Virus record (IMG/VR): IMGVR_UViG_3300042464_000516
Span: 1 to 55,639 of that record
Reading direction: 5' to 3' (one strand)
Source: a virus
Length of the DNA: 55,639 nt
The first letter of the stretch is position 1; every line of letters begins with the position of its first letter. This document shows, piece by piece, positions 1 through 55,639 of this stretch. The notes beneath the pieces were generated by a model. That model worked only from the letters and a program-made list of their open reading frames with translations. It made no database searches and was not told the DNA's origin. Position numbers and translations under genes: made by a program.

Positions 1-481
1 ACTCAGCTTCCACCGCACCCTCAATCGCCTTGCCGTTACCCGTGATGGACAGTGACACCTTGTTCACGGGTCTGGTTGAATCCCAAGCATGAGTAATGGC
101 GATGCTCTGCACCACGGATTTCACTTCCGTAGCTTTTTCCACGACTTCGATTCCGTTCATTTGCCCGATTGCCCGCGCACCCTTGTTCAGTCCACGCGCC
201 AGGTTGATCCGAGAATCGCCGTCCAAGTCCTTGAACTCCTGCACAAGCGCGTCCCCCGGCTTCATCTTCATCTTGTTCCTCCGGCGAGTCGGAAGCAGGT
301 GCTTAGGAATCTCCTTGAGCCAGCCGTAACGATCCACCCACGATTGCAATGTAGTGCGGGGGATGCCTAATCGGTTGCTCGTTGCCGTCACCCCGATCTC
401 GATAACGAGAACCTTGAGCGCGTCTTTCTGTTCATCCGAGTATTCCGATCTGGCGGGGGCAGGCGTTACGTCTTTTTCCAT
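1..481 (-). CDS. Helix-turn-helix protein, runs to window edge
   Basis: An ATG at 481 opens a frame that stays open to base 1 (160 residues). It begins MEKDVTPAPARSEYSDEQKD. Residues ~20-53 resemble a homeodomain-type helix-turn-helix (TATSNRLGIPRTTLQSWVDR), as in phage small-terminase or transposase N-termini. A Lys/Arg-rich stretch (TRRRNKMKMK) follows. The start overlaps the end of the SWIM gene by 16 nt, so it is the last gene of the leftward operon. No stop lies inside the window, but joining base 1 to base 55639 completes the split codon as TGA. DNA binding is likely; a small-terminase role is possible, although the large terminase is far away at 42055. Function is not proven. Confidence 0.75.
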   Translation of the reverse strand, partial: MEKDVTPAPARSEYSDEQKDALKVLVIEIGVTATSNRLGIPRTTLQSWVDRYGWLKEIPKHLLPTRRRNKMKMKPGDALVQEFKDLDGDSRINLARGLNKGARAIGQMNGIEVVEKATEVKSVVQSIAITHAWDSTRPVNKVSLSITGNGKAIEGAVEAE

Positions 482-729
482 AAACCCGATTGAATCACAG
501 CTTCGATATGCTTGCAAGCCCTGTTCGCAGGCGGGAACCCGCGCACGATCAAGGGATACAGGACATAGCGGAAATGGGCGCAGTCACATTGTCCATCCGG
601 CCACTCCGGATCAGACAGATCAACGAGATAATCCTTCCCGCTATTCGTGGAGTGGACGAAGAACAACCCGTGACCGTATATGCGTATTACGGGAACGTCA
701 GGTTGTTCAGCTTGGCTAGATTCCTGCAC
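466..729 (-). CDS. Small SWIM-type zinc-finger protein
   Basis: An 87-residue protein with the SWIM signature CxC-x21-CxH: Cys48, Cys50, Cys72 and His74 (GQCDCAHF then ACKHIEAV). SWIM domains bind zinc and mediate DNA or protein contacts. There is no catalytic domain, so it is probably an accessory adaptor. The start overlaps the upstream gene by 43 nt, a long overlap but within the tight packing of this operon. The SWIM call rests on the spacing of metal ligands. The role in the phage is unknown. Confidence 0.7.
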   Translation of the reverse strand: MQESSQAEQPDVPVIRIYGHGLFFVHSTNSGKDYLVDLSDPEWPDGQCDCAHFRYVLYPLIVRGFPPANRACKHIEAVIQSGLWKKT

Positions 730-989
730 GCATCCTCCCTATCCCGTCCAGTTGCGCACAGGTTGCGCCGAGCGCACGCTTCCATCGAATACCGCTCCAC
801 AAGTTGCACGAAACTGCGATGCTCTGGATCATCTTTCGGATGAGCAAACCACGCGATCCACGGGTTGCCGATTGTCCAGTTTTTCGAGTAGTAGGTGCAT
901 ACGTCATGCTTGATCAGGAAGTCGGACAGCTTAGGCTTTGAGGCGTGAAACTGTGCTACGAAATCACCCTCCTGCTTTGGCTTTTTCAT
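687..989 (-). CDS. Hypothetical protein, 100 aa
   Basis: A basic protein starting MKKPKQEGDFVAQFHASKPK, with several aromatic residues (CTYYSKNWTIGNPWIAWF) and three Cys but no recognised motif. I do not recognise the family. It follows a 129-nt gap (990-1118) in which I see no gene; a weak TTGAAA-N18-TAAAGT promoter look-alike lies there. Reality is supported by the overlapping, same-strand arrangement with the next gene. Confidence 0.6.
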   Translation of the reverse strand: MKKPKQEGDFVAQFHASKPKLSDFLIKHDVCTYYSKNWTIGNPWIAWFAHPKDDPEHRSFVQLVERYSMEACARRNLCATGRDREDACRNLAKLNNLTFP

Positions 990-1118
990 GTAAAAAGGGG
1001 TCGCGCCACCCGCATCACACGATGCAGATGCACTTGTTCTTTACCCACCACTTTAGTTCATCCCTGTGACTCTTTTCAAAAGACAGGAACGGCTTTAGCA
1101 GCAGACAAGCGGGATAAT

Positions 1119-1337
1119 TTACCCAGCGCGGTTATTAAGTTCTTTAAGTTCTTCGGCTTTAACGAGTTCCGAGTATCGGTTCACGGCACGACGATACGGC
1201 TCTAGCTCAATCGAGTTTTCTTTCCAGCGTTCGCGCTCGGCGGCGTAATCCCGTTCAGCATCAGCCAATGCCCTGCGAGCGGATTGCAGGGGTGAAGGTT
1301 GTGACGGGGGCAGGGTGAATAGTTCGTCGGTGTTCAT
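1119..1337 (-). CDS. Small charged coiled-coil protein, paralogue of 46672 gene
   Basis: A 72-residue, highly charged, helical protein. It shares an unmistakable pattern with the plus-strand protein at 46672-46905: ARRALADAER near residue 20, then RAVNRYSELVKAEEL and ELNN near the C-terminus (AVNRFAELVKAEELAELNN in the other copy). Its ATG overlaps the stop of the resolvase frame as ATGA, so translation is probably coupled. No catalytic motif is visible. Function is unknown; the finding is a duplicated family with one copy on each arm of the genome. Confidence 0.7.
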   Translation of the reverse strand: MNTDELFTLPPSQPSPLQSARRALADAERDYAAERERWKENSIELEPYRRAVNRYSELVKAEELKELNNRAG

Positions 1338-1711
1338 GGTCGTGTTATTTCGATGATCGTATGCTCCGCTTCGCCTTTCGCGGCTTTCCTTTGGCTCGTT
1401 TCAATTTTGCAGAGTTCCGGCGAGTCGTCTGGAATGAGGCCAGCGTATCGGCAGCAATCCAAAACATATTTTTCGCACAACCCGTCCTCATCTGCAAGTC
1501 GCTTGCGGCAACTGATAACGCGGACAAGAAATCGTCCATCTGCGCGTCCTTGAACTTCTTTCGTTTCCAGTGGTGCATCGCAAGTATTTGATTCCACAAC
1601 GGGAGTCGTCCGGGGATTATCAACGTGAGCTTGTCCATAGTCTTGTAGGTTGGCTTGTATCAGGGATGCAGAGGCATTCGGGAATAAGCGTTTAATCGTG
1701 TGCGGGTTCAT
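1334..1711 (-). CDS. RusA-like protein, frame B (catalytic C-terminal half)
   Basis: A 125-residue protein. The N-terminal ~60 residues (HTIKRLFPNASASLIQANLQ...) are a distinct, probably flexible region. Residues ~61-125 match the C-terminal half of RusA-type Holliday-junction resolvases: an acidic pair in RLADEDGL, then CCRYAGLIPDDSP, corresponding to the catalytic Asp triad of the family. The ATG directly abuts the stop of the upstream methyltransferase frame (TAG|ATG), supporting this start. The canonical RusA N-terminal half is not in this frame but in the overlapping frame at 1345-1638. A full RusA fold would need both pieces or a -1 frameshift. Junction resolution in recombination or replication is inferred. 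Confidence 0.7.
   Translation of the reverse strand: MNPHTIKRLFPNASASLIQANLQDYGQAHVDNPRTTPVVESNTCDAPLETKEVQGRADGRFLVRVISCRKRLADEDGLCEKYVLDCCRYAGLIPDDSPELCKIETSQRKAAKGEAEHTIIEITRP
1345..1638 (-). CDS. RusA-like N-terminal half in overlapping frame A
   Basis: A 97-codon frame nested entirely inside the frame-B gene, offset by one base. Its first ~41 residues look like a genuine RusA N-terminus: LTLIIPGRLPLWNQ followed by HHWKRKKFKDAQMDDF, matching the family's strand followed by a P-x-x-N motif and basic helix. Beyond residue ~43 the translation (e.g. TGCAKNMFWIAADTLASFQT) is simply the off-frame reading of the catalytic half and looks non-functional. It may be a truncated protein, the front half of a frameshift product, or the result of a one-base error in the assembly. 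I did not find a canonical slippery heptamer at the switch. Confidence 0.4.
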   Translation of the reverse strand: MDKLTLIIPGRLPLWNQILAMHHWKRKKFKDAQMDDFLSALSVAASDLQMRTGCAKNMFWIAADTLASFQTTRRNSAKLKRAKGKPRKAKRSIRSSK

Positions 1712-2542
1712 CTATTGTGGCGATTGCTCGGATGATTTCTTCCGCGACTTGCGGGACGATGGCGTTTCCCAATCCGCGCAAACGGTGTGACCGATGGGGT
1801 ATCCCATGAGCCACTCGACCCATGCCGGATTCAGCGAACCACTGTGATTCGGGTTTCCATCCGCATGATATGCCGCTGCCTGCGGAAGCCCATCCATCCG
1901 GCTTTTGCCGTCCTTCCGTGTCATCGCCTCCGGGGTGTAGCTGCCCTTGTGATCCCTCGCAGTTGGCGTCGGAAACATGGGACTGTTGAAAACCACCGCT
2001 GTCAGGTTATTTTGATGCTCGCTCCGCATCTTCTTCGTCGCCTTGTCGCTGTCCTGAACGGTCGGCGTGGGCCACAATCCAAACTCTGTCCCTTCTGTGT
2101 CTGGCATCGACGGCGCAAGCCGGAATAACAAGCGGCCAGCAGGAGTAACCGATTGCTTCCAGTGAAGAAAGGATATTGTCGAGTTCCATCGTGACGATTC
2201 CAGCAACGTTTTCACCAATGAGCCAACGGGGTCTTGCTTCGTTAATAACTCTGAGCATTTCCGGCCAGAGCGCACGGTCATCTTCCGCGCCTCGTCGCTT
2301 CCCGGCGACACTGAAAGGCTGGCAAGGAAATCCCCCTGTGAGCAGGTCAACCCCGGCGTAGTCGGCTCCGTCGAGGTCGAAGATGTCGGGGTGGAGCGTT
2401 GGGAATATACTGCTGCTACATTCAAGTTTTGCATGGCGTTCTCCCGCTGTAAGTGCTCCCGCCCCGTGACGCTTCGGTAGTCCCGCGCTTGTGCTGTCAA
2501 CCAGAACCGCTCCGAACCGTTCTTTGAGTATTTGTTGTGCAT
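1712..2542 (-). CDS. Second reading frame of the cytosine methyltransferase locus
   Basis: A 276-codon frame offset by one base from the methyltransferase frame and overlapping it for ~500 nt. Its last ~130 residues look like real protein: the phrase WPTPT, then MFPTPTARDHKGS, and SLNPAWVEWLMGYPIGHT close to the C-terminus. That end resembles the C-terminal part of phage C5-methyltransferase-associated proteins. The stop abuts the ATG of the RusA-like gene, arguing that the frame is translated. A shorter start is the ATG at 2107 (131 aa). It could be a separate protein, a +1-frameshift extension of the methyltransferase, or a sign of an indel. Confidence 0.5.
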   Translation of the reverse strand: MHNKYSKNGSERFWLTAQARDYRSVTGREHLQRENAMQNLNVAAVYSQRSTPTSSTSTEPTTPGLTCSQGDFLASLSVSPGSDEARKMTVRSGRKCSELLTKQDPVGSLVKTLLESSRWNSTISFLHWKQSVTPAGRLLFRLAPSMPDTEGTEFGLWPTPTVQDSDKATKKMRSEHQNNLTAVVFNSPMFPTPTARDHKGSYTPEAMTRKDGKSRMDGLPQAAAYHADGNPNHSGSLNPAWVEWLMGYPIGHTVCADWETPSSRKSRKKSSEQSPQ

Positions 2543-2642
2543 ATTTCTCTTTTTCGCAAAAGCCGATTGTTGTATATCCGCAGGCTTGCGCGGCTATCGC
2601 AAATCCTCCGATTCCGCTGAAAAGGTCAAGGTGCGTTTTCAT
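2007..2642 (-). CDS. DNA (cytosine-5) methyltransferase, catalytic part
   Basis: Transfers methyl from AdoMet to C5 of cytosine in DNA. Motif I is DLFSGIGGFA near residue 5 (AdoMet loop). Motif IV is GGFPCQPFS with the catalytic Cys in PCQ. Motif VI is GENVAG. Motif VIII is RHRRDRVWIVAHAD. Motifs IX-X and most of the target-recognition region are missing, because the frame stops 20 residues after motif VIII. Related C-terminal sequence continues in the overlapping +1 frame. I chose the ATG at 2642 because the glycine-rich motif I follows at once; the longer 2750 start only adds sequence shared with the neighbouring gene. Likely role: protection of phage DNA from restriction. Activity of the short product is uncertain. 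Confidence 0.8.
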   Translation of the reverse strand: MKTHLDLFSGIGGFAIAAQACGYTTIGFCEKEKYAQQILKERFGAVLVDSTSAGLPKRHGAGALTAGERHAKLECSSSIFPTLHPDIFDLDGADYAGVDLLTGGFPCQPFSVAGKRRGAEDDRALWPEMLRVINEARPRWLIGENVAGIVTMELDNILSSLEAIGYSCWPLVIPACAVDARHRRDRVWIVAHADRSGQRQGDEEDAERASK

Positions 2643-2817
2643 CTTCCTCCCGTTTCTCTGCATACGCGCCATTGCACTTCCGGCAATCGCCAGCCCCGCA
2701 AAATCCATCGGCGCAATCGAATCCCTTGCGCTTCGGCTTCCCGAACTCATGGCGCAGGTTATCGGGATCAGGGTCGTCGTAGTTGTCGTATGCGTCGGAC
2801 ATGGCGGTTATTTTCAT
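2626..2817 (-). CDS. Small acidic Cys-containing protein
   Basis: A 63-residue protein with an acidic N-terminus (DAYDNYDDPDPDN) and a Cys cluster C-x4-C-x4-C-x2-C (DCADGFCGAGDCRKC) that could hold a metal ion. The ATG overlaps the upstream stop as ATGA. I do not recognise the family; the cluster suggests a small zinc-binding adaptor. Confidence 0.6.
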   Translation of the reverse strand: MKITAMSDAYDNYDDPDPDNLRHEFGKPKRKGFDCADGFCGAGDCRKCNGAYAEKREEDENAP

Positions 2818-3083
2818 GGGAATATCGGTTGATCTTTAATCCAATCATCCACCCATTTTGTTCTGATTGATGATAGCTTCTTTCCGAAAAAAGGCTTTTT
2901 AGGCGGATCAATATCCACGTATCTAGCACCCTCGCACATCGGAATTACTAGCTCTCCAATCTTAAACGGCCAGCCAACCGCTCCATCAATGGCATCTATT
3001 GCTTCTTGAATTGTCTCCGCTTGAACCAAGGCGTATCTTCCGCCAGTGGCTCCCGCGCCCCAATCTATGATGTATGTATTCAT
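2814..3083 (-). CDS. Hypothetical protein, 89 aa
   Basis: Starts MNTYIIDWGAGATGGRYALV. Residues ~8-45 (ALVQAETIQEAIDAIDGAVG) look like a small alpha/beta fold with an 'AEAxxEAxDAID' helix common in short phage proteins. The gene starts within the stop codon of the helicase gene (TAATG), so translation is coupled. No assignable function. Confidence 0.6.
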   Translation of the reverse strand: MNTYIIDWGAGATGGRYALVQAETIQEAIDAIDGAVGWPFKIGELVIPMCEGARYVDIDPPKKPFFGKKLSSIRTKWVDDWIKDQPIFP

Positions 3084-4384
3084 TATTTTATAGGTTCAAA
3101 CTTGGTTAAAGGCCCATTCCATTCCAGCGGAACCTCGATACCCGATGCACCCTCGCGCTGCTTCTCCACGCGCACCTTGCGCGTCCCGTCCTCCTTGTTG
3201 TAGTCAATGGCGATTACAGAGTTGGCGTCGTTCTCGATGTCCGCAGCTTCCCGCGATACCCCGTCCTTATTCACCTGTGACGGGGTGATGATGATGCACT
3301 TGAGTTCGTCGGCCAGCTGCTTGAGCGTTTGTGTCGCGTGACCGATGGAGAGTTGGCGAGTCCCGAAATTGCCTTCAACGTGCAATAATTGTATGTAGTC
3401 TATGAGGACATAATCTAGCTGCTTCTCCGCATTCGCGCTTCTGCACTCCCCGATAATCGAGTTGAGCGTCCTGCACGACTTCGGCATCCGTAGGTTACTC
3501 GCCATCAGCTTTTGCACGGCTCCGGCGACATCCTGTTGCATCTGCTGTGTCCCTGACATATCGCCTGTCCTGAGCGCAACCTTCATCTGGAACCGCGCAG
3601 CCTCCATGTTGTGACCGGATATGCCCGCGATAGCCCGTTTAAGGCATTGCTTCGCTGACATTTCTAGCGGGAAAAACAAGTTGTTGCTGCCCCTGATAGC
3701 CGTCTCCACGATAATCTGTGACCCTAGAGAGGATTTGCCGCTACCCGTGCCGCCCTTGATAGCTACAAAGTCAGAACGATAGAGCTTCAAGTTCTGATCG
3801 AGTGCCGGGATGTAGGTCGGCAGATTGCTTTCATCCTCTTTCCCGCTGGCTATCTCCTGCAAAATCTCCTTCAAGACTTCCTTGATAGGCTGATCCTTGA
3901 TCCGCCCCTGCCCTAGTAGTTCACAGACTTCCCTATGCAGTTCAGCCGCGAGCGCATTGACCCCGCCCTGCTCGTCATACGCCTTGCTCGCATACTTTGT
4001 CCCGATATGAATCAAAGCGCGAGCAATCGCCTTTTCCGTGAGTAAGCCAAGATAGTATTCAGCGTTGGCGGCAGTTGGCAGGAACGTGAACAGGGAGGAA
4101 ACGGCAGCAGCCCCACCCGCTTGATCCAGCTTGCCCTTGTCGCGGAGGAACTGCGTCAGGGTGATGAAGTCCAGGGGCTTCCCTGCTTTCCATAGCGCGG
4201 TTGCCGCTCGAAACAACAGGGAGTGAGCGGGAATCAGGAAGTGCTTGTGAGTGATGCCCATCTTGCTGCATATCGCACCTACCTCGTTTGGGCTTAGAAC
4301 GAGGCACGATAGCACCCCTTTTTCGGCTTCTTCGGATTGAGGGAGCATCCGGTGAATTGCCGGAAGGTAAGTCTGTTCACTCAT
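3083..4384 (-). CDS. dnaB: DnaB-type replicative helicase
   Basis: A hexameric 5'-3' helicase for the replication fork. The N-terminal helical domain begins near MLPQSEEAEKGVLSCLVLSP. The RecA-like motor follows, with Walker A GGTGSGKSS at about residues 210-217 and Walker B (LDYVLIDYIQLL) near 320-332. The tail (DIENDANSVIAIDYNKEDGTRKVRVEKQREG) has the arginine/lysine-rich C-terminal strand seen in the family. At 433 residues it has the usual length. The start is the ATG at 4384, which overlaps the preceding stop as ATGA; a GGGGGAG stretch precedes it, one of few Shine-Dalgarno-like sites here. The upstream DnaD-like gene is a plausible loader. Confidence 0.93.
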   Translation of the reverse strand: MSEQTYLPAIHRMLPQSEEAEKGVLSCLVLSPNEVGAICSKMGITHKHFLIPAHSLLFRAATALWKAGKPLDFITLTQFLRDKGKLDQAGGAAAVSSLFTFLPTAANAEYYLGLLTEKAIARALIHIGTKYASKAYDEQGGVNALAAELHREVCELLGQGRIKDQPIKEVLKEILQEIASGKEDESNLPTYIPALDQNLKLYRSDFVAIKGGTGSGKSSLGSQIIVETAIRGSNNLFFPLEMSAKQCLKRAIAGISGHNMEAARFQMKVALRTGDMSGTQQMQQDVAGAVQKLMASNLRMPKSCRTLNSIIGECRSANAEKQLDYVLIDYIQLLHVEGNFGTRQLSIGHATQTLKQLADELKCIIITPSQVNKDGVSREAADIENDANSVIAIDYNKEDGTRKVRVEKQREGASGIEVPLEWNGPLTKFEPIK

Positions 4385-4695
4385 ATCACTCTCCCCCATA
4401 CCGCGACAATCGCAGCATGACGCCTGGGCTTCTGGCTTTTCATGTAGTGAACCACTTGCAGGTTGTTGCTGACAGCGAATGACCGCATAGCCGCACCAAT
4501 GACGTTAGGGCTACCATCCGGCTCGCCTATCGCCTCAACCACTAGATCGCTGGTAACTGTTCCACGGGCTTGAACGATCATCGCAGCAGCCGTGAAAAAG
4601 CGTTGCTTCCATTCCTCGTTATTGGCGAGAACCTTGGATATGCCACTGTCGCGCAGCGCGGGGCCGGAAAAGTCGAGTTCGTTCTGAGAGTTCAT
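4381..4695 (-). CDS. Hypothetical protein next to helicase
   Basis: A 104-residue protein starting MNSQNELDFSGPALRDSGIS. It has a helical middle (EWKQRFFTAAAMIVQARGTVT) and a C-terminal RRHAAIVAVWGRVI. The start at 4695 is chosen because ATGA overlaps the preceding stop. It sits between the DnaD-like protein and DnaB, so a role in helicase loading or replication is likely. In phages this slot often holds a small, winged-helix-like replication protein, but no motif here proves that. Confidence 0.6.
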   Translation of the reverse strand: MNSQNELDFSGPALRDSGISKVLANNEEWKQRFFTAAAMIVQARGTVTSDLVVEAIGEPDGSPNVIGAAMRSFAVSNNLQVVHYMKSQKPRRHAAIVAVWGRVI

Positions 4696-5561
4696 AGCGC
4701 AGGTAGTTGTTTCTTCCAATCCGCATCCCCGACTTCATCGGGAGTCTGATTCGTCCCGTCAGGACGTTTAGGCCAATCGTTGTAATTCTCCAACAGGGCA
4801 TAGCGTTGTCCTGCTTCCCCGATACACTGTCCACGGGATTTCGCGGGTTTCTGTAACTGGAAGTTCGTCGTGACAGACCGATCCGCGCACGCACGATTGA
4901 TCCAATTCACAAAGAAAGGACGGGAACATTTACGACGCTTCGCTTCACACCAAACTTGAGCCTTTTGCAGTTCAGCGGGAATGTTGATGCCGCGATAGGC
5001 ATCCATCCGTTGCAGTCCAGCAATCCAATCGGCATCAGGAAGCATCGCGGGTTTGCGAGTTGCAGTTTGACGGTCTTTGACATCGTTTGACAAAGTTTGA
5101 CCGACTTCTTCCTTCTTACTTCTTCCTTCTTTTTCTTCTGCTTCTACTTGGGCTAACGGCAGCTTACCGAGTTTACAAGAGTTTACATCAGCTACATCGT
5201 TACCGCTCCGGCGTTTACGCATATAGTCCCTCATGTATTCCCTCCTATCTTCTTCGTTGCGCGTATCCCGATACTTGCAATAGTTTACGCAGTAGTATCC
5301 CCGCTCGCAGTCAGACAGTATCACGCGACGACCATCTTGTTCCTTTGAATTGGAGCTTTCGTCGGGCGACATCAGCGGCACAAGCGCATCCTGCAACTCC
5401 TTTACCGATATGTTCATCCTGCGGGCAATCGCCACATCAGTCCCTATCACGTATCCTTGAGGATCGGCCATAGCCAGCATCATCATAAAGACATAGCGAA
5501 CGGGAACGGCTTCCTCCATTAAGGAGGATTCGGTGATTCTGCTCATCAGTTTTGCATACAT
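4692..5561 (-). CDS. Primosomal/replication initiator-like protein
   Basis: A 289-residue protein beginning MYAKLMSRITESSLMEEAVP. This opening, followed by a winged-helix-like segment (VIGTDVAIARRMNISVKELQ) and the phrase RREYMRDYMRKRR, is typical of phage replication proteins of the DnaD/helicase-loader kind. The C-terminal part (~residues 185-289) is separate and may contact DnaB. I chose the ATG at 5561 over 5567: it matches the usual MY-K start of relatives and lies exactly 8 nt after a -10 hexamer, so the message may be leaderless. Lys/Glu-rich linker near residue 145. Confidence 0.75.
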   Translation of the reverse strand: MYAKLMSRITESSLMEEAVPVRYVFMMMLAMADPQGYVIGTDVAIARRMNISVKELQDALVPLMSPDESSNSKEQDGRRVILSDCERGYYCVNYCKYRDTRNEEDRREYMRDYMRKRRSGNDVADVNSCKLGKLPLAQVEAEEKEGRSKKEEVGQTLSNDVKDRQTATRKPAMLPDADWIAGLQRMDAYRGINIPAELQKAQVWCEAKRRKCSRPFFVNWINRACADRSVTTNFQLQKPAKSRGQCIGEAGQRYALLENYNDWPKRPDGTNQTPDEVGDADWKKQLPAL

Positions 5562-5598
5562 ACCCATGACTGTTAATGTTTACAAGTTTACAAGTCAA
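5562..5598 (-). promoter_or_regulatory. Promoter with tandem repeat for replication genes
   Basis: On the minus strand: TTGACT (5598-5593), 17-nt spacer, TAACAG (5575-5570), 8 nt, then ATG at 5561. The spacer holds two tandem copies of CTTGTAAA (5594-5579), a possible repressor site. The geometry equals that of the promoters before 8025 and 41107. The match to the -10 consensus is only partial. Confidence 0.55.
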
Positions 5599-5601
5599 CT
5601 G

Positions 5602-5829
5602 CTATTTCTGCTTCCTTGGTTTCTTCTGTGATTTCTTCTTCCACTTGAGAACGTCATCCCGGACAAGCTCATCCGTGTCGGGGAAGTAGATGAACGTGTC
5701 ACCGTTGAACGTGATTCCCCCGTAGTGTCGCGCAATGCTGAATTGTGTCATGCGGACATTCGTGATGCCGTATGGCGTGCGCTTGTGCAGGTCGCACTTG
5801 TCGAGTCCGTCTAGATGTGTAGCGGTCAT
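5602..5829 (-). CDS. Hypothetical basic protein, 75 aa
   Basis: Starts MTATHLDGLDKCDLHKRTPY and ends in a lysine-rich tail (KWKKKSQKKPRKQK) fit for nucleic-acid contact. The start overlaps the stop of the zinc-ribbon gene as ATGA. The next promoter begins four bases beyond its stop, so it closes the early operon. No recognised family. Confidence 0.6.
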   Translation of the reverse strand: MTATHLDGLDKCDLHKRTPYGITNVRMTQFSIARHYGGITFNGDTFIYFPDTDELVRDDVLKWKKKSQKKPRKQK

Positions 5830-5972
5830 TTCTTCTTCCTCGGTTTCCTGCGCTTCAAGTCATTCCAATGGTCGCACTTCTCGCAGAGATACCCTGTAAT
5901 CGTGAAGTTTGATGTGGCGACAAGGTTCATCGGCGCACCACATTTGCGGCAATCGGTGTCGGGGTTGTTCAT
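5826..5972 (-). CDS. Small zinc-ribbon protein, 48 aa
   Basis: A 48-residue protein with two CxxC knuckles: CRKCG near residue 8 and CEKC at residues 30-33, ending RRKPRKKK. This is the pattern of a zinc ribbon that binds DNA or a partner protein. It overlaps both neighbours by four bases (ATGA at each end), strong evidence of translation despite its size. Confidence 0.7.
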   Translation of the reverse strand: MNNPDTDCRKCGAPMNLVATSNFTITGYLCEKCDHWNDLKRRKPRKKK

Positions 5973-6763
5973 TGGAATGGATTGACGTTAAAGGTTTTGA
6001 TAGCCCAACTCGGCAACCCGATTTCCGATACCTCGTCAGGGTATATCGGCCAGGAGTTGTGAGCCGCGCAGAACTTGAACACTTGCAACAAGCGACGGTA
6101 TTCGTTGCGCCCCTGCTCCACGGCATCATCGGACAGGCGGTAAATCCGGCAACCGTGCGGCGGTTCAGACTCAACGGCTACAAAGTAGAACGACTCAGCC
6201 TTTTTCTCCGCGAACTCGTTGTAGAGATCAAGGTAGAAGGCAGCTTGGATGTAGTAGCCGTAGGTAAAGATGGATTTGCCGAATCCTTCGGGCCTAGCGT
6301 CATCGGTGGACTTCAAATCCCAAATGTCACCAGCCAGCGCATCCAGCCGTGCCTTGACCTTCACCCCGTCCATCTCCCCGAATATCGAGACTTCGGTTGC
6401 CTCGAAAATCGGTAGAGCGGGATGCTGGCGCACGGCCATAGCCATGCCCTTACTCTGTTCCCATTGATCTTGACTCACGATTTCCCCTATCTGCTCTGCC
6501 CGCCATGCCTTGCCCTCCTTTGTGGCGAACGACATCCCATCAGGTTTAATCGCCCACCACGGGGCTACGTCAGGCGTTAAGGCTAAGTGGTGAAAGAGTC
6601 GCCCCATAATCATAGCAGGAGTGCCTTCACGGGGGTTCTCCTGTTGATGCCGGAAATGTCCCGGCGAGCGCATGAGAGACTTCATCGCGGATTGCGAGAG
6701 TCCTTCGATTGCGCGGTAGGTCGGGTCTGCTAATCCTTTGTGTATTCCGTTGGTAATAGTCAT
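5969..6763 (-). CDS. PD-(D/E)XK exonuclease, RecE/exonuclease VIII-like
   Basis: Likely a 5'-3' dsDNA exonuclease for recombination. Early residues (LSQSAMKSLMRSPGHF) match the start of RecE/Cas4-like nucleases, where substrate DNA is gripped. The catalytic core near residues 138-152 reads KARLDALAGDIWDLKST, giving the Asp and D-x-K of the PD-(D/E)XK active site. YIQAAFYLDLYNE follows as the usual Q-x3-Y helix. The start is probably the ATG at 6763; an ATG at 6805 is possible. It is coupled to the zinc-ribbon gene and shares the operon with an ssDNA-binding protein, forming a recombination unit. The 137 nt before 6805 contain no gene. Confidence 0.85.
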   Translation of the reverse strand: MTITNGIHKGLADPTYRAIEGLSQSAMKSLMRSPGHFRHQQENPREGTPAMIMGRLFHHLALTPDVAPWWAIKPDGMSFATKEGKAWRAEQIGEIVSQDQWEQSKGMAMAVRQHPALPIFEATEVSIFGEMDGVKVKARLDALAGDIWDLKSTDDARPEGFGKSIFTYGYYIQAAFYLDLYNEFAEKKAESFYFVAVESEPPHGCRIYRLSDDAVEQGRNEYRRLLQVFKFCAAHNSWPIYPDEVSEIGLPSWAIKTFNVNPFQ

Positions 6764-6942
6764 AATATGTAAAAGTTGTGCAGTCTCTCCTGCTGTCACG
6801 CCCATAGCCTACGGTTGCTACCCGTTATGCCCGGCTGACGTTTCCGTATGCGGTCTATCCCGCCGTCACTCTGTCCCTCTTCGGGTATGCAGGCCGAGTT
6901 AGCCCGTTCAGCGAGTCCAACCCCGCTAAAGTGTTGTTGCTG

Positions 6943-7527
6943 CTACCAAGGAATGTCGTCGTCAGCAGTAGCAGTTGTTGCTTCGGGTTTTGGAGTGGAC
7001 TTGGCAGAGGGCTTCCCCTCAACCGCGCCGAACACATCCACCGGATTGAGTGGTGCGTCACCGAACGCCTCGCCATCCTCGACAAACTGGATGCCCGTGA
7101 GTTGGGCGTTTATCCTTTTGCCGAACTGATTATCTTGTGCCCACAGGCGGATACTGGCGTTGATGACGCATCCGGCATACGGTTTCCCATCTTCCTCGAC
7201 CAGCGCAACCGTTGGATCAGTGTCCACGATCACGGGGCGTTTGTCGGATGAAGCGGAGACGAACATATTACTGTCGTCGTAGCCGTCATAGTCTTTGCTG
7301 TTGCCTTCCTTGAGACAGGGGGTGCAGCCCTTGGGGATTCCGGTAGGCCATTTGGCTTTGCCGACTTCCGTCATTGCAGCTTTGACGGCGGCAATGTCCT
7401 TGGCGTTGGTTGCTTTGTCCAGCAGCAGGGATGCGCTGAACTTGGGTGTGCCGCCACCTTGCGCGGCTTTCGGCTTCCAGATTGCAGGGAAGCTCAGTCT
7501 GACGTTACGTAATACTAGGTTGCTCAT
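6943..7527 (-). CDS. ssDNA-binding protein, DUF2815/Enc34-like
   Basis: Coats single-stranded DNA in replication and recombination. The opening LVLRNVRLSFPAIWKPKA and the middle (LWAQDNQFGKRINAQLTGIQF) are typical of the phage DUF2815 (Enc34-like) OB-fold family. The C-terminus is acidic and ends DDDIPW, like the partner-binding tail of bacterial SSB. Length 194 aa is normal. No Shine-Dalgarno sequence precedes the ATG; the 30 nt upstream are an A/C-rich run of CAA-like units that also encode the Asn/Thr tail of the preceding gene. The nuclease gene follows it downstream. Confidence 0.88.
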   Translation of the reverse strand: MSNLVLRNVRLSFPAIWKPKAAQGGGTPKFSASLLLDKATNAKDIAAVKAAMTEVGKAKWPTGIPKGCTPCLKEGNSKDYDGYDDSNMFVSASSDKRPVIVDTDPTVALVEEDGKPYAGCVINASIRLWAQDNQFGKRINAQLTGIQFVEDGEAFGDAPLNPVDVFGAVEGKPSAKSTPKPEATTATADDDIPW

Positions 7528-7739
7528 TGTTGTGTTTTGGTTGTTGTTGTGTTGTTTGGGTTAAAGGGTTTCGGCTCGTCGCCGGGTTGCAGGAGTTCAG
7601 CTTTGTCGTAGCAGGCTTTCATCGAGACACGACCTAGCTTGAATCCAATGCTGAAATCGTCGTAGTTCATTTTTTTCGCCAGATCAGGAGGAAATGCGTT
7701 CCACACTTCATCGGCAGCAGCTTGATGCGGATCGTTCAT
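7524..7739 (-). CDS. Hypothetical protein, 71 aa
   Basis: Begins MNDPHQAAADEVWNAFPPDL and ends in NPNNTTTTKTQQ, the tail encoded by the CAA-rich stretch that precedes the SSB start. Overlaps both neighbours by four bases. No known family. Confidence 0.6.
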   Translation of the reverse strand: MNDPHQAAADEVWNAFPPDLAKKMNYDDFSIGFKLGRVSMKACYDKAELLQPGDEPKPFNPNNTTTTKTQQ

Positions 7740-7873
7740 AGTGAGTAGATGATTGCCACCATGATGCCGCTAAGGATAACGGCTATCAGAAGCAGGGTTG
7801 TGATGTTGCGCACTCGGCGGTATTGCGCGAGTGCTTGATTAGCTTCGCGGGCTAGCTGTTCAACGGTTTTCAT
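7736..7873 (-). CDS. Small single-pass membrane protein, 45 aa
   Basis: A 45-residue protein: a charged N-terminal helix (MKTVEQLAREANQALAQYRR) followed by one hydrophobic segment, residues ~24-45 (TTLLLIAVILSGIMVAIIYS). It overlaps the neighbours on both sides as ATGA, so it is probably translated. Possibly a membrane anchor or a superinfection-type factor; function unknown. Confidence 0.6.
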   Translation of the reverse strand: MKTVEQLAREANQALAQYRRVRNITTLLLIAVILSGIMVAIIYSL

Positions 7874-8025
7874 GGCAGCATCGCTTCCAAGGCGAACTTG
7901 ATCCATTGCTTGATAGATGTCCCCTCTTGCGCAGCCGCAATGCGGATACGCTGATGCAGGGAAGCATCAATGTTGAGGGTCTTATTGACCTCTTTTTCCT
8001 TCGGTTTTTTGTCAGTCGTTTTCAC
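7870..8025 (-). CDS. Ribbon-helix-helix (Arc/HicB-like) regulator, 51 aa
   Basis: A 51-residue protein starting at GTG 8025. The segment NKTLNIDASLHQRIRIAAAQ (residues ~14-33) followed by EGTSIKQWIKFALEAML has the strand-helix-helix layout of Arc/CopG-type repressors, in which the strand pairs in a dimer and contacts DNA. It is the first gene of the early operon and lies 8 nt from a -10 hexamer, so its mRNA may be leaderless. Autoregulation through the nearby inverted repeat (8105-8124) is a reasonable inference. Confidence 0.7.
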   Translation of the reverse strand: MKTTDKKPKEKEVNKTLNIDASLHQRIRIAAAQEGTSIKQWIKFALEAMLP

Positions 8026-8062
8026 GGATTCCACTTAAAGCAGAACCCCGAAATCTCGTCAA
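8026..8062 (-). promoter_or_regulatory. Early-operon promoter
   Basis: Minus strand: TTGACG (8062-8057), 17-nt spacer ending TTCTGC, TTTAAG (8039-8034), then 8 nt to the GTG at 8025. The block TTGACG-N11-TTCTGC-TTT(A/T)A recurs before the capsid gene at 31048-31020. Confidence 0.65.
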
Positions 8063-8104
8063 TAGGAAAAATGCAAAAAGACTTAAAAACTTAATAACGA
8101 TACC

Positions 8105-8124
8105 TTGATAATCGGGTATATCAA
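8105..8124. promoter_or_regulatory. Inverted repeat, candidate operator
   Basis: TTGATA-N8-TATCAA, a 20-bp dyad that overlaps the stop of the giant virion gene and lies ~43 bp upstream of the early -35 box. Size and symmetry suit a dimeric repressor such as the RHH protein. No binding evidence beyond position. Confidence 0.35.
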
Positions 8125-11100
8125 TCAACCCTTTGACGAAGTATTGAGCCTTTGCCAAGGCCGATTTCACCTGTAATCTCTCGTTTTATTTTGCTGTCCA
8201 TGTTGTTGATTGATCCGCTGCTCTTTTTCTCGTCTTTGATGCGAGAAGTGATGCCGAGAAGATTGAGCATTTGCAGAAATGCGCCACGGGTGATGCCCTC
8301 TTTTTCCAGCACCTTATCGAGATCACGCCAAGCGAGCGGAAGCGACGACTCTTTTAAGTAATCCAACGGCCCTTCCAGCTTTTTGTCGTAGGATTTCCCG
8401 TCCAGGATAGCCGTAGCCATTTTGATTTCACGGCTAAACCTTCCAGCGAGGAACAGCGCAAGCCCTGTATTCCTGTCGCGCTTGACATATTTTCCATCCT
8501 CTTTCGTATAGCCAGTAAGGTATCTCGCAGCCTGCGTGACGTAAGCCCCGCGCCCCATTGATAGGTCTGTCCGAGTGCCGTGCTTGCCGACGAACTTGCC
8601 GAAATCGCTATCCAGCGGATTGATGTCCTGCTCATTCCTGTCTCCGAGTAGATACGCGATGCTGCCAACGGTAACGATAGTAGCGATTGCGCGAACGTAT
8701 TCTTCCGCCATAGCCGCCACCACCTTTCCTTCGCCAGCGATAGCCGCTTCCCTCATATCCCATGCAGAAAGCCCCTTCATAATTGAGAGGTAATAATTAG
8801 GCGCAAAGAAAATCCGATTCAGCGCACCACCGTTCTTGATTCCGCCTTTTCCTGAGAAGGTATTCGCCAATTTCCCAAGCAGTTTAAGCTGTGCGTCTGT
8901 CGCGTTTCCGTCCGGAAACCAACGGCGCAGAAGCGACTTTGCTACAACCAGCCTCATGTGACCAGCGATAGCACCGAACGCTACATTGCTCGCCTTGAGT
9001 CCGCGCCCGATGCCGCTTCTCCAACCAGCATACTTCAACATATCCATTGGCCCGCTAACGATATTCCGAACACCGCGCATCCCGATCAGCTTCTTCACGG
9101 CTTCCGGCATATCCTTCCAGCGCGTCTGAACGTCAGCTAATCGCTCCAACACGTTCACCATATTTTCTTCCCGCGCTTCGCCCATCGTCTCGCTGATTTC
9201 CAGCCCCATCTTCTTGAATGTTCCGTTCTTGTATAACGGCTCCTGACGCGCCCGCTCTTGTAACTCATGCGCGTAACGATCTGAGAACAGAGTGAAGGCA
9301 AACGCCTTGACTCCTTTACCAAGTGCTTTCCCGGCTTCCAACGGGTGCGCTGCCGCCGCCGCTGCCGTTTGTAGGAATGCGCTGAAATCGAATGAGAGGA
9401 AAAGGTTGCGGGTAGCATCCCAAGTCTTACCGAGATTGATAAGCCCGCGCTGCACGGATGTCAGATTCGCTAGTCTGTATTTCTCTACGCGCCTTGCGAA
9501 ATCAGCTTTTTTCTTTGTTAGCTCTGCCGCTAGTCTCATCGTATCCGGGTCTTTGGATATATCGAGTGCGGGCTTTTTCTTGCGCGGTTCAAAGTCACCG
9601 CGAGCCGTGCGATCCGCCAGGTCTGCCATTTGGCGAAGGATTGCCGCTTTCCTGTTGGCGATCTTGAGCATATCATCGTTAGCCCGAATCTCTGCCAGTT
9701 CAGCGCGTTTAGCTGCAAGCTGCTCCCGTGCGAACGCCTGTTGCTCCGTGTCCACTGTCATCTTCTTCTGCGGTTTAGCCCTGCCGACCATCAGCGATGC
9801 TAGTTCGCTTTCCAGCCGATTTAACTCCCGCAACTCCGCATCTGGCACAGGACGCGCAGCCTTGCGCTTCTCTGCCAGTTCAGCAGCGAGTGCATCCCGT
9901 TTGGCTCGCAGGTTTGTGACGGCTTCCGTCTCCACGGTAGGATCGGATTCCTTTTCCTTCGGCGCAAACTTTCCTTCGGCAAGCGTGGATTCCAACTTCT
10001 TGATTTCAGACTCCAAGGCAGCAGTTTTCTTCGCCTCCTGTATCGCCGCATCCATTCCCTTCAACGCCTTCGTCTCAGCCCGCGCAGCTTCCGCCCTTTT
10101 GCGTATCGCCTCAACCTCAACGAATCGGCTGACTCCTTTTGCAGCAGGTTGCGCGAAGATACCCTTCTTGGCGTTGGCGAGTTCCGCCATAGCCTTTTTC
10201 TCCAAATGTTCAGCCAAGCGGATTGCAGCTTTTTGCCTCTGTTCCTCGGTCATCTGACGCTTGCCAAACACCGCAAGATGAGCCGCATCCACTTCCGCGA
10301 GTTCAGCGCGTAAGGCTTCCAGATTTGGGCTTGTCGGCGGCACACCCTTTTGTTTCAGCGTGCGTTCGCCCTTAGCGATCTCGTAGCGCAGTTCCGCGAT
10401 GCGGTTACGAACGCGAGTCTCCATCGCATCCAGTGAGGATTGCAGCCGTCCAGCGGCATTGCCCTCATCAGGCGGTAGCTTCTTCTTGAGTTCCGCGATC
10501 TCTGCCAGCAATCGCCCTGCTCGTTCCGTCTGTTTCACGCGCTCATTGGCGGTGCGCGGTGGGCTTTTCAGCTTCTCTAAATCGGAAATCTTGCGCTCCA
10601 ACAACGCTTCGTAGCGCAGCTGGCTTTGCAGCATCTTCGTTGGATCGGTTGTAGCCTCTTTACCTTTGCCGAACTTTGTCCATGCCTCCTTCAAAGCATT
10701 GTCGGTCAAGCCCGGCAGCATTGGATCGAAAAACTTGTGCAGCTTGGCGATTACCCCGGCAACAGTGGTTTCGCCCATCCGAACATACTCGTTCGCCAGC
10801 TTCTTCACGTATGAGTCAAAGCCGTCATTCAGCGATTTCGGGTCTTTCGCAACAGCCTTGATACCGTCCTCGATGGATTCCGCTTCGTCCATTGCGGTTT
10901 TCTCTGCTTTCTTCTGCTTCGGTGTTTTCTTGCGCTCCTTATTCGCATCCAGCTTGCCGATAGCCTTCATCGCTTGATCCCATGCAGGTTGTATTGCTGT
11001 TTTCACCGAATCACCGAACTCAGCAACCATTTCCGCTGTGAACTCAGCGGCGTTCAGCGATCCGCGAGCAATCTTAGCCCGCGCAATCTTGAACAAGGCA

Positions 11101-14100
11101 GCGGCAACCTTGAGCGATAGCGGGTTGGCAGACACCATACCCATTGCCTCGCGTAAATCTTTCCGCGCTTTCACGGCTTCCGCTTCCCACTTGGCAACGA
11201 TACCCTCTGCATATTCCAGCACCTTCGGATGATACCTAGAGGCTTTGTCGAACGCATCCTGTGCGGCATCGTCCCGCTGAATGTCCACGGCAGCCCTTTC
11301 CGCCTTTTCAAAATCAACGCGAATCATCTCAATGTTCTTCGCCTCAATCTCGACCTCTGCAATTTCTGCATCGGTCAACTTATCGTTCTTCGCCTTTTCC
11401 AGCTTGCGCACCATCGAAGCCGGAGAAAAGTCATCTTGGAATATCCGCTGACGGAATGAACCGAACGCGCCCCATACCTCGCCTGATGCGTGCATGGCAG
11501 TTGCAAGCTCAATCATCTTCGTCTGTGCATCTATAATACTGTCCTCGGCCATTGCCTTTTGCGCTGGTGTGCTGTTTTTGTTTTCAATCATCCGTTCAGC
11601 CCCCGCAACCTGACGTTTCAGATCGAACCCGCGATGAACCAACATCGCTTCTTCCTGTATGGAGATTTTGCGCGTGTCCCGCCCTTCCTCTAGCAGATGC
11701 CTAATCACCGTATCCACGGCATCAGGGTTCTTGTCCATCGCTACACGCGCTGCTTCGGCTACCTCTGGATTTGAGCGGTAGAAGTCCGATTCAATCGGTG
11801 ATTCGCCGCGCTTCCGCGCTTCTTCCGCTTGAAAGGCGTTCTTGCTCGACATGAGGATCGGTTCCGCTTTTGGCGCAGCGGCAAACAAGTCATCCTCTTT
11901 TGTCTTTTCCTTGTTCTTACGGAAGGCATCGCGCTTGGCTTCCCATGCAGAACGACCACCGGGTTCATCGTTAATAGCGAAACGGATGTTGTCCCGCGAA
12001 CCTCCGATTCTGTCCATGCCCTGCTCTTTGAATCCGATGTATTTGTTTAATCCACTGGATTGCGGCACATCCAGCCCCCTCCTCATGGCTTCTTCGTAAT
12101 GCAGTCCCATCCTTGCTCTCGTAAATGGCGTAACGGAAGTTGACGCAGGAAATACAACTTCGCTTCCTGCCTTTAAGTCCTGACTCCTTAGCTTAAATAG
12201 AGCGGCTTGCCCTTGTATGCTTTCAAGTAGTTCCTTGTCTGACTTTTCTGCGATTCGCTTTTTTTCTGCAACAATTTCTCGTTTTGTGTATGGATCGTTT
12301 AGGTCGCCCGAAAGTGTATATTCTTCATCTTCAATGCTCAGCTTCGTATCCCCCTTATCCGCCTTCCCTTCACCCCTGCGAACCTTTTCAATGCCACGGC
12401 GCAACAGGGCTTCGATGTCGTTTTTGCTCCAATTCTTGATGCCGGATTTTGCGAGAATCGTGCGAATGAAATCCACAACTCTGCGATAGCGCGATTGCGC
12501 TTGCGGGGTTGCATCGGATTCCGGCCCGAACTTCTCCATGATACGAGCAAGCGTTTCCGCCAGATGCTCGCCCTCGACGTAGCGTTCAGCGACATACTTC
12601 GATTCAGCCGGAAACTCGCGCTTTAATACCTCCATCAGCCGCGATGAACTCTTAGCCGATATGCCATCCAGCAGCCCGTCAACGCCCATATGACCCGCTT
12701 GTTCGTGAAAGAATATCTCGGCAGCACGTTTAGGCGATTCAAGTCCAGCGGCGTTCAGATACACCTTGCCGTCATGCACAGCCCCGCCAATGCGATTCAA
12801 AGCAATGCCCTGCTCCCGCGCTTTGGCTTTCACGGCTTCCGGCAACTGCTCTCCATCAGCTACAACCGTAGTCTTGGCAGCACCCTTGAACCTGGCTATC
12901 AGCGTAGTGGCGATACGTTGCACCGCATTAACGTGCATCGGGGATGCCGGAGCTTTGTCGGATATGGATTGACGATTGAAGAAATCCTCCTGTCCACCCT
13001 CCATCGGCTTCTCGCTACCGACAATCCGTTCACCGCGCATCGCCCTACCGATTGCTTCTAGCATCTCCGCTGGCGTTTCAAAGTAGAACCCATGCCCCTC
13101 CAACTCCTGGCGAATGGCATCCAGCGACTTGCCTTGCATCTTGCTCGTCCACTTCATGCGCAGATGCTTGCCTCGCGGCATCTCGAAAACACGCTTAAAC
13201 TCGCCACCTAGCACCGTCTCTTTCCCGATCAACGGCAACCCGCCTAGCTTCCTGATAACGGACAGTAGTTCGTTGCCGCCACTATCTTCCTGTTCACGAA
13301 CAGCGTCCATCTGCTCCTTCTCCATTTCGGCGCGTAATTCGTTATCTCGTCTGCGCTCTAGTTCGTTGATGGTTATCTTGACCCGCTGCTTCGATTCTGC
13401 CGATATTTTGCCCTCCATCTGCACCTTGAGCGATTCGATAGCCCTCTCGTAGCTACCGTAAGCCCGCATCGCGGCATCTGCCATTTTCTCCTTTGTCGGG
13501 CCTGCGGGTTCCGCTGGTTTAGGTTCAGCCTGCTTTTCGCCTACTAGGTTGAAAGCGTCATCCGATCTTCCCTTGAGCAAGTCACCCTGATTCTCCCCCT
13601 TGCGTAGCACGGGTGCGGGTTCTGCTTGCTTATTCAGAGATTCGTATGCCCGTTTGATTTGCTGATCCGTAGCCGAGTCCAGTAGGTCTTGAATGTGCGG
13701 AGATTTCTTTCCAGTGGATTCGATTGAATCGGCAATGCGAGTCGCTAAATTGAAAACCTCGTCGCCCGTGAGTTTCTTTCCAACTGCATCTTCGTATCTC
13801 TTTTTTATGCCAGTTTCCGCATCTTCTATGAGCGGCATTTGAGACTTCTTTACTTCGGCGTAGTATCTAAACTTTTGTTCTTCCGCCTTGGCTGGCACAT
13901 CCTTCGCAACGGGTGCGGGTTCCGCTTTTGCAGGTGATGCTGGTTTTTCAGCAGTTGGTTCCTTGCTCTTTAGATGAACCGCATAATCATGCTCTGCTTT
14001 TGTGACAGTAAAAACGCTATCTCCATCGCCCTTTTCAAGCCTATACTCGGTTTTCGTTCCTGCCTTTTTTCTTTTGGCTTCATACGCATCTTGCTCGCGC

Positions 14101-17024
14101 TGATCCATCTTGTTCATGCGATTGCCGGACAACTCCTTAACGGCAGAAACCTCAACCGATTTCGGGACATAGCCAGCCTCTAATAACTGCTTGGTTACTT
14201 GCGCCCTTGTCCCGTCATACGTCTTTCCGCCAGCCCTCTTTCCTCCGTATTCAGACAGCGTTGCGGAAATCTTTCCGCGCTGCATTGGCGGCATACCGTC
14301 GGTGTAAATCTCTATATCGGTTCTAGGTCTTTCAGCCTCTGCCCTCGCTTTATCGGCTGCTTCTTTTTCGATAGCTATCTTCTTGTCGGCAGCACGCTTT
14401 ATGTCCGCTTCCTGCTCTTTGGAGAACGCTTCTGCCTGCTCCCGTGTATTGAAAACCCTATCTCCCATGCCTCGATTTTCGCCGCGCTGAACGGCAAACA
14501 TCTTTTTTGCCTCTCCCTCATGCGTTCTTACGGTAGTTTCAAATACAGAACCCCTAACCTCGGCAGCGGGTTCAGCCGATTCCGGCACAGCCTCCACCAC
14601 ATCCGGTTTATCCGCTGGCTTCGCATTATCCGCGATCTGCTTTTCCACTTTACCCAACATTTCCGTGAGTCTCGCGTGATTCCTGTCCTGGTTCTCGCTG
14701 TATTCGCCAGCTTCAACCTCGTCAATCTTCTGCCGCAAAGCATCGCGCAGCACAAACGCATCCCGCTTCTGCTTTGGTGTGTCGAATAGCAAGGGTTGCT
14801 CGGTTGCGCTTTGAAGCTGATCCGGGGTTGCTGTGCCTTCGCGGATTGCGGTTTCAACTTTTGGCGGAAGGTTTTCGGGTGCGGGTGATGCTGGTTTTTC
14901 GGGACGAAGAACATAGCGCATCTGGCTTTCGTCCTCCGTCAATTTAACGCGCTCCCGCTTTGCTCCAAGCCTGTCCCACATCGCCCTTGCGTTAGCCGAT
15001 GGACGCTCATCGGAAATAATTGTTCTCCCTGTTATTTCCTGTAATTTCTGTATGGCTTTTCCTCCGAATCCTTTTCCGCGCAATCCTTCATCCAAATGAT
15101 GATTCTCTACAATAATCTCACCATTTAGACCCTCGCTGGTTTCCAATCTTCCAAACGCATTCGGATCGGCTGTGGATGAATACCTTATTTCCGCTGTCGC
15201 TGGATTTATCTCAGCAATAGCAGAATCACCAAGATCAACCCGTATCGCTTCTGCTGGTTTTGCAGCAGTTGGTGCAGCGGGTGCAGGTGAAACATTCACG
15301 TTGATCGGCTGCTGCTGCATCCCTGCTTGGCTGGATACGGGTTCCGACAACCTCTTGCCATACATCGTAGCAATGGCTTCTATTGGCTGTGATTTCAGCG
15401 TCTCCAATAGCCTTTCCTCCTGTCCGTCAAGTTCGCGGGATTCCAGTTCTGTAATTTTCTCCTTTATCGCCTGCTCAAACTCCGTCCTGTCTGTATCTCT
15501 GACACGCTGTATCCCTGCCTCTTTCGCTTTGGCATCAAGTATCTTCTTGATCGCCAAGTGATCTCCATCAACCGCATCAAGCTCTTTTAGTTCTTTTTCC
15601 TCTGCTTTTGTGCGAGTAGGCTTGTTTGCAAGTTCGCTTTGTCTATTGACTAAAGCTGAAAACAATTCGCTGGTTGTCGCGGTATGAACAACGGAATCTC
15701 TGGTTTTTACTTCGGTAGCCCCCTCTGGAAACAGAGTTCCGCGCATAGCGTCAGCCTTTGCAACAGCCGCAATGCTTGACCGACGTTGACCGAATGCGTT
15801 CATCCCGCCATGCGCGGCAAAAGTCCAATCCGTCACCGCTGATTCCAGTGTAGGCGCGAATCCTTCTCCATGCGCGAATCGCAATGCACCGCTTGCAGCC
15901 ATATTCGCTACACCCGATTTCAGCATTTCCTCTGCTGCCAAAGCAGCGGGAGCGGCTGTGGGTTTCAATGACCCTGTGATACTTGTGATCCCGGCCTTTG
16001 CCTTGTGAGCCAGCCCAAGAAACGCCGCCATTTCCACCGCCGTCATCAATGCCGATTTCAGCGCTTGCCCCTTGGTTTCGCCAGATGAAAGCGCGTTGCC
16101 GTAAGCATGAGCCGCCGCCCTTGCTGCCGTTGATAATCCGAAAGCCGTTCTCGCTAGTCCGCTCTTTCCTGTCGGGCCGACAATCAGCCCTAACGTGTCA
16201 CCGATTGCCCCGGCAACCCGTCCCGCCGTGCTTTCGTCAACGCCAGTCGCATCTCGGATGCTCTTTTCTACATTAGCCAAGTTATACGCGATAGACCCAT
16301 CTTCTTTGTTGCCCGTGAAAAACGCGAACGCACCACCAAGTTGTCCCGCAAGCGCACCGCCAGTCCTGAGAACTGTGCTAAATACCGGATTCGGGCCTTC
16401 ACCATAGACCTCTTTTTTAATGCGCTCCCGCATTTGCTCTAGCTCCATCTGCTCCTTCTCCTTGTCGCGTGCGCGTTTCTCGTAGTCCAAGACGGCAGGG
16501 CTTTTCGCGGATTCGGACAACGCCGAAATCTGCGCATCTAGCTCCCGCACGCGCCCCTCTGTTTGTGCCGTAGCGCGATACTCAGGTGAGAGCGCAGATG
16601 TAGGGTTGAAGGGTTCCTGCGGTAATCGGTCAGGGGTTTTCAGCTTCTCCTTGAGATCATCCCGTTCAATCGAGGCTACGGCCCTGCGCCTGTTCTGTTC
16701 TAAGAACTTCTGCTCCGGTGTATATTGATCGCTCCAATCCCACTTTGACGCGAGCGTAATTGAGTCTATTCCATGCCTTGCCATTTCCTGCGCATACCGT
16801 GCCTGCTGCGCGACTTCTGGCGGTGCTTCCGGAATATCGGGCGTAGCCATCCATGCAGGGGGTGCGGGATATGGATCGGATGCTGGTGCTGTCCCCGCAC
16901 CACCGTAATCCTGTGACGGGGTTATGGATTCTTTCGGGGATTCGTCAATAGGCTCCAAATCCAGCTTAGAACCTTTATCGTCAATCGGTTCTAAATCAAG
17001 AACAGGCTCTAGGTTTAAAGTCAT
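8121..17024 (-). CDS. Giant polyvalent internal virion protein
   Basis: A 2,967-residue protein, probably packaged in the head and ejected with DNA, as T7 gp16 or P1 DarB-like proteins are. The N-terminus repeats LDLEPID (residues ~9-27). An Ala/Gly-rich hydrophobic region follows (~220-350). A GNAT-like acetyltransferase segment lies at ~605-715 (LRGKGFGGKAIQKL is the CoA loop). Metallopeptidase-like residues HEQAGH occur near 1440. Long Lys/Glu/Ala-rich coiled coils fill ~1900-2500. The C-terminal ~450 residues (GLINLGKTWDATRNLFLSFD to FFAPNYYLSIMKGL and beyond) resemble the LPD38-type domain of large polyvalent proteins. The ATG overlaps the preceding virion gene (ATGA). Individual enzymatic roles are inferred. 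Confidence 0.85.
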   Translation of the reverse strand: MTLNLEPVLDLEPIDDKGSKLDLEPIDESPKESITPSQDYGGAGTAPASDPYPAPPAWMATPDIPEAPPEVAQQARYAQEMARHGIDSITLASKWDWSDQYTPEQKFLEQNRRRAVASIERDDLKEKLKTPDRLPQEPFNPTSALSPEYRATAQTEGRVRELDAQISALSESAKSPAVLDYEKRARDKEKEQMELEQMRERIKKEVYGEGPNPVFSTVLRTGGALAGQLGGAFAFFTGNKEDGSIAYNLANVEKSIRDATGVDESTAGRVAGAIGDTLGLIVGPTGKSGLARTAFGLSTAARAAAHAYGNALSSGETKGQALKSALMTAVEMAAFLGLAHKAKAGITSITGSLKPTAAPAALAAEEMLKSGVANMAASGALRFAHGEGFAPTLESAVTDWTFAAHGGMNAFGQRRSSIAAVAKADAMRGTLFPEGATEVKTRDSVVHTATTSELFSALVNRQSELANKPTRTKAEEKELKELDAVDGDHLAIKKILDAKAKEAGIQRVRDTDRTEFEQAIKEKITELESRELDGQEERLLETLKSQPIEAIATMYGKRLSEPVSSQAGMQQQPINVNVSPAPAAPTAAKPAEAIRVDLGDSAIAEINPATAEIRYSSTADPNAFGRLETSEGLNGEIIVENHHLDEGLRGKGFGGKAIQKLQEITGRTIISDERPSANARAMWDRLGAKRERVKLTEDESQMRYVLRPEKPASPAPENLPPKVETAIREGTATPDQLQSATEQPLLFDTPKQKRDAFVLRDALRQKIDEVEAGEYSENQDRNHARLTEMLGKVEKQIADNAKPADKPDVVEAVPESAEPAAEVRGSVFETTVRTHEGEAKKMFAVQRGENRGMGDRVFNTREQAEAFSKEQEADIKRAADKKIAIEKEAADKARAEAERPRTDIEIYTDGMPPMQRGKISATLSEYGGKRAGGKTYDGTRAQVTKQLLEAGYVPKSVEVSAVKELSGNRMNKMDQREQDAYEAKRKKAGTKTEYRLEKGDGDSVFTVTKAEHDYAVHLKSKEPTAEKPASPAKAEPAPVAKDVPAKAEEQKFRYYAEVKKSQMPLIEDAETGIKKRYEDAVGKKLTGDEVFNLATRIADSIESTGKKSPHIQDLLDSATDQQIKRAYESLNKQAEPAPVLRKGENQGDLLKGRSDDAFNLVGEKQAEPKPAEPAGPTKEKMADAAMRAYGSYERAIESLKVQMEGKISAESKQRVKITINELERRRDNELRAEMEKEQMDAVREQEDSGGNELLSVIRKLGGLPLIGKETVLGGEFKRVFEMPRGKHLRMKWTSKMQGKSLDAIRQELEGHGFYFETPAEMLEAIGRAMRGERIVGSEKPMEGGQEDFFNRQSISDKAPASPMHVNAVQRIATTLIARFKGAAKTTVVADGEQLPEAVKAKAREQGIALNRIGGAVHDGKVYLNAAGLESPKRAAEIFFHEQAGHMGVDGLLDGISAKSSSRLMEVLKREFPAESKYVAERYVEGEHLAETLARIMEKFGPESDATPQAQSRYRRVVDFIRTILAKSGIKNWSKNDIEALLRRGIEKVRRGEGKADKGDTKLSIEDEEYTLSGDLNDPYTKREIVAEKKRIAEKSDKELLESIQGQAALFKLRSQDLKAGSEVVFPASTSVTPFTRARMGLHYEEAMRRGLDVPQSSGLNKYIGFKEQGMDRIGGSRDNIRFAINDEPGGRSAWEAKRDAFRKNKEKTKEDDLFAAAPKAEPILMSSKNAFQAEEARKRGESPIESDFYRSNPEVAEAARVAMDKNPDAVDTVIRHLLEEGRDTRKISIQEEAMLVHRGFDLKRQVAGAERMIENKNSTPAQKAMAEDSIIDAQTKMIELATAMHASGEVWGAFGSFRQRIFQDDFSPASMVRKLEKAKNDKLTDAEIAEVEIEAKNIEMIRVDFEKAERAAVDIQRDDAAQDAFDKASRYHPKVLEYAEGIVAKWEAEAVKARKDLREAMGMVSANPLSLKVAAALFKIARAKIARGSLNAAEFTAEMVAEFGDSVKTAIQPAWDQAMKAIGKLDANKERKKTPKQKKAEKTAMDEAESIEDGIKAVAKDPKSLNDGFDSYVKKLANEYVRMGETTVAGVIAKLHKFFDPMLPGLTDNALKEAWTKFGKGKEATTDPTKMLQSQLRYEALLERKISDLEKLKSPPRTANERVKQTERAGRLLAEIAELKKKLPPDEGNAAGRLQSSLDAMETRVRNRIAELRYEIAKGERTLKQKGVPPTSPNLEALRAELAEVDAAHLAVFGKRQMTEEQRQKAAIRLAEHLEKKAMAELANAKKGIFAQPAAKGVSRFVEVEAIRKRAEAARAETKALKGMDAAIQEAKKTAALESEIKKLESTLAEGKFAPKEKESDPTVETEAVTNLRAKRDALAAELAEKRKAARPVPDAELRELNRLESELASLMVGRAKPQKKMTVDTEQQAFAREQLAAKRAELAEIRANDDMLKIANRKAAILRQMADLADRTARGDFEPRKKKPALDISKDPDTMRLAAELTKKKADFARRVEKYRLANLTSVQRGLINLGKTWDATRNLFLSFDFSAFLQTAAAAAAHPLEAGKALGKGVKAFAFTLFSDRYAHELQERARQEPLYKNGTFKKMGLEISETMGEAREENMVNVLERLADVQTRWKDMPEAVKKLIGMRGVRNIVSGPMDMLKYAGWRSGIGRGLKASNVAFGAIAGHMRLVVAKSLLRRWFPDGNATDAQLKLLGKLANTFSGKGGIKNGGALNRIFFAPNYYLSIMKGLSAWDMREAAIAGEGKVVAAMAEEYVRAIATIVTVGSIAYLLGDRNEQDINPLDSDFGKFVGKHGTRTDLSMGRGAYVTQAARYLTGYTKEDGKYVKRDRNTGLALFLAGRFSREIKMATAILDGKSYDKKLEGPLDYLKESSLPLAWRDLDKVLEKEGITRGAFLQMLNLLGITSRIKDEKKSSGSINNMDSKIKREITGEIGLGKGSILRQRVD

Positions 17025-18325
17025 TCCTGCTTGTATCCCTGCCGGATAGCATCTTCAAGTTGAGACTTTGGTAAATTGTATTTCTTTCCATCAGGGCCGA
17101 CGACACGAACCTTATCCGAGCTTGCCGCGCTGCCGCCGCCATTCTCTTTCATCCAATTCTTGTAACGCTCTGTGGCCTCATTCGCCGCAATTCTGGCTTG
17201 CGTCGCCTGCGACTGAGTTTCGGCCAATTCTTCACCGCTAGCTTCGGCTGCCCGTAACTTCAAAAGTAATAAATTAGCAATTTCAATCGAGTCCTCCATT
17301 TCTTTCTGCAATGGTCTCATCTCCCCCTTCTGGAAATCGGTGAACTTGCCGCCAGCAAGAATGCGTGCCGATTCCTTTTTGGCCTCTTGCATTGTTGCCG
17401 CTGCTTTCACGCTGGCTTCTTGTAGCGTTTGCAGCTTCCATTTATCATACTCCCGCTTATCAGTTTCGGATTGTTTTCTAGCGGCAAGGCTCTTATCTTG
17501 CGCTACTACTTTGCCCTCGGCCGAAGTCCCTGCCGCAAGCTCCTTATTTACTGGCGCAACTACAAGTTGGGCAACCTCCTTTCTTGAAAGCGGTCTGCCT
17601 CCATACGCTTGTTGAATAATCCTTCCGCGCTCCCTGTATGCATCTTGAAGCTCCTTGTTGTTCGGATCGCCCATCGCTTGCCCTCTGGCCGAAAACCCGG
17701 CTGGCGGGCTAGTAGGTTCCGCTGCTGTTGCATCAATAAAAAGAGAAGGCTCTGGTTGAACCATAGACGGATCGCCCATATTCGCCGCCGAAGCTCCCCC
17801 TAAAGTATCATCAGAAAAACCGGATACGGGCGTAGTTTTTGTTGGCAATCCTCCGCTAAAATCAATACCCCCTTCGCCCCCACCGCCCCATCGCTGATTA
17901 ATTTCCGCCATACGGAAGTCGTGCAATGAAGCATCTCGTTTTCCCTGTCTTGTATATGATGCCTCGTCGCGCCGATCCGCCCGCTCCTCCTGTCGATCAG
18001 CCTGCCGCATTGCAAATTGCTGATTCTTCCATTGTAGATGTTGCTGGTTGCCCATGCTGACCAAAGCCTGACCTCGCGGGTCTTGCATGGCGAACGGATG
18101 CGCTGCACCCAACTGCATCAACTGTTGCTGGTAGTCCGGTGATTCCGGCGAAATCTGCGAAAGGTTCTGACCGAGACTCTGTAACTCCTTCATCGTGGTT
18201 ACAGCCTTCAATCCGTTCTCGATCATGCCGCCAGCCTGTGCAAGCTGGCCGACAAGACGATCCCCGTAGCGTTCGCCCATTGCGGCAATCGCCATCGGGT
18301 TTCCTTCTGGTATTCCTAGTGGCAT
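17021..18325 (-). CDS. Internal virion (ejection) protein, T7 gp15-like position
   Basis: A 434-residue Gln/Ala/Gly-rich protein with long helical stretches (QWKNQQFAMRQADRQEERAD) and Gly-rich linkers (RWGGGGEGG). Composition and position between a gp14-like membrane-active protein and the giant polyvalent protein suit a T7 gp15-like ejection protein. The C-terminal motif DKVRVVGPDGKKYNLPKSQL may be a small binding element. No sequence signature proves it. Confidence 0.65.
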   Translation of the reverse strand: MPLGIPEGNPMAIAAMGERYGDRLVGQLAQAGGMIENGLKAVTTMKELQSLGQNLSQISPESPDYQQQLMQLGAAHPFAMQDPRGQALVSMGNQQHLQWKNQQFAMRQADRQEERADRRDEASYTRQGKRDASLHDFRMAEINQRWGGGGEGGIDFSGGLPTKTTPVSGFSDDTLGGASAANMGDPSMVQPEPSLFIDATAAEPTSPPAGFSARGQAMGDPNNKELQDAYRERGRIIQQAYGGRPLSRKEVAQLVVAPVNKELAAGTSAEGKVVAQDKSLAARKQSETDKREYDKWKLQTLQEASVKAAATMQEAKKESARILAGGKFTDFQKGEMRPLQKEMEDSIEIANLLLLKLRAAEASGEELAETQSQATQARIAANEATERYKNWMKENGGGSAASSDKVRVVGPDGKKYNLPKSQLEDAIRQGYKQE

Positions 18326-18326
18326 A

Positions 18327-19205
18327 TTATGAGGTTATCTGTTCTCTGGTATTTATGTTATACTGCCTCAAATCAGGGGACGAACTGTTGGCGTTGTTGT
18401 TGTAGTTGTTCTGCATCTGTTGCGCCTGCTGCATCTGTGCATACTGACCCATCAATCCTGCAACTGTGTTGCTTGCGCCTTGCACCATCTGCCCCTGCTG
18501 CAACGACGACTGTTGCTGATTCGCAATCATGCCCATGCCCATCGCGTTCTCGTAGCCCGCATTCAGTTGATTCGTCTGATTGATTGCGTTCGCGTTGAAC
18601 TGCATCCCGTTTAAGGCGAGAGCGGGGTTGAGGAACTGGCTACTTGGATCAAAGAGTCCCGGCATCATGGATGCACCCGCTTTGTTCGTCTCCTGCGCGA
18701 ATTGCGTTCCCCATTTACTTAGGTCGAGTGATGCGAGTCCAAGGTTGCGCAGATTTAATCCGCCCAATGCTGTGCCGCCGCCACCTGCGCCTTGACTCAT
18801 GCCGAACCCGCCTTGGATGCCGCGCTGTGCTGCCGCCCTGCCGATGCTGCCAACTACATCACTTGGTAGCTCACCACGGGCAAAGGATGCAGCGTTGCGC
18901 CCGATGAGTTCCTGATTCTGGCGGAAGTAAGGCTGAAACTTCTCGTAGCCCTTCAACGCCTGATTCTGCTGGAATCGGTTCACCCCGCCAGCAAGCCGCA
19001 TGGTTCTTCCCCAATTCTGCTGATTCTGATCTGTGGCAAACCGACCAGCGTTCATCCAATCCACCAATTCTGGATCGTCCAGCCTACCCTTTTTGGCGAG
19101 TTCAGCCATGCCGGATTGAGCCTCTTTGGATGCCTTGGATGATTCGTTGGCGGCATAGGCTGCGCCCCCTGCTGCGATAACGGCCCCGGCGATAATCGCG
19201 CCCAT
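18327..19205 (-). CDS. Internal virion protein, T7 gp14-like
   Basis: A 292-residue protein. The N-terminal segment IIAGAVIAAGGAAYAAN is hydrophobic, Gly/Ala-rich and able to insert in a membrane, as in gp14-type ejection proteins. It is followed by helices and a Gln/Asn/Met-rich C-terminal half (QQAQQMQNNYNNNANSSS). It is immediately followed by the gp15-like gene. Assignment is from composition and order. Confidence 0.7.
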   Translation of the reverse strand: MGAIIAGAVIAAGGAAYAANESSKASKEAQSGMAELAKKGRLDDPELVDWMNAGRFATDQNQQNWGRTMRLAGGVNRFQQNQALKGYEKFQPYFRQNQELIGRNAASFARGELPSDVVGSIGRAAAQRGIQGGFGMSQGAGGGGTALGGLNLRNLGLASLDLSKWGTQFAQETNKAGASMMPGLFDPSSQFLNPALALNGMQFNANAINQTNQLNAGYENAMGMGMIANQQQSSLQQGQMVQGASNTVAGLMGQYAQMQQAQQMQNNYNNNANSSSPDLRQYNINTREQITS

Positions 19206-19762
19206 TATATTCCCTCCTTCATATTAGTATTTGATTTAATGACTTGATAAAACAGCACCGTCCAAGGCTCGATACGCGCCTGCACGAATAGCGAAGGAGC
19301 GACGATTGCAGGCATCCCAAGTGCCAGCGCAACCGCCGCCGTGTAACACGCTGGATTCGGGAACAGGTTCTTCCCCGAAAGCAGTAAGTTCTCTTGAATC
19401 TTTTCAATCCGATCAACGAGATGCGGTGCTTGTTCTTTCAGCAACTCATGCACCTTCGCAAATGCGGCATCCGGCTCACCCTTGATGAAGCTGTTGCCGA
19501 AACCCGCAACCCTGTCGCCGTTGGTTCTTTCGCCCGTCAGAACCTTGCAAGCCTCAACAATCGGCCCGTGAACCTCGCCAAGCGTTGCGAGTGCAGCGAT
19601 GTAGCCATTGACCACATTGCGACTGCCGAATGCAGCCTGTTGAAGTGCCATCGTGGAACAGTTCTCGCGGAACACGCATTGCGCGTGAGCATGGTAAAGC
19701 GCACCGAGCAGGCGCATTTCGGGTTCAGTGAGTGATTCGTTATTTTCCCAATACTTGTGCAT
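19205..19762 (-). CDS. Citrate-synthase-fold protein, catalytically incomplete
   Basis: A 185-residue protein that reads like the small domain of citrate synthase: LGEVHGPIVEA (His65, the HG motif), VAGFGNSFIKGEPDAAFAKV (the PGFGH-x-VY-x-DPR block) and LFPNPACYTAAVALALGMPA then VQARIEPW (the NVDFYSG and AR-x-x-GW blocks). Only one catalytic residue is kept: the second His of GFGH is Asn90, and the Asp of NVD is Ala138. At about half the enzyme's length it also lacks most of the large domain. Lying in the ejection-protein operon, it is more likely a structural or ligand-binding protein than an enzyme. It overlaps the sulfotransferase-like gene by 23 nt. Confidence 0.7.
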   Translation of the reverse strand: MHKYWENNESLTEPEMRLLGALYHAHAQCVFRENCSTMALQQAAFGSRNVVNGYIAALATLGEVHGPIVEACKVLTGERTNGDRVAGFGNSFIKGEPDAAFAKVHELLKEQAPHLVDRIEKIQENLLLSGKNLFPNPACYTAAVALALGMPAIVAPSLFVQARIEPWTVLFYQVIKSNTNMKEGI

Positions 19763-20273
19763 GAATTATTTCCCTTCTCTGTTCGATGTGCAGCGAGTGC
19801 ATCTTGACCAAATGTTGATCCGGTAAATGTTCTTCGGGGCAAACCCAATTCCACAACTTCCGCATCCCCTTCATTGTAGCAAGCTCTGCAAAGTCTATCA
19901 CCTTCGGCTCCACGAATTGCATGAACTCCCGCGCCTTCTGATTGAGTTGTTCATACCCTTCCTCCATCATATCCTCTGTCACTTGCGCAACCTTCGCCAA
20001 TGACTTCAACGACTGTGCCGGAGAACGGCGAATGTAGATGTAGTTGGCATCAGGCATTCGATGAACCAACTCCTGCCACACCATCAGCGACCCTGGACAC
20101 GCTGCCCCGCTATACTTGTAAGGCTGGCCGAGGATGGATTGAACCACAACATCCGTGCGCCTGTCCTTACGAAGAATCTCATGCTGACAAAACACGTTGC
20201 CGATTGTCAGGAAGCAGGAAGTCCACGCTGTCATCGAGCGAGGCATGGCGAGAATGATAAATGGCTTCTTCAT
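19740..20273 (-). CDS. Sulfotransferase-like P-loop protein
   Basis: A 177-residue protein with the two PAPS-binding elements of sulfotransferases: IILAMPRSMTAWTSCFL (5'-phosphosulfate loop, PRS-x-T-x-W) at residues ~6-22 and YIYIRRSPAQSLKSL (3'-phosphate site, R...S) near residue 80. At 177 aa it is shorter than most cytosolic sulfotransferases (~250-300). Similar short versions occur beside phage tail genes. It might sulfate a tail or host glycan or may be a degenerate structural relative. Confidence 0.7.
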   Translation of the reverse strand: MKKPFIILAMPRSMTAWTSCFLTIGNVFCQHEILRKDRRTDVVVQSILGQPYKYSGAACPGSLMVWQELVHRMPDANYIYIRRSPAQSLKSLAKVAQVTEDMMEEGYEQLNQKAREFMQFVEPKVIDFAELATMKGMRKLWNWVCPEEHLPDQHLVKMHSLHIEQRREIIHAQVLGK

Positions 20274-21241
20274 GACCAGCGTTTGTAGTTTCCGGCGAGT
20301 GACGGGTTGTTGAAGTTGCTGCGAATCTTTACCTGCTTCTCGTTGCTCGCGCTGTCGGCATCGCGCATCTGCGATTTCAGCGATTCCAGCGCAAGGTTCA
20401 TATGCTTCACGTTCGTCTCGTCATCCCGCCTTCGCCATGCCGCAATCGCTGAACACGCCCACCCGATTGCCACTGGATGATTGAACGGAAGAATCTGATC
20501 CACGGAATCAATCTTCACAAATCTTGTTTTGCCGAGGATGCGAACAAGGTTGCAGCCCCACCACATTTGCGGAAGTTGCTTTCTGCGGAACAGCCCTTCC
20601 TCTGTGTCGGGTAGATACGAACAGAAGTTGAACCGTTGCCCGTTGTCGTAGTGCAGTTGAAGCAAGACAGGCCCAGTTGTCTTAGGCTTCTTAAAAAAGG
20701 TTACGTCGAATGCAACGGAATCCATCACCACGGGAAGCGCATCGCGCAACAGCGTCAACGTCTGACGCACAGGAACCCCGTGTTCGTTCGTGATTTCGAT
20801 TATAACCTCTTTCCCTGCATCGGCATCTTCCGTCGCTACCAGCGCAATCCTGATGCCCTGTGTCTTGGGTAGATATTTCGGGATGTAGAAGTCACCGAGA
20901 TCGCGGCACTCGTATGGGGCGCACCCGCCGTAGCTGCCGCCTGTCGCAACCTTGCCGATGAAGAACTCGCTGCGCTGGCGCAATGGCAAGCCGTTGATGC
21001 CGATTTGACGGGCTTCACGGCAATCCTGCGGAAGCGCAAAGCAACCGCTCTCCACTGGAACATACCACTCGAAAAGTGTTCCCTCTGAATCAATGCGCGT
21101 ATGCAGTTCAAAGCAGGCTTTGTTCAGAAACGATAGAACGATTTCAATCCCTTCCGGTGTCGTCGGGCATACGCCGCTGTCGAGCACCATTGGCGCGATG
21201 TCCTCTATGATGTCACGGACTATGGTGCGTTGAGTTTTCAC
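20270..21241 (-). CDS. Tail tubular/adaptor-like structural protein
   Basis: A 323-residue protein with a helical start (RTIVRDIIEDIAPMVLDSGV) and a beta-rich middle (FEWYVPVESGCFALPQDCRE), ending in a helical region with many charged residues. Placement between the nozzle and ejection genes and overlap with the neighbour suit a T7 gp11-like tail tubular or head-tail connector protein. No diagnostic motif was seen. Confidence 0.5.
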   Translation of the reverse strand: MKTQRTIVRDIIEDIAPMVLDSGVCPTTPEGIEIVLSFLNKACFELHTRIDSEGTLFEWYVPVESGCFALPQDCREARQIGINGLPLRQRSEFFIGKVATGGSYGGCAPYECRDLGDFYIPKYLPKTQGIRIALVATEDADAGKEVIIEITNEHGVPVRQTLTLLRDALPVVMDSVAFDVTFFKKPKTTGPVLLQLHYDNGQRFNFCSYLPDTEEGLFRRKQLPQMWWGCNLVRILGKTRFVKIDSVDQILPFNHPVAIGWACSAIAAWRRRDDETNVKHMNLALESLKSQMRDADSASNEKQVKIRSNFNNPSLAGNYKRWS

Positions 21242-21738
21242 GTAGTAAGCGAACGAATCAGGTAGGCGAAGGCAAAGTTTTTACCAGCCGGAATATCCTC
21301 CATTCCGAGCCTGCAAGATGTCGTGGTTCTCGTTCCGGTAATGACACGGAATGTTGGCTTGGAAGCTCCAAGATTTCCTGTGTCTCCGTAGAATGTTCCG
21401 ATCACCATGTAGTTCGTGTCGGGCATTGCTGGCGACCATGAGATTGAAAGCTCATTGAATGTTCCCGTAGCCAACGGAATAGGTTCACCGCTGCTTCTAA
21501 GTTGCGGTTGAACGGCAATCGCCTGCTGTGCGGTAGCGAGGGCAATCGCGGATTGTTCAAGTGCCTGTTGCGCAATGGAGTTTTGTGAACCCGTGTCAAT
21601 TTCGCTGGTAGTAGAATTGACGTTAAAGAACTGCGACATCACCCTGCCGAGTTCATTCAGATCGCCGGGAATACAAGAGAGATCAGGTGGCGCATCCGTC
21701 CATCCAAGAGTCGCTACAATCTGTGTGTTGGTGGGCAT
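21238..21738 (-). CDS. Minor structural protein, 166 aa
   Basis: Starts MPTNTQIVATLGWTDAPPDL. A Gln/Ala helix (IAQQALEQSAIALATAQQAI) follows, then a beta-rich C-terminal half that could be a small immunoglobulin-like or fibronectin-like domain. Part of the tail operon, with a four-base overlap to the adaptor gene. No closer identity. Confidence 0.5.
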   Translation of the reverse strand: MPTNTQIVATLGWTDAPPDLSCIPGDLNELGRVMSQFFNVNSTTSEIDTGSQNSIAQQALEQSAIALATAQQAIAVQPQLRSSGEPIPLATGTFNELSISWSPAMPDTNYMVIGTFYGDTGNLGASKPTFRVITGTRTTTSCRLGMEDIPAGKNFAFAYLIRSLTT

Positions 21739-21770
21739 ATATTCTTTATACGTTGATTTTTAATGAATGT

Positions 21771-24137
21771 CTAGCTTCCGTAATAAGGTTCTACTTCCGG
21801 CCACGTAGGATTTCCGAAAAAGCTGCACCCGATTTGTAGTTGAATCCTCGCGCTGCCTGCTCCCGCATCCGTGTAAATGTTGGTTCCAGTGTCGTAGGTT
21901 CCATCGGGATAATCGTATGACTGGTTGATCACTAAAGTTCCGGTTTCGTCCACTATCCCGCCGACTATCAGCGCATCAGTGAGCACGTTGATCAGTCGAA
22001 TCGGTTGCCCAACTGATCCAAGGTATTCTCCTGCCGCAAAGAACCCGCTGTAATCCACAATATCGCCGGAGACAACGTAGGTATCCGATAGCGTCAGCGT
22101 CTCGCATTCTGGACATTGCAATGTCGCATAGGCGTTGGTTGTAGCCGCCTCCTGCGCCTTCGTGTCGGCATCTTTTTGGCTGATTAGCGAGTTCGCGCTT
22201 CCTTCTGCGATTGCGCAGATTAACGGGAAGTCCGAGCAGCACACACGCGCCGTCCTTGTAGCGACGAATCTTACATCAGGAATCTCAGGAGGATTCGGGA
22301 TTTCATTGTTCTCGCCAACAGGAGCAATCGAGTAGGCGTAGTCACCCTCATTCGGGCAGCAGTCAATCGGGGCGCAGTTGTTGCCCATACACTCCGAAAT
22401 CTGCCCATCAGGGCGAACCTCGAAACGGATGTTCATGCGATCCACCGTGAAGCTGCCGATTGCATTCACCTTTACCTGACAATGATGAAAGTTGTTCGCG
22501 GGCTGGATTGATCCCGGCACACATTTGTTAGAAGGAACCTGTTGCAGATACTTCCGCGCCCATTGCGGTGATGCAGTCAGCGGGCGTTCTGGATTTTCCT
22601 CGCAGGTTTCTCTTGTAGGGCAATCGCATCCGGGGCTTCCCTGATCCACGAAAACCCAGCAAGGCGAACCATCGGGCCGATACTCTACGGTGAAGCTGGA
22701 TGCCCCGCGAATCATTGAAAGCTCAATGACTCCACCGTTAATAATCTTCGGCGCAAATGCGTTGGTGATAGACTCCACATTTCCATACATGGAAGTCGTG
22801 TAACTGCTCTCGATCTTCTTTCGTTGCCCTTCAAATAAATCGTCACCATCCGAAAGCGTGAACTCGTAGAGCCGATTCTTTCCGTCACGATCATACGAAA
22901 ACGCAAAGCAACGGTTGGCGTTGCCGATGTATCCCTGCGCAAATGCCCAGGGTCTTACGCCGCTCCACATCCCGTGCCATGCCGGAGTGCCGTCCCTGCC
23001 AGCGGTGCTCATTGCTTCCGCATCGAACACTACCATGCCGCGACAATATCGGTGCTTCCCAAATGCTGCGTTGTTCGGTGAGCCGATAAGCGGCGACGTT
23101 CCGCACAGCACCATGTTCTGCCAACTCACCATCGGCACGAACTCAAGGTAATCCTTTCTATCGGGTTCCAGCCAGTAATTGACCTCGTTTGATACTGGCG
23201 TTTGATTCCATCGCTGCGAATACTCAATGCGCGAGTTACGGTAGCTCGCAATGCCCGCCTGAGAGCGATAGAACATATCGCCGTTCAGCCCTGCAAATCC
23301 GTGAGACGACGAAAGCCCTGTGCCGATAAGCGCAACCCGCTGCACCGATGTATTGATCCACTGATCTCGTGGTTTGGATAAATCGAGTGACGTAAATCCG
23401 TTGGTGCAACCGATAACTAATTCATTCTGCCCTGTGCCCGTATCGAGAAACGGCATTGCATACATCCCCATGATGTTACCTACAAATACAGGAGTGCCAA
23501 AGCTGCCGCCTTCCGCCCAATACGTTTGCTCGGTGAAGCTGAGAATGTCGTCGGGTCGGGTAAGAGTTGCTCCGTATGCGATGTCGCCAACGTAGATGCT
23601 GTTCTTGCCGTCTGAACTGGCAACCACGAACCTGCCGTGGATGAATGACATGACGCTGCCAATCGGCATCTCGTTCTTGGCGAGATCAGATCGCCTTGGT
23701 GCATTTGTCCCATCCCAAAACAGCGGAGGATGAATCCCATCTTGAATGACGAGCCATTGAAATCCCTGCGCAAACCAAGTGTGCATGAACTGCCGGGAGT
23801 TGCCGTCAAACAACTTCGTCACTACTCCGCGCCTGCCGTTCACTTCAATCGTGTAAATCCTGCCGCCGACACTCGCGATCAGCTTGCTTGTCAGGTATGA
23901 CGGATAGCCGTTGTAGAATGTTGCGCCCTGCCCGTTCGCGCCTTGAAACCATACCCGTTCATCATCGTTTTCAAACTCTAGCTCGATGTTCTGAATTGAC
24001 GGTCTTGCGCGGTTGTAGTCCTCGCGGAAGAATCGGTTGATCGCCTGATGCGCAAAGTTTGCAGGAACGGAATCCGGCGATCCGCCGAATACTCCCTTTA
24101 GCTGCTGATGCCCGTCATAGTGATATGTCGCGGGCAT
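21771..24137 (-). CDS. Tail nozzle-like protein, Cys-rich C-terminus
   Basis: A 788-residue beta-rich protein. Repeated short strands (SVGGRIYTIEVNGRRGVVTK, WLVIQDGIHPPLFWDGTNAP) are those of beta-propeller nozzle proteins such as T7 gp12 or P22 gp10. It would cap the tail tube as the exit channel. The C-terminal third is remarkable: clusters such as GCDCPTRETCEENP and CMGNNCAPIDCCPNEG give about 20 Cys in total, so disulfides or metal sites are likely. The following fibres also have Cys clusters, which may be docking partners. The start is the ATG at 24137, with no Shine-Dalgarno. Confidence 0.72.
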   Translation of the reverse strand: MPATYHYDGHQQLKGVFGGSPDSVPANFAHQAINRFFREDYNRARPSIQNIELEFENDDERVWFQGANGQGATFYNGYPSYLTSKLIASVGGRIYTIEVNGRRGVVTKLFDGNSRQFMHTWFAQGFQWLVIQDGIHPPLFWDGTNAPRRSDLAKNEMPIGSVMSFIHGRFVVASSDGKNSIYVGDIAYGATLTRPDDILSFTEQTYWAEGGSFGTPVFVGNIMGMYAMPFLDTGTGQNELVIGCTNGFTSLDLSKPRDQWINTSVQRVALIGTGLSSSHGFAGLNGDMFYRSQAGIASYRNSRIEYSQRWNQTPVSNEVNYWLEPDRKDYLEFVPMVSWQNMVLCGTSPLIGSPNNAAFGKHRYCRGMVVFDAEAMSTAGRDGTPAWHGMWSGVRPWAFAQGYIGNANRCFAFSYDRDGKNRLYEFTLSDGDDLFEGQRKKIESSYTTSMYGNVESITNAFAPKIINGGVIELSMIRGASSFTVEYRPDGSPCWVFVDQGSPGCDCPTRETCEENPERPLTASPQWARKYLQQVPSNKCVPGSIQPANNFHHCQVKVNAIGSFTVDRMNIRFEVRPDGQISECMGNNCAPIDCCPNEGDYAYSIAPVGENNEIPNPPEIPDVRFVATRTARVCCSDFPLICAIAEGSANSLISQKDADTKAQEAATTNAYATLQCPECETLTLSDTYVVSGDIVDYSGFFAAGEYLGSVGQPIRLINVLTDALIVGGIVDETGTLVINQSYDYPDGTYDTGTNIYTDAGAGSARIQLQIGCSFFGNPTWPEVEPYYGS

Positions 24138-24141
24138 CGGT

Positions 24142-25194
24142 TCACGCCCCTAGTCGGGTGAAGTTGCAGCGGACTTCATACACCTTGGATGCAGCCGTGG
24201 TATTCGATCCGAGAATAAGCTGAATCGTGCTATTGGCGGCAAGCCTGCGCATCTCCTGCCCCCATACGCTTACTATATTCTGATAAGCTCCGCGCTGGCA
24301 GTTGTTGTTTGAAGCGTTGCCGGAATTGACGATAATCCCGTTGACGGAAAGAGAGATGTTCGGCTTGCCGTTGTTGTTGGCCCCGCCAGCGGTATTCGCT
24401 ATCATGCCTCCAAAATCTATCACATACACCCCGGCAACCGCGCATCGTAGTGTATTGGGGTTGTCAATAGTGATCAGCGTTGGCGTAGTGCCGCCAACCG
24501 TAGAACTATCAAACAAACAGCTGCCGATGATCAACGGATTGCCTGATGTGGCAGATGCGTTCGGAGTCACCCCGACACCAGCAGGAGAGGATGCAGTTTC
24601 GTAAAACGAAGCACACTGAGAACCTGTGTCGGCAATCGTGCCTTTTATAACTTCGTTGGAAGCATTTAGCCCAAGAAACTGAGTCAGAGTTCCCGTGGCA
24701 AGCCCCGTTGCCGTTGCTGTCCCCGTAATCTGCAAGTCCGCAATCTGTGCATTCGTGACAACCGTAAGGTCATTCACCACCAGCGGATCAGGAACCGTGG
24801 CGTTCGGCAGCACTTCAAACGTGATCTGCCCTGCTGCATTGGTGCGAGGATACAGGTTAGCAATCGCTGGCCCAGTCAGCGTCCGCATGATGTTGTCGCT
24901 GCCCTGCACAATGAACTGCCCGAAAGTCTGACTTTGGACGGCGGTAACATTTGAAAGCGGAACCACTGGCTCCGTGGTAAAGCTAATCAGCCAGCCGCCG
25001 CTGCCTGTTTCGCGGGCGACGAGATAGCCGCCGTCGCCGGGAAGCAAGCGACGTTCGCAGAACTGGCTATCGAGTCCTAGAACGTGTCGCAGGGATGTGG
25101 CGGAACCGGGATCGGTGCAGGTTCCTTGATATACCGTGTTAGCCGGAGAACAAGGAGAGCAGGAGCAGGGATTAGAAGTGCAGGAGCATGACAT
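24142..25194 (-). CDS. Tail fibre with Cys-rich N-terminus and TNF/C1q-like tip
   Basis: A 350-residue protein. The N-terminus is a Cys ladder, MSCSCTSNPCSCSPC, with six Cys in 26 residues, which could link it to the tail. The central part is repetitive, Thr/Ala-rich (ITGTATATGLATGTLTQFL). The C-terminal ~130 residues (CAVAGVYVIDFGGMIANTAG to VYEVRCNFTRLGA) have the pattern of TNF/C1q-like receptor-binding tips. It follows another fibre with a four-base gap. Confidence 0.7.
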   Translation of the reverse strand: MSCSCTSNPCSCSPCSPANTVYQGTCTDPGSATSLRHVLGLDSQFCERRLLPGDGGYLVARETGSGGWLISFTTEPVVPLSNVTAVQSQTFGQFIVQGSDNIMRTLTGPAIANLYPRTNAAGQITFEVLPNATVPDPLVVNDLTVVTNAQIADLQITGTATATGLATGTLTQFLGLNASNEVIKGTIADTGSQCASFYETASSPAGVGVTPNASATSGNPLIIGSCLFDSSTVGGTTPTLITIDNPNTLRCAVAGVYVIDFGGMIANTAGGANNNGKPNISLSVNGIIVNSGNASNNNCQRGAYQNIVSVWGQEMRRLAANSTIQLILGSNTTAASKVYEVRCNFTRLGA

Positions 25195-25197
25195 AGG

Positions 25198-26253
25198 TTA
25201 CGTGGCTGGTAGTTTAACCGCTTTCAAATCTTCAATGAGTGTGCCGACAATCTGCGCCAGTTGAGGAAGCGTTACGGTTGCGGTGTCGCAGGTTCGTAGG
25301 GTTGCCCCATTCGCAAATGCCGTGTAGCCCGCTTGCGTGTTGCTGGTGCTGATGAAGGTGTTGATGAGCTTGCTGCTTGGATTACCTGCTAAGCCAGAAG
25401 TGGTGATAACGCTGTTTGCTGGAACTGATGCGCTTGATATTTGCAGCAAGGAGCTCAACGAAAGATCAAGAATTGCTCCTGCTCCTATTGCTATCTTCGC
25501 TCCGCTAACAACCGAAATGTAGGAAGTATCCACCCCGTTACCAACGTATAGATTGCTGTTGTTGGACAGGTCTATTTGCCCGCCTGTCATTGTGAAGGTG
25601 GCCGTATTCAACCCTGTCTCAGAAAGCATTTCCCCCCATTCGCCAGCCCCAAGACCCCATGCGTAATACGGCTGTGTGGTATCCGACTGACACCCGAACT
25701 GACCGATGAAATCAGCAACCGCCGCCGCTCGCGCTACCGCATCAGCGAATACCCGTGTCGTGAGTTGCGCGGCATTGACGTAGGCGAGATTCGCGGGAGT
25801 AATTGCAAGGCTTGTTGATGCTCCCGTTAATGCCTCTGCATTTGTGGCAATCTCTATCAGTCCAGAGAAGGTAGTTGTCGCACCGATTGCGGCAAGATTG
25901 CTTGGTGTGAGAATCTTGTTGTCGAGTGCTTTTCCGATTGCCTCTGCATCGGTTGCTGTCTCAAGCACCCCGCGCTGGGTTGTCGTGGCATCGGGTAGAT
26001 CGTCAATAATCTGCTGGATGTTGAACGTGAGCAGGATTGTGTTGTTGCCCGCATCGAGCGTGACGAGAAGGGAGTTGTTGCCGCTGGTGATTCCGCGAAA
26101 GTCAAACTCGTTGCCGTTCTGCGAATCATAAACGCCGATCCCGGTGAGATTGATATTGGCGCAGGTGTATGCTTCAACGGGGTTGTCGGGCAATACGACT
26201 GTGTATTGGCAGTTGCAGCCTTGTGTTGATCCGCAGGTGTTACAGCATGACAT
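25198..26253 (-). CDS. Tail fibre protein with Cys-rich N-terminus
   Basis: A 351-residue protein starting MSCCNTCGSTQGCNC, the same kind of Cys-rich cap as the neighbouring fibre. The motif RGVLETATDAEAIGKALDNK is followed by a near-repeat (SGLIEIATNAEALTGASTSL), the stalk repeat of many tail fibres (GxxxxAT-x-AE). The C-terminal half is beta-rich. No Shine-Dalgarno; the leader is A/C-rich. Receptor specificity cannot be read. Confidence 0.72.
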   Translation of the reverse strand: MSCCNTCGSTQGCNCQYTVVLPDNPVEAYTCANINLTGIGVYDSQNGNEFDFRGITSGNNSLLVTLDAGNNTILLTFNIQQIIDDLPDATTTQRGVLETATDAEAIGKALDNKILTPSNLAAIGATTTFSGLIEIATNAEALTGASTSLAITPANLAYVNAAQLTTRVFADAVARAAAVADFIGQFGCQSDTTQPYYAWGLGAGEWGEMLSETGLNTATFTMTGGQIDLSNNSNLYVGNGVDTSYISVVSGAKIAIGAGAILDLSLSSLLQISSASVPANSVITTSGLAGNPSSKLINTFISTSNTQAGYTAFANGATLRTCDTATVTLPQLAQIVGTLIEDLKAVKLPAT

Positions 26254-26313
26254 GAGCGTGTTTTAGTTGGTTTTTAGAATAAAGCAATCACGGAATATCA
26301 ATGGACATAAGAT

Positions 26314-26838
26314 TCATACTAGACGGATAAAAGCCTTGGCATCAGATCGCGGGCGATACTTTCTCCAAACTCCATCTCCGATTTCTGAATCGCGCTCTCC
26401 CTTTCCGTTCGTGTTTCCGTCCACGCTCTCAATCTCTCCGCGCTCGCTATCAGCCGTCACAAGTCCAATATGTGAGAAGTCAAAAACCACAATGTCTCCA
26501 CGGCGGCACGGCTCATTTTCACCGAGCACTTTCAATCCCTCGTCTTTTGCCCATCGAATAAAGTCGAACGCGCCAGTTGTTCGGGGTCGGTGAAACTTTA
26601 CGATCTGTTGAACGCTTGGCGATTTTAGCCACTCGCGGATAATCCAGCAGATGAACGCCGCACACCAAGGCCAAACGCCAGGCTCAGTCCAAGTCGCCAA
26701 CTGATATTCGCGCACCCTTGGCCCGCGATTGTTTCCGCCAATCTCGCGCACGCCTATTTCCTTTTCGGCTATCCTAGCCAGAGCATCCCGTGCTTGTTCT
26801 GGCGTAAGAATCGCCAAACGTATTTCATCACTTGGCAT
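26314..26838 (-). CDS. Endolysin, CHAP-type amidase/endopeptidase
   Basis: A 174-residue peptidoglycan hydrolase. The catalytic Cys is in WPWCAAFICW, the His in FDFSHIGLV and the third residue probably Asn in SVDGNTNG, the order of CHAP/NlpC-P60 cysteine peptidases. GDIVVF between Cys and His is the usual central strand. No cell-wall-binding domain or secretion signal, so release depends on the holin upstream in the operon. It is the last gene of the lysis cassette. Confidence 0.85.
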   Translation of the reverse strand: MPSDEIRLAILTPEQARDALARIAEKEIGVREIGGNNRGPRVREYQLATWTEPGVWPWCAAFICWIIREWLKSPSVQQIVKFHRPRTTGAFDFIRWAKDEGLKVLGENEPCRRGDIVVFDFSHIGLVTADSERGEIESVDGNTNGKGERDSEIGDGVWRKYRPRSDAKAFIRLV

Positions 26839-27031
26839 ATCCTTTTAATGATTTCCCAATTTCATCGCCATTTACGTCGAGAAGAACGCGCTTGCCGTCA
26901 TACGACGCACTAGCACCGCCGTAGTGGAGCGATACGCGATACGGAATAGCGGAACAGCTTGTGAGGTAAATAGACGCAAGGACGGCGAAAAGCGCAAGCA
27001 GGATAAAGTAAGCAGAATACTTTGGCCTCAT
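26828..27031 (-). CDS. Small lipoprotein, outer-spanin candidate
   Basis: A 67-residue protein starting MRPKYSAYFILLALFAVLAS: a hydrophobic signal followed by the lipobox LTSC. The mature part is short and polar (IPYRVSLHYGGASASYDGKR). Position inside the lysis cassette, beside a holin and an endolysin, suits an outer-membrane spanin subunit, suggesting a Gram-negative host. The start overlaps the holin stop (ATGA). Confidence 0.6.
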   Translation of the reverse strand: MRPKYSAYFILLALFAVLASIYLTSCSAIPYRVSLHYGGASASYDGKRVLLDVNGDEIGKSLKGYAK

Positions 27032-27213
27032 GGCTTTGGTTTCTCTTGTATTGTTGATGCCCACTTATGAAGGGCGGAAGCAACTGCAATGATTAGCGGC
27101 CAATACATAGACACGGACGCAGGAATGATTGGAAGTTTGATAATTGTAGCATCCACGGAAAGCGGGATTGCGGCAAACGCAAGGACGAGCGAGATAAACT
27201 TTGTTTTGTTCAT
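27028..27213 (-). CDS. Putative holin, two transmembrane segments
   Basis: A 61-residue protein with two hydrophobic segments: residues ~5-20 (KFISLVLAFAAIPLSVDA) and ~32-45 (MYWPLIIAVASAL), ending in a charged tail (KWASTIQEKPKP). Size and layout fit a class II-type holin that opens the inner membrane. The start overlaps the preceding stop (ATGA). It could equally be an antiholin. Confidence 0.6.
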   Translation of the reverse strand: MNKTKFISLVLAFAAIPLSVDATIIKLPIIPASVSMYWPLIIAVASALHKWASTIQEKPKP

Positions 27214-27440
27214 AGCTTTGTGGTTTCCTTGAAGGGGCACGGCTTGTTCGGGCACATCCTGTATGCCATTAGCATACCGTGGTTCTCGCCTGCTTGAGTT
27301 TTCACTGATTCGATTTCGCTTCTAAGCTCCTTACGGTCAGTCTCGCATTGTTCGCTGCGATGCCAGAGAATCCTTGCAAGAAAACATAACGCGCCAGTCA
27401 CGGAACTTACGGCTACGAGCAAAGCGTTTTCGAGTGTCAT
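27210..27440 (-). CDS. Inner-membrane coiled-coil protein, lysis cassette
   Basis: A 76-residue protein with an N-terminal membrane segment (NALLVAVSSVTGALCFLARI) and a charged coiled coil (CETDRKELRSEIESVKTQAG). This is the layout of inner-membrane spanins or some holin-like proteins. The end holds CPNKPC. It stands first in the four-gene lysis set. Confidence 0.55.
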   Translation of the reverse strand: MTLENALLVAVSSVTGALCFLARILWHRSEQCETDRKELRSEIESVKTQAGENHGMLMAYRMCPNKPCPFKETTKL

Positions 27441-27862
27441 GGAAACAGCGCGAGGATTTCAGTTTTCTTCACCGTCCACGTTGCCAGTTCTTTGGGTGAA
27501 GTTCCTGGCACTTCGGAGGGAATGGCAATCATCTGCACGGTCAGCTTGGCAGCGGCTATGTCGCCACGGCGGATGTGATTGACTACGGTATCGTAGGCAG
27601 AACCAAAGGCCCATTTTCCGCCGTCGCTGAAATTGGCGTATGCTGCTTTGAGCGACACCAGCAAGTCGGCGGCAACTCGCTTCGCTTCCTGCTTCGACAA
27701 GACTTCCGGCCATGCTGCGAGCAAGGTTTCGTTGCTTGGTTGCGCGCCGAGCGCGGCGACATTCCAGTTGGTGACTTGCTGCTCGCCGCCGACACTGGAA
27801 ACCCGATAGTCATCGCGACTGGCGTTAGGGAAAAGAAACTGGATACAGGATGCTAGGTTCAT
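27437..27862 (-). CDS. XkdW-like/tail-fibre-associated protein
   Basis: A 141-residue protein. MNLASCIQFLFPNASRDDYR, then VTNWNVAALGAQPSNETLLA, match the opening of XkdW-type phage proteins. The start is ATG 27862 (ATGA overlap with the preceding gene). It stands between a tail-spike-like protein and the lysis genes, as in many tail regions. Its role is probably fibre assembly or attachment; no biochemical function is established from sequence. Confidence 0.55.
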   Translation of the reverse strand: MNLASCIQFLFPNASRDDYRVSSVGGEQQVTNWNVAALGAQPSNETLLAAWPEVLSKQEAKRVAADLLVSLKAAYANFSDGGKWAFGSAYDTVVNHIRRGDIAAAKLTVQMIAIPSEVPGTSPKELATWTVKKTEILALFP

Positions 27863-28665
27863 GGCGTTAGGTATTTGACTGTCCAACTGGAAACCTCCAA
27901 TGCGCTGAGTGTAGCACCGCCAGCATTATCTTGTAAGTTTCCTTCTATTACAACGGTATCGCCCGCTGCCACTGTCAGCGGGAAATTAAAGGGCACTCCG
28001 ATTGTCCCATCTGCCCAATTGCTAGTAAATTGAGCCGCGCCTAAATCCTGCGAGGAATTGCCGTTTTTGCTATAATACACATCCCCGCGTATATCGTATT
28101 CCGTGCCGCCACTTTTGTAGAAAAACACGATCCCGCTCAATAGAACTGTCCCTGCCCTTGGTGCGGTAAATAGGCCATAGTCGCCATCCAATGCGCTCGC
28201 CATCGAACCAACTGCACCTTGGAAAAGCAATGTCTCGGTTGTGTTGTAGGTGAGTGACTGATTGCTGCCGAGTGTAGCGGTGAACTCCAAGGCAGGCGAA
28301 AGTCCCACCACATCCCAAGCCGCCGCTGTGGTGTCTGCGGAAATGCTTCGGCAAATCAGCGTCACCGACTGTCCGCTGGCGAGTCTGAGAATGTTATCGA
28401 CTGTGCTGCTACTAGTCAGTATTATAATATCCGAGGACTTATTAATAAAAGTTGTTGCCCAACCAACTACAAGTGTAGTGACATCCGGGAGAACGTAATT
28501 CTGCTGATTGGAGCCTGTCGCCTCCTGTGTGCTCGCGCTTGTGACAGTAAGCGTCGTGGTGGCATTTGCCGTAACAGTCGTGGCGAAGATGGGGCGGGCG
28601 AGGATGCCTGTCTCTACTCCTGTCCCTAACGTGAGTATCTGGCTGTATTCGGTTTCGGCTGGCAT
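27859..28665 (-). CDS. Beta-rich tail/fibre protein
   Basis: A 268-residue Thr/Ser/Ala-rich protein with strand-like repeats (TTVTANATTTLTVTSASTQE). The C-terminal ~130 residues (GLFTAPRAGTVLLSGIVFFY onward, ending SALEVSSWTVKYLTP) have the pattern of a TNF/C1q-like jelly roll, as in the fibre at 24142. The start is fused to the upstream stop (TAATG). Likely a receptor-binding or decoration protein. Confidence 0.6.
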   Translation of the reverse strand: MPAETEYSQILTLGTGVETGILARPIFATTVTANATTTLTVTSASTQEATGSNQQNYVLPDVTTLVVGWATTFINKSSDIIILTSSSTVDNILRLASGQSVTLICRSISADTTAAAWDVVGLSPALEFTATLGSNQSLTYNTTETLLFQGAVGSMASALDGDYGLFTAPRAGTVLLSGIVFFYKSGGTEYDIRGDVYYSKNGNSSQDLGAAQFTSNWADGTIGVPFNFPLTVAAGDTVVIEGNLQDNAGGATLSALEVSSWTVKYLTP

Positions 28666-29009
28666 TAGCTTGGTGTGTCGTAGCTCACAAGTGCGCTTCC
28701 TGCCGCAATAGTGTAAGCGATTGCAGTTTTAAGGGTGCGTCCACCGTAACCGCCTCCGCGCACCGTGTTGCCGTTAGCAAGCGATGTGCCGTTGACGGTG
28801 ACTGTGCCGGAGATGGCCGTAATGCTCCATCCGAGAACCCCGGCTGGAATTGATCCGCTGGCTACTACGAGAGCAGGAGCAGAAGTGTATTCGTCAGAAC
28901 CGACATCCCCGCCAGAGGCGGCAATGAGAGAAAGCAGCGCACAATAGATGCTCTGCTGAACTTCATTCGGTGTCTGTGTCTTGACGCAATCGCAAGTAGG
29001 AAGTGCCAT
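28665..29009 (-). CDS. Small virion protein with MALPTC start
   Basis: A 114-residue protein starting MALPTCDCVKTQTPNEVQQS. The rest is Gly/Ser/Thr-rich and beta-like (LGWSITAISGTVTVNGTSLA). The same five-residue opening is shared with the next protein at 29011. One nt separates it from the upstream stop, so the two are co-translated. It may be a head decoration or head-tail joining protein. Confidence 0.55.
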   Translation of the reverse strand: MALPTCDCVKTQTPNEVQQSIYCALLSLIAASGGDVGSDEYTSAPALVVASGSIPAGVLGWSITAISGTVTVNGTSLANGNTVRGGGYGGRTLKTAIAYTIAAGSALVSYDTPS

Positions 29010-29010
29010 G

Positions 29011-29349
29011 TTATGCTCCAAGCGAGCACATCGGATTGGCAAGCTGCCAGAGAATCATCTGTTTCAATTCTGCGGAGTTCGCCTGTATCGGTGCGCTCAG
29101 GGTTGTGAGTTGAACGTATGCGTTATGGGCGTTATCCTCGCCGTCGCATTGGTTGTAACCGGACAAGTTCTGAAAGCCTTCCGCGCCAATGACTGCAAGG
29201 CGTTGAAGCGAATCGAGAACCGTGAGCAGGAACGTGACATCTTGTAGCTCCTGTGCGCCAGCGCGTGCGCTCTTTTCTTTGCAGGCGGCGACTTGCTGGC
29301 TGTCGCGCACCGTATTGCTTGTCCAAGGATTGCAGGTTGGTAGTGCCAT
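29011..29349 (-). CDS. Virion-associated protein, MALPTC start
   Basis: A 112-residue, mostly helical protein starting MALPTCNPWTSNTVRDSQQV, with several Cys (C6, C23 and later YNQCDG, NPMCSL). Lies directly after the capsid gene, in the place of a head-tail connector. No recognised domain. It follows a strong hairpin at 29372-29400. Confidence 0.55.
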   Translation of the reverse strand: MALPTCNPWTSNTVRDSQQVAACKEKSARAGAQELQDVTFLLTVLDSLQRLAVIGAEGFQNLSGYNQCDGEDNAHNAYVQLTTLSAPIQANSAELKQMILWQLANPMCSLGA

Positions 29350-29371
29350 ATAGTTTTAGAGTTGACCCATT

Positions 29372-29400
29372 CCCCGCTGCCGCTATGGACGGCAGCGGGG
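29372..29400. terminator. Perfect 11-bp hairpin after capsid gene
   Basis: CCCCGCTGCCG-CTATGGA-CGGCAGCGGGG, stem 11 bp, loop 7. There is no clear U-run on the minus strand, so it may be a partial terminator or an mRNA-protecting structure behind the highly expressed capsid gene. Confidence 0.6.
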
Positions 29401-29415
29401 TTTGGATGATAAGGA

Positions 29416-30849
29416 CTAGGCCGATGCGCAGGTTCCACCGCCGTTCCAGCCGCCGCACGTATAACGCTCGACAAGGGCTGGTGGGTAGAAGTCCTGTGCA
29501 GGACAGTTGTTCGTGCAATCCACCGAACCCGTGGTGCTGACTTGCAGCGTTGCGCAGGAGCGGGTGATACCACGAAGCGGGAAGCGGCGTGAGAGAACCA
29601 CATGACCACGCTGACCGAACATCAGGGGTTTCGCGGCTTTCTTGAGCACCATGCGCCAGTAACCTTTGTTGCGGTCTTGGTTGCATGGGGTGACTTCGTT
29701 CACTTCGTTGATCCAACGCCATGTGCCATCCCAAGGAGAGGCAGCGGCGGCGAAGTTCACACCGGAACCAGCGGAGAGCGGCTGTTCGCCGTTCTGCATC
29801 TCAAAGACTGACTCCATATCCGACCAAGGAATGTGCAGGCTGAAATCAGCATCCACGTATTCCTGATTGGTTTGCGAGAAGCAGCCTTCGCTGATTGCGC
29901 GGTTGCTCCACTGATAGACGCGCTTGAGCACGCCAGCAGGGTAAGCTGGATCAGTGAGTGTCCAGTTGTAGCGCAGAGCGAAGTAATCGTTCTTGAGCTT
30001 GTATCCGGCGTATGAAGTGGTTGCAACGTAGTCCGGGTTCAGCGTGACGGGTGCGCGGTAGCGGTTGTCCTCGCGGCGATTGGTGTCATACAGCGGCAAT
30101 GCGCTGAATGTCTCGTAATCGGTCAGGAGCTTGATTTCGCCTTCGGGATTGAAGGTTCCCATCGGGATGCCGTAGTTACGGACGCGATTGAGAATATCAG
30201 TCGAGAGCAGCGAGATGCTGTTCGGGTTGACCGTGGAATCGAGGATGATGTAGGTCGTGTCCACGTTGCCGTTGGCATCCGTAGCGAAACGCCATTGATC
30301 GTTCAGCAGGGCAGGAGAACCAGCCTGATTGCTGGCAGGGTCGTAGCCCATCCAGCGGAAGGCGGAAAGGCCAACCTGATTGTTGCGGTAGAACTCGTCC
30401 ATGACATCCGAGCGGATATACATGAGGTCTTTGTAGATTTGCTCAATCTGCTGATCGAGCGAAAGGGATGCCGCGAACATGGATTCCAAGCAATACGGTT
30501 GCGTATTGTAGGAGATGTTCATCAGGCGATACCATTGATGATTCGCGTTGCCTGGATTCACCACTTTGTTAGGCGGGTCGCAGGTAACGGCGCAATCGGA
30601 TTGCAAGCCCACCATGTCTTGCCAGAGGTTCAAGTCCTCATAGCCGAGACGCTGTTGAGCGAGTGTGGTGACACGGGACGAGAAGCCCGATCCAACGGGA
30701 AAACGCCCGCCGTTAGGAATCATCCCTTCCCAAACTCCCTGACGCCCGTTGAGACGCTTGAAGATAGGATCGAGATAATGTTGCGCGAGCGAGAAGTGAT
30801 TACTGATGTCGGCTGAACAGCCGATGGAGCCAATGACGGATTCTGACAT
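29416..30849 (-). CDS. Major capsid protein
   Basis: A 477-residue protein, probably HK97-fold, forming the head. Evidence is position (between scaffold/portal and tail genes), size, and a private promoter with a ~170-nt structured leader. Phrases such as MDEFYRNNQVGLSAFRWMGY and YGIPMGTFNPEGEIKLLTDY belong to phage capsid proteins of this kind. It has 11 Cys, clustered in the C-terminal part (SCATLQVSTTGSVDCTNNC, then YTCGGWNGGGTC), an unusual load that suggests disulfide or metal links. ATG without Shine-Dalgarno. The fold is inferred. Confidence 0.75.
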   Translation of the reverse strand: MSESVIGSIGCSADISNHFSLAQHYLDPIFKRLNGRQGVWEGMIPNGGRFPVGSGFSSRVTTLAQQRLGYEDLNLWQDMVGLQSDCAVTCDPPNKVVNPGNANHQWYRLMNISYNTQPYCLESMFAASLSLDQQIEQIYKDLMYIRSDVMDEFYRNNQVGLSAFRWMGYDPASNQAGSPALLNDQWRFATDANGNVDTTYIILDSTVNPNSISLLSTDILNRVRNYGIPMGTFNPEGEIKLLTDYETFSALPLYDTNRREDNRYRAPVTLNPDYVATTSYAGYKLKNDYFALRYNWTLTDPAYPAGVLKRVYQWSNRAISEGCFSQTNQEYVDADFSLHIPWSDMESVFEMQNGEQPLSAGSGVNFAAAASPWDGTWRWINEVNEVTPCNQDRNKGYWRMVLKKAAKPLMFGQRGHVVLSRRFPLRGITRSCATLQVSTTGSVDCTNNCPAQDFYPPALVERYTCGGWNGGGTCASA

Positions 30850-31019
30850 ATAAATGAGTTGGTTAAGTGAGTTGAGTTTTTCACCTGTGACGGTTGCGGG
30901 CCGTCCCTTCCAATCTCATTTCCGAGGTAGTTGCCGGACTACCCTGATGTTCATAACGGCTGAATCAGAAACTCAATTAGCTCGCCCTTCGGTGTGAAGA
31001 AAGGGCTACGCTGGTTTCT

Positions 31020-31048
31020 GTAAAAGCAGAATATCAGCAGACCGTCAA
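31020..31048 (-). promoter_or_regulatory. Promoter of the capsid gene
   Basis: Minus strand: TTGACG (31048-31043), 17-nt spacer ending TTCTGC, TTTTAC (31025-31020). It shares TTGACG-N11-TTCTGC-TTT(A/T)A with 8062-8034. The ~170-nt leader to 30849 can form a GACGG/CCGTC hairpin (30889-30905) and a GCCCTT/AAGGGC hairpin, and carries TTGAGTTT/AAACTCAA arms. Confidence 0.6.
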
Positions 31049-31070
31049 TGTTTATTTTCGCTGATTATTT

Positions 31071-32204
31071 CTACACCCTAACAGAAGGGCGCAGAAGTTT
31101 TCCAACAATCGAATCAACATCAGCCGCACTCTGCGAAGGCGCAGAACCGCTTGGCACAGGAATAGAGCCATTGACGCCCTTGATGAATGTATCCCGTTCT
31201 TCCAGCTTCGCCTTCAGCGCGGCATTTTCCTCTACGAGTTTTGCGCGTTCGCCGTCCACGCGCTTAAAGTGATGGGCTAAAGTATGCGTATGCGCGAGGC
31301 TGGTGAGCATATCGCGGGTTGATAATCCCTTGCCGTCTGCGCCGATTGCGCGATCTAGTATTTCCTCCGTTTGCCTGCGAATATCGGGATCGGCCAAGAG
31401 TTCTTTGTGCGATGCCTCAATCTCCGCAAACACGGAATTGCGTTCAGCCTTGAGCGATGAGAAATATTGCTTCTGATTATTCTCTGCCTCCGTCTGCCGC
31501 TGCTTCTGGATTTCCGTCCATGTTTTTTCGGAATCCGCCAACTCCTGATTCCGCTGCATATCGAGTTCGATTGCCTTTTGATAGGCGGCATTGAAGCGCA
31601 GACGCTTCGCCGCTGGAAGCATATCAGCCCAATCCGAAAACTGTTCCTCGTTCCATGTAGCGATTGCCGTTTTGATCTCTGCGGCATCAGCCCCGGCTTC
31701 CGTGAAAAGCTGACTCATCACGCGCACGGATGCCTCGATAGGCTTGTTGTATTTGCCCTGGAACTCTGGATCACGGGCAAGGTCTGCGATGCGAAGATTC
31801 GCCTGCAACTCCTGCGCCCGCTTTTCTGCTGCTGTCAGCTTTTCCTCGTATTCCTTCGGCACAGGATTCTTTTTGAACGTGTCATATTCCTCGCGCACCT
31901 TAGTCAATTCAGCTTCGCGCTCTGCTGCACGTTTCTCCGCTTCCTCTGCTTTCTTGCGGAGCGCGGCAAAGTTCTTGTCGGCATCGCTCTCGACCTTGGC
32001 TTCCGGCTCCTTCGTCTTGTCCTGCTTCGCGGCTGGCTTCTGCTTCTGGATTTCCGGCAGATTCGATACCTTCGGCTTGAGCAGGTTGCCGACTACGGCA
32101 TCCACCTGTTCGGGTGTGAGTGGGCCTTTGTTTTCCTCCGCTTGCGGTGCGGCAGGGATTACGGGTGTGGTTTCTTTTGCTGGTGTTTCGGTTGTAGTTT
32201 CCAT
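31071..32204 (-). CDS. Capsid scaffolding protein
   Basis: A 377-residue protein, very rich in Glu/Lys/Ala, with long helices (EEAEKRAAEREAELTKVREE) as expected for a scaffold that guides head assembly and is then removed. It lies between portal and capsid. Notably, a similar motif sits at both ends: VDAVVGNLLKPKV near residue 35 and VDSIVGKLLRPSV at the extreme C-terminus. The C-terminal copy is where scaffolds usually bind the capsid protein. Pro-rich N-terminus. The start is ATG 32204. Confidence 0.75.
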   Translation of the reverse strand: METTTETPAKETTPVIPAAPQAEENKGPLTPEQVDAVVGNLLKPKVSNLPEIQKQKPAAKQDKTKEPEAKVESDADKNFAALRKKAEEAEKRAAEREAELTKVREEYDTFKKNPVPKEYEEKLTAAEKRAQELQANLRIADLARDPEFQGKYNKPIEASVRVMSQLFTEAGADAAEIKTAIATWNEEQFSDWADMLPAAKRLRFNAAYQKAIELDMQRNQELADSEKTWTEIQKQRQTEAENNQKQYFSSLKAERNSVFAEIEASHKELLADPDIRRQTEEILDRAIGADGKGLSTRDMLTSLAHTHTLAHHFKRVDGERAKLVEENAALKAKLEERDTFIKGVNGSIPVPSGSAPSQSAADVDSIVGKLLRPSVRV

Positions 32205-32207
32205 AGA

Positions 32208-32489
32208 TTATAGTTTTGGGCGGTTTTCTGAAATTGGATCGGCGTAAAGCTGTGTCTGTTGTTTTGGGGCTTCCTCCGCTTTGAGCTTCCCGATGTTCTT
32301 GAGGAAGGCGATACAGCCGCGCCACCCCTGCATATACCCCTCGTTTCGGATGATGCTGGTTGGATCGGTGATTGCGCCTACGTTCGTCATTTCTTCACGG
32401 GCGCATTCAAGTATGTGCGCGAACGTGGTGTCCGAGATCATTTCAACGACCTTGGGGCCGATGTGCGAATGGAGTTCTTTCTTTGTCAT
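32208..32489 (-). CDS. Hypothetical protein between portal and scaffold
   Basis: A 93-residue protein starting MTKKELHSHIGPKVVEMISD, helical, ending QLYADPISENRPKL. Its start overlaps the portal stop (ATGA) and its end is 3 nt from the scaffold start. In many podoviruses this slot holds a small head protein. Not recognised. Confidence 0.6.
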   Translation of the reverse strand: MTKKELHSHIGPKVVEMISDTTFAHILECAREEMTNVGAITDPTSIIRNEGYMQGWRGCIAFLKNIGKLKAEEAPKQQTQLYADPISENRPKL

Positions 32490-34969
32490 TTGGTTTTAGG
32501 TTTTGCTGCTGCTTCCTTATTCTTGGTTTCGATTGTAGCCTTTGCTTCCTCCTGCCGGATCGCCATGTCCTGCTGCGCCCGCGCCACTCCAAAAGTCAGG
32601 TCTTGCGCACCCTGCGCCTGTTCGTGAAACAAGTCCTGCCGCTTCTGCTCATCCTTCTGCGCCTGTGTAAGCTGATGATCCGCCAGCTTCATTTGCGTCC
32701 GCGCCTGTGTCGTCACCGCGAGATTGCCGAGCTTGGCTTTATGCGCCTGATCCTTCAACGCCATATCCTGTTGCGCCTGCGCCTGCTTGATCTGCATCTC
32801 CTGTTGCGCCTTCATCATCTCCGGCGATGCCTGCGGCTGCTGTTGAACGTCTGCTTTCTGAATATCTTCCGCCAGCGATGTGCTCAACTGTTGCAGGTTG
32901 TGTAGCTGCTTGGTGATTGCGGCAACCATCTGCTCGTAGAGCGCGGGTTGATTCCCTGCGCGTGGAATCGAAGCCATAAGTTGAACGTGTTGCCCGATAT
33001 GCTGCACCCCTGCATCCATGAGGTTATTCAGCTTTTTCGCGCCTTCAAGATTCTGCGGGTTGATCCCCTGCTCCATGATTTGCGGAACGACCTGTGATGC
33101 CTGCGATAGTAATTCCAGATGCTTCGATACGTGCTGCTCTTGGTCTTGGAATCCGTAGGCTATCGGAACTTGGCCGAGTTGAATCAGGCTGTTCTCGTTA
33201 TCAATCTGCACTTGGTTCTGTCCGGGTTGCGGTTGCTCTTCCTCCACAAATGCCGATACCATTTCCACTCCCTTGAGCGCGGCTACAATCTCTTTCCTCG
33301 CGTTCAGTTGCCCTCTGCCGGGAGTTGCTACACCCATGAGTTCCTTGCCTTTCATCAGGTCGAGCGACAAGTCGCCGCTGCCGATGTTGCGGTTGGCGCG
33401 AATACACTTCACATCCATCAATTCGCCCTCTGGAATCCCGCGCTTGGCGCATCGTTCACGGAATCGCTTGGCGACTTCACCGCCACCCCATGATTCGGGA
33501 TACTTGCTCGCGGGTTGCGCCAACCTGCGATACATCTCGCTGAAAAGCACATCGAGTCCGACTGAGCGATACACCATAATCTGCAACGTGGAGAACTGCG
33601 CCCTATCCGCCCTATCCGCTGTTACCTGTGTTGCTGTTGGCTGCTCCCCTGTTGTCGTTTTGTCGTTCTGCGGGCTAATGCGCGTGTTCTCTGCAATCAA
33701 CTGACTGCCCATGCCGACAATAGACAGCGCACCTTCGATGTCTGCTTGAAACCGTTGCTGCTCCATCTCTAGCCCTGGAGCCATGATGCCGAGATTCGAT
33801 AGGGTGATCTGATCCAGCTTTTGCGTATCCGACTCTGACATTCCCTTGAACATCAGCATATTCGTCAGCACGGCTCCCGTAGCACCACGATTGAACATCA
33901 GGTTGTTCAAGTGGCATCCGTCAAAGATGAGATCGCCAAATCCCTTGACCCCGTGCCAATCGTTTTCCGGCCCTGCATTATCAGCGAACGGAACTATCAC
34001 TTGCTGCCAGCGTTTCGCTATTCTGACTCTCTCGTAGATGAATGAACTTGCGTCCTCGTCTTTTGCTGTTTCATCGGCGCGACCTTCTCCGAACAAATCC
34101 GTGAACGTGCATTGCGTGATCGTGCCGTCGAACTCCTTCACGAACATATGAATCAGTCGAATCGGAAGGAACTCGCTCAAAAGCCATGTGTCGTTGTTGC
34201 GAATCTGATTGACCCATTCGCTATACGTGAACCTGCGCTGGCTTGTCTGCGAAGTCAGTTCTACGTGTTCATACAAGTTGCGCAGAATCGCTTTCTCGTT
34301 CCATCCAGCCATCCCACATCTCCCGTAAAGGTCTGTCACTGAAATCTGATCCTCGATCCACATTGCCGAACAGTTGTCCATCGAGAGGCGAGTGCCCTCT
34401 GGCAGTAGCACCCGGCGCGTCGGTATTACCTTGAACCGAAAATCCACTGAATCAGGAAAGAACGCAATGCCGATACCGAATAGCCCCATCTGTGTATCCC
34501 GCGCTGCCGATTCTAGGATATACTGATTCCCCTGCTCGAAATCAGAGTTGTCCCAGCGGCGGATTGCCGAGTTCATTTCTTCCGTGATAACCTTGCCGCG
34601 ACGTTCAGCCTCCATCGAGTCGTCGTGTTCAGCTATGACTTCGGCATAGCCGTCTCCCTGTGCCGCCATAGCCATCCACGTTGAGCGGTAGGTGTCCACC
34701 TTGGCTTGAAACTGCTTGGTGTTGATGTTGGGCATATCCGCCTGCCCGTTTGCCTCCTGTGTCGCTGGCGGCGTAGGCGGAAACCCTGCATAGATACCCG
34801 CGATGTCCGCGAACCGCTGATCCCGCTTCATGTTGGCGTTACGCGCTTTCACGTATGCCGACCATGCAGCGGTAGTAGTGGCTACCCTACGCTTGGGTGC
34901 TTTGCCTTTTGAATCAACGGTTTGAACGCTGAGTGGCGTTGTGTCAGCGGGTGAATTATTGTCAGTCAT
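32486..34969 (-). CDS. Portal protein (head-tail connector)
   Basis: An 827-residue dodecamer-forming portal through which DNA enters and leaves. The N-terminal and core segments (KRDQRFADIAGIYAGF..., EMNSAIRRWDNSDFEQGNQY, KVIPTRRVLLPEGTRLSMD) have the layout of large podoviral portals. The C-terminal ~200 residues are Gln-rich helices (AQQDMALKDQAHKAKLGNLA), resembling the long barrel of P22-type portals. Precedes the scaffold, as is usual. Start ATG 34969 without Shine-Dalgarno. The family assignment is from pattern and order. Confidence 0.85.
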   Translation of the reverse strand: MTDNNSPADTTPLSVQTVDSKGKAPKRRVATTTAAWSAYVKARNANMKRDQRFADIAGIYAGFPPTPPATQEANGQADMPNINTKQFQAKVDTYRSTWMAMAAQGDGYAEVIAEHDDSMEAERRGKVITEEMNSAIRRWDNSDFEQGNQYILESAARDTQMGLFGIGIAFFPDSVDFRFKVIPTRRVLLPEGTRLSMDNCSAMWIEDQISVTDLYGRCGMAGWNEKAILRNLYEHVELTSQTSQRRFTYSEWVNQIRNNDTWLLSEFLPIRLIHMFVKEFDGTITQCTFTDLFGEGRADETAKDEDASSFIYERVRIAKRWQQVIVPFADNAGPENDWHGVKGFGDLIFDGCHLNNLMFNRGATGAVLTNMLMFKGMSESDTQKLDQITLSNLGIMAPGLEMEQQRFQADIEGALSIVGMGSQLIAENTRISPQNDKTTTGEQPTATQVTADRADRAQFSTLQIMVYRSVGLDVLFSEMYRRLAQPASKYPESWGGGEVAKRFRERCAKRGIPEGELMDVKCIRANRNIGSGDLSLDLMKGKELMGVATPGRGQLNARKEIVAALKGVEMVSAFVEEEQPQPGQNQVQIDNENSLIQLGQVPIAYGFQDQEQHVSKHLELLSQASQVVPQIMEQGINPQNLEGAKKLNNLMDAGVQHIGQHVQLMASIPRAGNQPALYEQMVAAITKQLHNLQQLSTSLAEDIQKADVQQQPQASPEMMKAQQEMQIKQAQAQQDMALKDQAHKAKLGNLAVTTQARTQMKLADHQLTQAQKDEQKRQDLFHEQAQGAQDLTFGVARAQQDMAIRQEEAKATIETKNKEAAAKPKTK

Positions 34970-35249
34970 TGGAGAGCAGGCGGATTGAGATCAGGTGCAT
35001 TGCGCCACAAAGCGCGAAAAGGTAGAGAGGGTAATGATAACCATTTCCTCCCGTGTAAAAATAGACAGTCGTGCCCCATACGCTGGACATACAAGCAGGA
35101 CAGAGGAACAGGGGCTTGCAGAACCACTTCGGCAGAATCACTTCCAGCGCATCGGCAATCGGCTCAAGGATCATGCCCTTCCCGCACGCCGCCCATGCAC
35201 CCGTGATAACGAGACACCCGATGACGATGCGTAGAAGGAACTCGATCAT
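34962..35249 (-). CDS. Small membrane protein, DUF1360-like
   Basis: A 95-residue protein starting MIEFLLRIVIGCLVITGAWA. Hydrophobic segments surround the core LFLCPACMSSVWGTTVYFY, in which C-P-x-C and the aromatic tail match phage DUF1360-type proteins. The ATG at 35249 overlaps the preceding stop (ATGA), which decides the start over longer forms. Overlaps the portal start by 8 nt. Function unknown. Confidence 0.65.
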   Translation of the reverse strand: MIEFLLRIVIGCLVITGAWAACGKGMILEPIADALEVILPKWFCKPLFLCPACMSSVWGTTVYFYTGGNGYHYPLYLFALCGAMHLISIRLLSND

Positions 35250-35539
35250 CGCTTTCCTCCACAAGTCTTTGTAGGACATCCACCGCCGCTCCGGTGCATT
35301 ACTGGCGCATGGTAGTTCCTGTTTCCCGTGCATACGTGATGCGGAAATTGGGTGCAGGCGAGTTCGTCTAGCTCGTCCTCTGTCGGTGCGGTGATGCCGT
35401 TTGCCGTGCAGTAGGTATTCACCTTGCCGACCCACTGATTGAACGTCTCGTGAACGGTGCGCCATTCGACAACGTGTTTCCCGTTCCTCCAAATTATCGG
35501 GATTGACGGAACCATTGATTTGTTTTTGATGCGTGGCAT
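35246..35539 (-). CDS. Hypothetical protein, 97 aa
   Basis: A 97-residue protein, MPRIKNKSMVPSIPIIWRNG..., with a C-terminal Cys/His cluster (CTQFPHHVC and GGGCPTKTCG) that could bind a metal. It is coupled to the DUF1360-like gene and lies just after a glycosyltransferase. No recognised family. Confidence 0.55.
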   Translation of the reverse strand: MPRIKNKSMVPSIPIIWRNGKHVVEWRTVHETFNQWVGKVNTYCTANGITAPTEDELDELACTQFPHHVCTGNRNYHAPVMHRSGGGCPTKTCGGKR

Positions 35540-35540
35540 A

Positions 35541-36164
35541 TCAGTTTTTAGTCCAAGAGCCTAAGTTATGAGTGTCGTGTAATATCAGTGTTTCGGGATA
35601 TTTCTGCTCACAATATATGTAACGCTGATTGAGTAAAGCGGTTGTGTAATCGCAGTTCTCAATAATTGCAAGCCCTGTCCTATGACCGTTAATCGCGTGG
35701 TTGGCAGAAGTAATCTGCGCGGGTGTCCAAAGCGCGGCGATAATCCCGATCATTCTGCCGTTCGGAACAGATGCCATAAACGTGTTGTCCACAATAGGGA
35801 CGGCACGATGAAGGGCTACGTCTTTGCGGAATGGCGAGCGCAACCCCGCAACGAAGTCGAACCGATTCCATACGTCAATCGAGTCAAACGGGCGTATCGG
35901 CTGGCTATCCACATCCACGTAGATTCCGCCTTCCTCTTGAAGCAGCAGCACGCGTAGGCGATCCGTGATAAACGCGATGCGCTCTCCTTTAGCGACCATA
36001 TATTTCACAAATGGGTCTTGCCCGTAGCGTTCCAGCAGTTCGTTGCCGTGTATCTTGTGCGACCAATCTGCATTTAACGCTTTCATATCCCAGCACCAAG
36101 CGGATTCCCTCTCTGGAATCACCTTATCCCCGATCCAAATCTGATGGATGATTTTCGGAATCAT
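35541..36164 (-). CDS. Glycosyltransferase, GT32-like
   Basis: A 207-residue protein. IPKIIHQIWIG at the start and EEGGIYVDVD near residue 90 are the diagnostic elements of the GT32 'DXD sugar-binding' family (Golgi-type mannosyl/galactosyl transferases), with the D-x-D binding the nucleotide-sugar metal. The start at 36164 overlaps the preceding stop (ATGA). It belongs to a run of glycosyltransferases probably acting on host surface glycan or virion glycoprotein. Confidence 0.8.
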   Translation of the reverse strand: MIPKIIHQIWIGDKVIPERESAWCWDMKALNADWSHKIHGNELLERYGQDPFVKYMVAKGERIAFITDRLRVLLLQEEGGIYVDVDSQPIRPFDSIDVWNRFDFVAGLRSPFRKDVALHRAVPIVDNTFMASVPNGRMIGIIAALWTPAQITSANHAINGHRTGLAIIENCDYTTALLNQRYIYCEQKYPETLILHDTHNLGSWTKN

Positions 36165-37060
36165 AGCGTTGACCAATACCGGATAATCGCCTGCTCCTGC
36201 TCCCGTGACGCGATTCTCATGTCAGGCGCGAAAAAGATTTCCGGTGACAACTGGAATCCTCTGCCGTCGAATGGCTGTGAATAGCTCTCGCCGCCAACCG
36301 CCCCGCCCCATTTATGGATGTAGTGGCTTAGGTTGCGCTCGAAAAACTTGGAGTGCTGCCGATTCTCGCCCTGGTGTATGGTGCGACTCCAAAAGTGGAA
36401 GTATGCTGCTTCGCTGAGTCCGCACGCCTTCACCCCGCATAGGTTTGCCCGTCTCGCGGCGTCGTTATCCTCAAAATATGCGTTCGGCCAGAAGTTCACA
36501 TCGGCATATCCCGTCTTGTCGAATACGCTGCGCTTGAACAGCGCGAGATTGCGAACGTCTTTCAAAGAATCCGCTTCGATATGTGGTGCATGAAAATCCC
36601 TGTGCATTTCCCACGGTCTTGCGTCGAAGTTGGTGAACTCTAGCGTATCTCCCTTGAAGTATTGCGCGGCTTCGGGGTATCGGGCTACAAGGGATTTCGA
36701 GTCAAACTGTGAAGCGCATATCCATTCCCAATCGGTTGTTTCCGCGCAGTTAATCATGGCATCGAGTGCGCCGGGATACGGGATAACGTCATTTCCCATG
36801 ATGATCACGTTGTCGTAATCGCCCTTCACCCACGCATACTCAAAGATGTCGTTGATGCTTCCGGCGAACCCGATGTTTTCAGTGTTTCGGATGTGGTTGA
36901 TCATGCCAGCCGACAACCAATGCTCCATGTTGAAGTCCTTCGGGTCTGCTATCACCACTAAAATATCGGCATCCTTTGTCAGCGTTTCCTTAATGCCGCG
37001 CACAGCGAGTTGCAGGAATGGCAAGTTGCCGTATGAGACTATTCCGATGAGCGTTTTCAT
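36161..37060 (-). CDS. Glycosyltransferase family 2
   Basis: A 299-residue GT-A-fold enzyme. MKTLIGIVSYGNLPFLQLAV is the first nucleotide-sugar strand. NTENIGFAGSINDIFEYAWV, followed by YDNVIIMGNDVIPYPGALD, contains the D-x-D-type metal site in degenerate form (GNDV). FEDNDAARRA near the middle matches the ED-x-D acceptor-binding motif of GT2. The ATG at 37060 overlaps the preceding stop (ATGA). Substrate unknown. Confidence 0.82.
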   Translation of the reverse strand: MKTLIGIVSYGNLPFLQLAVRGIKETLTKDADILVVIADPKDFNMEHWLSAGMINHIRNTENIGFAGSINDIFEYAWVKGDYDNVIIMGNDVIPYPGALDAMINCAETTDWEWICASQFDSKSLVARYPEAAQYFKGDTLEFTNFDARPWEMHRDFHAPHIEADSLKDVRNLALFKRSVFDKTGYADVNFWPNAYFEDNDAARRANLCGVKACGLSEAAYFHFWSRTIHQGENRQHSKFFERNLSHYIHKWGGAVGGESYSQPFDGRGFQLSPEIFFAPDMRIASREQEQAIIRYWSTL

Positions 37061-37866
37061 GTTTCTGATGTGATTTTGTTTGTCCAGTATCCAAGTGTAA
37101 GCTTTTCGTAATTGAACGCCTGATTCTTGGTTCTTTCTATAAATTGCTCCATTCTGAACCCGTTCACATGGCTCCATTCCTCTACAATCCAAACAGGAAG
37201 ATCGTCAAATAATGGATTCAACGGAGATGATTTCACTATCGGAATACATCCCAACGCCAACGCTTCCCATGTCCTATGGCAATCTAGTCCAACTCCATGC
37301 GGAGACAGAACAAAGGCGTGTTCGCACATCCGAGTCCACGTATCTTTTCTTGAAGTCCACCCATCTTGAAAAACCAATGCCTCTTTTTCCGGGAGACTCC
37401 ATGCGTGCTGTCTGTCCTGTATTCTTCTATTGCTGAAATGGAAGTTGCAGAAGCCTAATTTTTTCCTTTCCCAAAATGGCGGGTATTTTTCTTTGATGCT
37501 TAAAAGTTGTTTCTCCTGTTCAATAGGCGTAGCTTTTGGCCCCCAATGTTCAGCGCGACCTTCTGATAAGGTGTGGTAGTCTAGTCCTATCGGTATCTGT
37601 CTTAGCTTCGGGTGTCCTAATACACAATTTTGGGAAAACCACAGCTTTAGTTTGGGATTATCAATAACAGAAGAAGCCTCTGGAAAATCATTTGGAATAG
37701 TAGAGTCGGATAGGCCAGAAACGAAGATGAAGTCATTGTCTGGAAACTCTTTAAGATACCTTCTCAAAGAACCCGTATCGCTGCCTGAGTATGGTATTCC
37801 GTTGGATACACAAAACTTGGCTATCCCGTCAGTTGAAACAAGGCTGCAATTCGTGGAATCCGTCAT
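37057..37866 (-). CDS. Exostosin-like (GT47-type) glycosyltransferase
   Basis: A 269-residue protein whose C-terminal ~100 residues read EHAFVLSPHGVGLDCHRTWE then ALALGCIPIVKSSPLNPLFDDL. This is the HG-x-G-x-D-C-x-R...E-A-L-x-x-GC-x-P pattern of exostosin-like glycosyltransferases. A preceding GFCNFHFSNRRIQDRQHAWS forms another part of the domain. Likely uses a sugar nucleotide. Coupled by overlap to both neighbours. Confidence 0.72.
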   Translation of the reverse strand: MTDSTNCSLVSTDGIAKFCVSNGIPYSGSDTGSLRRYLKEFPDNDFIFVSGLSDSTIPNDFPEASSVIDNPKLKLWFSQNCVLGHPKLRQIPIGLDYHTLSEGRAEHWGPKATPIEQEKQLLSIKEKYPPFWERKKLGFCNFHFSNRRIQDRQHAWSLPEKEALVFQDGWTSRKDTWTRMCEHAFVLSPHGVGLDCHRTWEALALGCIPIVKSSPLNPLFDDLPVWIVEEWSHVNGFRMEQFIERTKNQAFNYEKLTLGYWTNKITSET

Positions 37867-38495
37867 AGTAGCGGCGTGGTTCGATTGAAAGTGATGATGG
37901 ATTTACATCCACTCCCCGCATGAGGATATGTCGGCTGATAGTAGTATTCCTCGACACATGGCGCGTTCATGGAGAAGGCGAGCGAGTTATCCCCGCGCCT
38001 GTCCTTAATGCTGGTATCCACTTGTCTGTTGTTGTTCTCGATGATGAAGGTGCATGGCAGTTCATGCCCTGTGACGTATAGCGCGGCCTCAAACAGATGC
38101 CCGTTCTCGTATGCCCCGTCACCGAGGAAACACCACACCCGTTCATTCCCGCCTGCCCGCTTGATTCCGGCAGCAACGCCAGCCGCGATGCCGCAAGTGC
38201 CGCCAAGGATTGCCGACTGATAGATTTTCAGTTCCTTGCTGAACACGAACATGGAACGATCCTCGCGTATCTCCTTTTCTAGTTGTTCCTCGCTCATCCC
38301 CTTTAGGAGACAGTGATAATGGGCGCGGTGGCTGGTGAATACCCAATCGTCGTGATTGATGCGCTTAAAAATCTCGATCAGTTCATCCTCGTTACCTCCG
38401 CACAGGTGCAGCAAGGAAGGCAGTTCCCCTTCTTCCCATAGCCCCTTGATTCGGTTTTCAAAGGCGATCAGTGATTCTTTGGTATGCAGGTTCAT
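37863..38495 (-). CDS. ThDP-dependent enzyme, alpha/PP-domain subunit (E1-alpha-like)
   Basis: A 210-residue protein like the alpha chain of pyruvate/acetoin dehydrogenase E1. TSHRAHYHCLLKG and GTCGIAAGVAAGIKRAGG precede the thiamine-diphosphate motif GDG (125-127) with ENNN about 29 residues later (153-156). The usual alpha chain is ~330-370 aa; here the C-terminal third is missing. Together with the beta-like gene at 39529 it gives only the PP and Pyr domains, as in sulfopyruvate decarboxylase. The substrate may be a sugar-linked keto acid or aldehyde, given neighbouring glycosyltransferases. Confidence 0.78.
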   Translation of the reverse strand: MNLHTKESLIAFENRIKGLWEEGELPSLLHLCGGNEDELIEIFKRINHDDWVFTSHRAHYHCLLKGMSEEQLEKEIREDRSMFVFSKELKIYQSAILGGTCGIAAGVAAGIKRAGGNERVWCFLGDGAYENGHLFEAALYVTGHELPCTFIIENNNRQVDTSIKDRRGDNSLAFSMNAPCVEEYYYQPTYPHAGSGCKSIITFNRTTPLL

Positions 38496-39532
38496 CGTAG
38501 AGAAATCATTACTCGTCCAGCCAATCCGTTGCGAACTAGGTCTATTCCATCGTTAATCTGTTCCAGCGGCAACTTGTGCGAAATCGTTCCCGTCAAATCC
38601 AGCAACCCCGCACGCCAGAGATTCACGTAGCGCGGGATGTCGAGATGCGGGCGAAACCCGCCGCCCTGCGTAGCGATAATCGTCTTTCCCTCGCCGTAGA
38701 ACATATCGAGAGCAGACAACACGCGATAGGATTGCCTCGGCTTAGGTTGCCCGACCATAATAAATCTGCCGCCGCTGGCGAGCCGCTGTATCCCGTCCTC
38801 AATCGCTTGAATGTTGCCCGTTGTGTCCACGATTACGTCATACTTTTCCACCGGATGCTTAAATGCTTCACTGATGTTGATATAATGTGTAGCTTGATTA
38901 TACATTGCCGCTGACCTTTTATCTTCATTAACATCGCAAGCAACAATCGGATATGCGCAAGATAGTTTAGCTGCCTGTATGAGATTCATCCCCACACCCC
39001 CGCACCCGATGATCAGGATGCTCTCGCCAAACTTCAACTTGGCTTCCTGTTCCACGGTTCCTAGTGCCGTGCTGAGTCCGCATCCGAGCAACGCGCAAAG
39101 CTCCATAGGCACATCGTCGTCAACAACGGTAACACGGTTACGGCTCACCACGGCTGATTCGCAGAGCGTGGTTACGTGACCGCCGCCAATCGTTCTGCCG
39201 TCTTTCGTGTCGTAGCGTGCAGTCAAATAGGCATCGCTGCCTTCGCCTTTGCGCCAGTGGCAAACGACTTTCTTGCCGATGAGTTGAACATTAACACCAG
39301 CCCCGACTTCGCGGACAATCCCGCATCCCTCATGCCCCAACAAGTGCGGCATAAATGCAGCGTTGCCCTTGTTGCCTGCAATCTCTTGTAGCTGGCTGCC
39401 GCAGATGCCGCTCATCAGCATTTCCACGCGCACCTGTCCAGTGGCGCAGGTTTTGCCGAATGACGTTGGTGCGTGTTCAATGTCCCATATCTCTAAGGGC
39501 GAGTTCAGTTGTGTCAGGATTGCGGCTTTCAT
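38492..39532 (-). CDS. Zinc-dependent alcohol dehydrogenase (MDR family)
   Basis: A 346-residue medium-chain dehydrogenase/reductase. Catalytic zinc ligands are present: Cys44 (SGICGSQ), His67-Glu68 (LLGHEGCG) and Cys151 (LLGCGLSTAL). The NAD(P) site is IIGCGGVGMNLIQ (residues ~174-186). The loop that usually holds the structural zinc (four Cys) is replaced by HWRKGEGSDAYL, so only catalytic zinc is expected. It sits between the alpha-like and beta-like ThDP genes and overlaps both, so it probably reduces or oxidises the product of that pair. Confidence 0.88.
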   Translation of the reverse strand: MKAAILTQLNSPLEIWDIEHAPTSFGKTCATGQVRVEMLMSGICGSQLQEIAGNKGNAAFMPHLLGHEGCGIVREVGAGVNVQLIGKKVVCHWRKGEGSDAYLTARYDTKDGRTIGGGHVTTLCESAVVSRNRVTVVDDDVPMELCALLGCGLSTALGTVEQEAKLKFGESILIIGCGGVGMNLIQAAKLSCAYPIVACDVNEDKRSAAMYNQATHYINISEAFKHPVEKYDVIVDTTGNIQAIEDGIQRLASGGRFIMVGQPKPRQSYRVLSALDMFYGEGKTIIATQGGGFRPHLDIPRYVNLWRAGLLDLTGTISHKLPLEQINDGIDLVRNGLAGRVMISLR

Positions 39533-40056
39533 AGATTGTCTTTCAGTTCTACGATCATCGTGCTGCGATTCTGCTTCTGATCTGCAATTGCCGCCTCGTA
39601 TCCCGCAGCAACCTCGTCGGGCGTTGTAACCCGATACACTGGCATCCGAAGTATCTTGCGAAACGCTGCCGTGAAGTCCTGTGTGTGAGTTGCGCCCGTG
39701 AACAGCGGCTTCCGGCTATTCCCGACAACCACGCGAACGATTACGCCTGGAGTCCATTGACCACGGCTGATGATTGCCGATTTATCAATATGATTGACCA
39801 GCGCATCAAAGCAGTTGCCGATGAAATCGAATCTTTCGAGTATCACCATTGGCCGAAGCCCCTTTAACGCGAGTCCCATTGCCATGCCCATCATCAGGTT
39901 CTCGGCTACCGTTGTTTCAAATATCCTGTCATTCGGGATTTCCTTCATCGTGCCGTTACCCCCTTTGCCGTTGAGCAACCCGTAGCCGACAAAGCAGGCA
40001 AACGGATCGCGGGCGAACGAGTTCATCTGATTTGTGAGCGATTCCTTGTATGTCAT
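39529..40056 (-). CDS. ThDP-dependent enzyme, beta/Pyr-domain subunit (E1-beta-like)
   Basis: A 175-residue protein like the N-terminal half of E1-beta/transketolase. TTVAENLMMGMAMGLALKGL carries the conserved catalytic Glu52 (AEN), which activates the aminopyrimidine ring of ThDP. RPMVILERFDFIGNCFDALV and SRGQWTPGVIVRVVVG follow as in the family. It ends where the Pyr domain ends; the ~130-residue C-terminal transketolase domain is absent. The ATG at 40056 overlaps the upstream stop. It would pair with the alpha-like gene at 37863. Confidence 0.78.
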   Translation of the reverse strand: MTYKESLTNQMNSFARDPFACFVGYGLLNGKGGNGTMKEIPNDRIFETTVAENLMMGMAMGLALKGLRPMVILERFDFIGNCFDALVNHIDKSAIISRGQWTPGVIVRVVVGNSRKPLFTGATHTQDFTAAFRKILRMPVYRVTTPDEVAAGYEAAIADQKQNRSTMIVELKDNL

Positions 40057-40877
40057 AACAGTCCTTCCCTGCATAAGAGTTGTCGCGCTTCATCCACTGT
40101 CGCGCATTGATAGATTTCCGGCAGATTTAGTTGCTCCCCGTTATCGAGCAGCGCAATTCGCATCCTGCCGCTTCTGTTGTGATTGTTGTGCGTGTTGATT
40201 GTCGGCCACATCGGGCCGGATGCGACCATAAGGTGATGCTGGCAGCGCGATGACATTTGCCCGATTTCCGTGACGCTTAGATTAGCGACAAAGGGTGCGC
40301 GGGTGCATGGCAGATTACCGACCTTGTTCGTGGTAATCACGCGATGCCTTGTTGCCAAGTCGAGAATCAGCTCATCGAGATACCCGCTGCCGTGTTGTTT
40401 CATTGGGCCGAATTGCCCGCTGCATGGCTCAGAGTTGATGATGAGGAAGTCGAACACGTTATCACCTTTATTCTCCAACCCCGGATAATCGAACAACAAA
40501 TGTTCCTTGATCACAAATGGCGACTTGAAGCCCATCCGTTTTGCCGTCCATTCGTGATGCTCAAGGTAGAAGTTGGAGAAGTCCCAACGGAATTGACTGC
40601 GCTCCCAAAACCCAGGCTTCCCCTCACCCGCGCCTGCGTTCTTCCATGTATCAATCGAAACGTCCTTGATGTTGTCCCATAGCGACCTTGCATCAAATGA
40701 ATCGAGCATGATGTTCGGTAAATCCCGAACCATGTCGCGTAGCGGCTCCAAGTGACACCCGTTGCAGAAATGGATGAACCAATGATCGGGGTGCGCCTTC
40801 GCAATCGAGCGAAGCAGATGCAGGAACAGCATATTGTCGCCAAGGTTGAAGTGGTTGTGCGTCCAAGTGGTTTTCAT
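40053..40877 (-). CDS. Putative glycosyltransferase, GT9-like
   Basis: A 274-residue protein. NHFNLGDNMLFLHLLRSIAK at the start fits the 'GD-x-L' opening of ADP-heptose-type (GT9) transferases. The C-terminal part (MSSRCQHHLMVASGPMWPTI) has the SGP pattern of nucleotide-sugar binding in the GT-B fold. Weaker than the other glycosyltransferase calls. It lies first after the GTG-start protein in the operon. Confidence 0.5.
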   Translation of the reverse strand: MKTTWTHNHFNLGDNMLFLHLLRSIAKAHPDHWFIHFCNGCHLEPLRDMVRDLPNIMLDSFDARSLWDNIKDVSIDTWKNAGAGEGKPGFWERSQFRWDFSNFYLEHHEWTAKRMGFKSPFVIKEHLLFDYPGLENKGDNVFDFLIINSEPCSGQFGPMKQHGSGYLDELILDLATRHRVITTNKVGNLPCTRAPFVANLSVTEIGQMSSRCQHHLMVASGPMWPTINTHNNHNRSGRMRIALLDNGEQLNLPEIYQCATVDEARQLLCREGLL

Positions 40878-41107
40878 ATACGCCAGATGTCGAATCTTCC
40901 TGTGCCGTTCTTCGCGGTTCTCACTTCAATGCCAAGTCTGCGAGCATACCCGATAACCCGCTGCCGAAACTTGTGCGTATCCACCACAAACGAGAATCCG
41001 CTTTTACACTGTGTCAGCGCGAGGCGCGGATCAATGATTTCCCCGAAGCTGGTAATCGGAACCCTTGTCGGGATCGGCTTTTCTTCGTATGTAGGCAACT
41101 TGCTCAC
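40874..41107 (-). CDS. Hypothetical leader protein of late operon, 77 aa
   Basis: A 77-residue protein with a GTG start at 41107, MSKLPTYEEKPIPTRVPITS..., ending basic (RRLGIEVRTAKNGTGRFDIW). It is the first gene of the operon leading to portal and scaffold and lies 8 nt after a -10 hexamer. No recognised family; possibly a DNA-binding regulator. Confidence 0.6.
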   Translation of the reverse strand: MSKLPTYEEKPIPTRVPITSFGEIIDPRLALTQCKSGFSFVVDTHKFRQRVIGYARRLGIEVRTAKNGTGRFDIWRI

Positions 41108-41144
41108 TTATTACGCAATTACCCTTTTACTTCATGTCCGTCAA
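41108..41144 (-). promoter_or_regulatory. Late-operon promoter, leaderless geometry
   Basis: Minus strand: TTGACG (41144-41139), 17-nt spacer, TAATTG (41121-41116), 8 nt, then GTG at 41107. A TTGACC on the plus strand (41152-41157), followed 17 nt later by CACTTT, may serve the divergent terminase operon, but its -10 is poor. Confidence 0.6.
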
Positions 41145-41191
41145 TAACATTTTGACCGCCGTATTCTTTTTTGTCACTTTTCCCGCCTCAC

Positions 41192-42058
41192 ATGAAAAAT
41201 ATCATATTACTCGTTCAAACTCAACCCGACATCGCCGCGCTAGCCACGGCATCACGGGAAATCAAAAAACTCAACACGGAGGGCGTGTGGCTGGTATTCA
41301 GTCCTGCTGTCCTCGTAGATACCGCTGCTGCCGCCAAGGAGCATGATGTAGCTATCCGCGACATCAACGACGCGATGACAGCTTGCGCTGGCCGTCTCGA
41401 CTTTGAAGGCGCAAAAAACTACAAGCTCAAGCTGGATGCCGCGATTCTCGACAAAGCGGAATCCGTGAAGAACGCTTACAAGAAGATGACTGCCGCTGAG
41501 CAGGAATCCGCTTTTCAGCGTGTGTTCGGTGACTTCGTAAAGAATCCGCCAGCCGCGAACATGAAGGTGACGCAGCACAGCGACCACTACGAACCCGAAA
41601 GCTGGATTGAGTTCTTGAACAGTCTCAAGGGTGCATGGTTTGCCCCATTCACGCCGGGAACCTTCTCAATCCTTTGGCCGACTTCGCTGCCGGAGACGAA
41701 AAGTGGAACAATTGTTCCGAAAGCAGAGAAATCGGTTGCCCCGACAAAATTAGACCCTGCGCCTACGCCCGTAGTTCCGGTTGCACCCGCACCCGTGTTC
41801 TATGAAGCACCCGCGCCCGCAGCCTTAGCTCCTGCCGCCGCCCCAACCCCGCCGCCGACTCATCCCGCGCTCCCTGCCCCTGGTGTTCGTCCAAAGGGTA
41901 TCGCCCCGCAGATGACGCCGGAGTTCAAGCAAATCATGGCTATGGGGCTGGACGGTGTTGCAGCCGAAGCCTTCAAAATCGGCATTAATCCCAACGGAAA
42001 ATCCCTGCGCAAACTCGTTCACATGGTCTATGATGCCAAGTATCCAAAACTCGCTTGA
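41192..42058 (+). CDS. Terminase-linked protein, small-terminase candidate
   Basis: A 288-residue protein starting MKNIILLVQTQPDIAALATA. The first ~150 residues are helical and charged (RDINDAMTACAGRLDFEGAK). A Pro/Ala-rich linker (VPVAPAPVFYEAPAPAALAP) spans ~200-240. A C-terminal helical end follows (LRKLVHMVYDAKYPKLA). Its last four bases, TTGA, start the large terminase gene, so the pair is translated together, which favours a packaging role. I find no clear HTH. The ATG at 41192 is preferred to the TTG at 41171. Confidence 0.5.
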   Translation: MKNIILLVQTQPDIAALATASREIKKLNTEGVWLVFSPAVLVDTAAAAKEHDVAIRDINDAMTACAGRLDFEGAKNYKLKLDAAILDKAESVKNAYKKMTAAEQESAFQRVFGDFVKNPPAANMKVTQHSDHYEPESWIEFLNSLKGAWFAPFTPGTFSILWPTSLPETKSGTIVPKAEKSVAPTKLDPAPTPVVPVAPAPVFYEAPAPAALAPAAAPTPPPTHPALPAPGVRPKGIAPQMTPEFKQIMAMGLDGVAAEAFKIGINPNGKSLRKLVHMVYDAKYPKLA

Positions 42059-43929
42059 TACCGTGCATCACAAAGCTCTGGCGACCTTCTGCCGCCGCTG
42101 AATCGCTCTACGATGAGCAAATGCAACTCCTGTCGCCGGATGTTCGGCGGCAGGAGGGGCGGGATGCGACGGAATACGAAATCCTGCTGGCGACATTCGG
42201 CGCACTCCCGCACAAGCACCCGCTGAAATACGAGTTCCTGATCCTATGCTGGATGCAGCAATGGCCGGAGACGATTCAGTTTGAGAATGACGGCATCCTC
42301 AACCATTGGCTGTTCCGCATGGCAAAAGGGTTCTGCTTCTCGCGCCGTTTGCTGCTCATGGGTTGCGGTTCATCGGGCAAAACCCAAGCATCAGCCGCCT
42401 ACGCCTACACCATCTGGAAGGCGCGACCATTTAACACATCCGTATTCCTGTCCACCACATCAGCGGAAGCAGGCGAGTCGAGAACATGGGGTGCGGTGAA
42501 AGACTTGCACAAGGCTGACAAGTTCAAAATCGGCAAGCGCATTGATTCCCTCCACCTGATTACTCTCGATGAAGAAGTGCGCGATGAGGACGGGGTGAAG
42601 GAGCGGGATTTCCGCGACGTTATCAAGTGCATCAACATCAAGCCGGGGCAGGAGGGCAAGAACGTAGTCGCATCCATCGTTGGACGTAAAAACGAACACG
42701 TAGTCTGGATTTGCGACGAGTTTCCGTTTATGGACGTTGGCGTATTGACGGCTCGCGTGAACTTGAACACGAACCCGTTCTCGCAGTTCATCGGACTCGG
42801 TAATGCACCCGAAGAAGGCGACCCGATGTATATTGATGCCGCACCTTTCGGTGATAAGTATCCCGATGGCTGGAAATCGCTGGACAAGGATACGATGGAT
42901 AGCTGGCCCACTTCATCCGGTCTATGCCTTTACTTCAACGGCGCGAAGTCTCCAAACTTCAAGGAACCCGGCAAGATGCCGTTTCCGCGCCTGATGAACG
43001 AGAACTTCCGCAAAGAGATTCTATCGGATGCAGGAGGCGAGGATGCGCCGATGTATTGGAAGCAGTTCTACGGCTTTCCGCCTTCCGTAGATGTGTCGGA
43101 TAAGGTTCTTTCTGGAAAGCTGATGGAGTCTTGCGGTGCATTCCAGAAAATCAACTGGCAGGACAACAACCTGTCCGCCCTTGCAGGACTCGACCTTGGA
43201 TTCCGCGCAGGAGGCGATCCCTGTGTCATTCAATTCGGAAAAATCGGTTCCGGCAGGCATGAGGACGACATTGATGCCCGCTACAAGCGCATGATTGCCT
43301 TGGAGCGCGATGCTATTGCGCTTGTGCCAAAGCAATCAAAAGAAGCCTTTGAAGTGCAGATTGCAAAGCAGGTAGTCGAACAATGCCGTAGCCGAAGCTG
43401 CCACGAACTCGCCTTGGACGTTACGGGTGATGGCGGTATCCTTTTGCAGCACATCGAGCGCGAAGCCCGTGAGCAGTCTTACAGCCTCACCGTTCACGCG
43501 ATCTCGTTCTCCGGTATCGCTGAAAACCGAATCGTGATTCCCGGCGAGAAGCGCAAGGCCCGCGAGATGTTCGCCAACATGGTGTGTCAGATATGGGGCA
43601 CTACCCGTCTCGCGATAATGAATAGAGCGGTTGGCGGGATGAACAGTCAATCGAACGTCACCAAGCAACTATGCGCCCGCAAAATGGGCACAGACGAGAA
43701 AAAGCGCATGACGATTGAGCGCAAGAAGGACATGAAAGAACGGATTCGCCGTTCACCCGATCACGCTGATGCCGCCTGTCTGCTGATCCATCTGGCAATG
43801 CGCAACGGGCTTGCGGGGTATGAGCAAAAGCGGGAAGCCAAGCCGTTCAACCCGGAGGACTACTTGAAGAAAGTCAATCCAGCAGGGAAATATGGGACGC
43901 AGCAGCGAAGTGTATATAGCGGGAGATAG
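42055..43929 (+). CDS. terL: Terminase large subunit
   Basis: A 624-residue DNA-packaging motor. The Walker A-like loop is LLMGCGSSGKTQ near residue 105. Walker B is HVVWICDEFPF near 218, followed by TARVNLNTNPF as the coupling region. The nuclease domain begins LAGLDLGFRAGGDPC near 378 (first Asp), continues with LALDVTGDGGILLQH near 457, and has the final Asp in RRSPDHADAACL near 565. Start: TTG 42055 overlapping the preceding stop (TTGA); the next in-frame ATG is 42121. Cuts and packages concatemeric DNA. Confidence 0.88.
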   Translation: MIPCITKLWRPSAAAESLYDEQMQLLSPDVRRQEGRDATEYEILLATFGALPHKHPLKYEFLILCWMQQWPETIQFENDGILNHWLFRMAKGFCFSRRLLLMGCGSSGKTQASAAYAYTIWKARPFNTSVFLSTTSAEAGESRTWGAVKDLHKADKFKIGKRIDSLHLITLDEEVRDEDGVKERDFRDVIKCINIKPGQEGKNVVASIVGRKNEHVVWICDEFPFMDVGVLTARVNLNTNPFSQFIGLGNAPEEGDPMYIDAAPFGDKYPDGWKSLDKDTMDSWPTSSGLCLYFNGAKSPNFKEPGKMPFPRLMNENFRKEILSDAGGEDAPMYWKQFYGFPPSVDVSDKVLSGKLMESCGAFQKINWQDNNLSALAGLDLGFRAGGDPCVIQFGKIGSGRHEDDIDARYKRMIALERDAIALVPKQSKEAFEVQIAKQVVEQCRSRSCHELALDVTGDGGILLQHIEREAREQSYSLTVHAISFSGIAENRIVIPGEKRKAREMFANMVCQIWGTTRLAIMNRAVGGMNSQSNVTKQLCARKMGTDEKKRMTIERKKDMKERIRRSPDHADAACLLIHLAMRNGLAGYEQKREAKPFNPEDYLKKVNPAGKYGTQQRSVYSGR

Positions 43930-44808
43930 CTACTTTTGCTTCCCTAAACTCACCGCATCCCATTCCTTGAACAGATTCTTCAACCACGGGAACATCGGAA
44001 ACTCGCCGCGCTTGGTAGCCATGCAATGCTCGAAAACGGCAACCCCTTTGTAGCTATGCGCGATGCCGAATCCACCCCATTTCGGGGCATCCCCAATTTC
44101 TATCGGGACTCCCGACATTCTGAAGCCTAGCTCAAACGTGAACTTGTCGCCGTGTCCAAGATTAAACCAAACATCGGTATGCTCGTTTAACCAGCCCGTC
44201 CAGCGCAACCCCATCCACCCCTCAACCTTGTCCACTATGAACTGCCCGGTTTCCCATTCCACATCCGGCAGCAACCCGCAATAGGTGTATCCCCAGCGGC
44301 TCGGATGGCACGGCTTAACGTCATTGAAGAATAACGTCTTGCCTTCGCACAACTGGAATATCGTTTCCGGCTTCACCACTGGAAAGCAGTCAGCATCTAT
44401 GAACATGACATGACGCCAGGGGCTATGCGTGACAGCGTAATTCTTCAACACCCACCCGCTCATCTTCCGAACCATGTGCTTCCTTAGGACGTTGAACACG
44501 TTGACCGTTTCTACCCTCATCTCTGCAAAACTTTTCGCGGCCCATACTGGCATCTCCTTCTCGCCTATGTGCCACACCTGTATCGGCAACTCGCACCCCA
44601 ATTCCCGTAGCCTTCGGCATAACACCCAACTCCATGACAGATACTTCCCGCCACCAGCTATCACAATACCGCATCCGGTGCAGTCGGGTGGCTCCGATTC
44701 CAGTAGCCGATTCTTCCTGACATGATTCACCATTGCGCCGCATCGCTGTTCCTCAAATCGAGGCAACCCGATGCTGTCCTTCGCCTGCGTTTCAGCAAGT
44801 GACGGCAT
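43930..44808 (-). CDS. Glycosyltransferase with DxD motif
   Basis: A 292-residue protein. CGIVIAGGGKYLSWSWVLCR begins the nucleotide-binding part, ELPIQVWHIGEKEMPVW follows, and MFIDADCFPVVKP is the D-x-D metal site. This resembles GT71/alpha-mannosyltransferase-like enzymes. It faces the terminase gene tail to tail. It is co-transcribed with the small gene upstream and lies apart from the 35-41 kb glycosyltransferase group, though presumably part of the same glycan task. Confidence 0.72.
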   Translation of the reverse strand: MPSLAETQAKDSIGLPRFEEQRCGAMVNHVRKNRLLESEPPDCTGCGIVIAGGGKYLSWSWVLCRRLRELGCELPIQVWHIGEKEMPVWAAKSFAEMRVETVNVFNVLRKHMVRKMSGWVLKNYAVTHSPWRHVMFIDADCFPVVKPETIFQLCEGKTLFFNDVKPCHPSRWGYTYCGLLPDVEWETGQFIVDKVEGWMGLRWTGWLNEHTDVWFNLGHGDKFTFELGFRMSGVPIEIGDAPKWGGFGIAHSYKGVAVFEHCMATKRGEFPMFPWLKNLFKEWDAVSLGKQK

Positions 44809-44811
44809 ACG

Positions 44812-44970
44812 TTAGATCGAGAACACAGGTTCAGCAGATCGCGCTTCACGTTCCTGCTCCAATTCAGCAAGAAACCGATCCTCGCGCTCACGCCGAAGCT
44901 GCTCGTCAGCCAGTTCATTCAACTGCTCATCAGTCAATTCCCCGGTCAAGATGTCAAACGGTAATCCCAT
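44812..44970 (-). CDS. Small charged helical protein, 52 aa
   Basis: MGLPFDILTGELTDEQLNEL..., followed by an Arg/Glu-rich helix (DEQLRREREDRFLAELEQER). It stops three bases before the glycosyltransferase start and has its own promoter upstream. A similar short Arg/Glu helix occurs in the last plus-strand gene at 55381. Unknown function; probably structural or regulatory. Confidence 0.6.
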   Translation of the reverse strand: MGLPFDILTGELTDEQLNELADEQLRREREDRFLAELEQEREARSAEPVFSI

Positions 44971-44980
44971 ATACGTGTTA

Positions 44981-45026
44981 ACCTTTTACGGGGTTTAACG
45001 ATTACGTCAATACCTTTTATCGGGGT
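44981..45026 (-). promoter_or_regulatory. Promoter flanked by repeated ACCTTTTA-CGGGGT
   Basis: Minus strand: TTGACG (45010-45005) with TAAAAG (44988-44983) at 16 nt. Twelve bases lead to the ATG at 44970. On the plus strand the word ACCTTTTACGGGGT (44981-44994) recurs as ACCTTTTATCGGGGT (45012-45026). One copy overlaps the -10 and one lies just upstream of the -35, a typical operator layout. Confidence 0.5.
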
Positions 45027-45440
45027 GAAGTGCAGCAGGGTTATAGGGATGCAGGGCAGCAGGTGTATCCGGTGTAGAAGGGTTTAGCGGGTTATGGTGA
45101 GACGGGTGCAGCAATCTCCTACTAAAAGAAGATTACTGAAAGAGCTTCGCGGTTTAAAGGAGCCACGGTATGCAGTTTCAACAGTCCTAGCGCGATGGTC
45201 TGACTTTGCCTACGCTTGCCCTGCTTTCGTGGGGCTGACTGTAATCTCTCAGCTTGCGCCGATCAACATTAAGAGGGAAGTGATAGTGATACCCAGCCCT
45301 CTCCATCCATTCGTCGGGGAGTCCTTCTCAGGTTAGTTCCATAGTCGAGGGATAGAACCCCGCCCGATTACACGCTTGGAGCTTCCACCAAGAGGCCGGA
45401 TACGCTGGCCCCGCTCTAGGAGAGTGCTGAAATGCTAGTC
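45027..45440. other. Unassigned 414-nt non-coding stretch
   Basis: No convincing gene. It starts with GGGATGCAG-type words (45046-45054) that recur at 49351 and 49384. Possible pairings: GGGCTG/CAGCCC (45232-45237 with 45294-45299), CTTGG/CCAAG in the 45380s, GGCC/GGCC near 45405. A plus-strand 80-codon frame (45094-45336) and a minus-strand ~39-residue frame are open, but neither resembles a known family. The density of short pairings suggests RNA structure; I could not identify a class and found no tRNA. Confidence 0.4.
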
Positions 45441-45555
45441 CCTAGAAAAACGAAACCCAAACCGGAATCAGCGGTTTGGGTTTCAACTGTCTTGTAGCCC
45501 TAGTTACCCAAGGCATCAGTGCTTTGCTCGCTCCGCTGATTCCGGCTTGCGATCT
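45441..45555 (-). ncRNA. Predicted ~110-nt small RNA with self-complementary terminator loop
   Basis: Minus-strand transcript predicted between a TTGACG promoter (45589) and an intrinsic terminator (45484-45452). Near its 5' end, CCGGAATCAGCGG (45545-45533) is the exact complement of CCGCTGATTCCGG spanning the terminator loop and two base pairs of each arm (45474-45462). The RNA can therefore form either the terminator or a 13-bp alternative pairing, or a loop-loop (pseudoknot) contact while the stem is kept. Both ends lie outside protein genes. The transcript itself is inferred. Confidence 0.5.
45444..45484 (-). terminator. Intrinsic terminator, 12-bp stem and U-run
   Basis: Perfect stem GAAACCCAAACC/GGTTTGGGTTTC with a 9-nt loop (45464-45472). 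On the minus strand it is followed by GTTTTTCT, a U-run. The plus-strand side has no U-run, so termination of leftward transcripts is favoured. Confidence 0.75.
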
Positions 45556-45560
45556 GCACG

Positions 45561-45589
45561 GATACTGCCATGCCCGTTCTATCCGTCAA
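45561..45589 (-). promoter_or_regulatory. Candidate promoter for small RNA
   Basis: Minus strand: TTGACG (45589-45584), 17-nt spacer, AGTATC (45566-45561). The -35 is the same as at other promoters in this genome; the -10 is weak. The transcript would begin near 45555. Confidence 0.4.
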
Positions 45590-45610
45590 ATCTTTTTTCA
45601 ATAAATCTTC

Positions 45611-45639
45611 TTGACCTTGCTAGTAAAGTGCCATATCAC
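45611..45639 (+). promoter_or_regulatory. Promoter of right-arm operon 1
   Basis: TTGACC (45611-45616), 17-nt spacer, TATCAC (45634-45639). The ATG at 45654 follows 14 nt later with no Shine-Dalgarno, giving a leader of only about 7 nt. It is divergent from the small-RNA promoter. Confidence 0.6.
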
Positions 45640-45653
45640 CTACGTCCACACCT

Positions 45654-45839
45654 ATGAAATGCCCACGCTGCAAACTCGTCTGGAAAGTCAAAGCATACGC
45701 CGATGGAGGGAAAATCCGCTGGCGCAAAATGACAAAGGAACAACGCCTCGCATGGGCTGCAAAGATGCAGGAGGGGCGCAGGAAGCAGGTAATCGAAGCA
45801 CGGCTGGCGAAGGAACAAGCTAAAACACAACAACCATGA
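45654..45839 (+). CDS. Small basic CxxC protein, 61 aa
   Basis: MKCPRCKLVWKVKAYADGGK..., with a single CPRC knuckle and a basic helical remainder (QEGRRKQVIEARLAKEQAKT). First gene of right-arm operon 1, coupled to the next by ATGA. Likely nucleic-acid or protein binding. Confidence 0.6.
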   Translation: MKCPRCKLVWKVKAYADGGKIRWRKMTKEQRLAWAAKMQEGRRKQVIEARLAKEQAKTQQP

Positions 45840-46099
45840 ACATACCAAAAATTAACTTCAACGTAGATAAGTATAGGAAAATCTGCCAAAAGCTAGACCC
45901 GATTCTAGCTGAGTCAATCAGTAGCCGAAGCGTGGACGATTGGAACTGTGCGGTAATGGCACTAGCGAGTTCGCTTCTTAGTATGCACATGGACAGCAAG
46001 ACAAGCCTTGAAGATTCCATAAATATGGCGCAGCAGACTATCCAATGTGTGCCGAGCCTCTTTATCGTGATAAGCCAGAGGGAGACCAAGCAACCATGA
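45836..46099 (+). CDS. Hypothetical protein, 87 aa
   Basis: Starts MNIPKINFNVDKYRKICQKL. Mostly helical with scattered Cys (SVDDWNCAVMALASSLLSMH). Overlaps genes on both sides by four bases. No recognised family. Confidence 0.55.
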   Translation: MNIPKINFNVDKYRKICQKLDPILAESISSRSVDDWNCAVMALASSLLSMHMDSKTSLEDSINMAQQTIQCVPSLFIVISQRETKQP

Positions 46100-46152
46100 A
46101 CGAAACCAACCTCAAGACCTTATTCGCATCCGTGAAAGGGGTGACGCTGTGA
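46096..46152 (+). CDS. 18-codon micro-ORF linking two genes
   Basis: MNETNLKTLFASVKGVTL. Its ATG overlaps the preceding stop (ATGA) and its TGA overlaps the next start (GTGA). The double overlap suggests that it is translated as a coupling step even if the peptide has no function. Confidence 0.4.
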   Translation: MNETNLKTLFASVKGVTL

Positions 46153-46415
46153 CCACCACCGAACACCTATCACTCATCGAGTCTAAGTGCGAAGCCAACC
46201 TAGATTATCTGCAACTGTGTCGCAGCGGCGGTGCTCTAATTACAAAAATAGACCTACTTGCCGAAGCTGGATGGAAAAGCACGCTGGCGGCGATTGAGGG
46301 GTTGCGAAAGCTAGCCTTAGAAACAGAGCTTTATCCCGGACATGGCGGAAGCCCGAATGTCCTGCGTGTCATAGACGCAATCATCGCCGCATGGCCCATC
46401 GAACTACTCCAATGA
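46149..46415 (+). CDS. Hypothetical protein, 88 aa
   Basis: GTG start. MTTTEHLSLIESKCEANLDY..., helical with a Gly/Pro turn (ELYPGHGGSPNVLRVIDAII). Coupled to its neighbours by four-base overlaps. Not recognised. Confidence 0.55.
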   Translation: MTTTEHLSLIESKCEANLDYLQLCRSGGALITKIDLLAEAGWKSTLAAIEGLRKLALETELYPGHGGSPNVLRVIDAIIAAWPIELLQ

Positions 46416-46675
46416 ACAATCAACAATGTGCTAATCCAGCTATGACTCCCCACACCTACGACTTCGCGATCTACAACGGCAGGGTCAAGGTCTATGTGGA
46501 CGGCTACGTGATGTTCACGTTCAATCAGATCGATTTTAAGGGCTACTACGCCTACAAGGACGACACGTTGCTGTTCGGCATAGACATCTACCTCGTTGAT
46601 ACGACGATGGAAATCTACTTCAAAACCAAGGAAAACTGGTTCGCAATTCTCGCGCTACTCGACAAAAATCTATGA
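46412..46675 (+). CDS. Hypothetical beta-rich protein, 87 aa
   Basis: Starts MNNQQCANPAMTPHTYDFAI at ATG 46412, which overlaps the previous stop. Rich in Tyr/Phe strands (IYNGRVKVYVDGYVMFTFNQ). Possibly a small beta-barrel. No recognised family. Confidence 0.55.
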   Translation: MNNQQCANPAMTPHTYDFAIYNGRVKVYVDGYVMFTFNQIDFKGYYAYKDDTLLFGIDIYLVDTTMEIYFKTKENWFAILALLDKNL

Positions 46676-46905
46676 ACGAACTATTCCAAATCACCGAAAC
46701 GAAACCGACGAAGCTACAAGCCGCGAGGCGTGCGCTGGCGGATGCAGAGAGAGAGCTTGCCGCAGCAATCGAAAGAGACTTGCCCGAAGGTGATGACGGC
46801 AGGAGCGAGATTGATGATTACGACCGCGCCGTGAACCGCTTTGCCGAACTCGTCAAAGCAGAAGAACTGGCCGAGTTGAACAATTCAAAACAAAACATTG
46901 TATGA
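46672..46905 (+). CDS. Small coiled-coil protein, paralogue of the 1119 gene
   Basis: A 77-residue protein with LQAARRALADAERELAAAIE and YDRAVNRFAELVKAEELAEL, closely matching the minus-strand protein at 1119-1337. Coupled to neighbours by ATGA at both ends. The duplicate suggests a useful small helical factor, perhaps an adaptor; function unknown. Confidence 0.7.
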   Translation: MNELFQITETKPTKLQAARRALADAERELAAAIERDLPEGDDGRSEIDDYDRAVNRFAELVKAEELAELNNSKQNIV

Positions 46906-47030
46906 ACATCATCAAACTAATCACCATCCCGATATGCTTTATCGCGTGGGCAATCCTGACAATAGCTTGGGCAATAGACCGTGAAGAAGGGGAAACTCTC
47001 AAGGAATACATCGCGAAACAAATACTATGA
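46902..47030 (+). CDS. Small membrane protein, 42 aa
   Basis: One transmembrane segment, residues ~4-25 (IKLITIPICFIAWAILTIAW), followed by a charged tail (DREEGETLKEYIAKQ). Overlaps both neighbours by four bases. Function unknown. Confidence 0.6.
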   Translation: MNIIKLITIPICFIAWAILTIAWAIDREEGETLKEYIAKQIL

Positions 47031-47464
47031 TACCAAACGAACGACCAACGCCGCTCACTGATGCGGAATCCTCACGAATTGGCGGACATTCGCAACCAAG
47101 CGACAGGGTGTCTGCCGACTTCGCCCGCACCCTAGAGCAAATGCTCGCAGAGCGGACGGAGGAAAGGGATAAGTGGGCAAACCTTGCCGCGCAATACTCA
47201 GCCGAGCGTGAGCATAACGCAAATATGGCGTTGGCTTACAAAGCAGACTTAGACCTAATGACTCAGGATAGGGACTCGGAGACGCGATGGGCGGCAACGT
47301 ATGTAAAGGAAAAAGACACCGCACTCTCCAAGCTCGCCAAGTGCAGGACGGCGTTGGAGTCAATCGCCAGATACGACAAAGACAGCAAGCACGGCGACGG
47401 GATTTGCCCTTACGGTTGTGACACCCCAGGCATCGCCCGCCAAACCCTAGAAGAAACCAAATGA
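47027..47464 (+). CDS. Coiled-coil protein with C-terminal Cys pair
   Basis: A 145-residue protein. The N-terminus (MIPNERPTPLTDAESSRIGG) is like that of many small phage early proteins. A long helix follows (AERTEERDKWANLAAQYSAE), then an end GDGICPYGCDTPGIAR. Possible scaffold for protein contacts. Coupled to the next gene. Confidence 0.55.
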   Translation: MIPNERPTPLTDAESSRIGGHSQPSDRVSADFARTLEQMLAERTEERDKWANLAAQYSAEREHNANMALAYKADLDLMTQDRDSETRWAATYVKEKDTALSKLAKCRTALESIARYDKDSKHGDGICPYGCDTPGIARQTLEETK

Positions 47465-47814
47465 GCAACGAACTACCACGAACAGACATAACACCTGAGC
47501 TTGCCCGCGACGTAGCTGAGCATGAATGTGAAAAGCTACGCATCGAACTCGCCGCAGTCACCGCAGAGCTGGAGATGTGGCGAGATGGAAGCATAGTTAG
47601 GGAAGAAGATAAGGCCGAGCGGGATGCGCTGAAACACGCGCTAATCGAACTTGAGGCGGCAGCGGAAGCGTATGCAGCAGATCAATCGCGGGCTACCGAT
47701 AGCCGATGCGGGCTTGTTCAGCCGATAACCGTAGAGGACGGCAATCGCCTATTGTCCGCGCTGAAAGCAGCAAACGAACTCTCGGCAATACCGAGACTTG
47801 GAGGCGAACAATGA
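47461..47814 (+). CDS. Hypothetical helical protein, 117 aa
   Basis: MSNELPRTDITPELARDVAE..., with an Ala/Glu-rich helix (LRIELAAVTAELEMWRDGSI). Overlaps genes on both sides by four bases. No recognised domain. Confidence 0.55.
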   Translation: MSNELPRTDITPELARDVAEHECEKLRIELAAVTAELEMWRDGSIVREEDKAERDALKHALIELEAAAEAYAADQSRATDSRCGLVQPITVEDGNRLLSALKAANELSAIPRLGGEQ

Positions 47815-48299
47815 GCGCAACCAACCGTGGCGCAATCCGCCGAGAAGCAGATTTCTACGCCACCCCACTATCAGCATTTACCCAGCTCTTGCCGTATCTG
47901 GACAGGAATCTCGAACATTGGGAGCCATCCTACGGAGACGCAAGACTCGTCACATCCATGCTGGATTACAAAATAGCCGCATTCGGCAACGACCTAAACA
48001 ACGGATACGACTTCCTAAAGGACGACACCCTACGCGAGTGCATCATCACCAACCCGCCCTACTCCATCGCTTTCGAGTTCTGCCAGCACGCAGTAGCTCA
48101 TGCAGACGAAGTATTCATGCTGCTTCGGATCAACTTCCTCGCCAGCCGCAAACGAGCAGCATGGTTTAAGGCAAACGAACCTTCCGCATTATTCGTCCTG
48201 AGCAAACGCCCATGCTTCACGGACAACGGAAAGACAGATGCGACAGACTACGCATGGTTCTATTGGGGCAACAGACACAAGGGAATCATCCATCTATGA
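47811..48299 (+). CDS. DNA adenine methyltransferase-like (NPPY) protein
   Basis: A 162-residue protein. DFYATPLSAFTQLLPYL and EPSYGDARLV form the AdoMet-binding start, and TNPPYS (residues 80-85) is the N6-adenine catalytic motif. The following VFMLLRINFLASRKRAAWF and the end WFYWGNRHKGIIHL are usual in phage-type adenine methyltransferases. The start at 47811 overlaps the preceding stop (ATGA); a longer start lacks support. The typical motif I glycines (P-x-G) are modified to SYGDA. May shield phage DNA from restriction. Confidence 0.78.
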   Translation: MSATNRGAIRREADFYATPLSAFTQLLPYLDRNLEHWEPSYGDARLVTSMLDYKIAAFGNDLNNGYDFLKDDTLRECIITNPPYSIAFEFCQHAVAHADEVFMLLRINFLASRKRAAWFKANEPSALFVLSKRPCFTDNGKTDATDYAWFYWGNRHKGIIHL

Positions 48300-48511
48300 C
48301 CCCAACCCCGCTCACCACCGCAGCCCTTTCTTCCCTCAACAATCAACTGATGACCAAGGCCGACTTCATCCAGTTCGCCCAATCCCTTGAACTCCAACTC
48401 ATCGCAGCATCCCTTGAACGGGACTCCCTGCTACTCGACCACCGCAAAGTCTGCGCAGCCTGCCGGGAACTGGAAAAGTGCAAAACCCCATTACTCAACT
48501 TCCTTGAATAA
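48296..48511 (+). CDS. Hypothetical protein, 71 aa
   Basis: Starts MTPTPLTTAALSSLNNQLMT at ATG 48296, with a C-terminal CAACRELEKC motif. It overlaps the methyltransferase stop (ATGA), and its end overlaps the TTG start of the next gene. Sits between two methyltransferases; role unknown. Confidence 0.55.
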   Translation: MTPTPLTTAALSSLNNQLMTKADFIQFAQSLELQLIAASLERDSLLLDHRKVCAACRELEKCKTPLLNFLE

Positions 48512-49088
48512 CCTACTCCACGATCTCGGCGGCAGTAAGTTCGGCTGCATCCTCGCAGACCCTCCTTGGCAGATATGCACAGGAGGAAAAGGTGGATGGG
48601 GAACGCCTCAAATGCACTACCAAGTTATGCCTACGCCTCAAATAATCAGAGAGCTTCAATGGGTAAAGCCGCTAATAGCGGAACAGGCTAACTGCTATTT
48701 ATGGGTCGTGAATAATAAACTTCAAGACGGCTTGGATTTAATGAAGGAGCTAGGATTTCACTACATAACAAACTTGGTGTGGGTGAAGGACAAAATCGGC
48801 ATGGGGCAATACTTTCGAGGCCAGCACGAACTGCTTCTTTTCGGCAGAAAAGGAAAGCCGATGCCATACAGGTATGAGGCTGGTAAGCGAGTAACTATCT
48901 CAAGCGTCATCTCGGAGCCAAAACAAGATCATAGCAGAAAACCCGATAGCTTTTACTCGATAATCGAACGCATAAGTTACGGCCCATATCTTGAACTATT
49001 CGCCCGCCGAAAACGACCAGGCTGGACTGCATGGGGAAATCAGGTTGAATACGACTTGCTCTCATCCGTTGATAATACACGCATATAA
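48504..49088 (+). CDS. MT-A70-family adenine methyltransferase
   Basis: A 194-residue enzyme with DPPW (residues 19-22; ILADPPWQICTGG), the catalytic motif of MT-A70-type N6-adenine methyltransferases. ELGFHYITNLVWVKDKIGMG and GQHELLLFGRKGKP are typical later blocks. TTG 48504 is chosen because the frame overlaps the end of the preceding gene there; the ATG at 48387 would add 39 residues read off-frame through that gene. Last gene of this operon. The next 1,070 nt are non-coding. Confidence 0.82.
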   Translation: MNNLLHDLGGSKFGCILADPPWQICTGGKGGWGTPQMHYQVMPTPQIIRELQWVKPLIAEQANCYLWVVNNKLQDGLDLMKELGFHYITNLVWVKDKIGMGQYFRGQHELLLFGRKGKPMPYRYEAGKRVTISSVISEPKQDHSRKPDSFYSIIERISYGPYLELFARRKRPGWTAWGNQVEYDLLSSVDNTRI

Positions 49089-50093
49089 ACAATCAATCCC
49101 CCTAACCACCTGATCTATTTTCCCCTGTTGGACAAATATAATCTTGACACGTTTCCATCTTCCAGATTCCCTCGCGTGTAGATCATAAACGCGAAGCGGA
49201 TCATGGCTATATCGGGGAATAGGGATGTCGTGTTGCACCGTTGCACGTAGCACCGTTGCCGCGATCCACTTCAACCGCTCTCCACTTCACCACGGTATAA
49301 GAAAGTGAACGGACGCTCCGTATTCACGGTTGCAGGGTTGCCGAGCAGCAGGGATGCAGGAGTGCGGGGTTGCAGCGGTAATAGGGATGCAGCGGTATCG
49401 GGTTGTCGTGGTTCCGCTGAAAACGGTTTCAGAGGTAAAATCTGCGGGAGGGGTGTTACGGAACCGCATCTCCGCTGATCCGCCCCTCCCGCTAGGGTGG
49501 ATCACCCATTGCTCCGGGCAAAGGGATTCCTTAGCCCCTGCACCACGGCAGCCCCAGCAGCAGCACAGCACCAGCACCAGCACCGGACAGCCCCAGCAGC
49601 AGGAGACAGCGGCAGCAGGCGACAACAGCAGCAGCTATCCACTGAACACGCTCCTCCCCGATATAAGGAGCAGCACCAGCACCGGACAGCACAGCACCAG
49701 CGCGACCAGCGATCCACGGCCCACGCTCGACCACGGATCAGCAGGTGCGGCAGGTGCAGAAATACCCGAAAGACGCAGCACCCACGGCATTGTCTACCAA
49801 TCCGATAGACAATCAGAGGGGATGAACGGTTGAACGGTGCTCGGATGCAGTATGCCCGCAAATGGCAGAAATGGCAGCAGCGCAGAAGAAGCAGGAGACG
49901 CAAACCACCGCATCCCGATCACCCTTCACCACGGCAGCACCGGACAAGCGACAACAGCACCACGGCAGCACCTGGACGACGACACCCGAAGCACCACGGC
50001 AGCCGATGCAGCCGATGCTAAGCGCACCAGAATAGTCAGCGTGACCGAATATCTATTTTCCCGACTTGGCACGGTTTCTGTTTTTCCGCTCTA
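49089..50093. repeat. Repeat-rich non-coding region, possible origin
   Basis: About 1 kb without a convincing gene. Repeats: GGGATGCAG at 49351-49359 and 49384-49392 (also 45046-45054); CACCGTTGC twice near 49236 and 49251; AGCACCAGCACCGGACAGC twice near 49570 and 49672; CACCACGGCAGC four times between 49541 and 50000. A 10-bp stem GCGGGAGGGG/CCCCTCCCGC (49444-49453, 49483-49492) is followed by GGGTG/CACCC. Open frames here read low-complexity sequence and I rejected them. Candidates: origin, packaging or regulatory region. Confidence 0.55.
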
Positions 50094-50122
50094 AACTATT
50101 TTAGTTAAAAAGTGAAATAGTT
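50094..50122. promoter_or_regulatory. Inverted repeat operator candidate
   Basis: AACTATTT-N13-AAATAGTT, two perfect 8-bp arms, ends two bases before the -35 of the right-arm promoter. Likely repressor or activator site. Confidence 0.5.
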
Positions 50123-50123
50123 A

Positions 50124-50152
50124 TTGACGGCAGACGTGCACCGTGTAGATTC
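50124..50152 (+). promoter_or_regulatory. Promoter of right-arm operon 2
   Basis: TTGACG (50124-50129) with TAGATT (50146-50151) at 16 nt, or AGATTC at 17 nt. The GTG at 50159 follows 7 nt after TAGATT, close to the leaderless spacing seen at 5561, 8025 and 41107. Confidence 0.6.
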
Positions 50153-50158
50153 CCCTAC

Positions 50159-50674
50159 GTGAGAACATTCAACATCCACCAACAAAAACCACTTATGAAA
50201 CACTCCACCCAACTAGCCGATATACTAGCGGACGCATATATCAGCGACAAACCCGCACCCGGCCACGCTTGCGACAAATGCGGACACATCACGCACGACG
50301 GCATTGAGACTTTGCAACACTTGATCGAGTGCGCGAAGCCCGCCGCCGCCGCGCTTGCTATGCAGCGCAAACACAACCAGCAACAAGCCGCCCTTGGAGC
50401 TTGCGTCATCCTCACGCCAGGCGACCCCGCAGAGCGCGATCCCGATTTGATGGCCGAGCGCATAGCAGCGCAAAAGGCGATCTATCTCGCAGAAATGGAA
50501 AAGCGCAACACGGCAGCACAGACCGCACAGCCCAACAACGACAGCACCCGCAAAACCTACGTTGCCGAATACATGAACGGAAAGACCCGCCGCTTCAAGT
50601 GCCGCACCTACGCCGAAGCCGTGCAAAAGGCACACGCCGTCTCTCCCGCAGTAGCAGACATCACCGAACTCTAA
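50159..50674 (+). CDS. Zinc-finger-like protein, 171 aa
   Basis: The frame starts GTG 50159 (leaderless) or ATG 50195 (MKHSTQLADILADAYISDKP). HACDKCGHITHDGIETLQHLIEC near residue 37-60 gives C-x2-C with later His and Cys, a zinc-finger-like pattern. The rest is Ala/Gln-rich, with a C-terminal TRRFKCRTYAEAVQKAHAVS. Probably the first gene of right-arm operon 2. Not a known family. Confidence 0.6.
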   Translation: MRTFNIHQQKPLMKHSTQLADILADAYISDKPAPGHACDKCGHITHDGIETLQHLIECAKPAAAALAMQRKHNQQQAALGACVILTPGDPAERDPDLMAERIAAQKAIYLAEMEKRNTAAQTAQPNNDSTRKTYVAEYMNGKTRRFKCRTYAEAVQKAHAVSPAVADITEL

Positions 50675-50694
50675 ACCATAACCCTTTTAACGCA

Positions 50695-50925
50695 ATGACA
50701 CTTCCACCGCTTTTCTACCGCTCACGTTCAACCCCTGCAATCAGCAACCGCACCTTGCAGAGTGAGCGAGGATGCTATCTTTACAACTGTTTGACCGATC
50801 CCGCCAAACTCCGCACCGATGCCGAGCACGCCCGATGCCGCAAGCACGCCCGCAAAGTCCGCGCTTTCCTATTCCGCAAGGGCTGGGCATTTGAATCTGA
50901 AAATGGAACCCTTTCCCCCCGCTAA
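50695..50925 (+). CDS. Basic hypothetical protein, 76 aa
   Basis: MTLPPLFYRSRSTPAISNRT..., Arg-rich, with a helix AEHARCRKHARKVRAFLFRK. Leader is A/C-rich with no Shine-Dalgarno. No recognised family. Confidence 0.5.
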   Translation: MTLPPLFYRSRSTPAISNRTLQSERGCYLYNCLTDPAKLRTDAEHARCRKHARKVRAFLFRKGWAFESENGTLSPR

Positions 50926-50950
50926 ACCAACAAACCAACACCGCACCACC

Positions 50951-51316
50951 GTGATCACACTATCCAAAACAACCGCACCCACCAAAAGCCAGGAGATCGC
51001 CGCACTTGTCGCATTCTGCAAATCCCTGCCAGATAACAGCTATCTTGCCGAGTGGCTGAACTACGCGATCCCCTCAATCATACAGGCGATCACAAGCGAC
51101 ATTTTCCCCGATGCGCTCCCGGCCCATGCAGCGCAGCACGCGAAGCAAATCCGCGAAGACGCGAAAGCCGACGCTGAACAGATCAAGGCGCAGGCGATGC
51201 GCGAGGCTAAGCAAATCACAGCAGCAGCAACAGCAGCAACCGAGGAGCAACGCCGCAAGCTCAACCGAGACACCGAATCACTCCGCGCCACCGCCCGCGC
51301 AATTTTGAACAACTAA
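50951..51316 (+). CDS. Hypothetical helical protein, 121 aa, GTG start
   Basis: Starts GTG 50951 (MITLSKTTAPTKSQEIAALV), chosen because an A/C-rich leader (CCAACACCGCACCACC) stands directly before it, like that before the next gene. A long Ala/Glu/Lys helix fills residues ~65-110 (AKADAEQIKAQAMREAKQIT). Possibly a coiled-coil partner. Family unknown. Confidence 0.5.
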   Translation: MITLSKTTAPTKSQEIAALVAFCKSLPDNSYLAEWLNYAIPSIIQAITSDIFPDALPAHAAQHAKQIREDAKADAEQIKAQAMREAKQITAAATAATEEQRRKLNRDTESLRATARAILNN

Positions 51317-51337
51317 ACCACCGCACCACCGCACCCG

Positions 51338-51556
51338 ATGAAAGACCTTTCCAACATTGACAAAAGCGCGTTCCGCCGTGGCGAGTATATCGGTTACGCA
51401 AACGGAACCTACCGCATCACGCGCAGCACTTCCAGCTATGGAAAATGGCACGCGCAACCGATCCCGCTTTACGATGCAGCCGGGAACCAACGGCCCGCCT
51501 TCTACGGTTTCACCCTTTCGCAGATCAACGCCAACCTCGTAAACCTTAACAAATGA
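51338..51556 (+). CDS. Hypothetical beta-rich protein, 72 aa
   Basis: MKDLSNIDKSAFRRGEYIGY..., with aromatic strands (ANGTYRITRSTSSYGKWHAQ). The leader ACCACCGCACCACCGCACCCG has no Shine-Dalgarno. Coupled by ATGA to the next gene. Not recognised. Confidence 0.55.
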   Translation: MKDLSNIDKSAFRRGEYIGYANGTYRITRSTSSYGKWHAQPIPLYDAAGNQRPAFYGFTLSQINANLVNLNK

Positions 51557-51687
51557 CCGCAAAACCCATCACCACCGCACCCCGCATCCGGCACAACCTC
51601 GCCAGCTATCGCAGAGCGCAAACGATCCACCGGGCGATCATCTTAACCCTTTTGACCCTTGCCGCTATCATCGCGGCGAGCTTGTAA
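51553..51687 (+). CDS. Small membrane protein, 44 aa
   Basis: MTAKPITTAPRIRHNLASYR..., basic N-terminus and one membrane segment, residues ~28-44 (AIILTLLTLAAIIAASL). Overlaps the previous stop as ATGA. Confidence 0.55.
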   Translation: MTAKPITTAPRIRHNLASYRRAQTIHRAIILTLLTLAAIIAASL

Positions 51688-51735
51688 CCCCTGGAGCGCA
51701 ACAACAACAAAACCAAACACCACAAAAGCAACAAC

Positions 51736-52734
51736 ATGAAAACAACGACAGCACCAGCACCAGCAACCGAAGCAACCACCACCACGAACGACTTGCGCCA
51801 CGGCATTACCATAATCAGCGGAAACGAGCGCACCACGATCAAAATCCGCCTCAATGACGAATGCAACAACGGACACGAGGATTTCAGCATCACCGCAGAC
51901 GTTGACGAGAAGCGCAAAAACGGCAGATGGGTAAATTTAATGGCAGGATGCTGTCACGATCAAATATTGAAACTTCGCCCCGATCTCGCGCCCTTTGTGA
52001 CGCTCCACCTTTGCACACACGAAGGCTTGCCGATGCACAGCGCAGCGAATGCTTTCTACTGGTTCGCTGGTTTCAGTGGCGGACTAGGGCAGCAGTATCA
52101 CGGCGGAAGCGGAAAAAGCGGAAATAGCGCGGAAGATTGCCGCCGAATTTTTGCCGAGCATATCCACGCAACCAACGAACAAGTTGCCGCCATCGTCGCA
52201 GCAATGCCGCGCACGGAGCTAGAACTCCGCGCAGTCTTAGAGGATCACGGATTCATTGCACAATGGAAAGGCGAAGCAGATGCCGCTATCGCAATGCTGG
52301 AACAGTGGACAGGTAAAAAGTTCAAGAGCACAGCGACCCGTGGCTTGTGGGACACCGTAACACCCGAACAACGCGCACAGATCGAGCATCGTCGCGCTTC
52401 CGGATACTACACGCCCGAACAAGTCGCAGCACGCGACAAGGCGAAAGCAAAGGCGCAGAAATCCGCGAAGCTGGCAGAAATCCGCGCAGACCTAGCGAAG
52501 AAGATCGAGAAGGAGCAACGCGGCGCGCAAGTTGCGCTTTACATGGCCGAACGCTATTTCCCGCGCTTCCGCAACTTCATTTACTACACCCACAGCAACA
52601 CGATCAGTTTCAACTGGAGCAGCACGGAGAAGTTGACCACCCGCGACGAGTTTGATCAGGTAGTAGCAGAAGCAGACCGATCCGCACTTCCCGAAGGCAT
52701 CGCGTTCACCTTTCAAGATCGCCCGAAATACTAG
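51736..52734 (+). CDS. Conserved phage protein of unknown function, 332 aa
   Basis: An N-terminal Thr/Pro/Ala stretch is followed by a domain with WVNLMAGCCHDQILKLRPDL and FVTLHLCTHEGLPMHSAANA. Its Cys/His-rich 'G-C-x-H-x-x-I ... H-x-x-x-x-x-G-x-P-M-H' pattern is one I have seen in uncharacterised phage and plasmid proteins. Residues ~235-275 are a Lys/Ala/Glu helix; the C-terminus is aromatic. The start is embedded in a CAA-rich leader. A strong hairpin follows at 52734. Function unknown; possibly metal-dependent. Confidence 0.6.
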   Translation: MKTTTAPAPATEATTTTNDLRHGITIISGNERTTIKIRLNDECNNGHEDFSITADVDEKRKNGRWVNLMAGCCHDQILKLRPDLAPFVTLHLCTHEGLPMHSAANAFYWFAGFSGGLGQQYHGGSGKSGNSAEDCRRIFAEHIHATNEQVAAIVAAMPRTELELRAVLEDHGFIAQWKGEADAAIAMLEQWTGKKFKSTATRGLWDTVTPEQRAQIEHRRASGYYTPEQVAARDKAKAKAQKSAKLAEIRADLAKKIEKEQRGAQVALYMAERYFPRFRNFIYYTHSNTISFNWSSTEKLTTRDEFDQVVAEADRSALPEGIAFTFQDRPKY

Positions 52735-52787
52735 CCCCGCACCCCGCCCTTTTCCCCGGTCACCGAGGCGAAGGGCGGCAGCGGGGC
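52734..52787. terminator. Two-step hairpin after 332-aa gene
   Basis: Stems GCCCCGC/GCGGGGC (52734-52740 with 52781-52787) and CCGCCCTT/AAGGGCGG (52744-52751 with 52771-52778). No U-run follows, so it may attenuate transcription or protect RNA rather than fully terminate. Confidence 0.5.
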
Positions 52788-52831
52788 CGGATAAACCCAG
52801 CAACCGAAGCAACACCACATCCACCACGACC

Positions 52832-53050
52832 ATGAAATCACACGACCTCTGCAACCTTGCTGTCATTTTCCGACGCAACAGCAGCGACACGAACCACGTT
52901 TCAACCCTTGAACTAATAACGCAGGCGGGGCTTGCTTTCCTTTTCGGAGTATATCGCGGAACCCCCGAACGCTACACCCGCAAACGCCGCCAGATTCGGA
53001 ACGAGATTGCCGATGCACTAGAGCGCAAAGCACAGGAGGCAACCCGATGA
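52832..53050 (+). CDS. Hypothetical protein, 72 aa
   Basis: MKSHDLCNLAVIFRRNSSDT..., with a hydrophobic helix (LITQAGLAFLFGVYRG) and a basic C-terminal helix (TRKRRQIRNEIADALERKAQ). Follows a CACCACGACC-type leader. Overlaps the next gene by ATGA. Family unknown. Confidence 0.5.
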   Translation: MKSHDLCNLAVIFRRNSSDTNHVSTLELITQAGLAFLFGVYRGTPERYTRKRRQIRNEIADALERKAQEATR

Positions 53051-53238
53051 CAACAAGCACCCGCGCAACCTATGCACCCGCAGCAACCCACTTCCGCGAT
53101 GGGCGGGGAGTGCTCTGGAAAATGTCAGACTTTTGCGGCGATTACGTCCGGGTAATTTGCGGCACTTGGAAGATTCCAGCACAGCCGAACGCGATCCGGC
53201 CATTGACCTACCACAAAACCCTTTCACCCCAGCACTAA
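53047..53238 (+). CDS. Hypothetical protein, 63 aa
   Basis: MTTSTRATYAPAATHFRDGR..., with KMSDFCGDYVRVICGTWKIP in the middle. Overlaps the preceding stop. No family assignment. Confidence 0.45.
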   Translation: MTTSTRATYAPAATHFRDGRGVLWKMSDFCGDYVRVICGTWKIPAQPNAIRPLTYHKTLSPQH

Positions 53239-53274
53239 ACAACAACAACACAACAACACAACAACACCACAACA

Positions 53275-53679
53275 ATGAAAACCACATCACAGAAAAGCTA
53301 CCAGCAGATCGCCGGAGACAGCACAACAGATCGCGTTACTGGCGGGGACACCGCGCCCGCTTCACCCGGTCACACGCCGGAGATCGCAGCGATACCCGGA
53401 GCAGATGAAACGCTTTTGCGCGAGGTATTAGAGGACGCATTCGCCACCGATACGGAAACAGAGGATCAACTTTGCACGCTTGTCGCAAGTCTTTTCTCGC
53501 ATACAGAGACACAGAGAGCAGAGATCAAAGCGTTGCGGGATGCGCTCGCCGCCGCTGTGCAGTATCTTGAAAAGCACCGCCCCACGGGAAAAATCCGCGA
53601 CATATTCAGTGAGTTGAACGAATATGAAAACGGGGTGATGAAGCCCGCACGCGCAGCCTTGAAAGGAGCGACCAAATGA
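53275..53679 (+). CDS. Hypothetical acidic protein, 134 aa
   Basis: MKTTSQKSYQQIAGDSTTDR..., then an acidic helical domain (ETLLREVLEDAFATDTETED) and a C-terminal coiled coil. The start is preceded by ~30 nt of CAA-repeat sequence and no Shine-Dalgarno, like the SSB gene. Coupled to the next gene by ATGA. Unknown function. Confidence 0.55.
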   Translation: MKTTSQKSYQQIAGDSTTDRVTGGDTAPASPGHTPEIAAIPGADETLLREVLEDAFATDTETEDQLCTLVASLFSHTETQRAEIKALRDALAAAVQYLEKHRPTGKIRDIFSELNEYENGVMKPARAALKGATK

Positions 53680-54032
53680 TCACCTATATCCTCACAAGGC
53701 GGATCAAGCGCAAGCTATGGGGAATCGCCGGAACAAGTTGCGGAGGTTGCATCGCAGGAGCGGAAACCGTTTTCAGCTTTTGCGGGGCGGGGCAACCCGG
53801 CGACGAGGTTGCATGGGCAACAGTTGAAAAGCAGAAAAACTATGCGGGGCGAATCCCTAGCTTCCGCGAAGTCTCATGCACAGCACGCGAGAAATCGATC
53901 CACTGGCATCGCCAAACGGCAAGCGCACCCCATTACCCGACCTTTGCCCGATACATCGAGACTTTTGACGATGCAGCGCAATACGAGGCAGAACTGGCAG
54001 ACATTTTCGAGAAGAAAGGAGCAACAGTATGA
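53676..54032 (+). CDS. Hypothetical Cys-containing protein, 118 aa
   Basis: MITYILTRRIKRKLWGIAGT..., with TSCGGCIAGAETVFSFCGAG, three Cys close together, and an acidic C-terminus. Overlaps both neighbours by four bases. Not recognised. Confidence 0.5.
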   Translation: MITYILTRRIKRKLWGIAGTSCGGCIAGAETVFSFCGAGQPGDEVAWATVEKQKNYAGRIPSFREVSCTAREKSIHWHRQTASAPHYPTFARYIETFDDAAQYEAELADIFEKKGATV

Positions 54033-54319
54033 ACGCGAACCACTACAAGGCAACGCTTGAGCATATGCTAGGCGTGAAGCTGAAACGATGCCGGATCGGA
54101 GCCGGATCGATGCGGCAGTATATCAAAATCAGCATTGCCGCACCCTTCCCGCCACTTGAGCACAGCGCAGACAGTAGAGCGCGGAACGAGTGGATCGGAT
54201 CGCGGGTAGGATTTGCCCCGTTTTATACGTCGCGGGAATACAATGGCGACGTTTGCGCTGACTTGCGGATCGGAGCGATCAAGATGCCAGCAGAAAATTA
54301 TGCGGAGGTGGCGCAATGA
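54029..54319 (+). CDS. Hypothetical protein, 96 aa
   Basis: MNANHYKATLEHMLGVKLKR..., with RCRIGAGSMRQYIKISIAAP and a beta-like remainder. Coupled to neighbours by ATGA at each end. No family recognised. Confidence 0.5.
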   Translation: MNANHYKATLEHMLGVKLKRCRIGAGSMRQYIKISIAAPFPPLEHSADSRARNEWIGSRVGFAPFYTSREYNGDVCADLRIGAIKMPAENYAEVAQ

Positions 54320-55017
54320 ACCCCGCAACCCCGAAACACTGGACACTTCACGCGAAGCTAACAGCACTCGCGGAACGCGGAACCGATGGAGAGCGCGAAA
54401 GCGCAGCCGCGAAGCTCGCCAAACTTTGCACCCGCTACGACTTCACCACTCCACCAGAAGCAACAGGCGACATTTTTTCCGGCTTCGCCTTTTCCCATTG
54501 CATCCGAGGCGAAGCGCAACCGCTGATTGAATTGCCGGATGCTGATGGAGATATAGCTTCCGCTATCAAGTGGGCATTTGAAAGCCAGCTAGGGCTGGCG
54601 GGGAGCTTCCGCTATGCCGGAGCCAAGCTAGAAATCCGCATAGCCTCCCCCGCTTCCGCTATGCCCGGCTTGCGCTCACTGGCGGAATCCATCGGCAAAA
54701 GTTTCGCCCGACTATGGCAGGAGTTCGCCAAGACACCGGGCATCGAGCAGAACGTGAAACGGCAGTTTATTGCTGGACTTACAGACGGGATGCTCCACGA
54801 CGAAAGGCGGGGACAGGCACTCCCACCACCGATTACCGCTAAAAAGCCCAAGGCGGGGCGCAGGAAGCGTGCAATCGGGCATCCCGTAGGCGTTGCCGTC
54901 CACCCTTACAGCGTAGCCGTGGAAATGGGGCGCAGGGTAAGAGTTGCAGCCCCGATAGGAGCGATAGTCGAAGAATTGCAGAACACCGTAGCAGCGTTGC
55001 AGGAGGTTGCAGCATGA
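54316..55017 (+). CDS. Possible DUF2786-like protein, 233 aa
   Basis: The first ~40 residues (LTALAERGTDGERESAAAKL then AKLCTRYDF) resemble the repeat of DUF2786-type proteins, 'A-x-G-T-x-x-E-R-x-x-A-x-x-K-x-x-x-L'. The centre (SFARLWQEFAKTPGIEQNVK) is helical, and the end is basic (KKPKAGRRKRAIGHPV), suited to DNA contact. Overlaps both neighbours by four bases. The DUF call is tentative. Confidence 0.5.
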   Translation: MNPATPKHWTLHAKLTALAERGTDGERESAAAKLAKLCTRYDFTTPPEATGDIFSGFAFSHCIRGEAQPLIELPDADGDIASAIKWAFESQLGLAGSFRYAGAKLEIRIASPASAMPGLRSLAESIGKSFARLWQEFAKTPGIEQNVKRQFIAGLTDGMLHDERRGQALPPPITAKKPKAGRRKRAIGHPVGVAVHPYSVAVEMGRRVRVAAPIGAIVEELQNTVAALQEVAA

Positions 55018-55229
55018 ACTACTACCCGATAGGCACAAAGTTCACCCCGATAGGCAAGCACGCAACGGAATGCACCGTGACCGATATGCTGACAACCCGC
55101 AATCTGGCAGGGGAGATCGTGGCAATCCGATACGTTGCAACGCATATTTTTATGGGGCAGACAGTGACAAACCGCGACATCGCAGCCGCGACAATAGCGC
55201 GAGGCATAGGCGGGGAGGTGAAGTCATGA
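55014..55229 (+). CDS. Hypothetical protein, 71 aa
   Basis: MNYYPIGTKFTPIGKHATEC..., a small beta-rich protein (TVTDMLTTRNLAGEIVAIRY). Overlaps both neighbours by four bases. No known family. Confidence 0.5.
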   Translation: MNYYPIGTKFTPIGKHATECTVTDMLTTRNLAGEIVAIRYVATHIFMGQTVTNRDIAAATIARGIGGEVKS

Positions 55230-55384
55230 AAAAGAAAATCACCAAATCCGCCAGAAAGAAGGCAAGGAAGTTGCAGGCTTTTAAGTTACTGCGAATGCGC
55301 TACGAAAGCGCAAGAACCAGCCGGGACTTTTTCGCAAAACTTACAAAACAGCTAAGGGCGGAAATGAAACAAGCAAAGCCATGA
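55226..55384 (+). CDS. Very basic protein, 52 aa
   Basis: MKKKITKSARKKARKLQAFK..., Lys/Arg-rich and helical, probably nucleic-acid binding. The ATG at 55226 overlaps the previous stop; the longer frame upstream is off-frame. Function unknown. Confidence 0.55.
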   Translation: MKKKITKSARKKARKLQAFKLLRMRYESARTSRDFFAKLTKQLRAEMKQAKP

Positions 55385-55530
55385 ACCTTCTCCACTTCAT
55401 CCTCGACATTAACCGCGCCCGCGCAGAGGCTATACGCCGAGAGCTTGAACAGCGTGACCGTGCAGACGACAACCCGACAACCGAGCAGCCCGAACCCGCG
55501 CAACCAGCAATCCCGGCAGCACCGGAATAG
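55381..55530 (+). CDS. Last right-arm gene, 49 aa
   Basis: MNLLHFILDINRARAEAIRR..., Arg/Glu-rich helix (ELEQRDRADDNPTTEQPEPA) and a Pro/Ala-rich tail. It resembles the small protein at 44812 in composition only. Overlaps the preceding stop (ATGA). Followed by a strong terminator. Confidence 0.5.
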   Translation: MNLLHFILDINRARAEAIRRELEQRDRADDNPTTEQPEPAQPAIPAAPE

Positions 55531-55567
55531 TTAATACGGATAAACCTTTCATTGTGGTGATGGATAG

Positions 55568-55610
55568 TCGCCTCGTCCGTGTCTCGACATGGGCGGGGCG
55601 ATTCCCTTTT
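55568..55610 (+). terminator. Strong terminator ending right-arm operon
   Basis: A 34-nt hairpin, 55568-55601, with ~15 pairs (three G-U) and a CTCG loop: TCGCCTCGTCCGTGT pairs with ACATGGGCGGGGCGA. On the plus strand it is followed by TTCCCTTTT. If the contig is circular, the leftward gene at 1-481 would end 37 nt before it, so it could be bidirectional. Confidence 0.8.
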
Positions 55611-55639
55611 AATCCTCCAACAGATTCGTTTCCCCAATC

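Follow-up and report, generated by a model that had tools for sequence, protein, structure and literature searches.

Conserved blocks, variable repeat arrays and a predicted promoter in a non-coding gap ahead of the right early arm of a phage genome

The stretch of DNA analysed here (the window) is a 55,639-bp IMG/VR virus record. Two relatives, L047 and L048, join its last base to its first through 7 bases, and the window thus represents an almost complete circular map of approximately 55,646 bp; another relative, G003, measures 58,277 bp and carries an exact 127-bp terminal repeat. Leftward genes occupy the region from ~1.3 to 41 kb and include those for an exonuclease VIII-like protein, a Gp2.5-like protein and a DnaB helicase. 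Most of 41-55 kb is taken up by rightward genes, one of which (42055-43929) encodes a product that we call terminase-like on account of Walker-type motifs read by eye. This protein had no significant family match, and tblastn found no match to it in a 50,697-record phage collection, which may omit the window's own or very near records. Two side observations concern the map itself. Relative G002 is listed as 100% identical to window positions 27206-46617 and departs outside them, and G001 matches positions 1-27656 (listed as 100%; 97.1% over 26660-27656) and 47540-55639 (99.9%), also departing beyond these; the window may have arisen from the two by recombination or as an assembly chimera, around 27206-27656. 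At 1712-2750 on the minus strand, frames 1712-2542 and 2007-2750 overlap and each matches DNA methyltransferase families, perhaps as a frameshifted or overlapping pair.

Positions 49089-50158 form a 1070-bp non-coding gap, the largest in the gene list apart from 1-1333, where small ORFs were left out. It follows directly on an MT-A70 DNA methyltransferase gene and precedes the first listed gene of the right early arm, whose product matched no family above its cutoff. An earlier note had described a repeat-dense intergenic region with four repeats, a 10-bp GC stem and an 8-bp AT-rich dyad, and exact counts on both strands of the window located all of them inside this gap. The repeats CACCGTTGC (2 copies, at 49236 and 49251), AGCACCAGCACCGG (2 copies, at 49573 and 49672) and CACCACGGCAGC (4 copies, at 49541, 49927, 49958 and 49992) are absent elsewhere in the window on either strand. 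The stem pairs 49444-49453 with 49483-49492 (10/10 pairs), and the dyad consists of 50094-50101 and 50115-50122. The fourth repeat, GGGATGCAG, is found on the plus strand at 49351, 49384, 45046 and 1663 and on the minus strand at 15315 and 18600, and is thus not specific to the region by itself; the copy at 45046 bears out the remark that it also occurs in the 45-kb gap. What the earlier note left unnamed is the feature that unifies them: GGGATGCAG, GGTTGCAG and their variants all belong, as units, to a single octamer array. Along the gap we distinguish, in order, block A, array 1 (the octamers), block B, array 2 and block C (Table 1).

Table 1. Features of the non-coding gap and of the other regions discussed in the text.
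Feature	Position	Strand	Basis or remark
DnaB-type replicative helicase gene, downstream of the initiator-like gene	3083..4399	-	PHROG 3.1e-67; Pfam DnaB_C 1e-29
Replication-initiator-like gene containing the 5065-5101 repeats	4692..5567	-	via L140 relative
Candidate origin, 4 x GTCAAAC/G at exactly 10-bp pitch beside a purine tract	5065..5101	-	repeat scan
Glycosyltransferase-like gene	43930-44808	leftward	Mannosyl_trans3, 2.2e-20
Second, short octamer array in the 45-kb gap	45016..45110	+	GGTTATAG GGATGCAG GGCAGCAG, preceded by TTTATCGGGG
MT-A70 DNA methyltransferase gene, directly upstream of the non-coding gap	48387..49088	+	Pfam MT-A70 4.2e-22
Block A, conserved promoter-like segment	49089..49224	+	aligned in 5 lineages, L013 core only
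Array 1, degenerate octamer array, unit ~GGNTGYMG	49225..49415	+	8-bp lag and unit positions
Block B, conserved core (AAACGGTTTCAGAGGTAAAATCTGCG ... GGCAAAGGGATT) with 10-bp GC stem	49416..49545	+	alignment, 5 lineages
Array 2, CAGCAC/CACCACGGCAGC/GGCAGC simple-repeat tract	49546..50030	+	composition; T-poor
Block C, predicted right-arm promoter TTGACG (50124) -16- TAGATT (ends 50151), AT-rich dyad	50031..50158	+	motif scan; conserved in L011
First listed gene of the right early arm	50159..50674	+	ORF list; GTG start as listed, true start may be later

Megablast of 48500-50700 against known phages gave no match, and relatives were sought through proteins: 20 loci came from the terminase-like protein, 25 from the MT-A70 protein (22 in other phages, at 35-43% identity) and 3 from the ORF at 51736. 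Sequence patterns for the octamer and for the two conserved blocks, A and B, supplied further ones. Five lineages carry the region: the window with L059 and L060; L010; L011; L058, L061, L018, L009 and L008; and L013 with L012. In the near relatives G001 and G008 it is listed as 100% identical over 1211 bases. Blocks A and B align in 5/5 lineages, in L013 by their cores only. Since the other four lineages match the search patterns that were used, and L013 was located by its terminase-like gene and not via the block A or B patterns, only L013 is an independent witness of this conservation. As a side observation, L013 and L012 each hold a tRNA-Met gene (13596-13670) in the same control gap, and the window has none there.

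The patterns also reached sequences beyond the family. That for block A matched 37 viral stretches; among the new loci (L065-L101), outside the family only L079 and L081 matched any of the 15 window proteins tried, through a remote terminase match (25%) that itself encloses the pattern, and we took these two as chance. The gapped block B pattern, which misses L011, whose box differs, matched 14 viral stretches, of which 7 are contigs of this family, and 38 genome stretches; six non-family viral stretches (L073 left out) and the 38 genome stretches showed no resemblance to block B by eye. Blastn of block B against known phages returned a single chance-level match (E 5), and its peptide gave 5 weak matches against plasmids (best E 0.4).

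Array 1 holds seven motif units in the window, all on the plus strand (49328, 49336, 49352, 49368, 49377, 49385 and 49401), with periodicity at lags 8, 16 and 24. Its lag-8 autocorrelation was reached by 0/1000 dinucleotide shuffles, and likewise in L010 and L011, where the array is also degenerate. In L058, L061, L009, L008 and L018 the same position is occupied by perfect GGTTGCAG runs, with 12 units in L058, 15 in L061 and 28 in L009 (27 perfect units and one variant, followed by GGTTGAGC as in L058); the L008 contig stops within a run of at least 15 units. Identity between L058 and L061 is 99.84% across 9636 bp, and L018 matches L008 and L009 alike at 100% across 6965 bp. Thus, the number of octamers differs between near-identical phages, assemblies permitting, as unit numbers are derived from assemblies and may be collapsed. 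Indeed, three contigs (L008, L009 and L018) stop inside the octamer array or at its edge, that of L010 stops in array 2 and that of L061 begins 8 bases before the octamers, as would be expected if repeats break assemblies. In L013 the octamers are absent: between TTGACA and block B there is no motif unit on either strand and lag-8 was reached by 677/1000 controls, though the cores of A and B are kept. Minisatellites consist of perfect tandem units of variable copy number, and the L058 lineage resembles them in both respects, in near-identical genomes; the window differs, its array being degenerate and the region identical in G001 and G008. L009 also carries, at 14817-15056, a 12-bp unit repeated 20 times (GGCAGCGAGGTC), which does not appear in the window's list of tandem repeats.

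The short octamer array of the 45-kb gap is found in L011 as well, and is not present in the L010 stretch shown. A G-quadruplex reading of the GGG-N5 units was set aside as inconsistent between lineages, canonical motifs at 49 kb numbering 0 in the window, 1 in L010, 0 in L011, 3 in L058, 3 in L061 and 0 in L013, and at 45 kb 0 in the window and 1 in L011. Among the 485-bp stretches sampled, array 2 has the lowest T content and is the richest in CAGCA/CACCA/GGCAGC. It differs in L011 and L058, the same simple words recur in both, and its RNA folding did not exceed that of shuffles.

The right end of the gap carries a promoter-like site of the phage's own class. The motif TATTGACG-N15-18-TA matches four times in the window against 0.15 expected, and 0/100 shuffles reach four. 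Three of the matches, at 41146(-), 45012(-) and 50122(+), lie in gaps ahead of operons and point in the right direction; the fourth, 16950(-), is inside the large gene 8121-17024. At 50122-50147 the sequence, the N16 spacing and the position before an operon all agree with this class. These matches support the right-arm promoter of the earlier note and the placing of a predicted promoter at 50124-50151. A generic promoter scan found overall no more promoters than in shuffles (2 vs 2.2). The -10 ends 7 bases before the listed GTG at 50159, which suggests that the transcript is nearly leaderless or that the true start codon lies later. The second arm of the AT-rich dyad, operator-like according to the earlier note, matches L011 at only 6/8 positions by eye, and block C, dyad included, is hardly alignable in L013. 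The corresponding gap of L058 has no TATTGACG, the only copy in that sequence being at 5549; since L058 nevertheless holds block A, array 1, block B and array 2, this module is independent of the right-arm promoter, an observation that weighs against the control-and-spacer reading favoured below.

Block A consists of TATTTTCCCCTGTTGG ... TTGACA at 49144, followed by TCGCGT/ACGCGA arms and TATATCGGGG. It could act as a second rightward promoter or a regulator site. Against the former, no recognisable -10 is visible and the promoter scan did not list the block on the plus strand.

Could the conserved blocks be transcribed into a functional product? We consider it highly improbable that the gap is a decayed or unrecognised protein gene. 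One plus frame through block B is open in 5/5 lineages examined, but several other frames are open too, as T-poor repeats predict; none of 10 pairs shows a clear third-position excess, and the 3' part of the block is conserved across a frame change (L058, L013). With codon positions changing about equally and a frame change within the conserved block, coding capacity was rejected. A structured non-coding RNA, encoded from block A through block B, is a rather unlikely reading. Positions 49165-49545 fold better than shuffles in the window (z -3.1; z -2.9), as does L010 (z -2.3 on the plus and -2.7 on the minus strand), but on the plus strand the values are -0.8 for L011, +1.6 for L058 and -1.8 for L013, and block B folds just as well on its minus strand. 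The TATATCGGGG arm pairs with a downstream arm in four sequences and shows a U-G/U-A change; in the window two outer pairs are broken. The block B helices pair in more cells than slid versions do (GC stem, 78% vs 56-68%; second hairpin, 83% vs 30-70%), an excess that is partly expected because the helices were taken from the window; against shuffles, at least as many cells pair in 308/500 cases for the GC stem and in 500/500 for the second hairpin. Among the five sequences available, no covariation of these helices rose above the shuffle control, and Rfam gave 0 matches at gathering score over the window. Block B may instead be a cis-acting site, on the DNA or on a leader transcript.

The earlier note had offered the region as an origin, and in favour of this the non-coding gap does hold direct repeats and lies between blocks of early genes. 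Phage P4 uses octamer iterons at two sites (ori and crr), and in the window and in L011 there are likewise two arrays of the same octamer per genome, at two separate places. By this analogy the octamers could be initiator-binding iterons of a replication origin or a second origin, a reading that we regard as very unlikely. The resemblance to P4 is limited: there is no P4-alpha-type protein among the proteins scanned, the octamer sequence differs, and the octamers are lost in L013, loss of the repeats in relatives being one of the outcomes that the earlier note had named as speaking against its proposal. The skew check that it suggested gave no change of sign across the region, another of those outcomes, the raw GC slope being -0.041 over the 5 kb before and -0.066 over the 5 kb after, and the detrended extremes lie elsewhere, at 20115 and 43929. 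The region is not A+T-rich either, with a GC content of 0.567 over 49089-50122 versus 0.531 genome-wide; the ten lowest-GC 100-bp windows include none from this region but do include the one at 5544, where the initiator-like gene starts. An 8-bp pitch is not helically phased, as a 10-bp pitch would be. Finally, the region lies neither in nor beside an initiator gene, the initiator-like gene being on the other strand and ~11 kb away on the circle, and it is this gene, upstream of that for DnaB, that holds the better candidate.

A scan for four equally spaced 7-mers found the repeats at 5065-5101, within the initiator-like gene, and otherwise only a CAA microsatellite at 53242, with 0 hits in 5 Markov-generated controls; the scan is blind to array 1, whose units are too degenerate. 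Three sequences from two lineages (L140, L141 and L142) hold four GTTCAA units at the same 10-bp pitch in the same place of the same gene. For the window protein itself no family match reached significance, and a PDB sequence search gave one match only, at E 0.77. Its L140 relative (41% identity in the alignment) matches a DnaD-like loader (2.2e-18) and an O-like initiator (1.7e-14). Between the window and L061 this protein differs mainly in the first ~165 residues, with the middle part of the L140 protein diverging as well; the C-terminal ~50 residues hardly vary among the four proteins aligned. A structure model built from a two-row alignment had a mean pLDDT of 45.6 and was set aside. One small ORF (4381-4719) separates the initiator-like gene from the DnaB gene. 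We also note further GTAAAC direct repeats at 5169-5187 and 5578-5595 on the minus strand, inside and just before the initiator-like gene, which could be additional sites for the initiator or a regulator.

In lambda, gene O contains the replication origin, which comprises iterons and an A+T-rich stretch (PMC5043065). It shares with 5065-5101 a repeat array inside an initiator or initiator-like gene, four copies, a neighbouring purine-rich tract and a helicase gene nearby, and it differs in having 19-bp inverted repeats where the window has direct repeats at 10-bp pitch (PMC5043065). The 49-kb region has in common with a lambda-type origin only the presence of repeats. The repeats in the initiator-like gene, the family matches of L140, the DnaB gene downstream and the parallel with lambda together make ~5.05-5.2 kb the likely location of a candidate origin.

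Two further suggestions for the region were packaging and recombination. A packaging-initiation site (pac or cos) recognised by the small terminase would sit well with a gap that lies ~5 kb away from the terminase-like gene and holds repeats and conserved blocks, and with genomes that assemble as circles, as seen for the terminal repeat of G003 and for the joined ends of the window in L047 and L048. We nevertheless hold this to be quite unlikely: the gap does not adjoin the terminase-like gene, L013 lacks the octamers, any permuted or circular genome is expected to assemble as a circle, and a small terminase was not identified. The pac site of P1 is enriched in GATC, and a similar enrichment was considered here and dropped as inconsistent between lineages (observed/expected 9/4.2 in the window, 7/4.6 in L011, 6/2.2 in L010, 3/3.4 in L058 and 3/4.2 in L013).

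The hot-spot suggestion has something in its favour. Allele swaps and a gene loss do adjoin block A: L011 and L058 carry a 47-48% allele in place of the MT-A70 gene, L010 lacks the gene, and the flanks are kept. The phage also has genes for a Gp2.5-like annealing protein and an exonuclease VIII-like protein. These observations would suit a recombination linker, in which blocks and arrays give homology for cassette exchange by the phage's Red-type recombination. However, conserved patches with divergent genes between them extend over the whole L011 early arm; as this mosaicism is so spread, the gap is not marked as special for exchange, and the linker is unlikely.

On balance, and with a modest lean, we favour the reading that the gap is a non-coding control and spacer segment of the early (rightward) arm with slippage-prone arrays, and not the main replication origin. 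Of the earlier reading of the region as a whole, the promoter is retained and the origin is not. At the sequence level this control-and-spacer reading draws on the own-class promoter-like site at the right end, the conservation of blocks A and B across five lineages, and arrays between them that vary in length and unit. The arrays would be filler generated by slippage, without sequence-specific function and tolerated because length is not critical here, and would be dispensable. Two observations stand against the filler view, and pure filler predicts neither: the degenerate octamer period survives in three lineages, and same-strand octamers recur at 45 kb. They leave some room, at long odds, for the alternative that the 45-kb and 49-kb arrays are putative sites of one phage-encoded multimeric nucleic-acid-binding protein (in partition, packaging or transcript-level control) that tolerates GGNTGYMG variants at a fixed 8-bp pitch, with blocks A and B organising the larger of the two arrays and the perfect L058-lineage array being a strengthened form tunable by unit number.

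Tailed phages have non-coding early control regions. The control and spacer segment that we favour is like them in having a promoter before an early gene block and conserved cis blocks within a gap of ~1 kb, and unlike them in its two variable simple-repeat arrays, one of which is an 8-bp minisatellite recurring in a second gap. A region first noted as an origin, packaging site or hot spot is in this way dissected into conserved blocks and variable arrays. The analysis also points to a different, testable origin in a phage family whose terminase-like protein is unmatched in the 50,697-record collection (own or near records possibly omitted), and the occurrence of two repeat types alongside two initiator types offers a lead for replication specificity.
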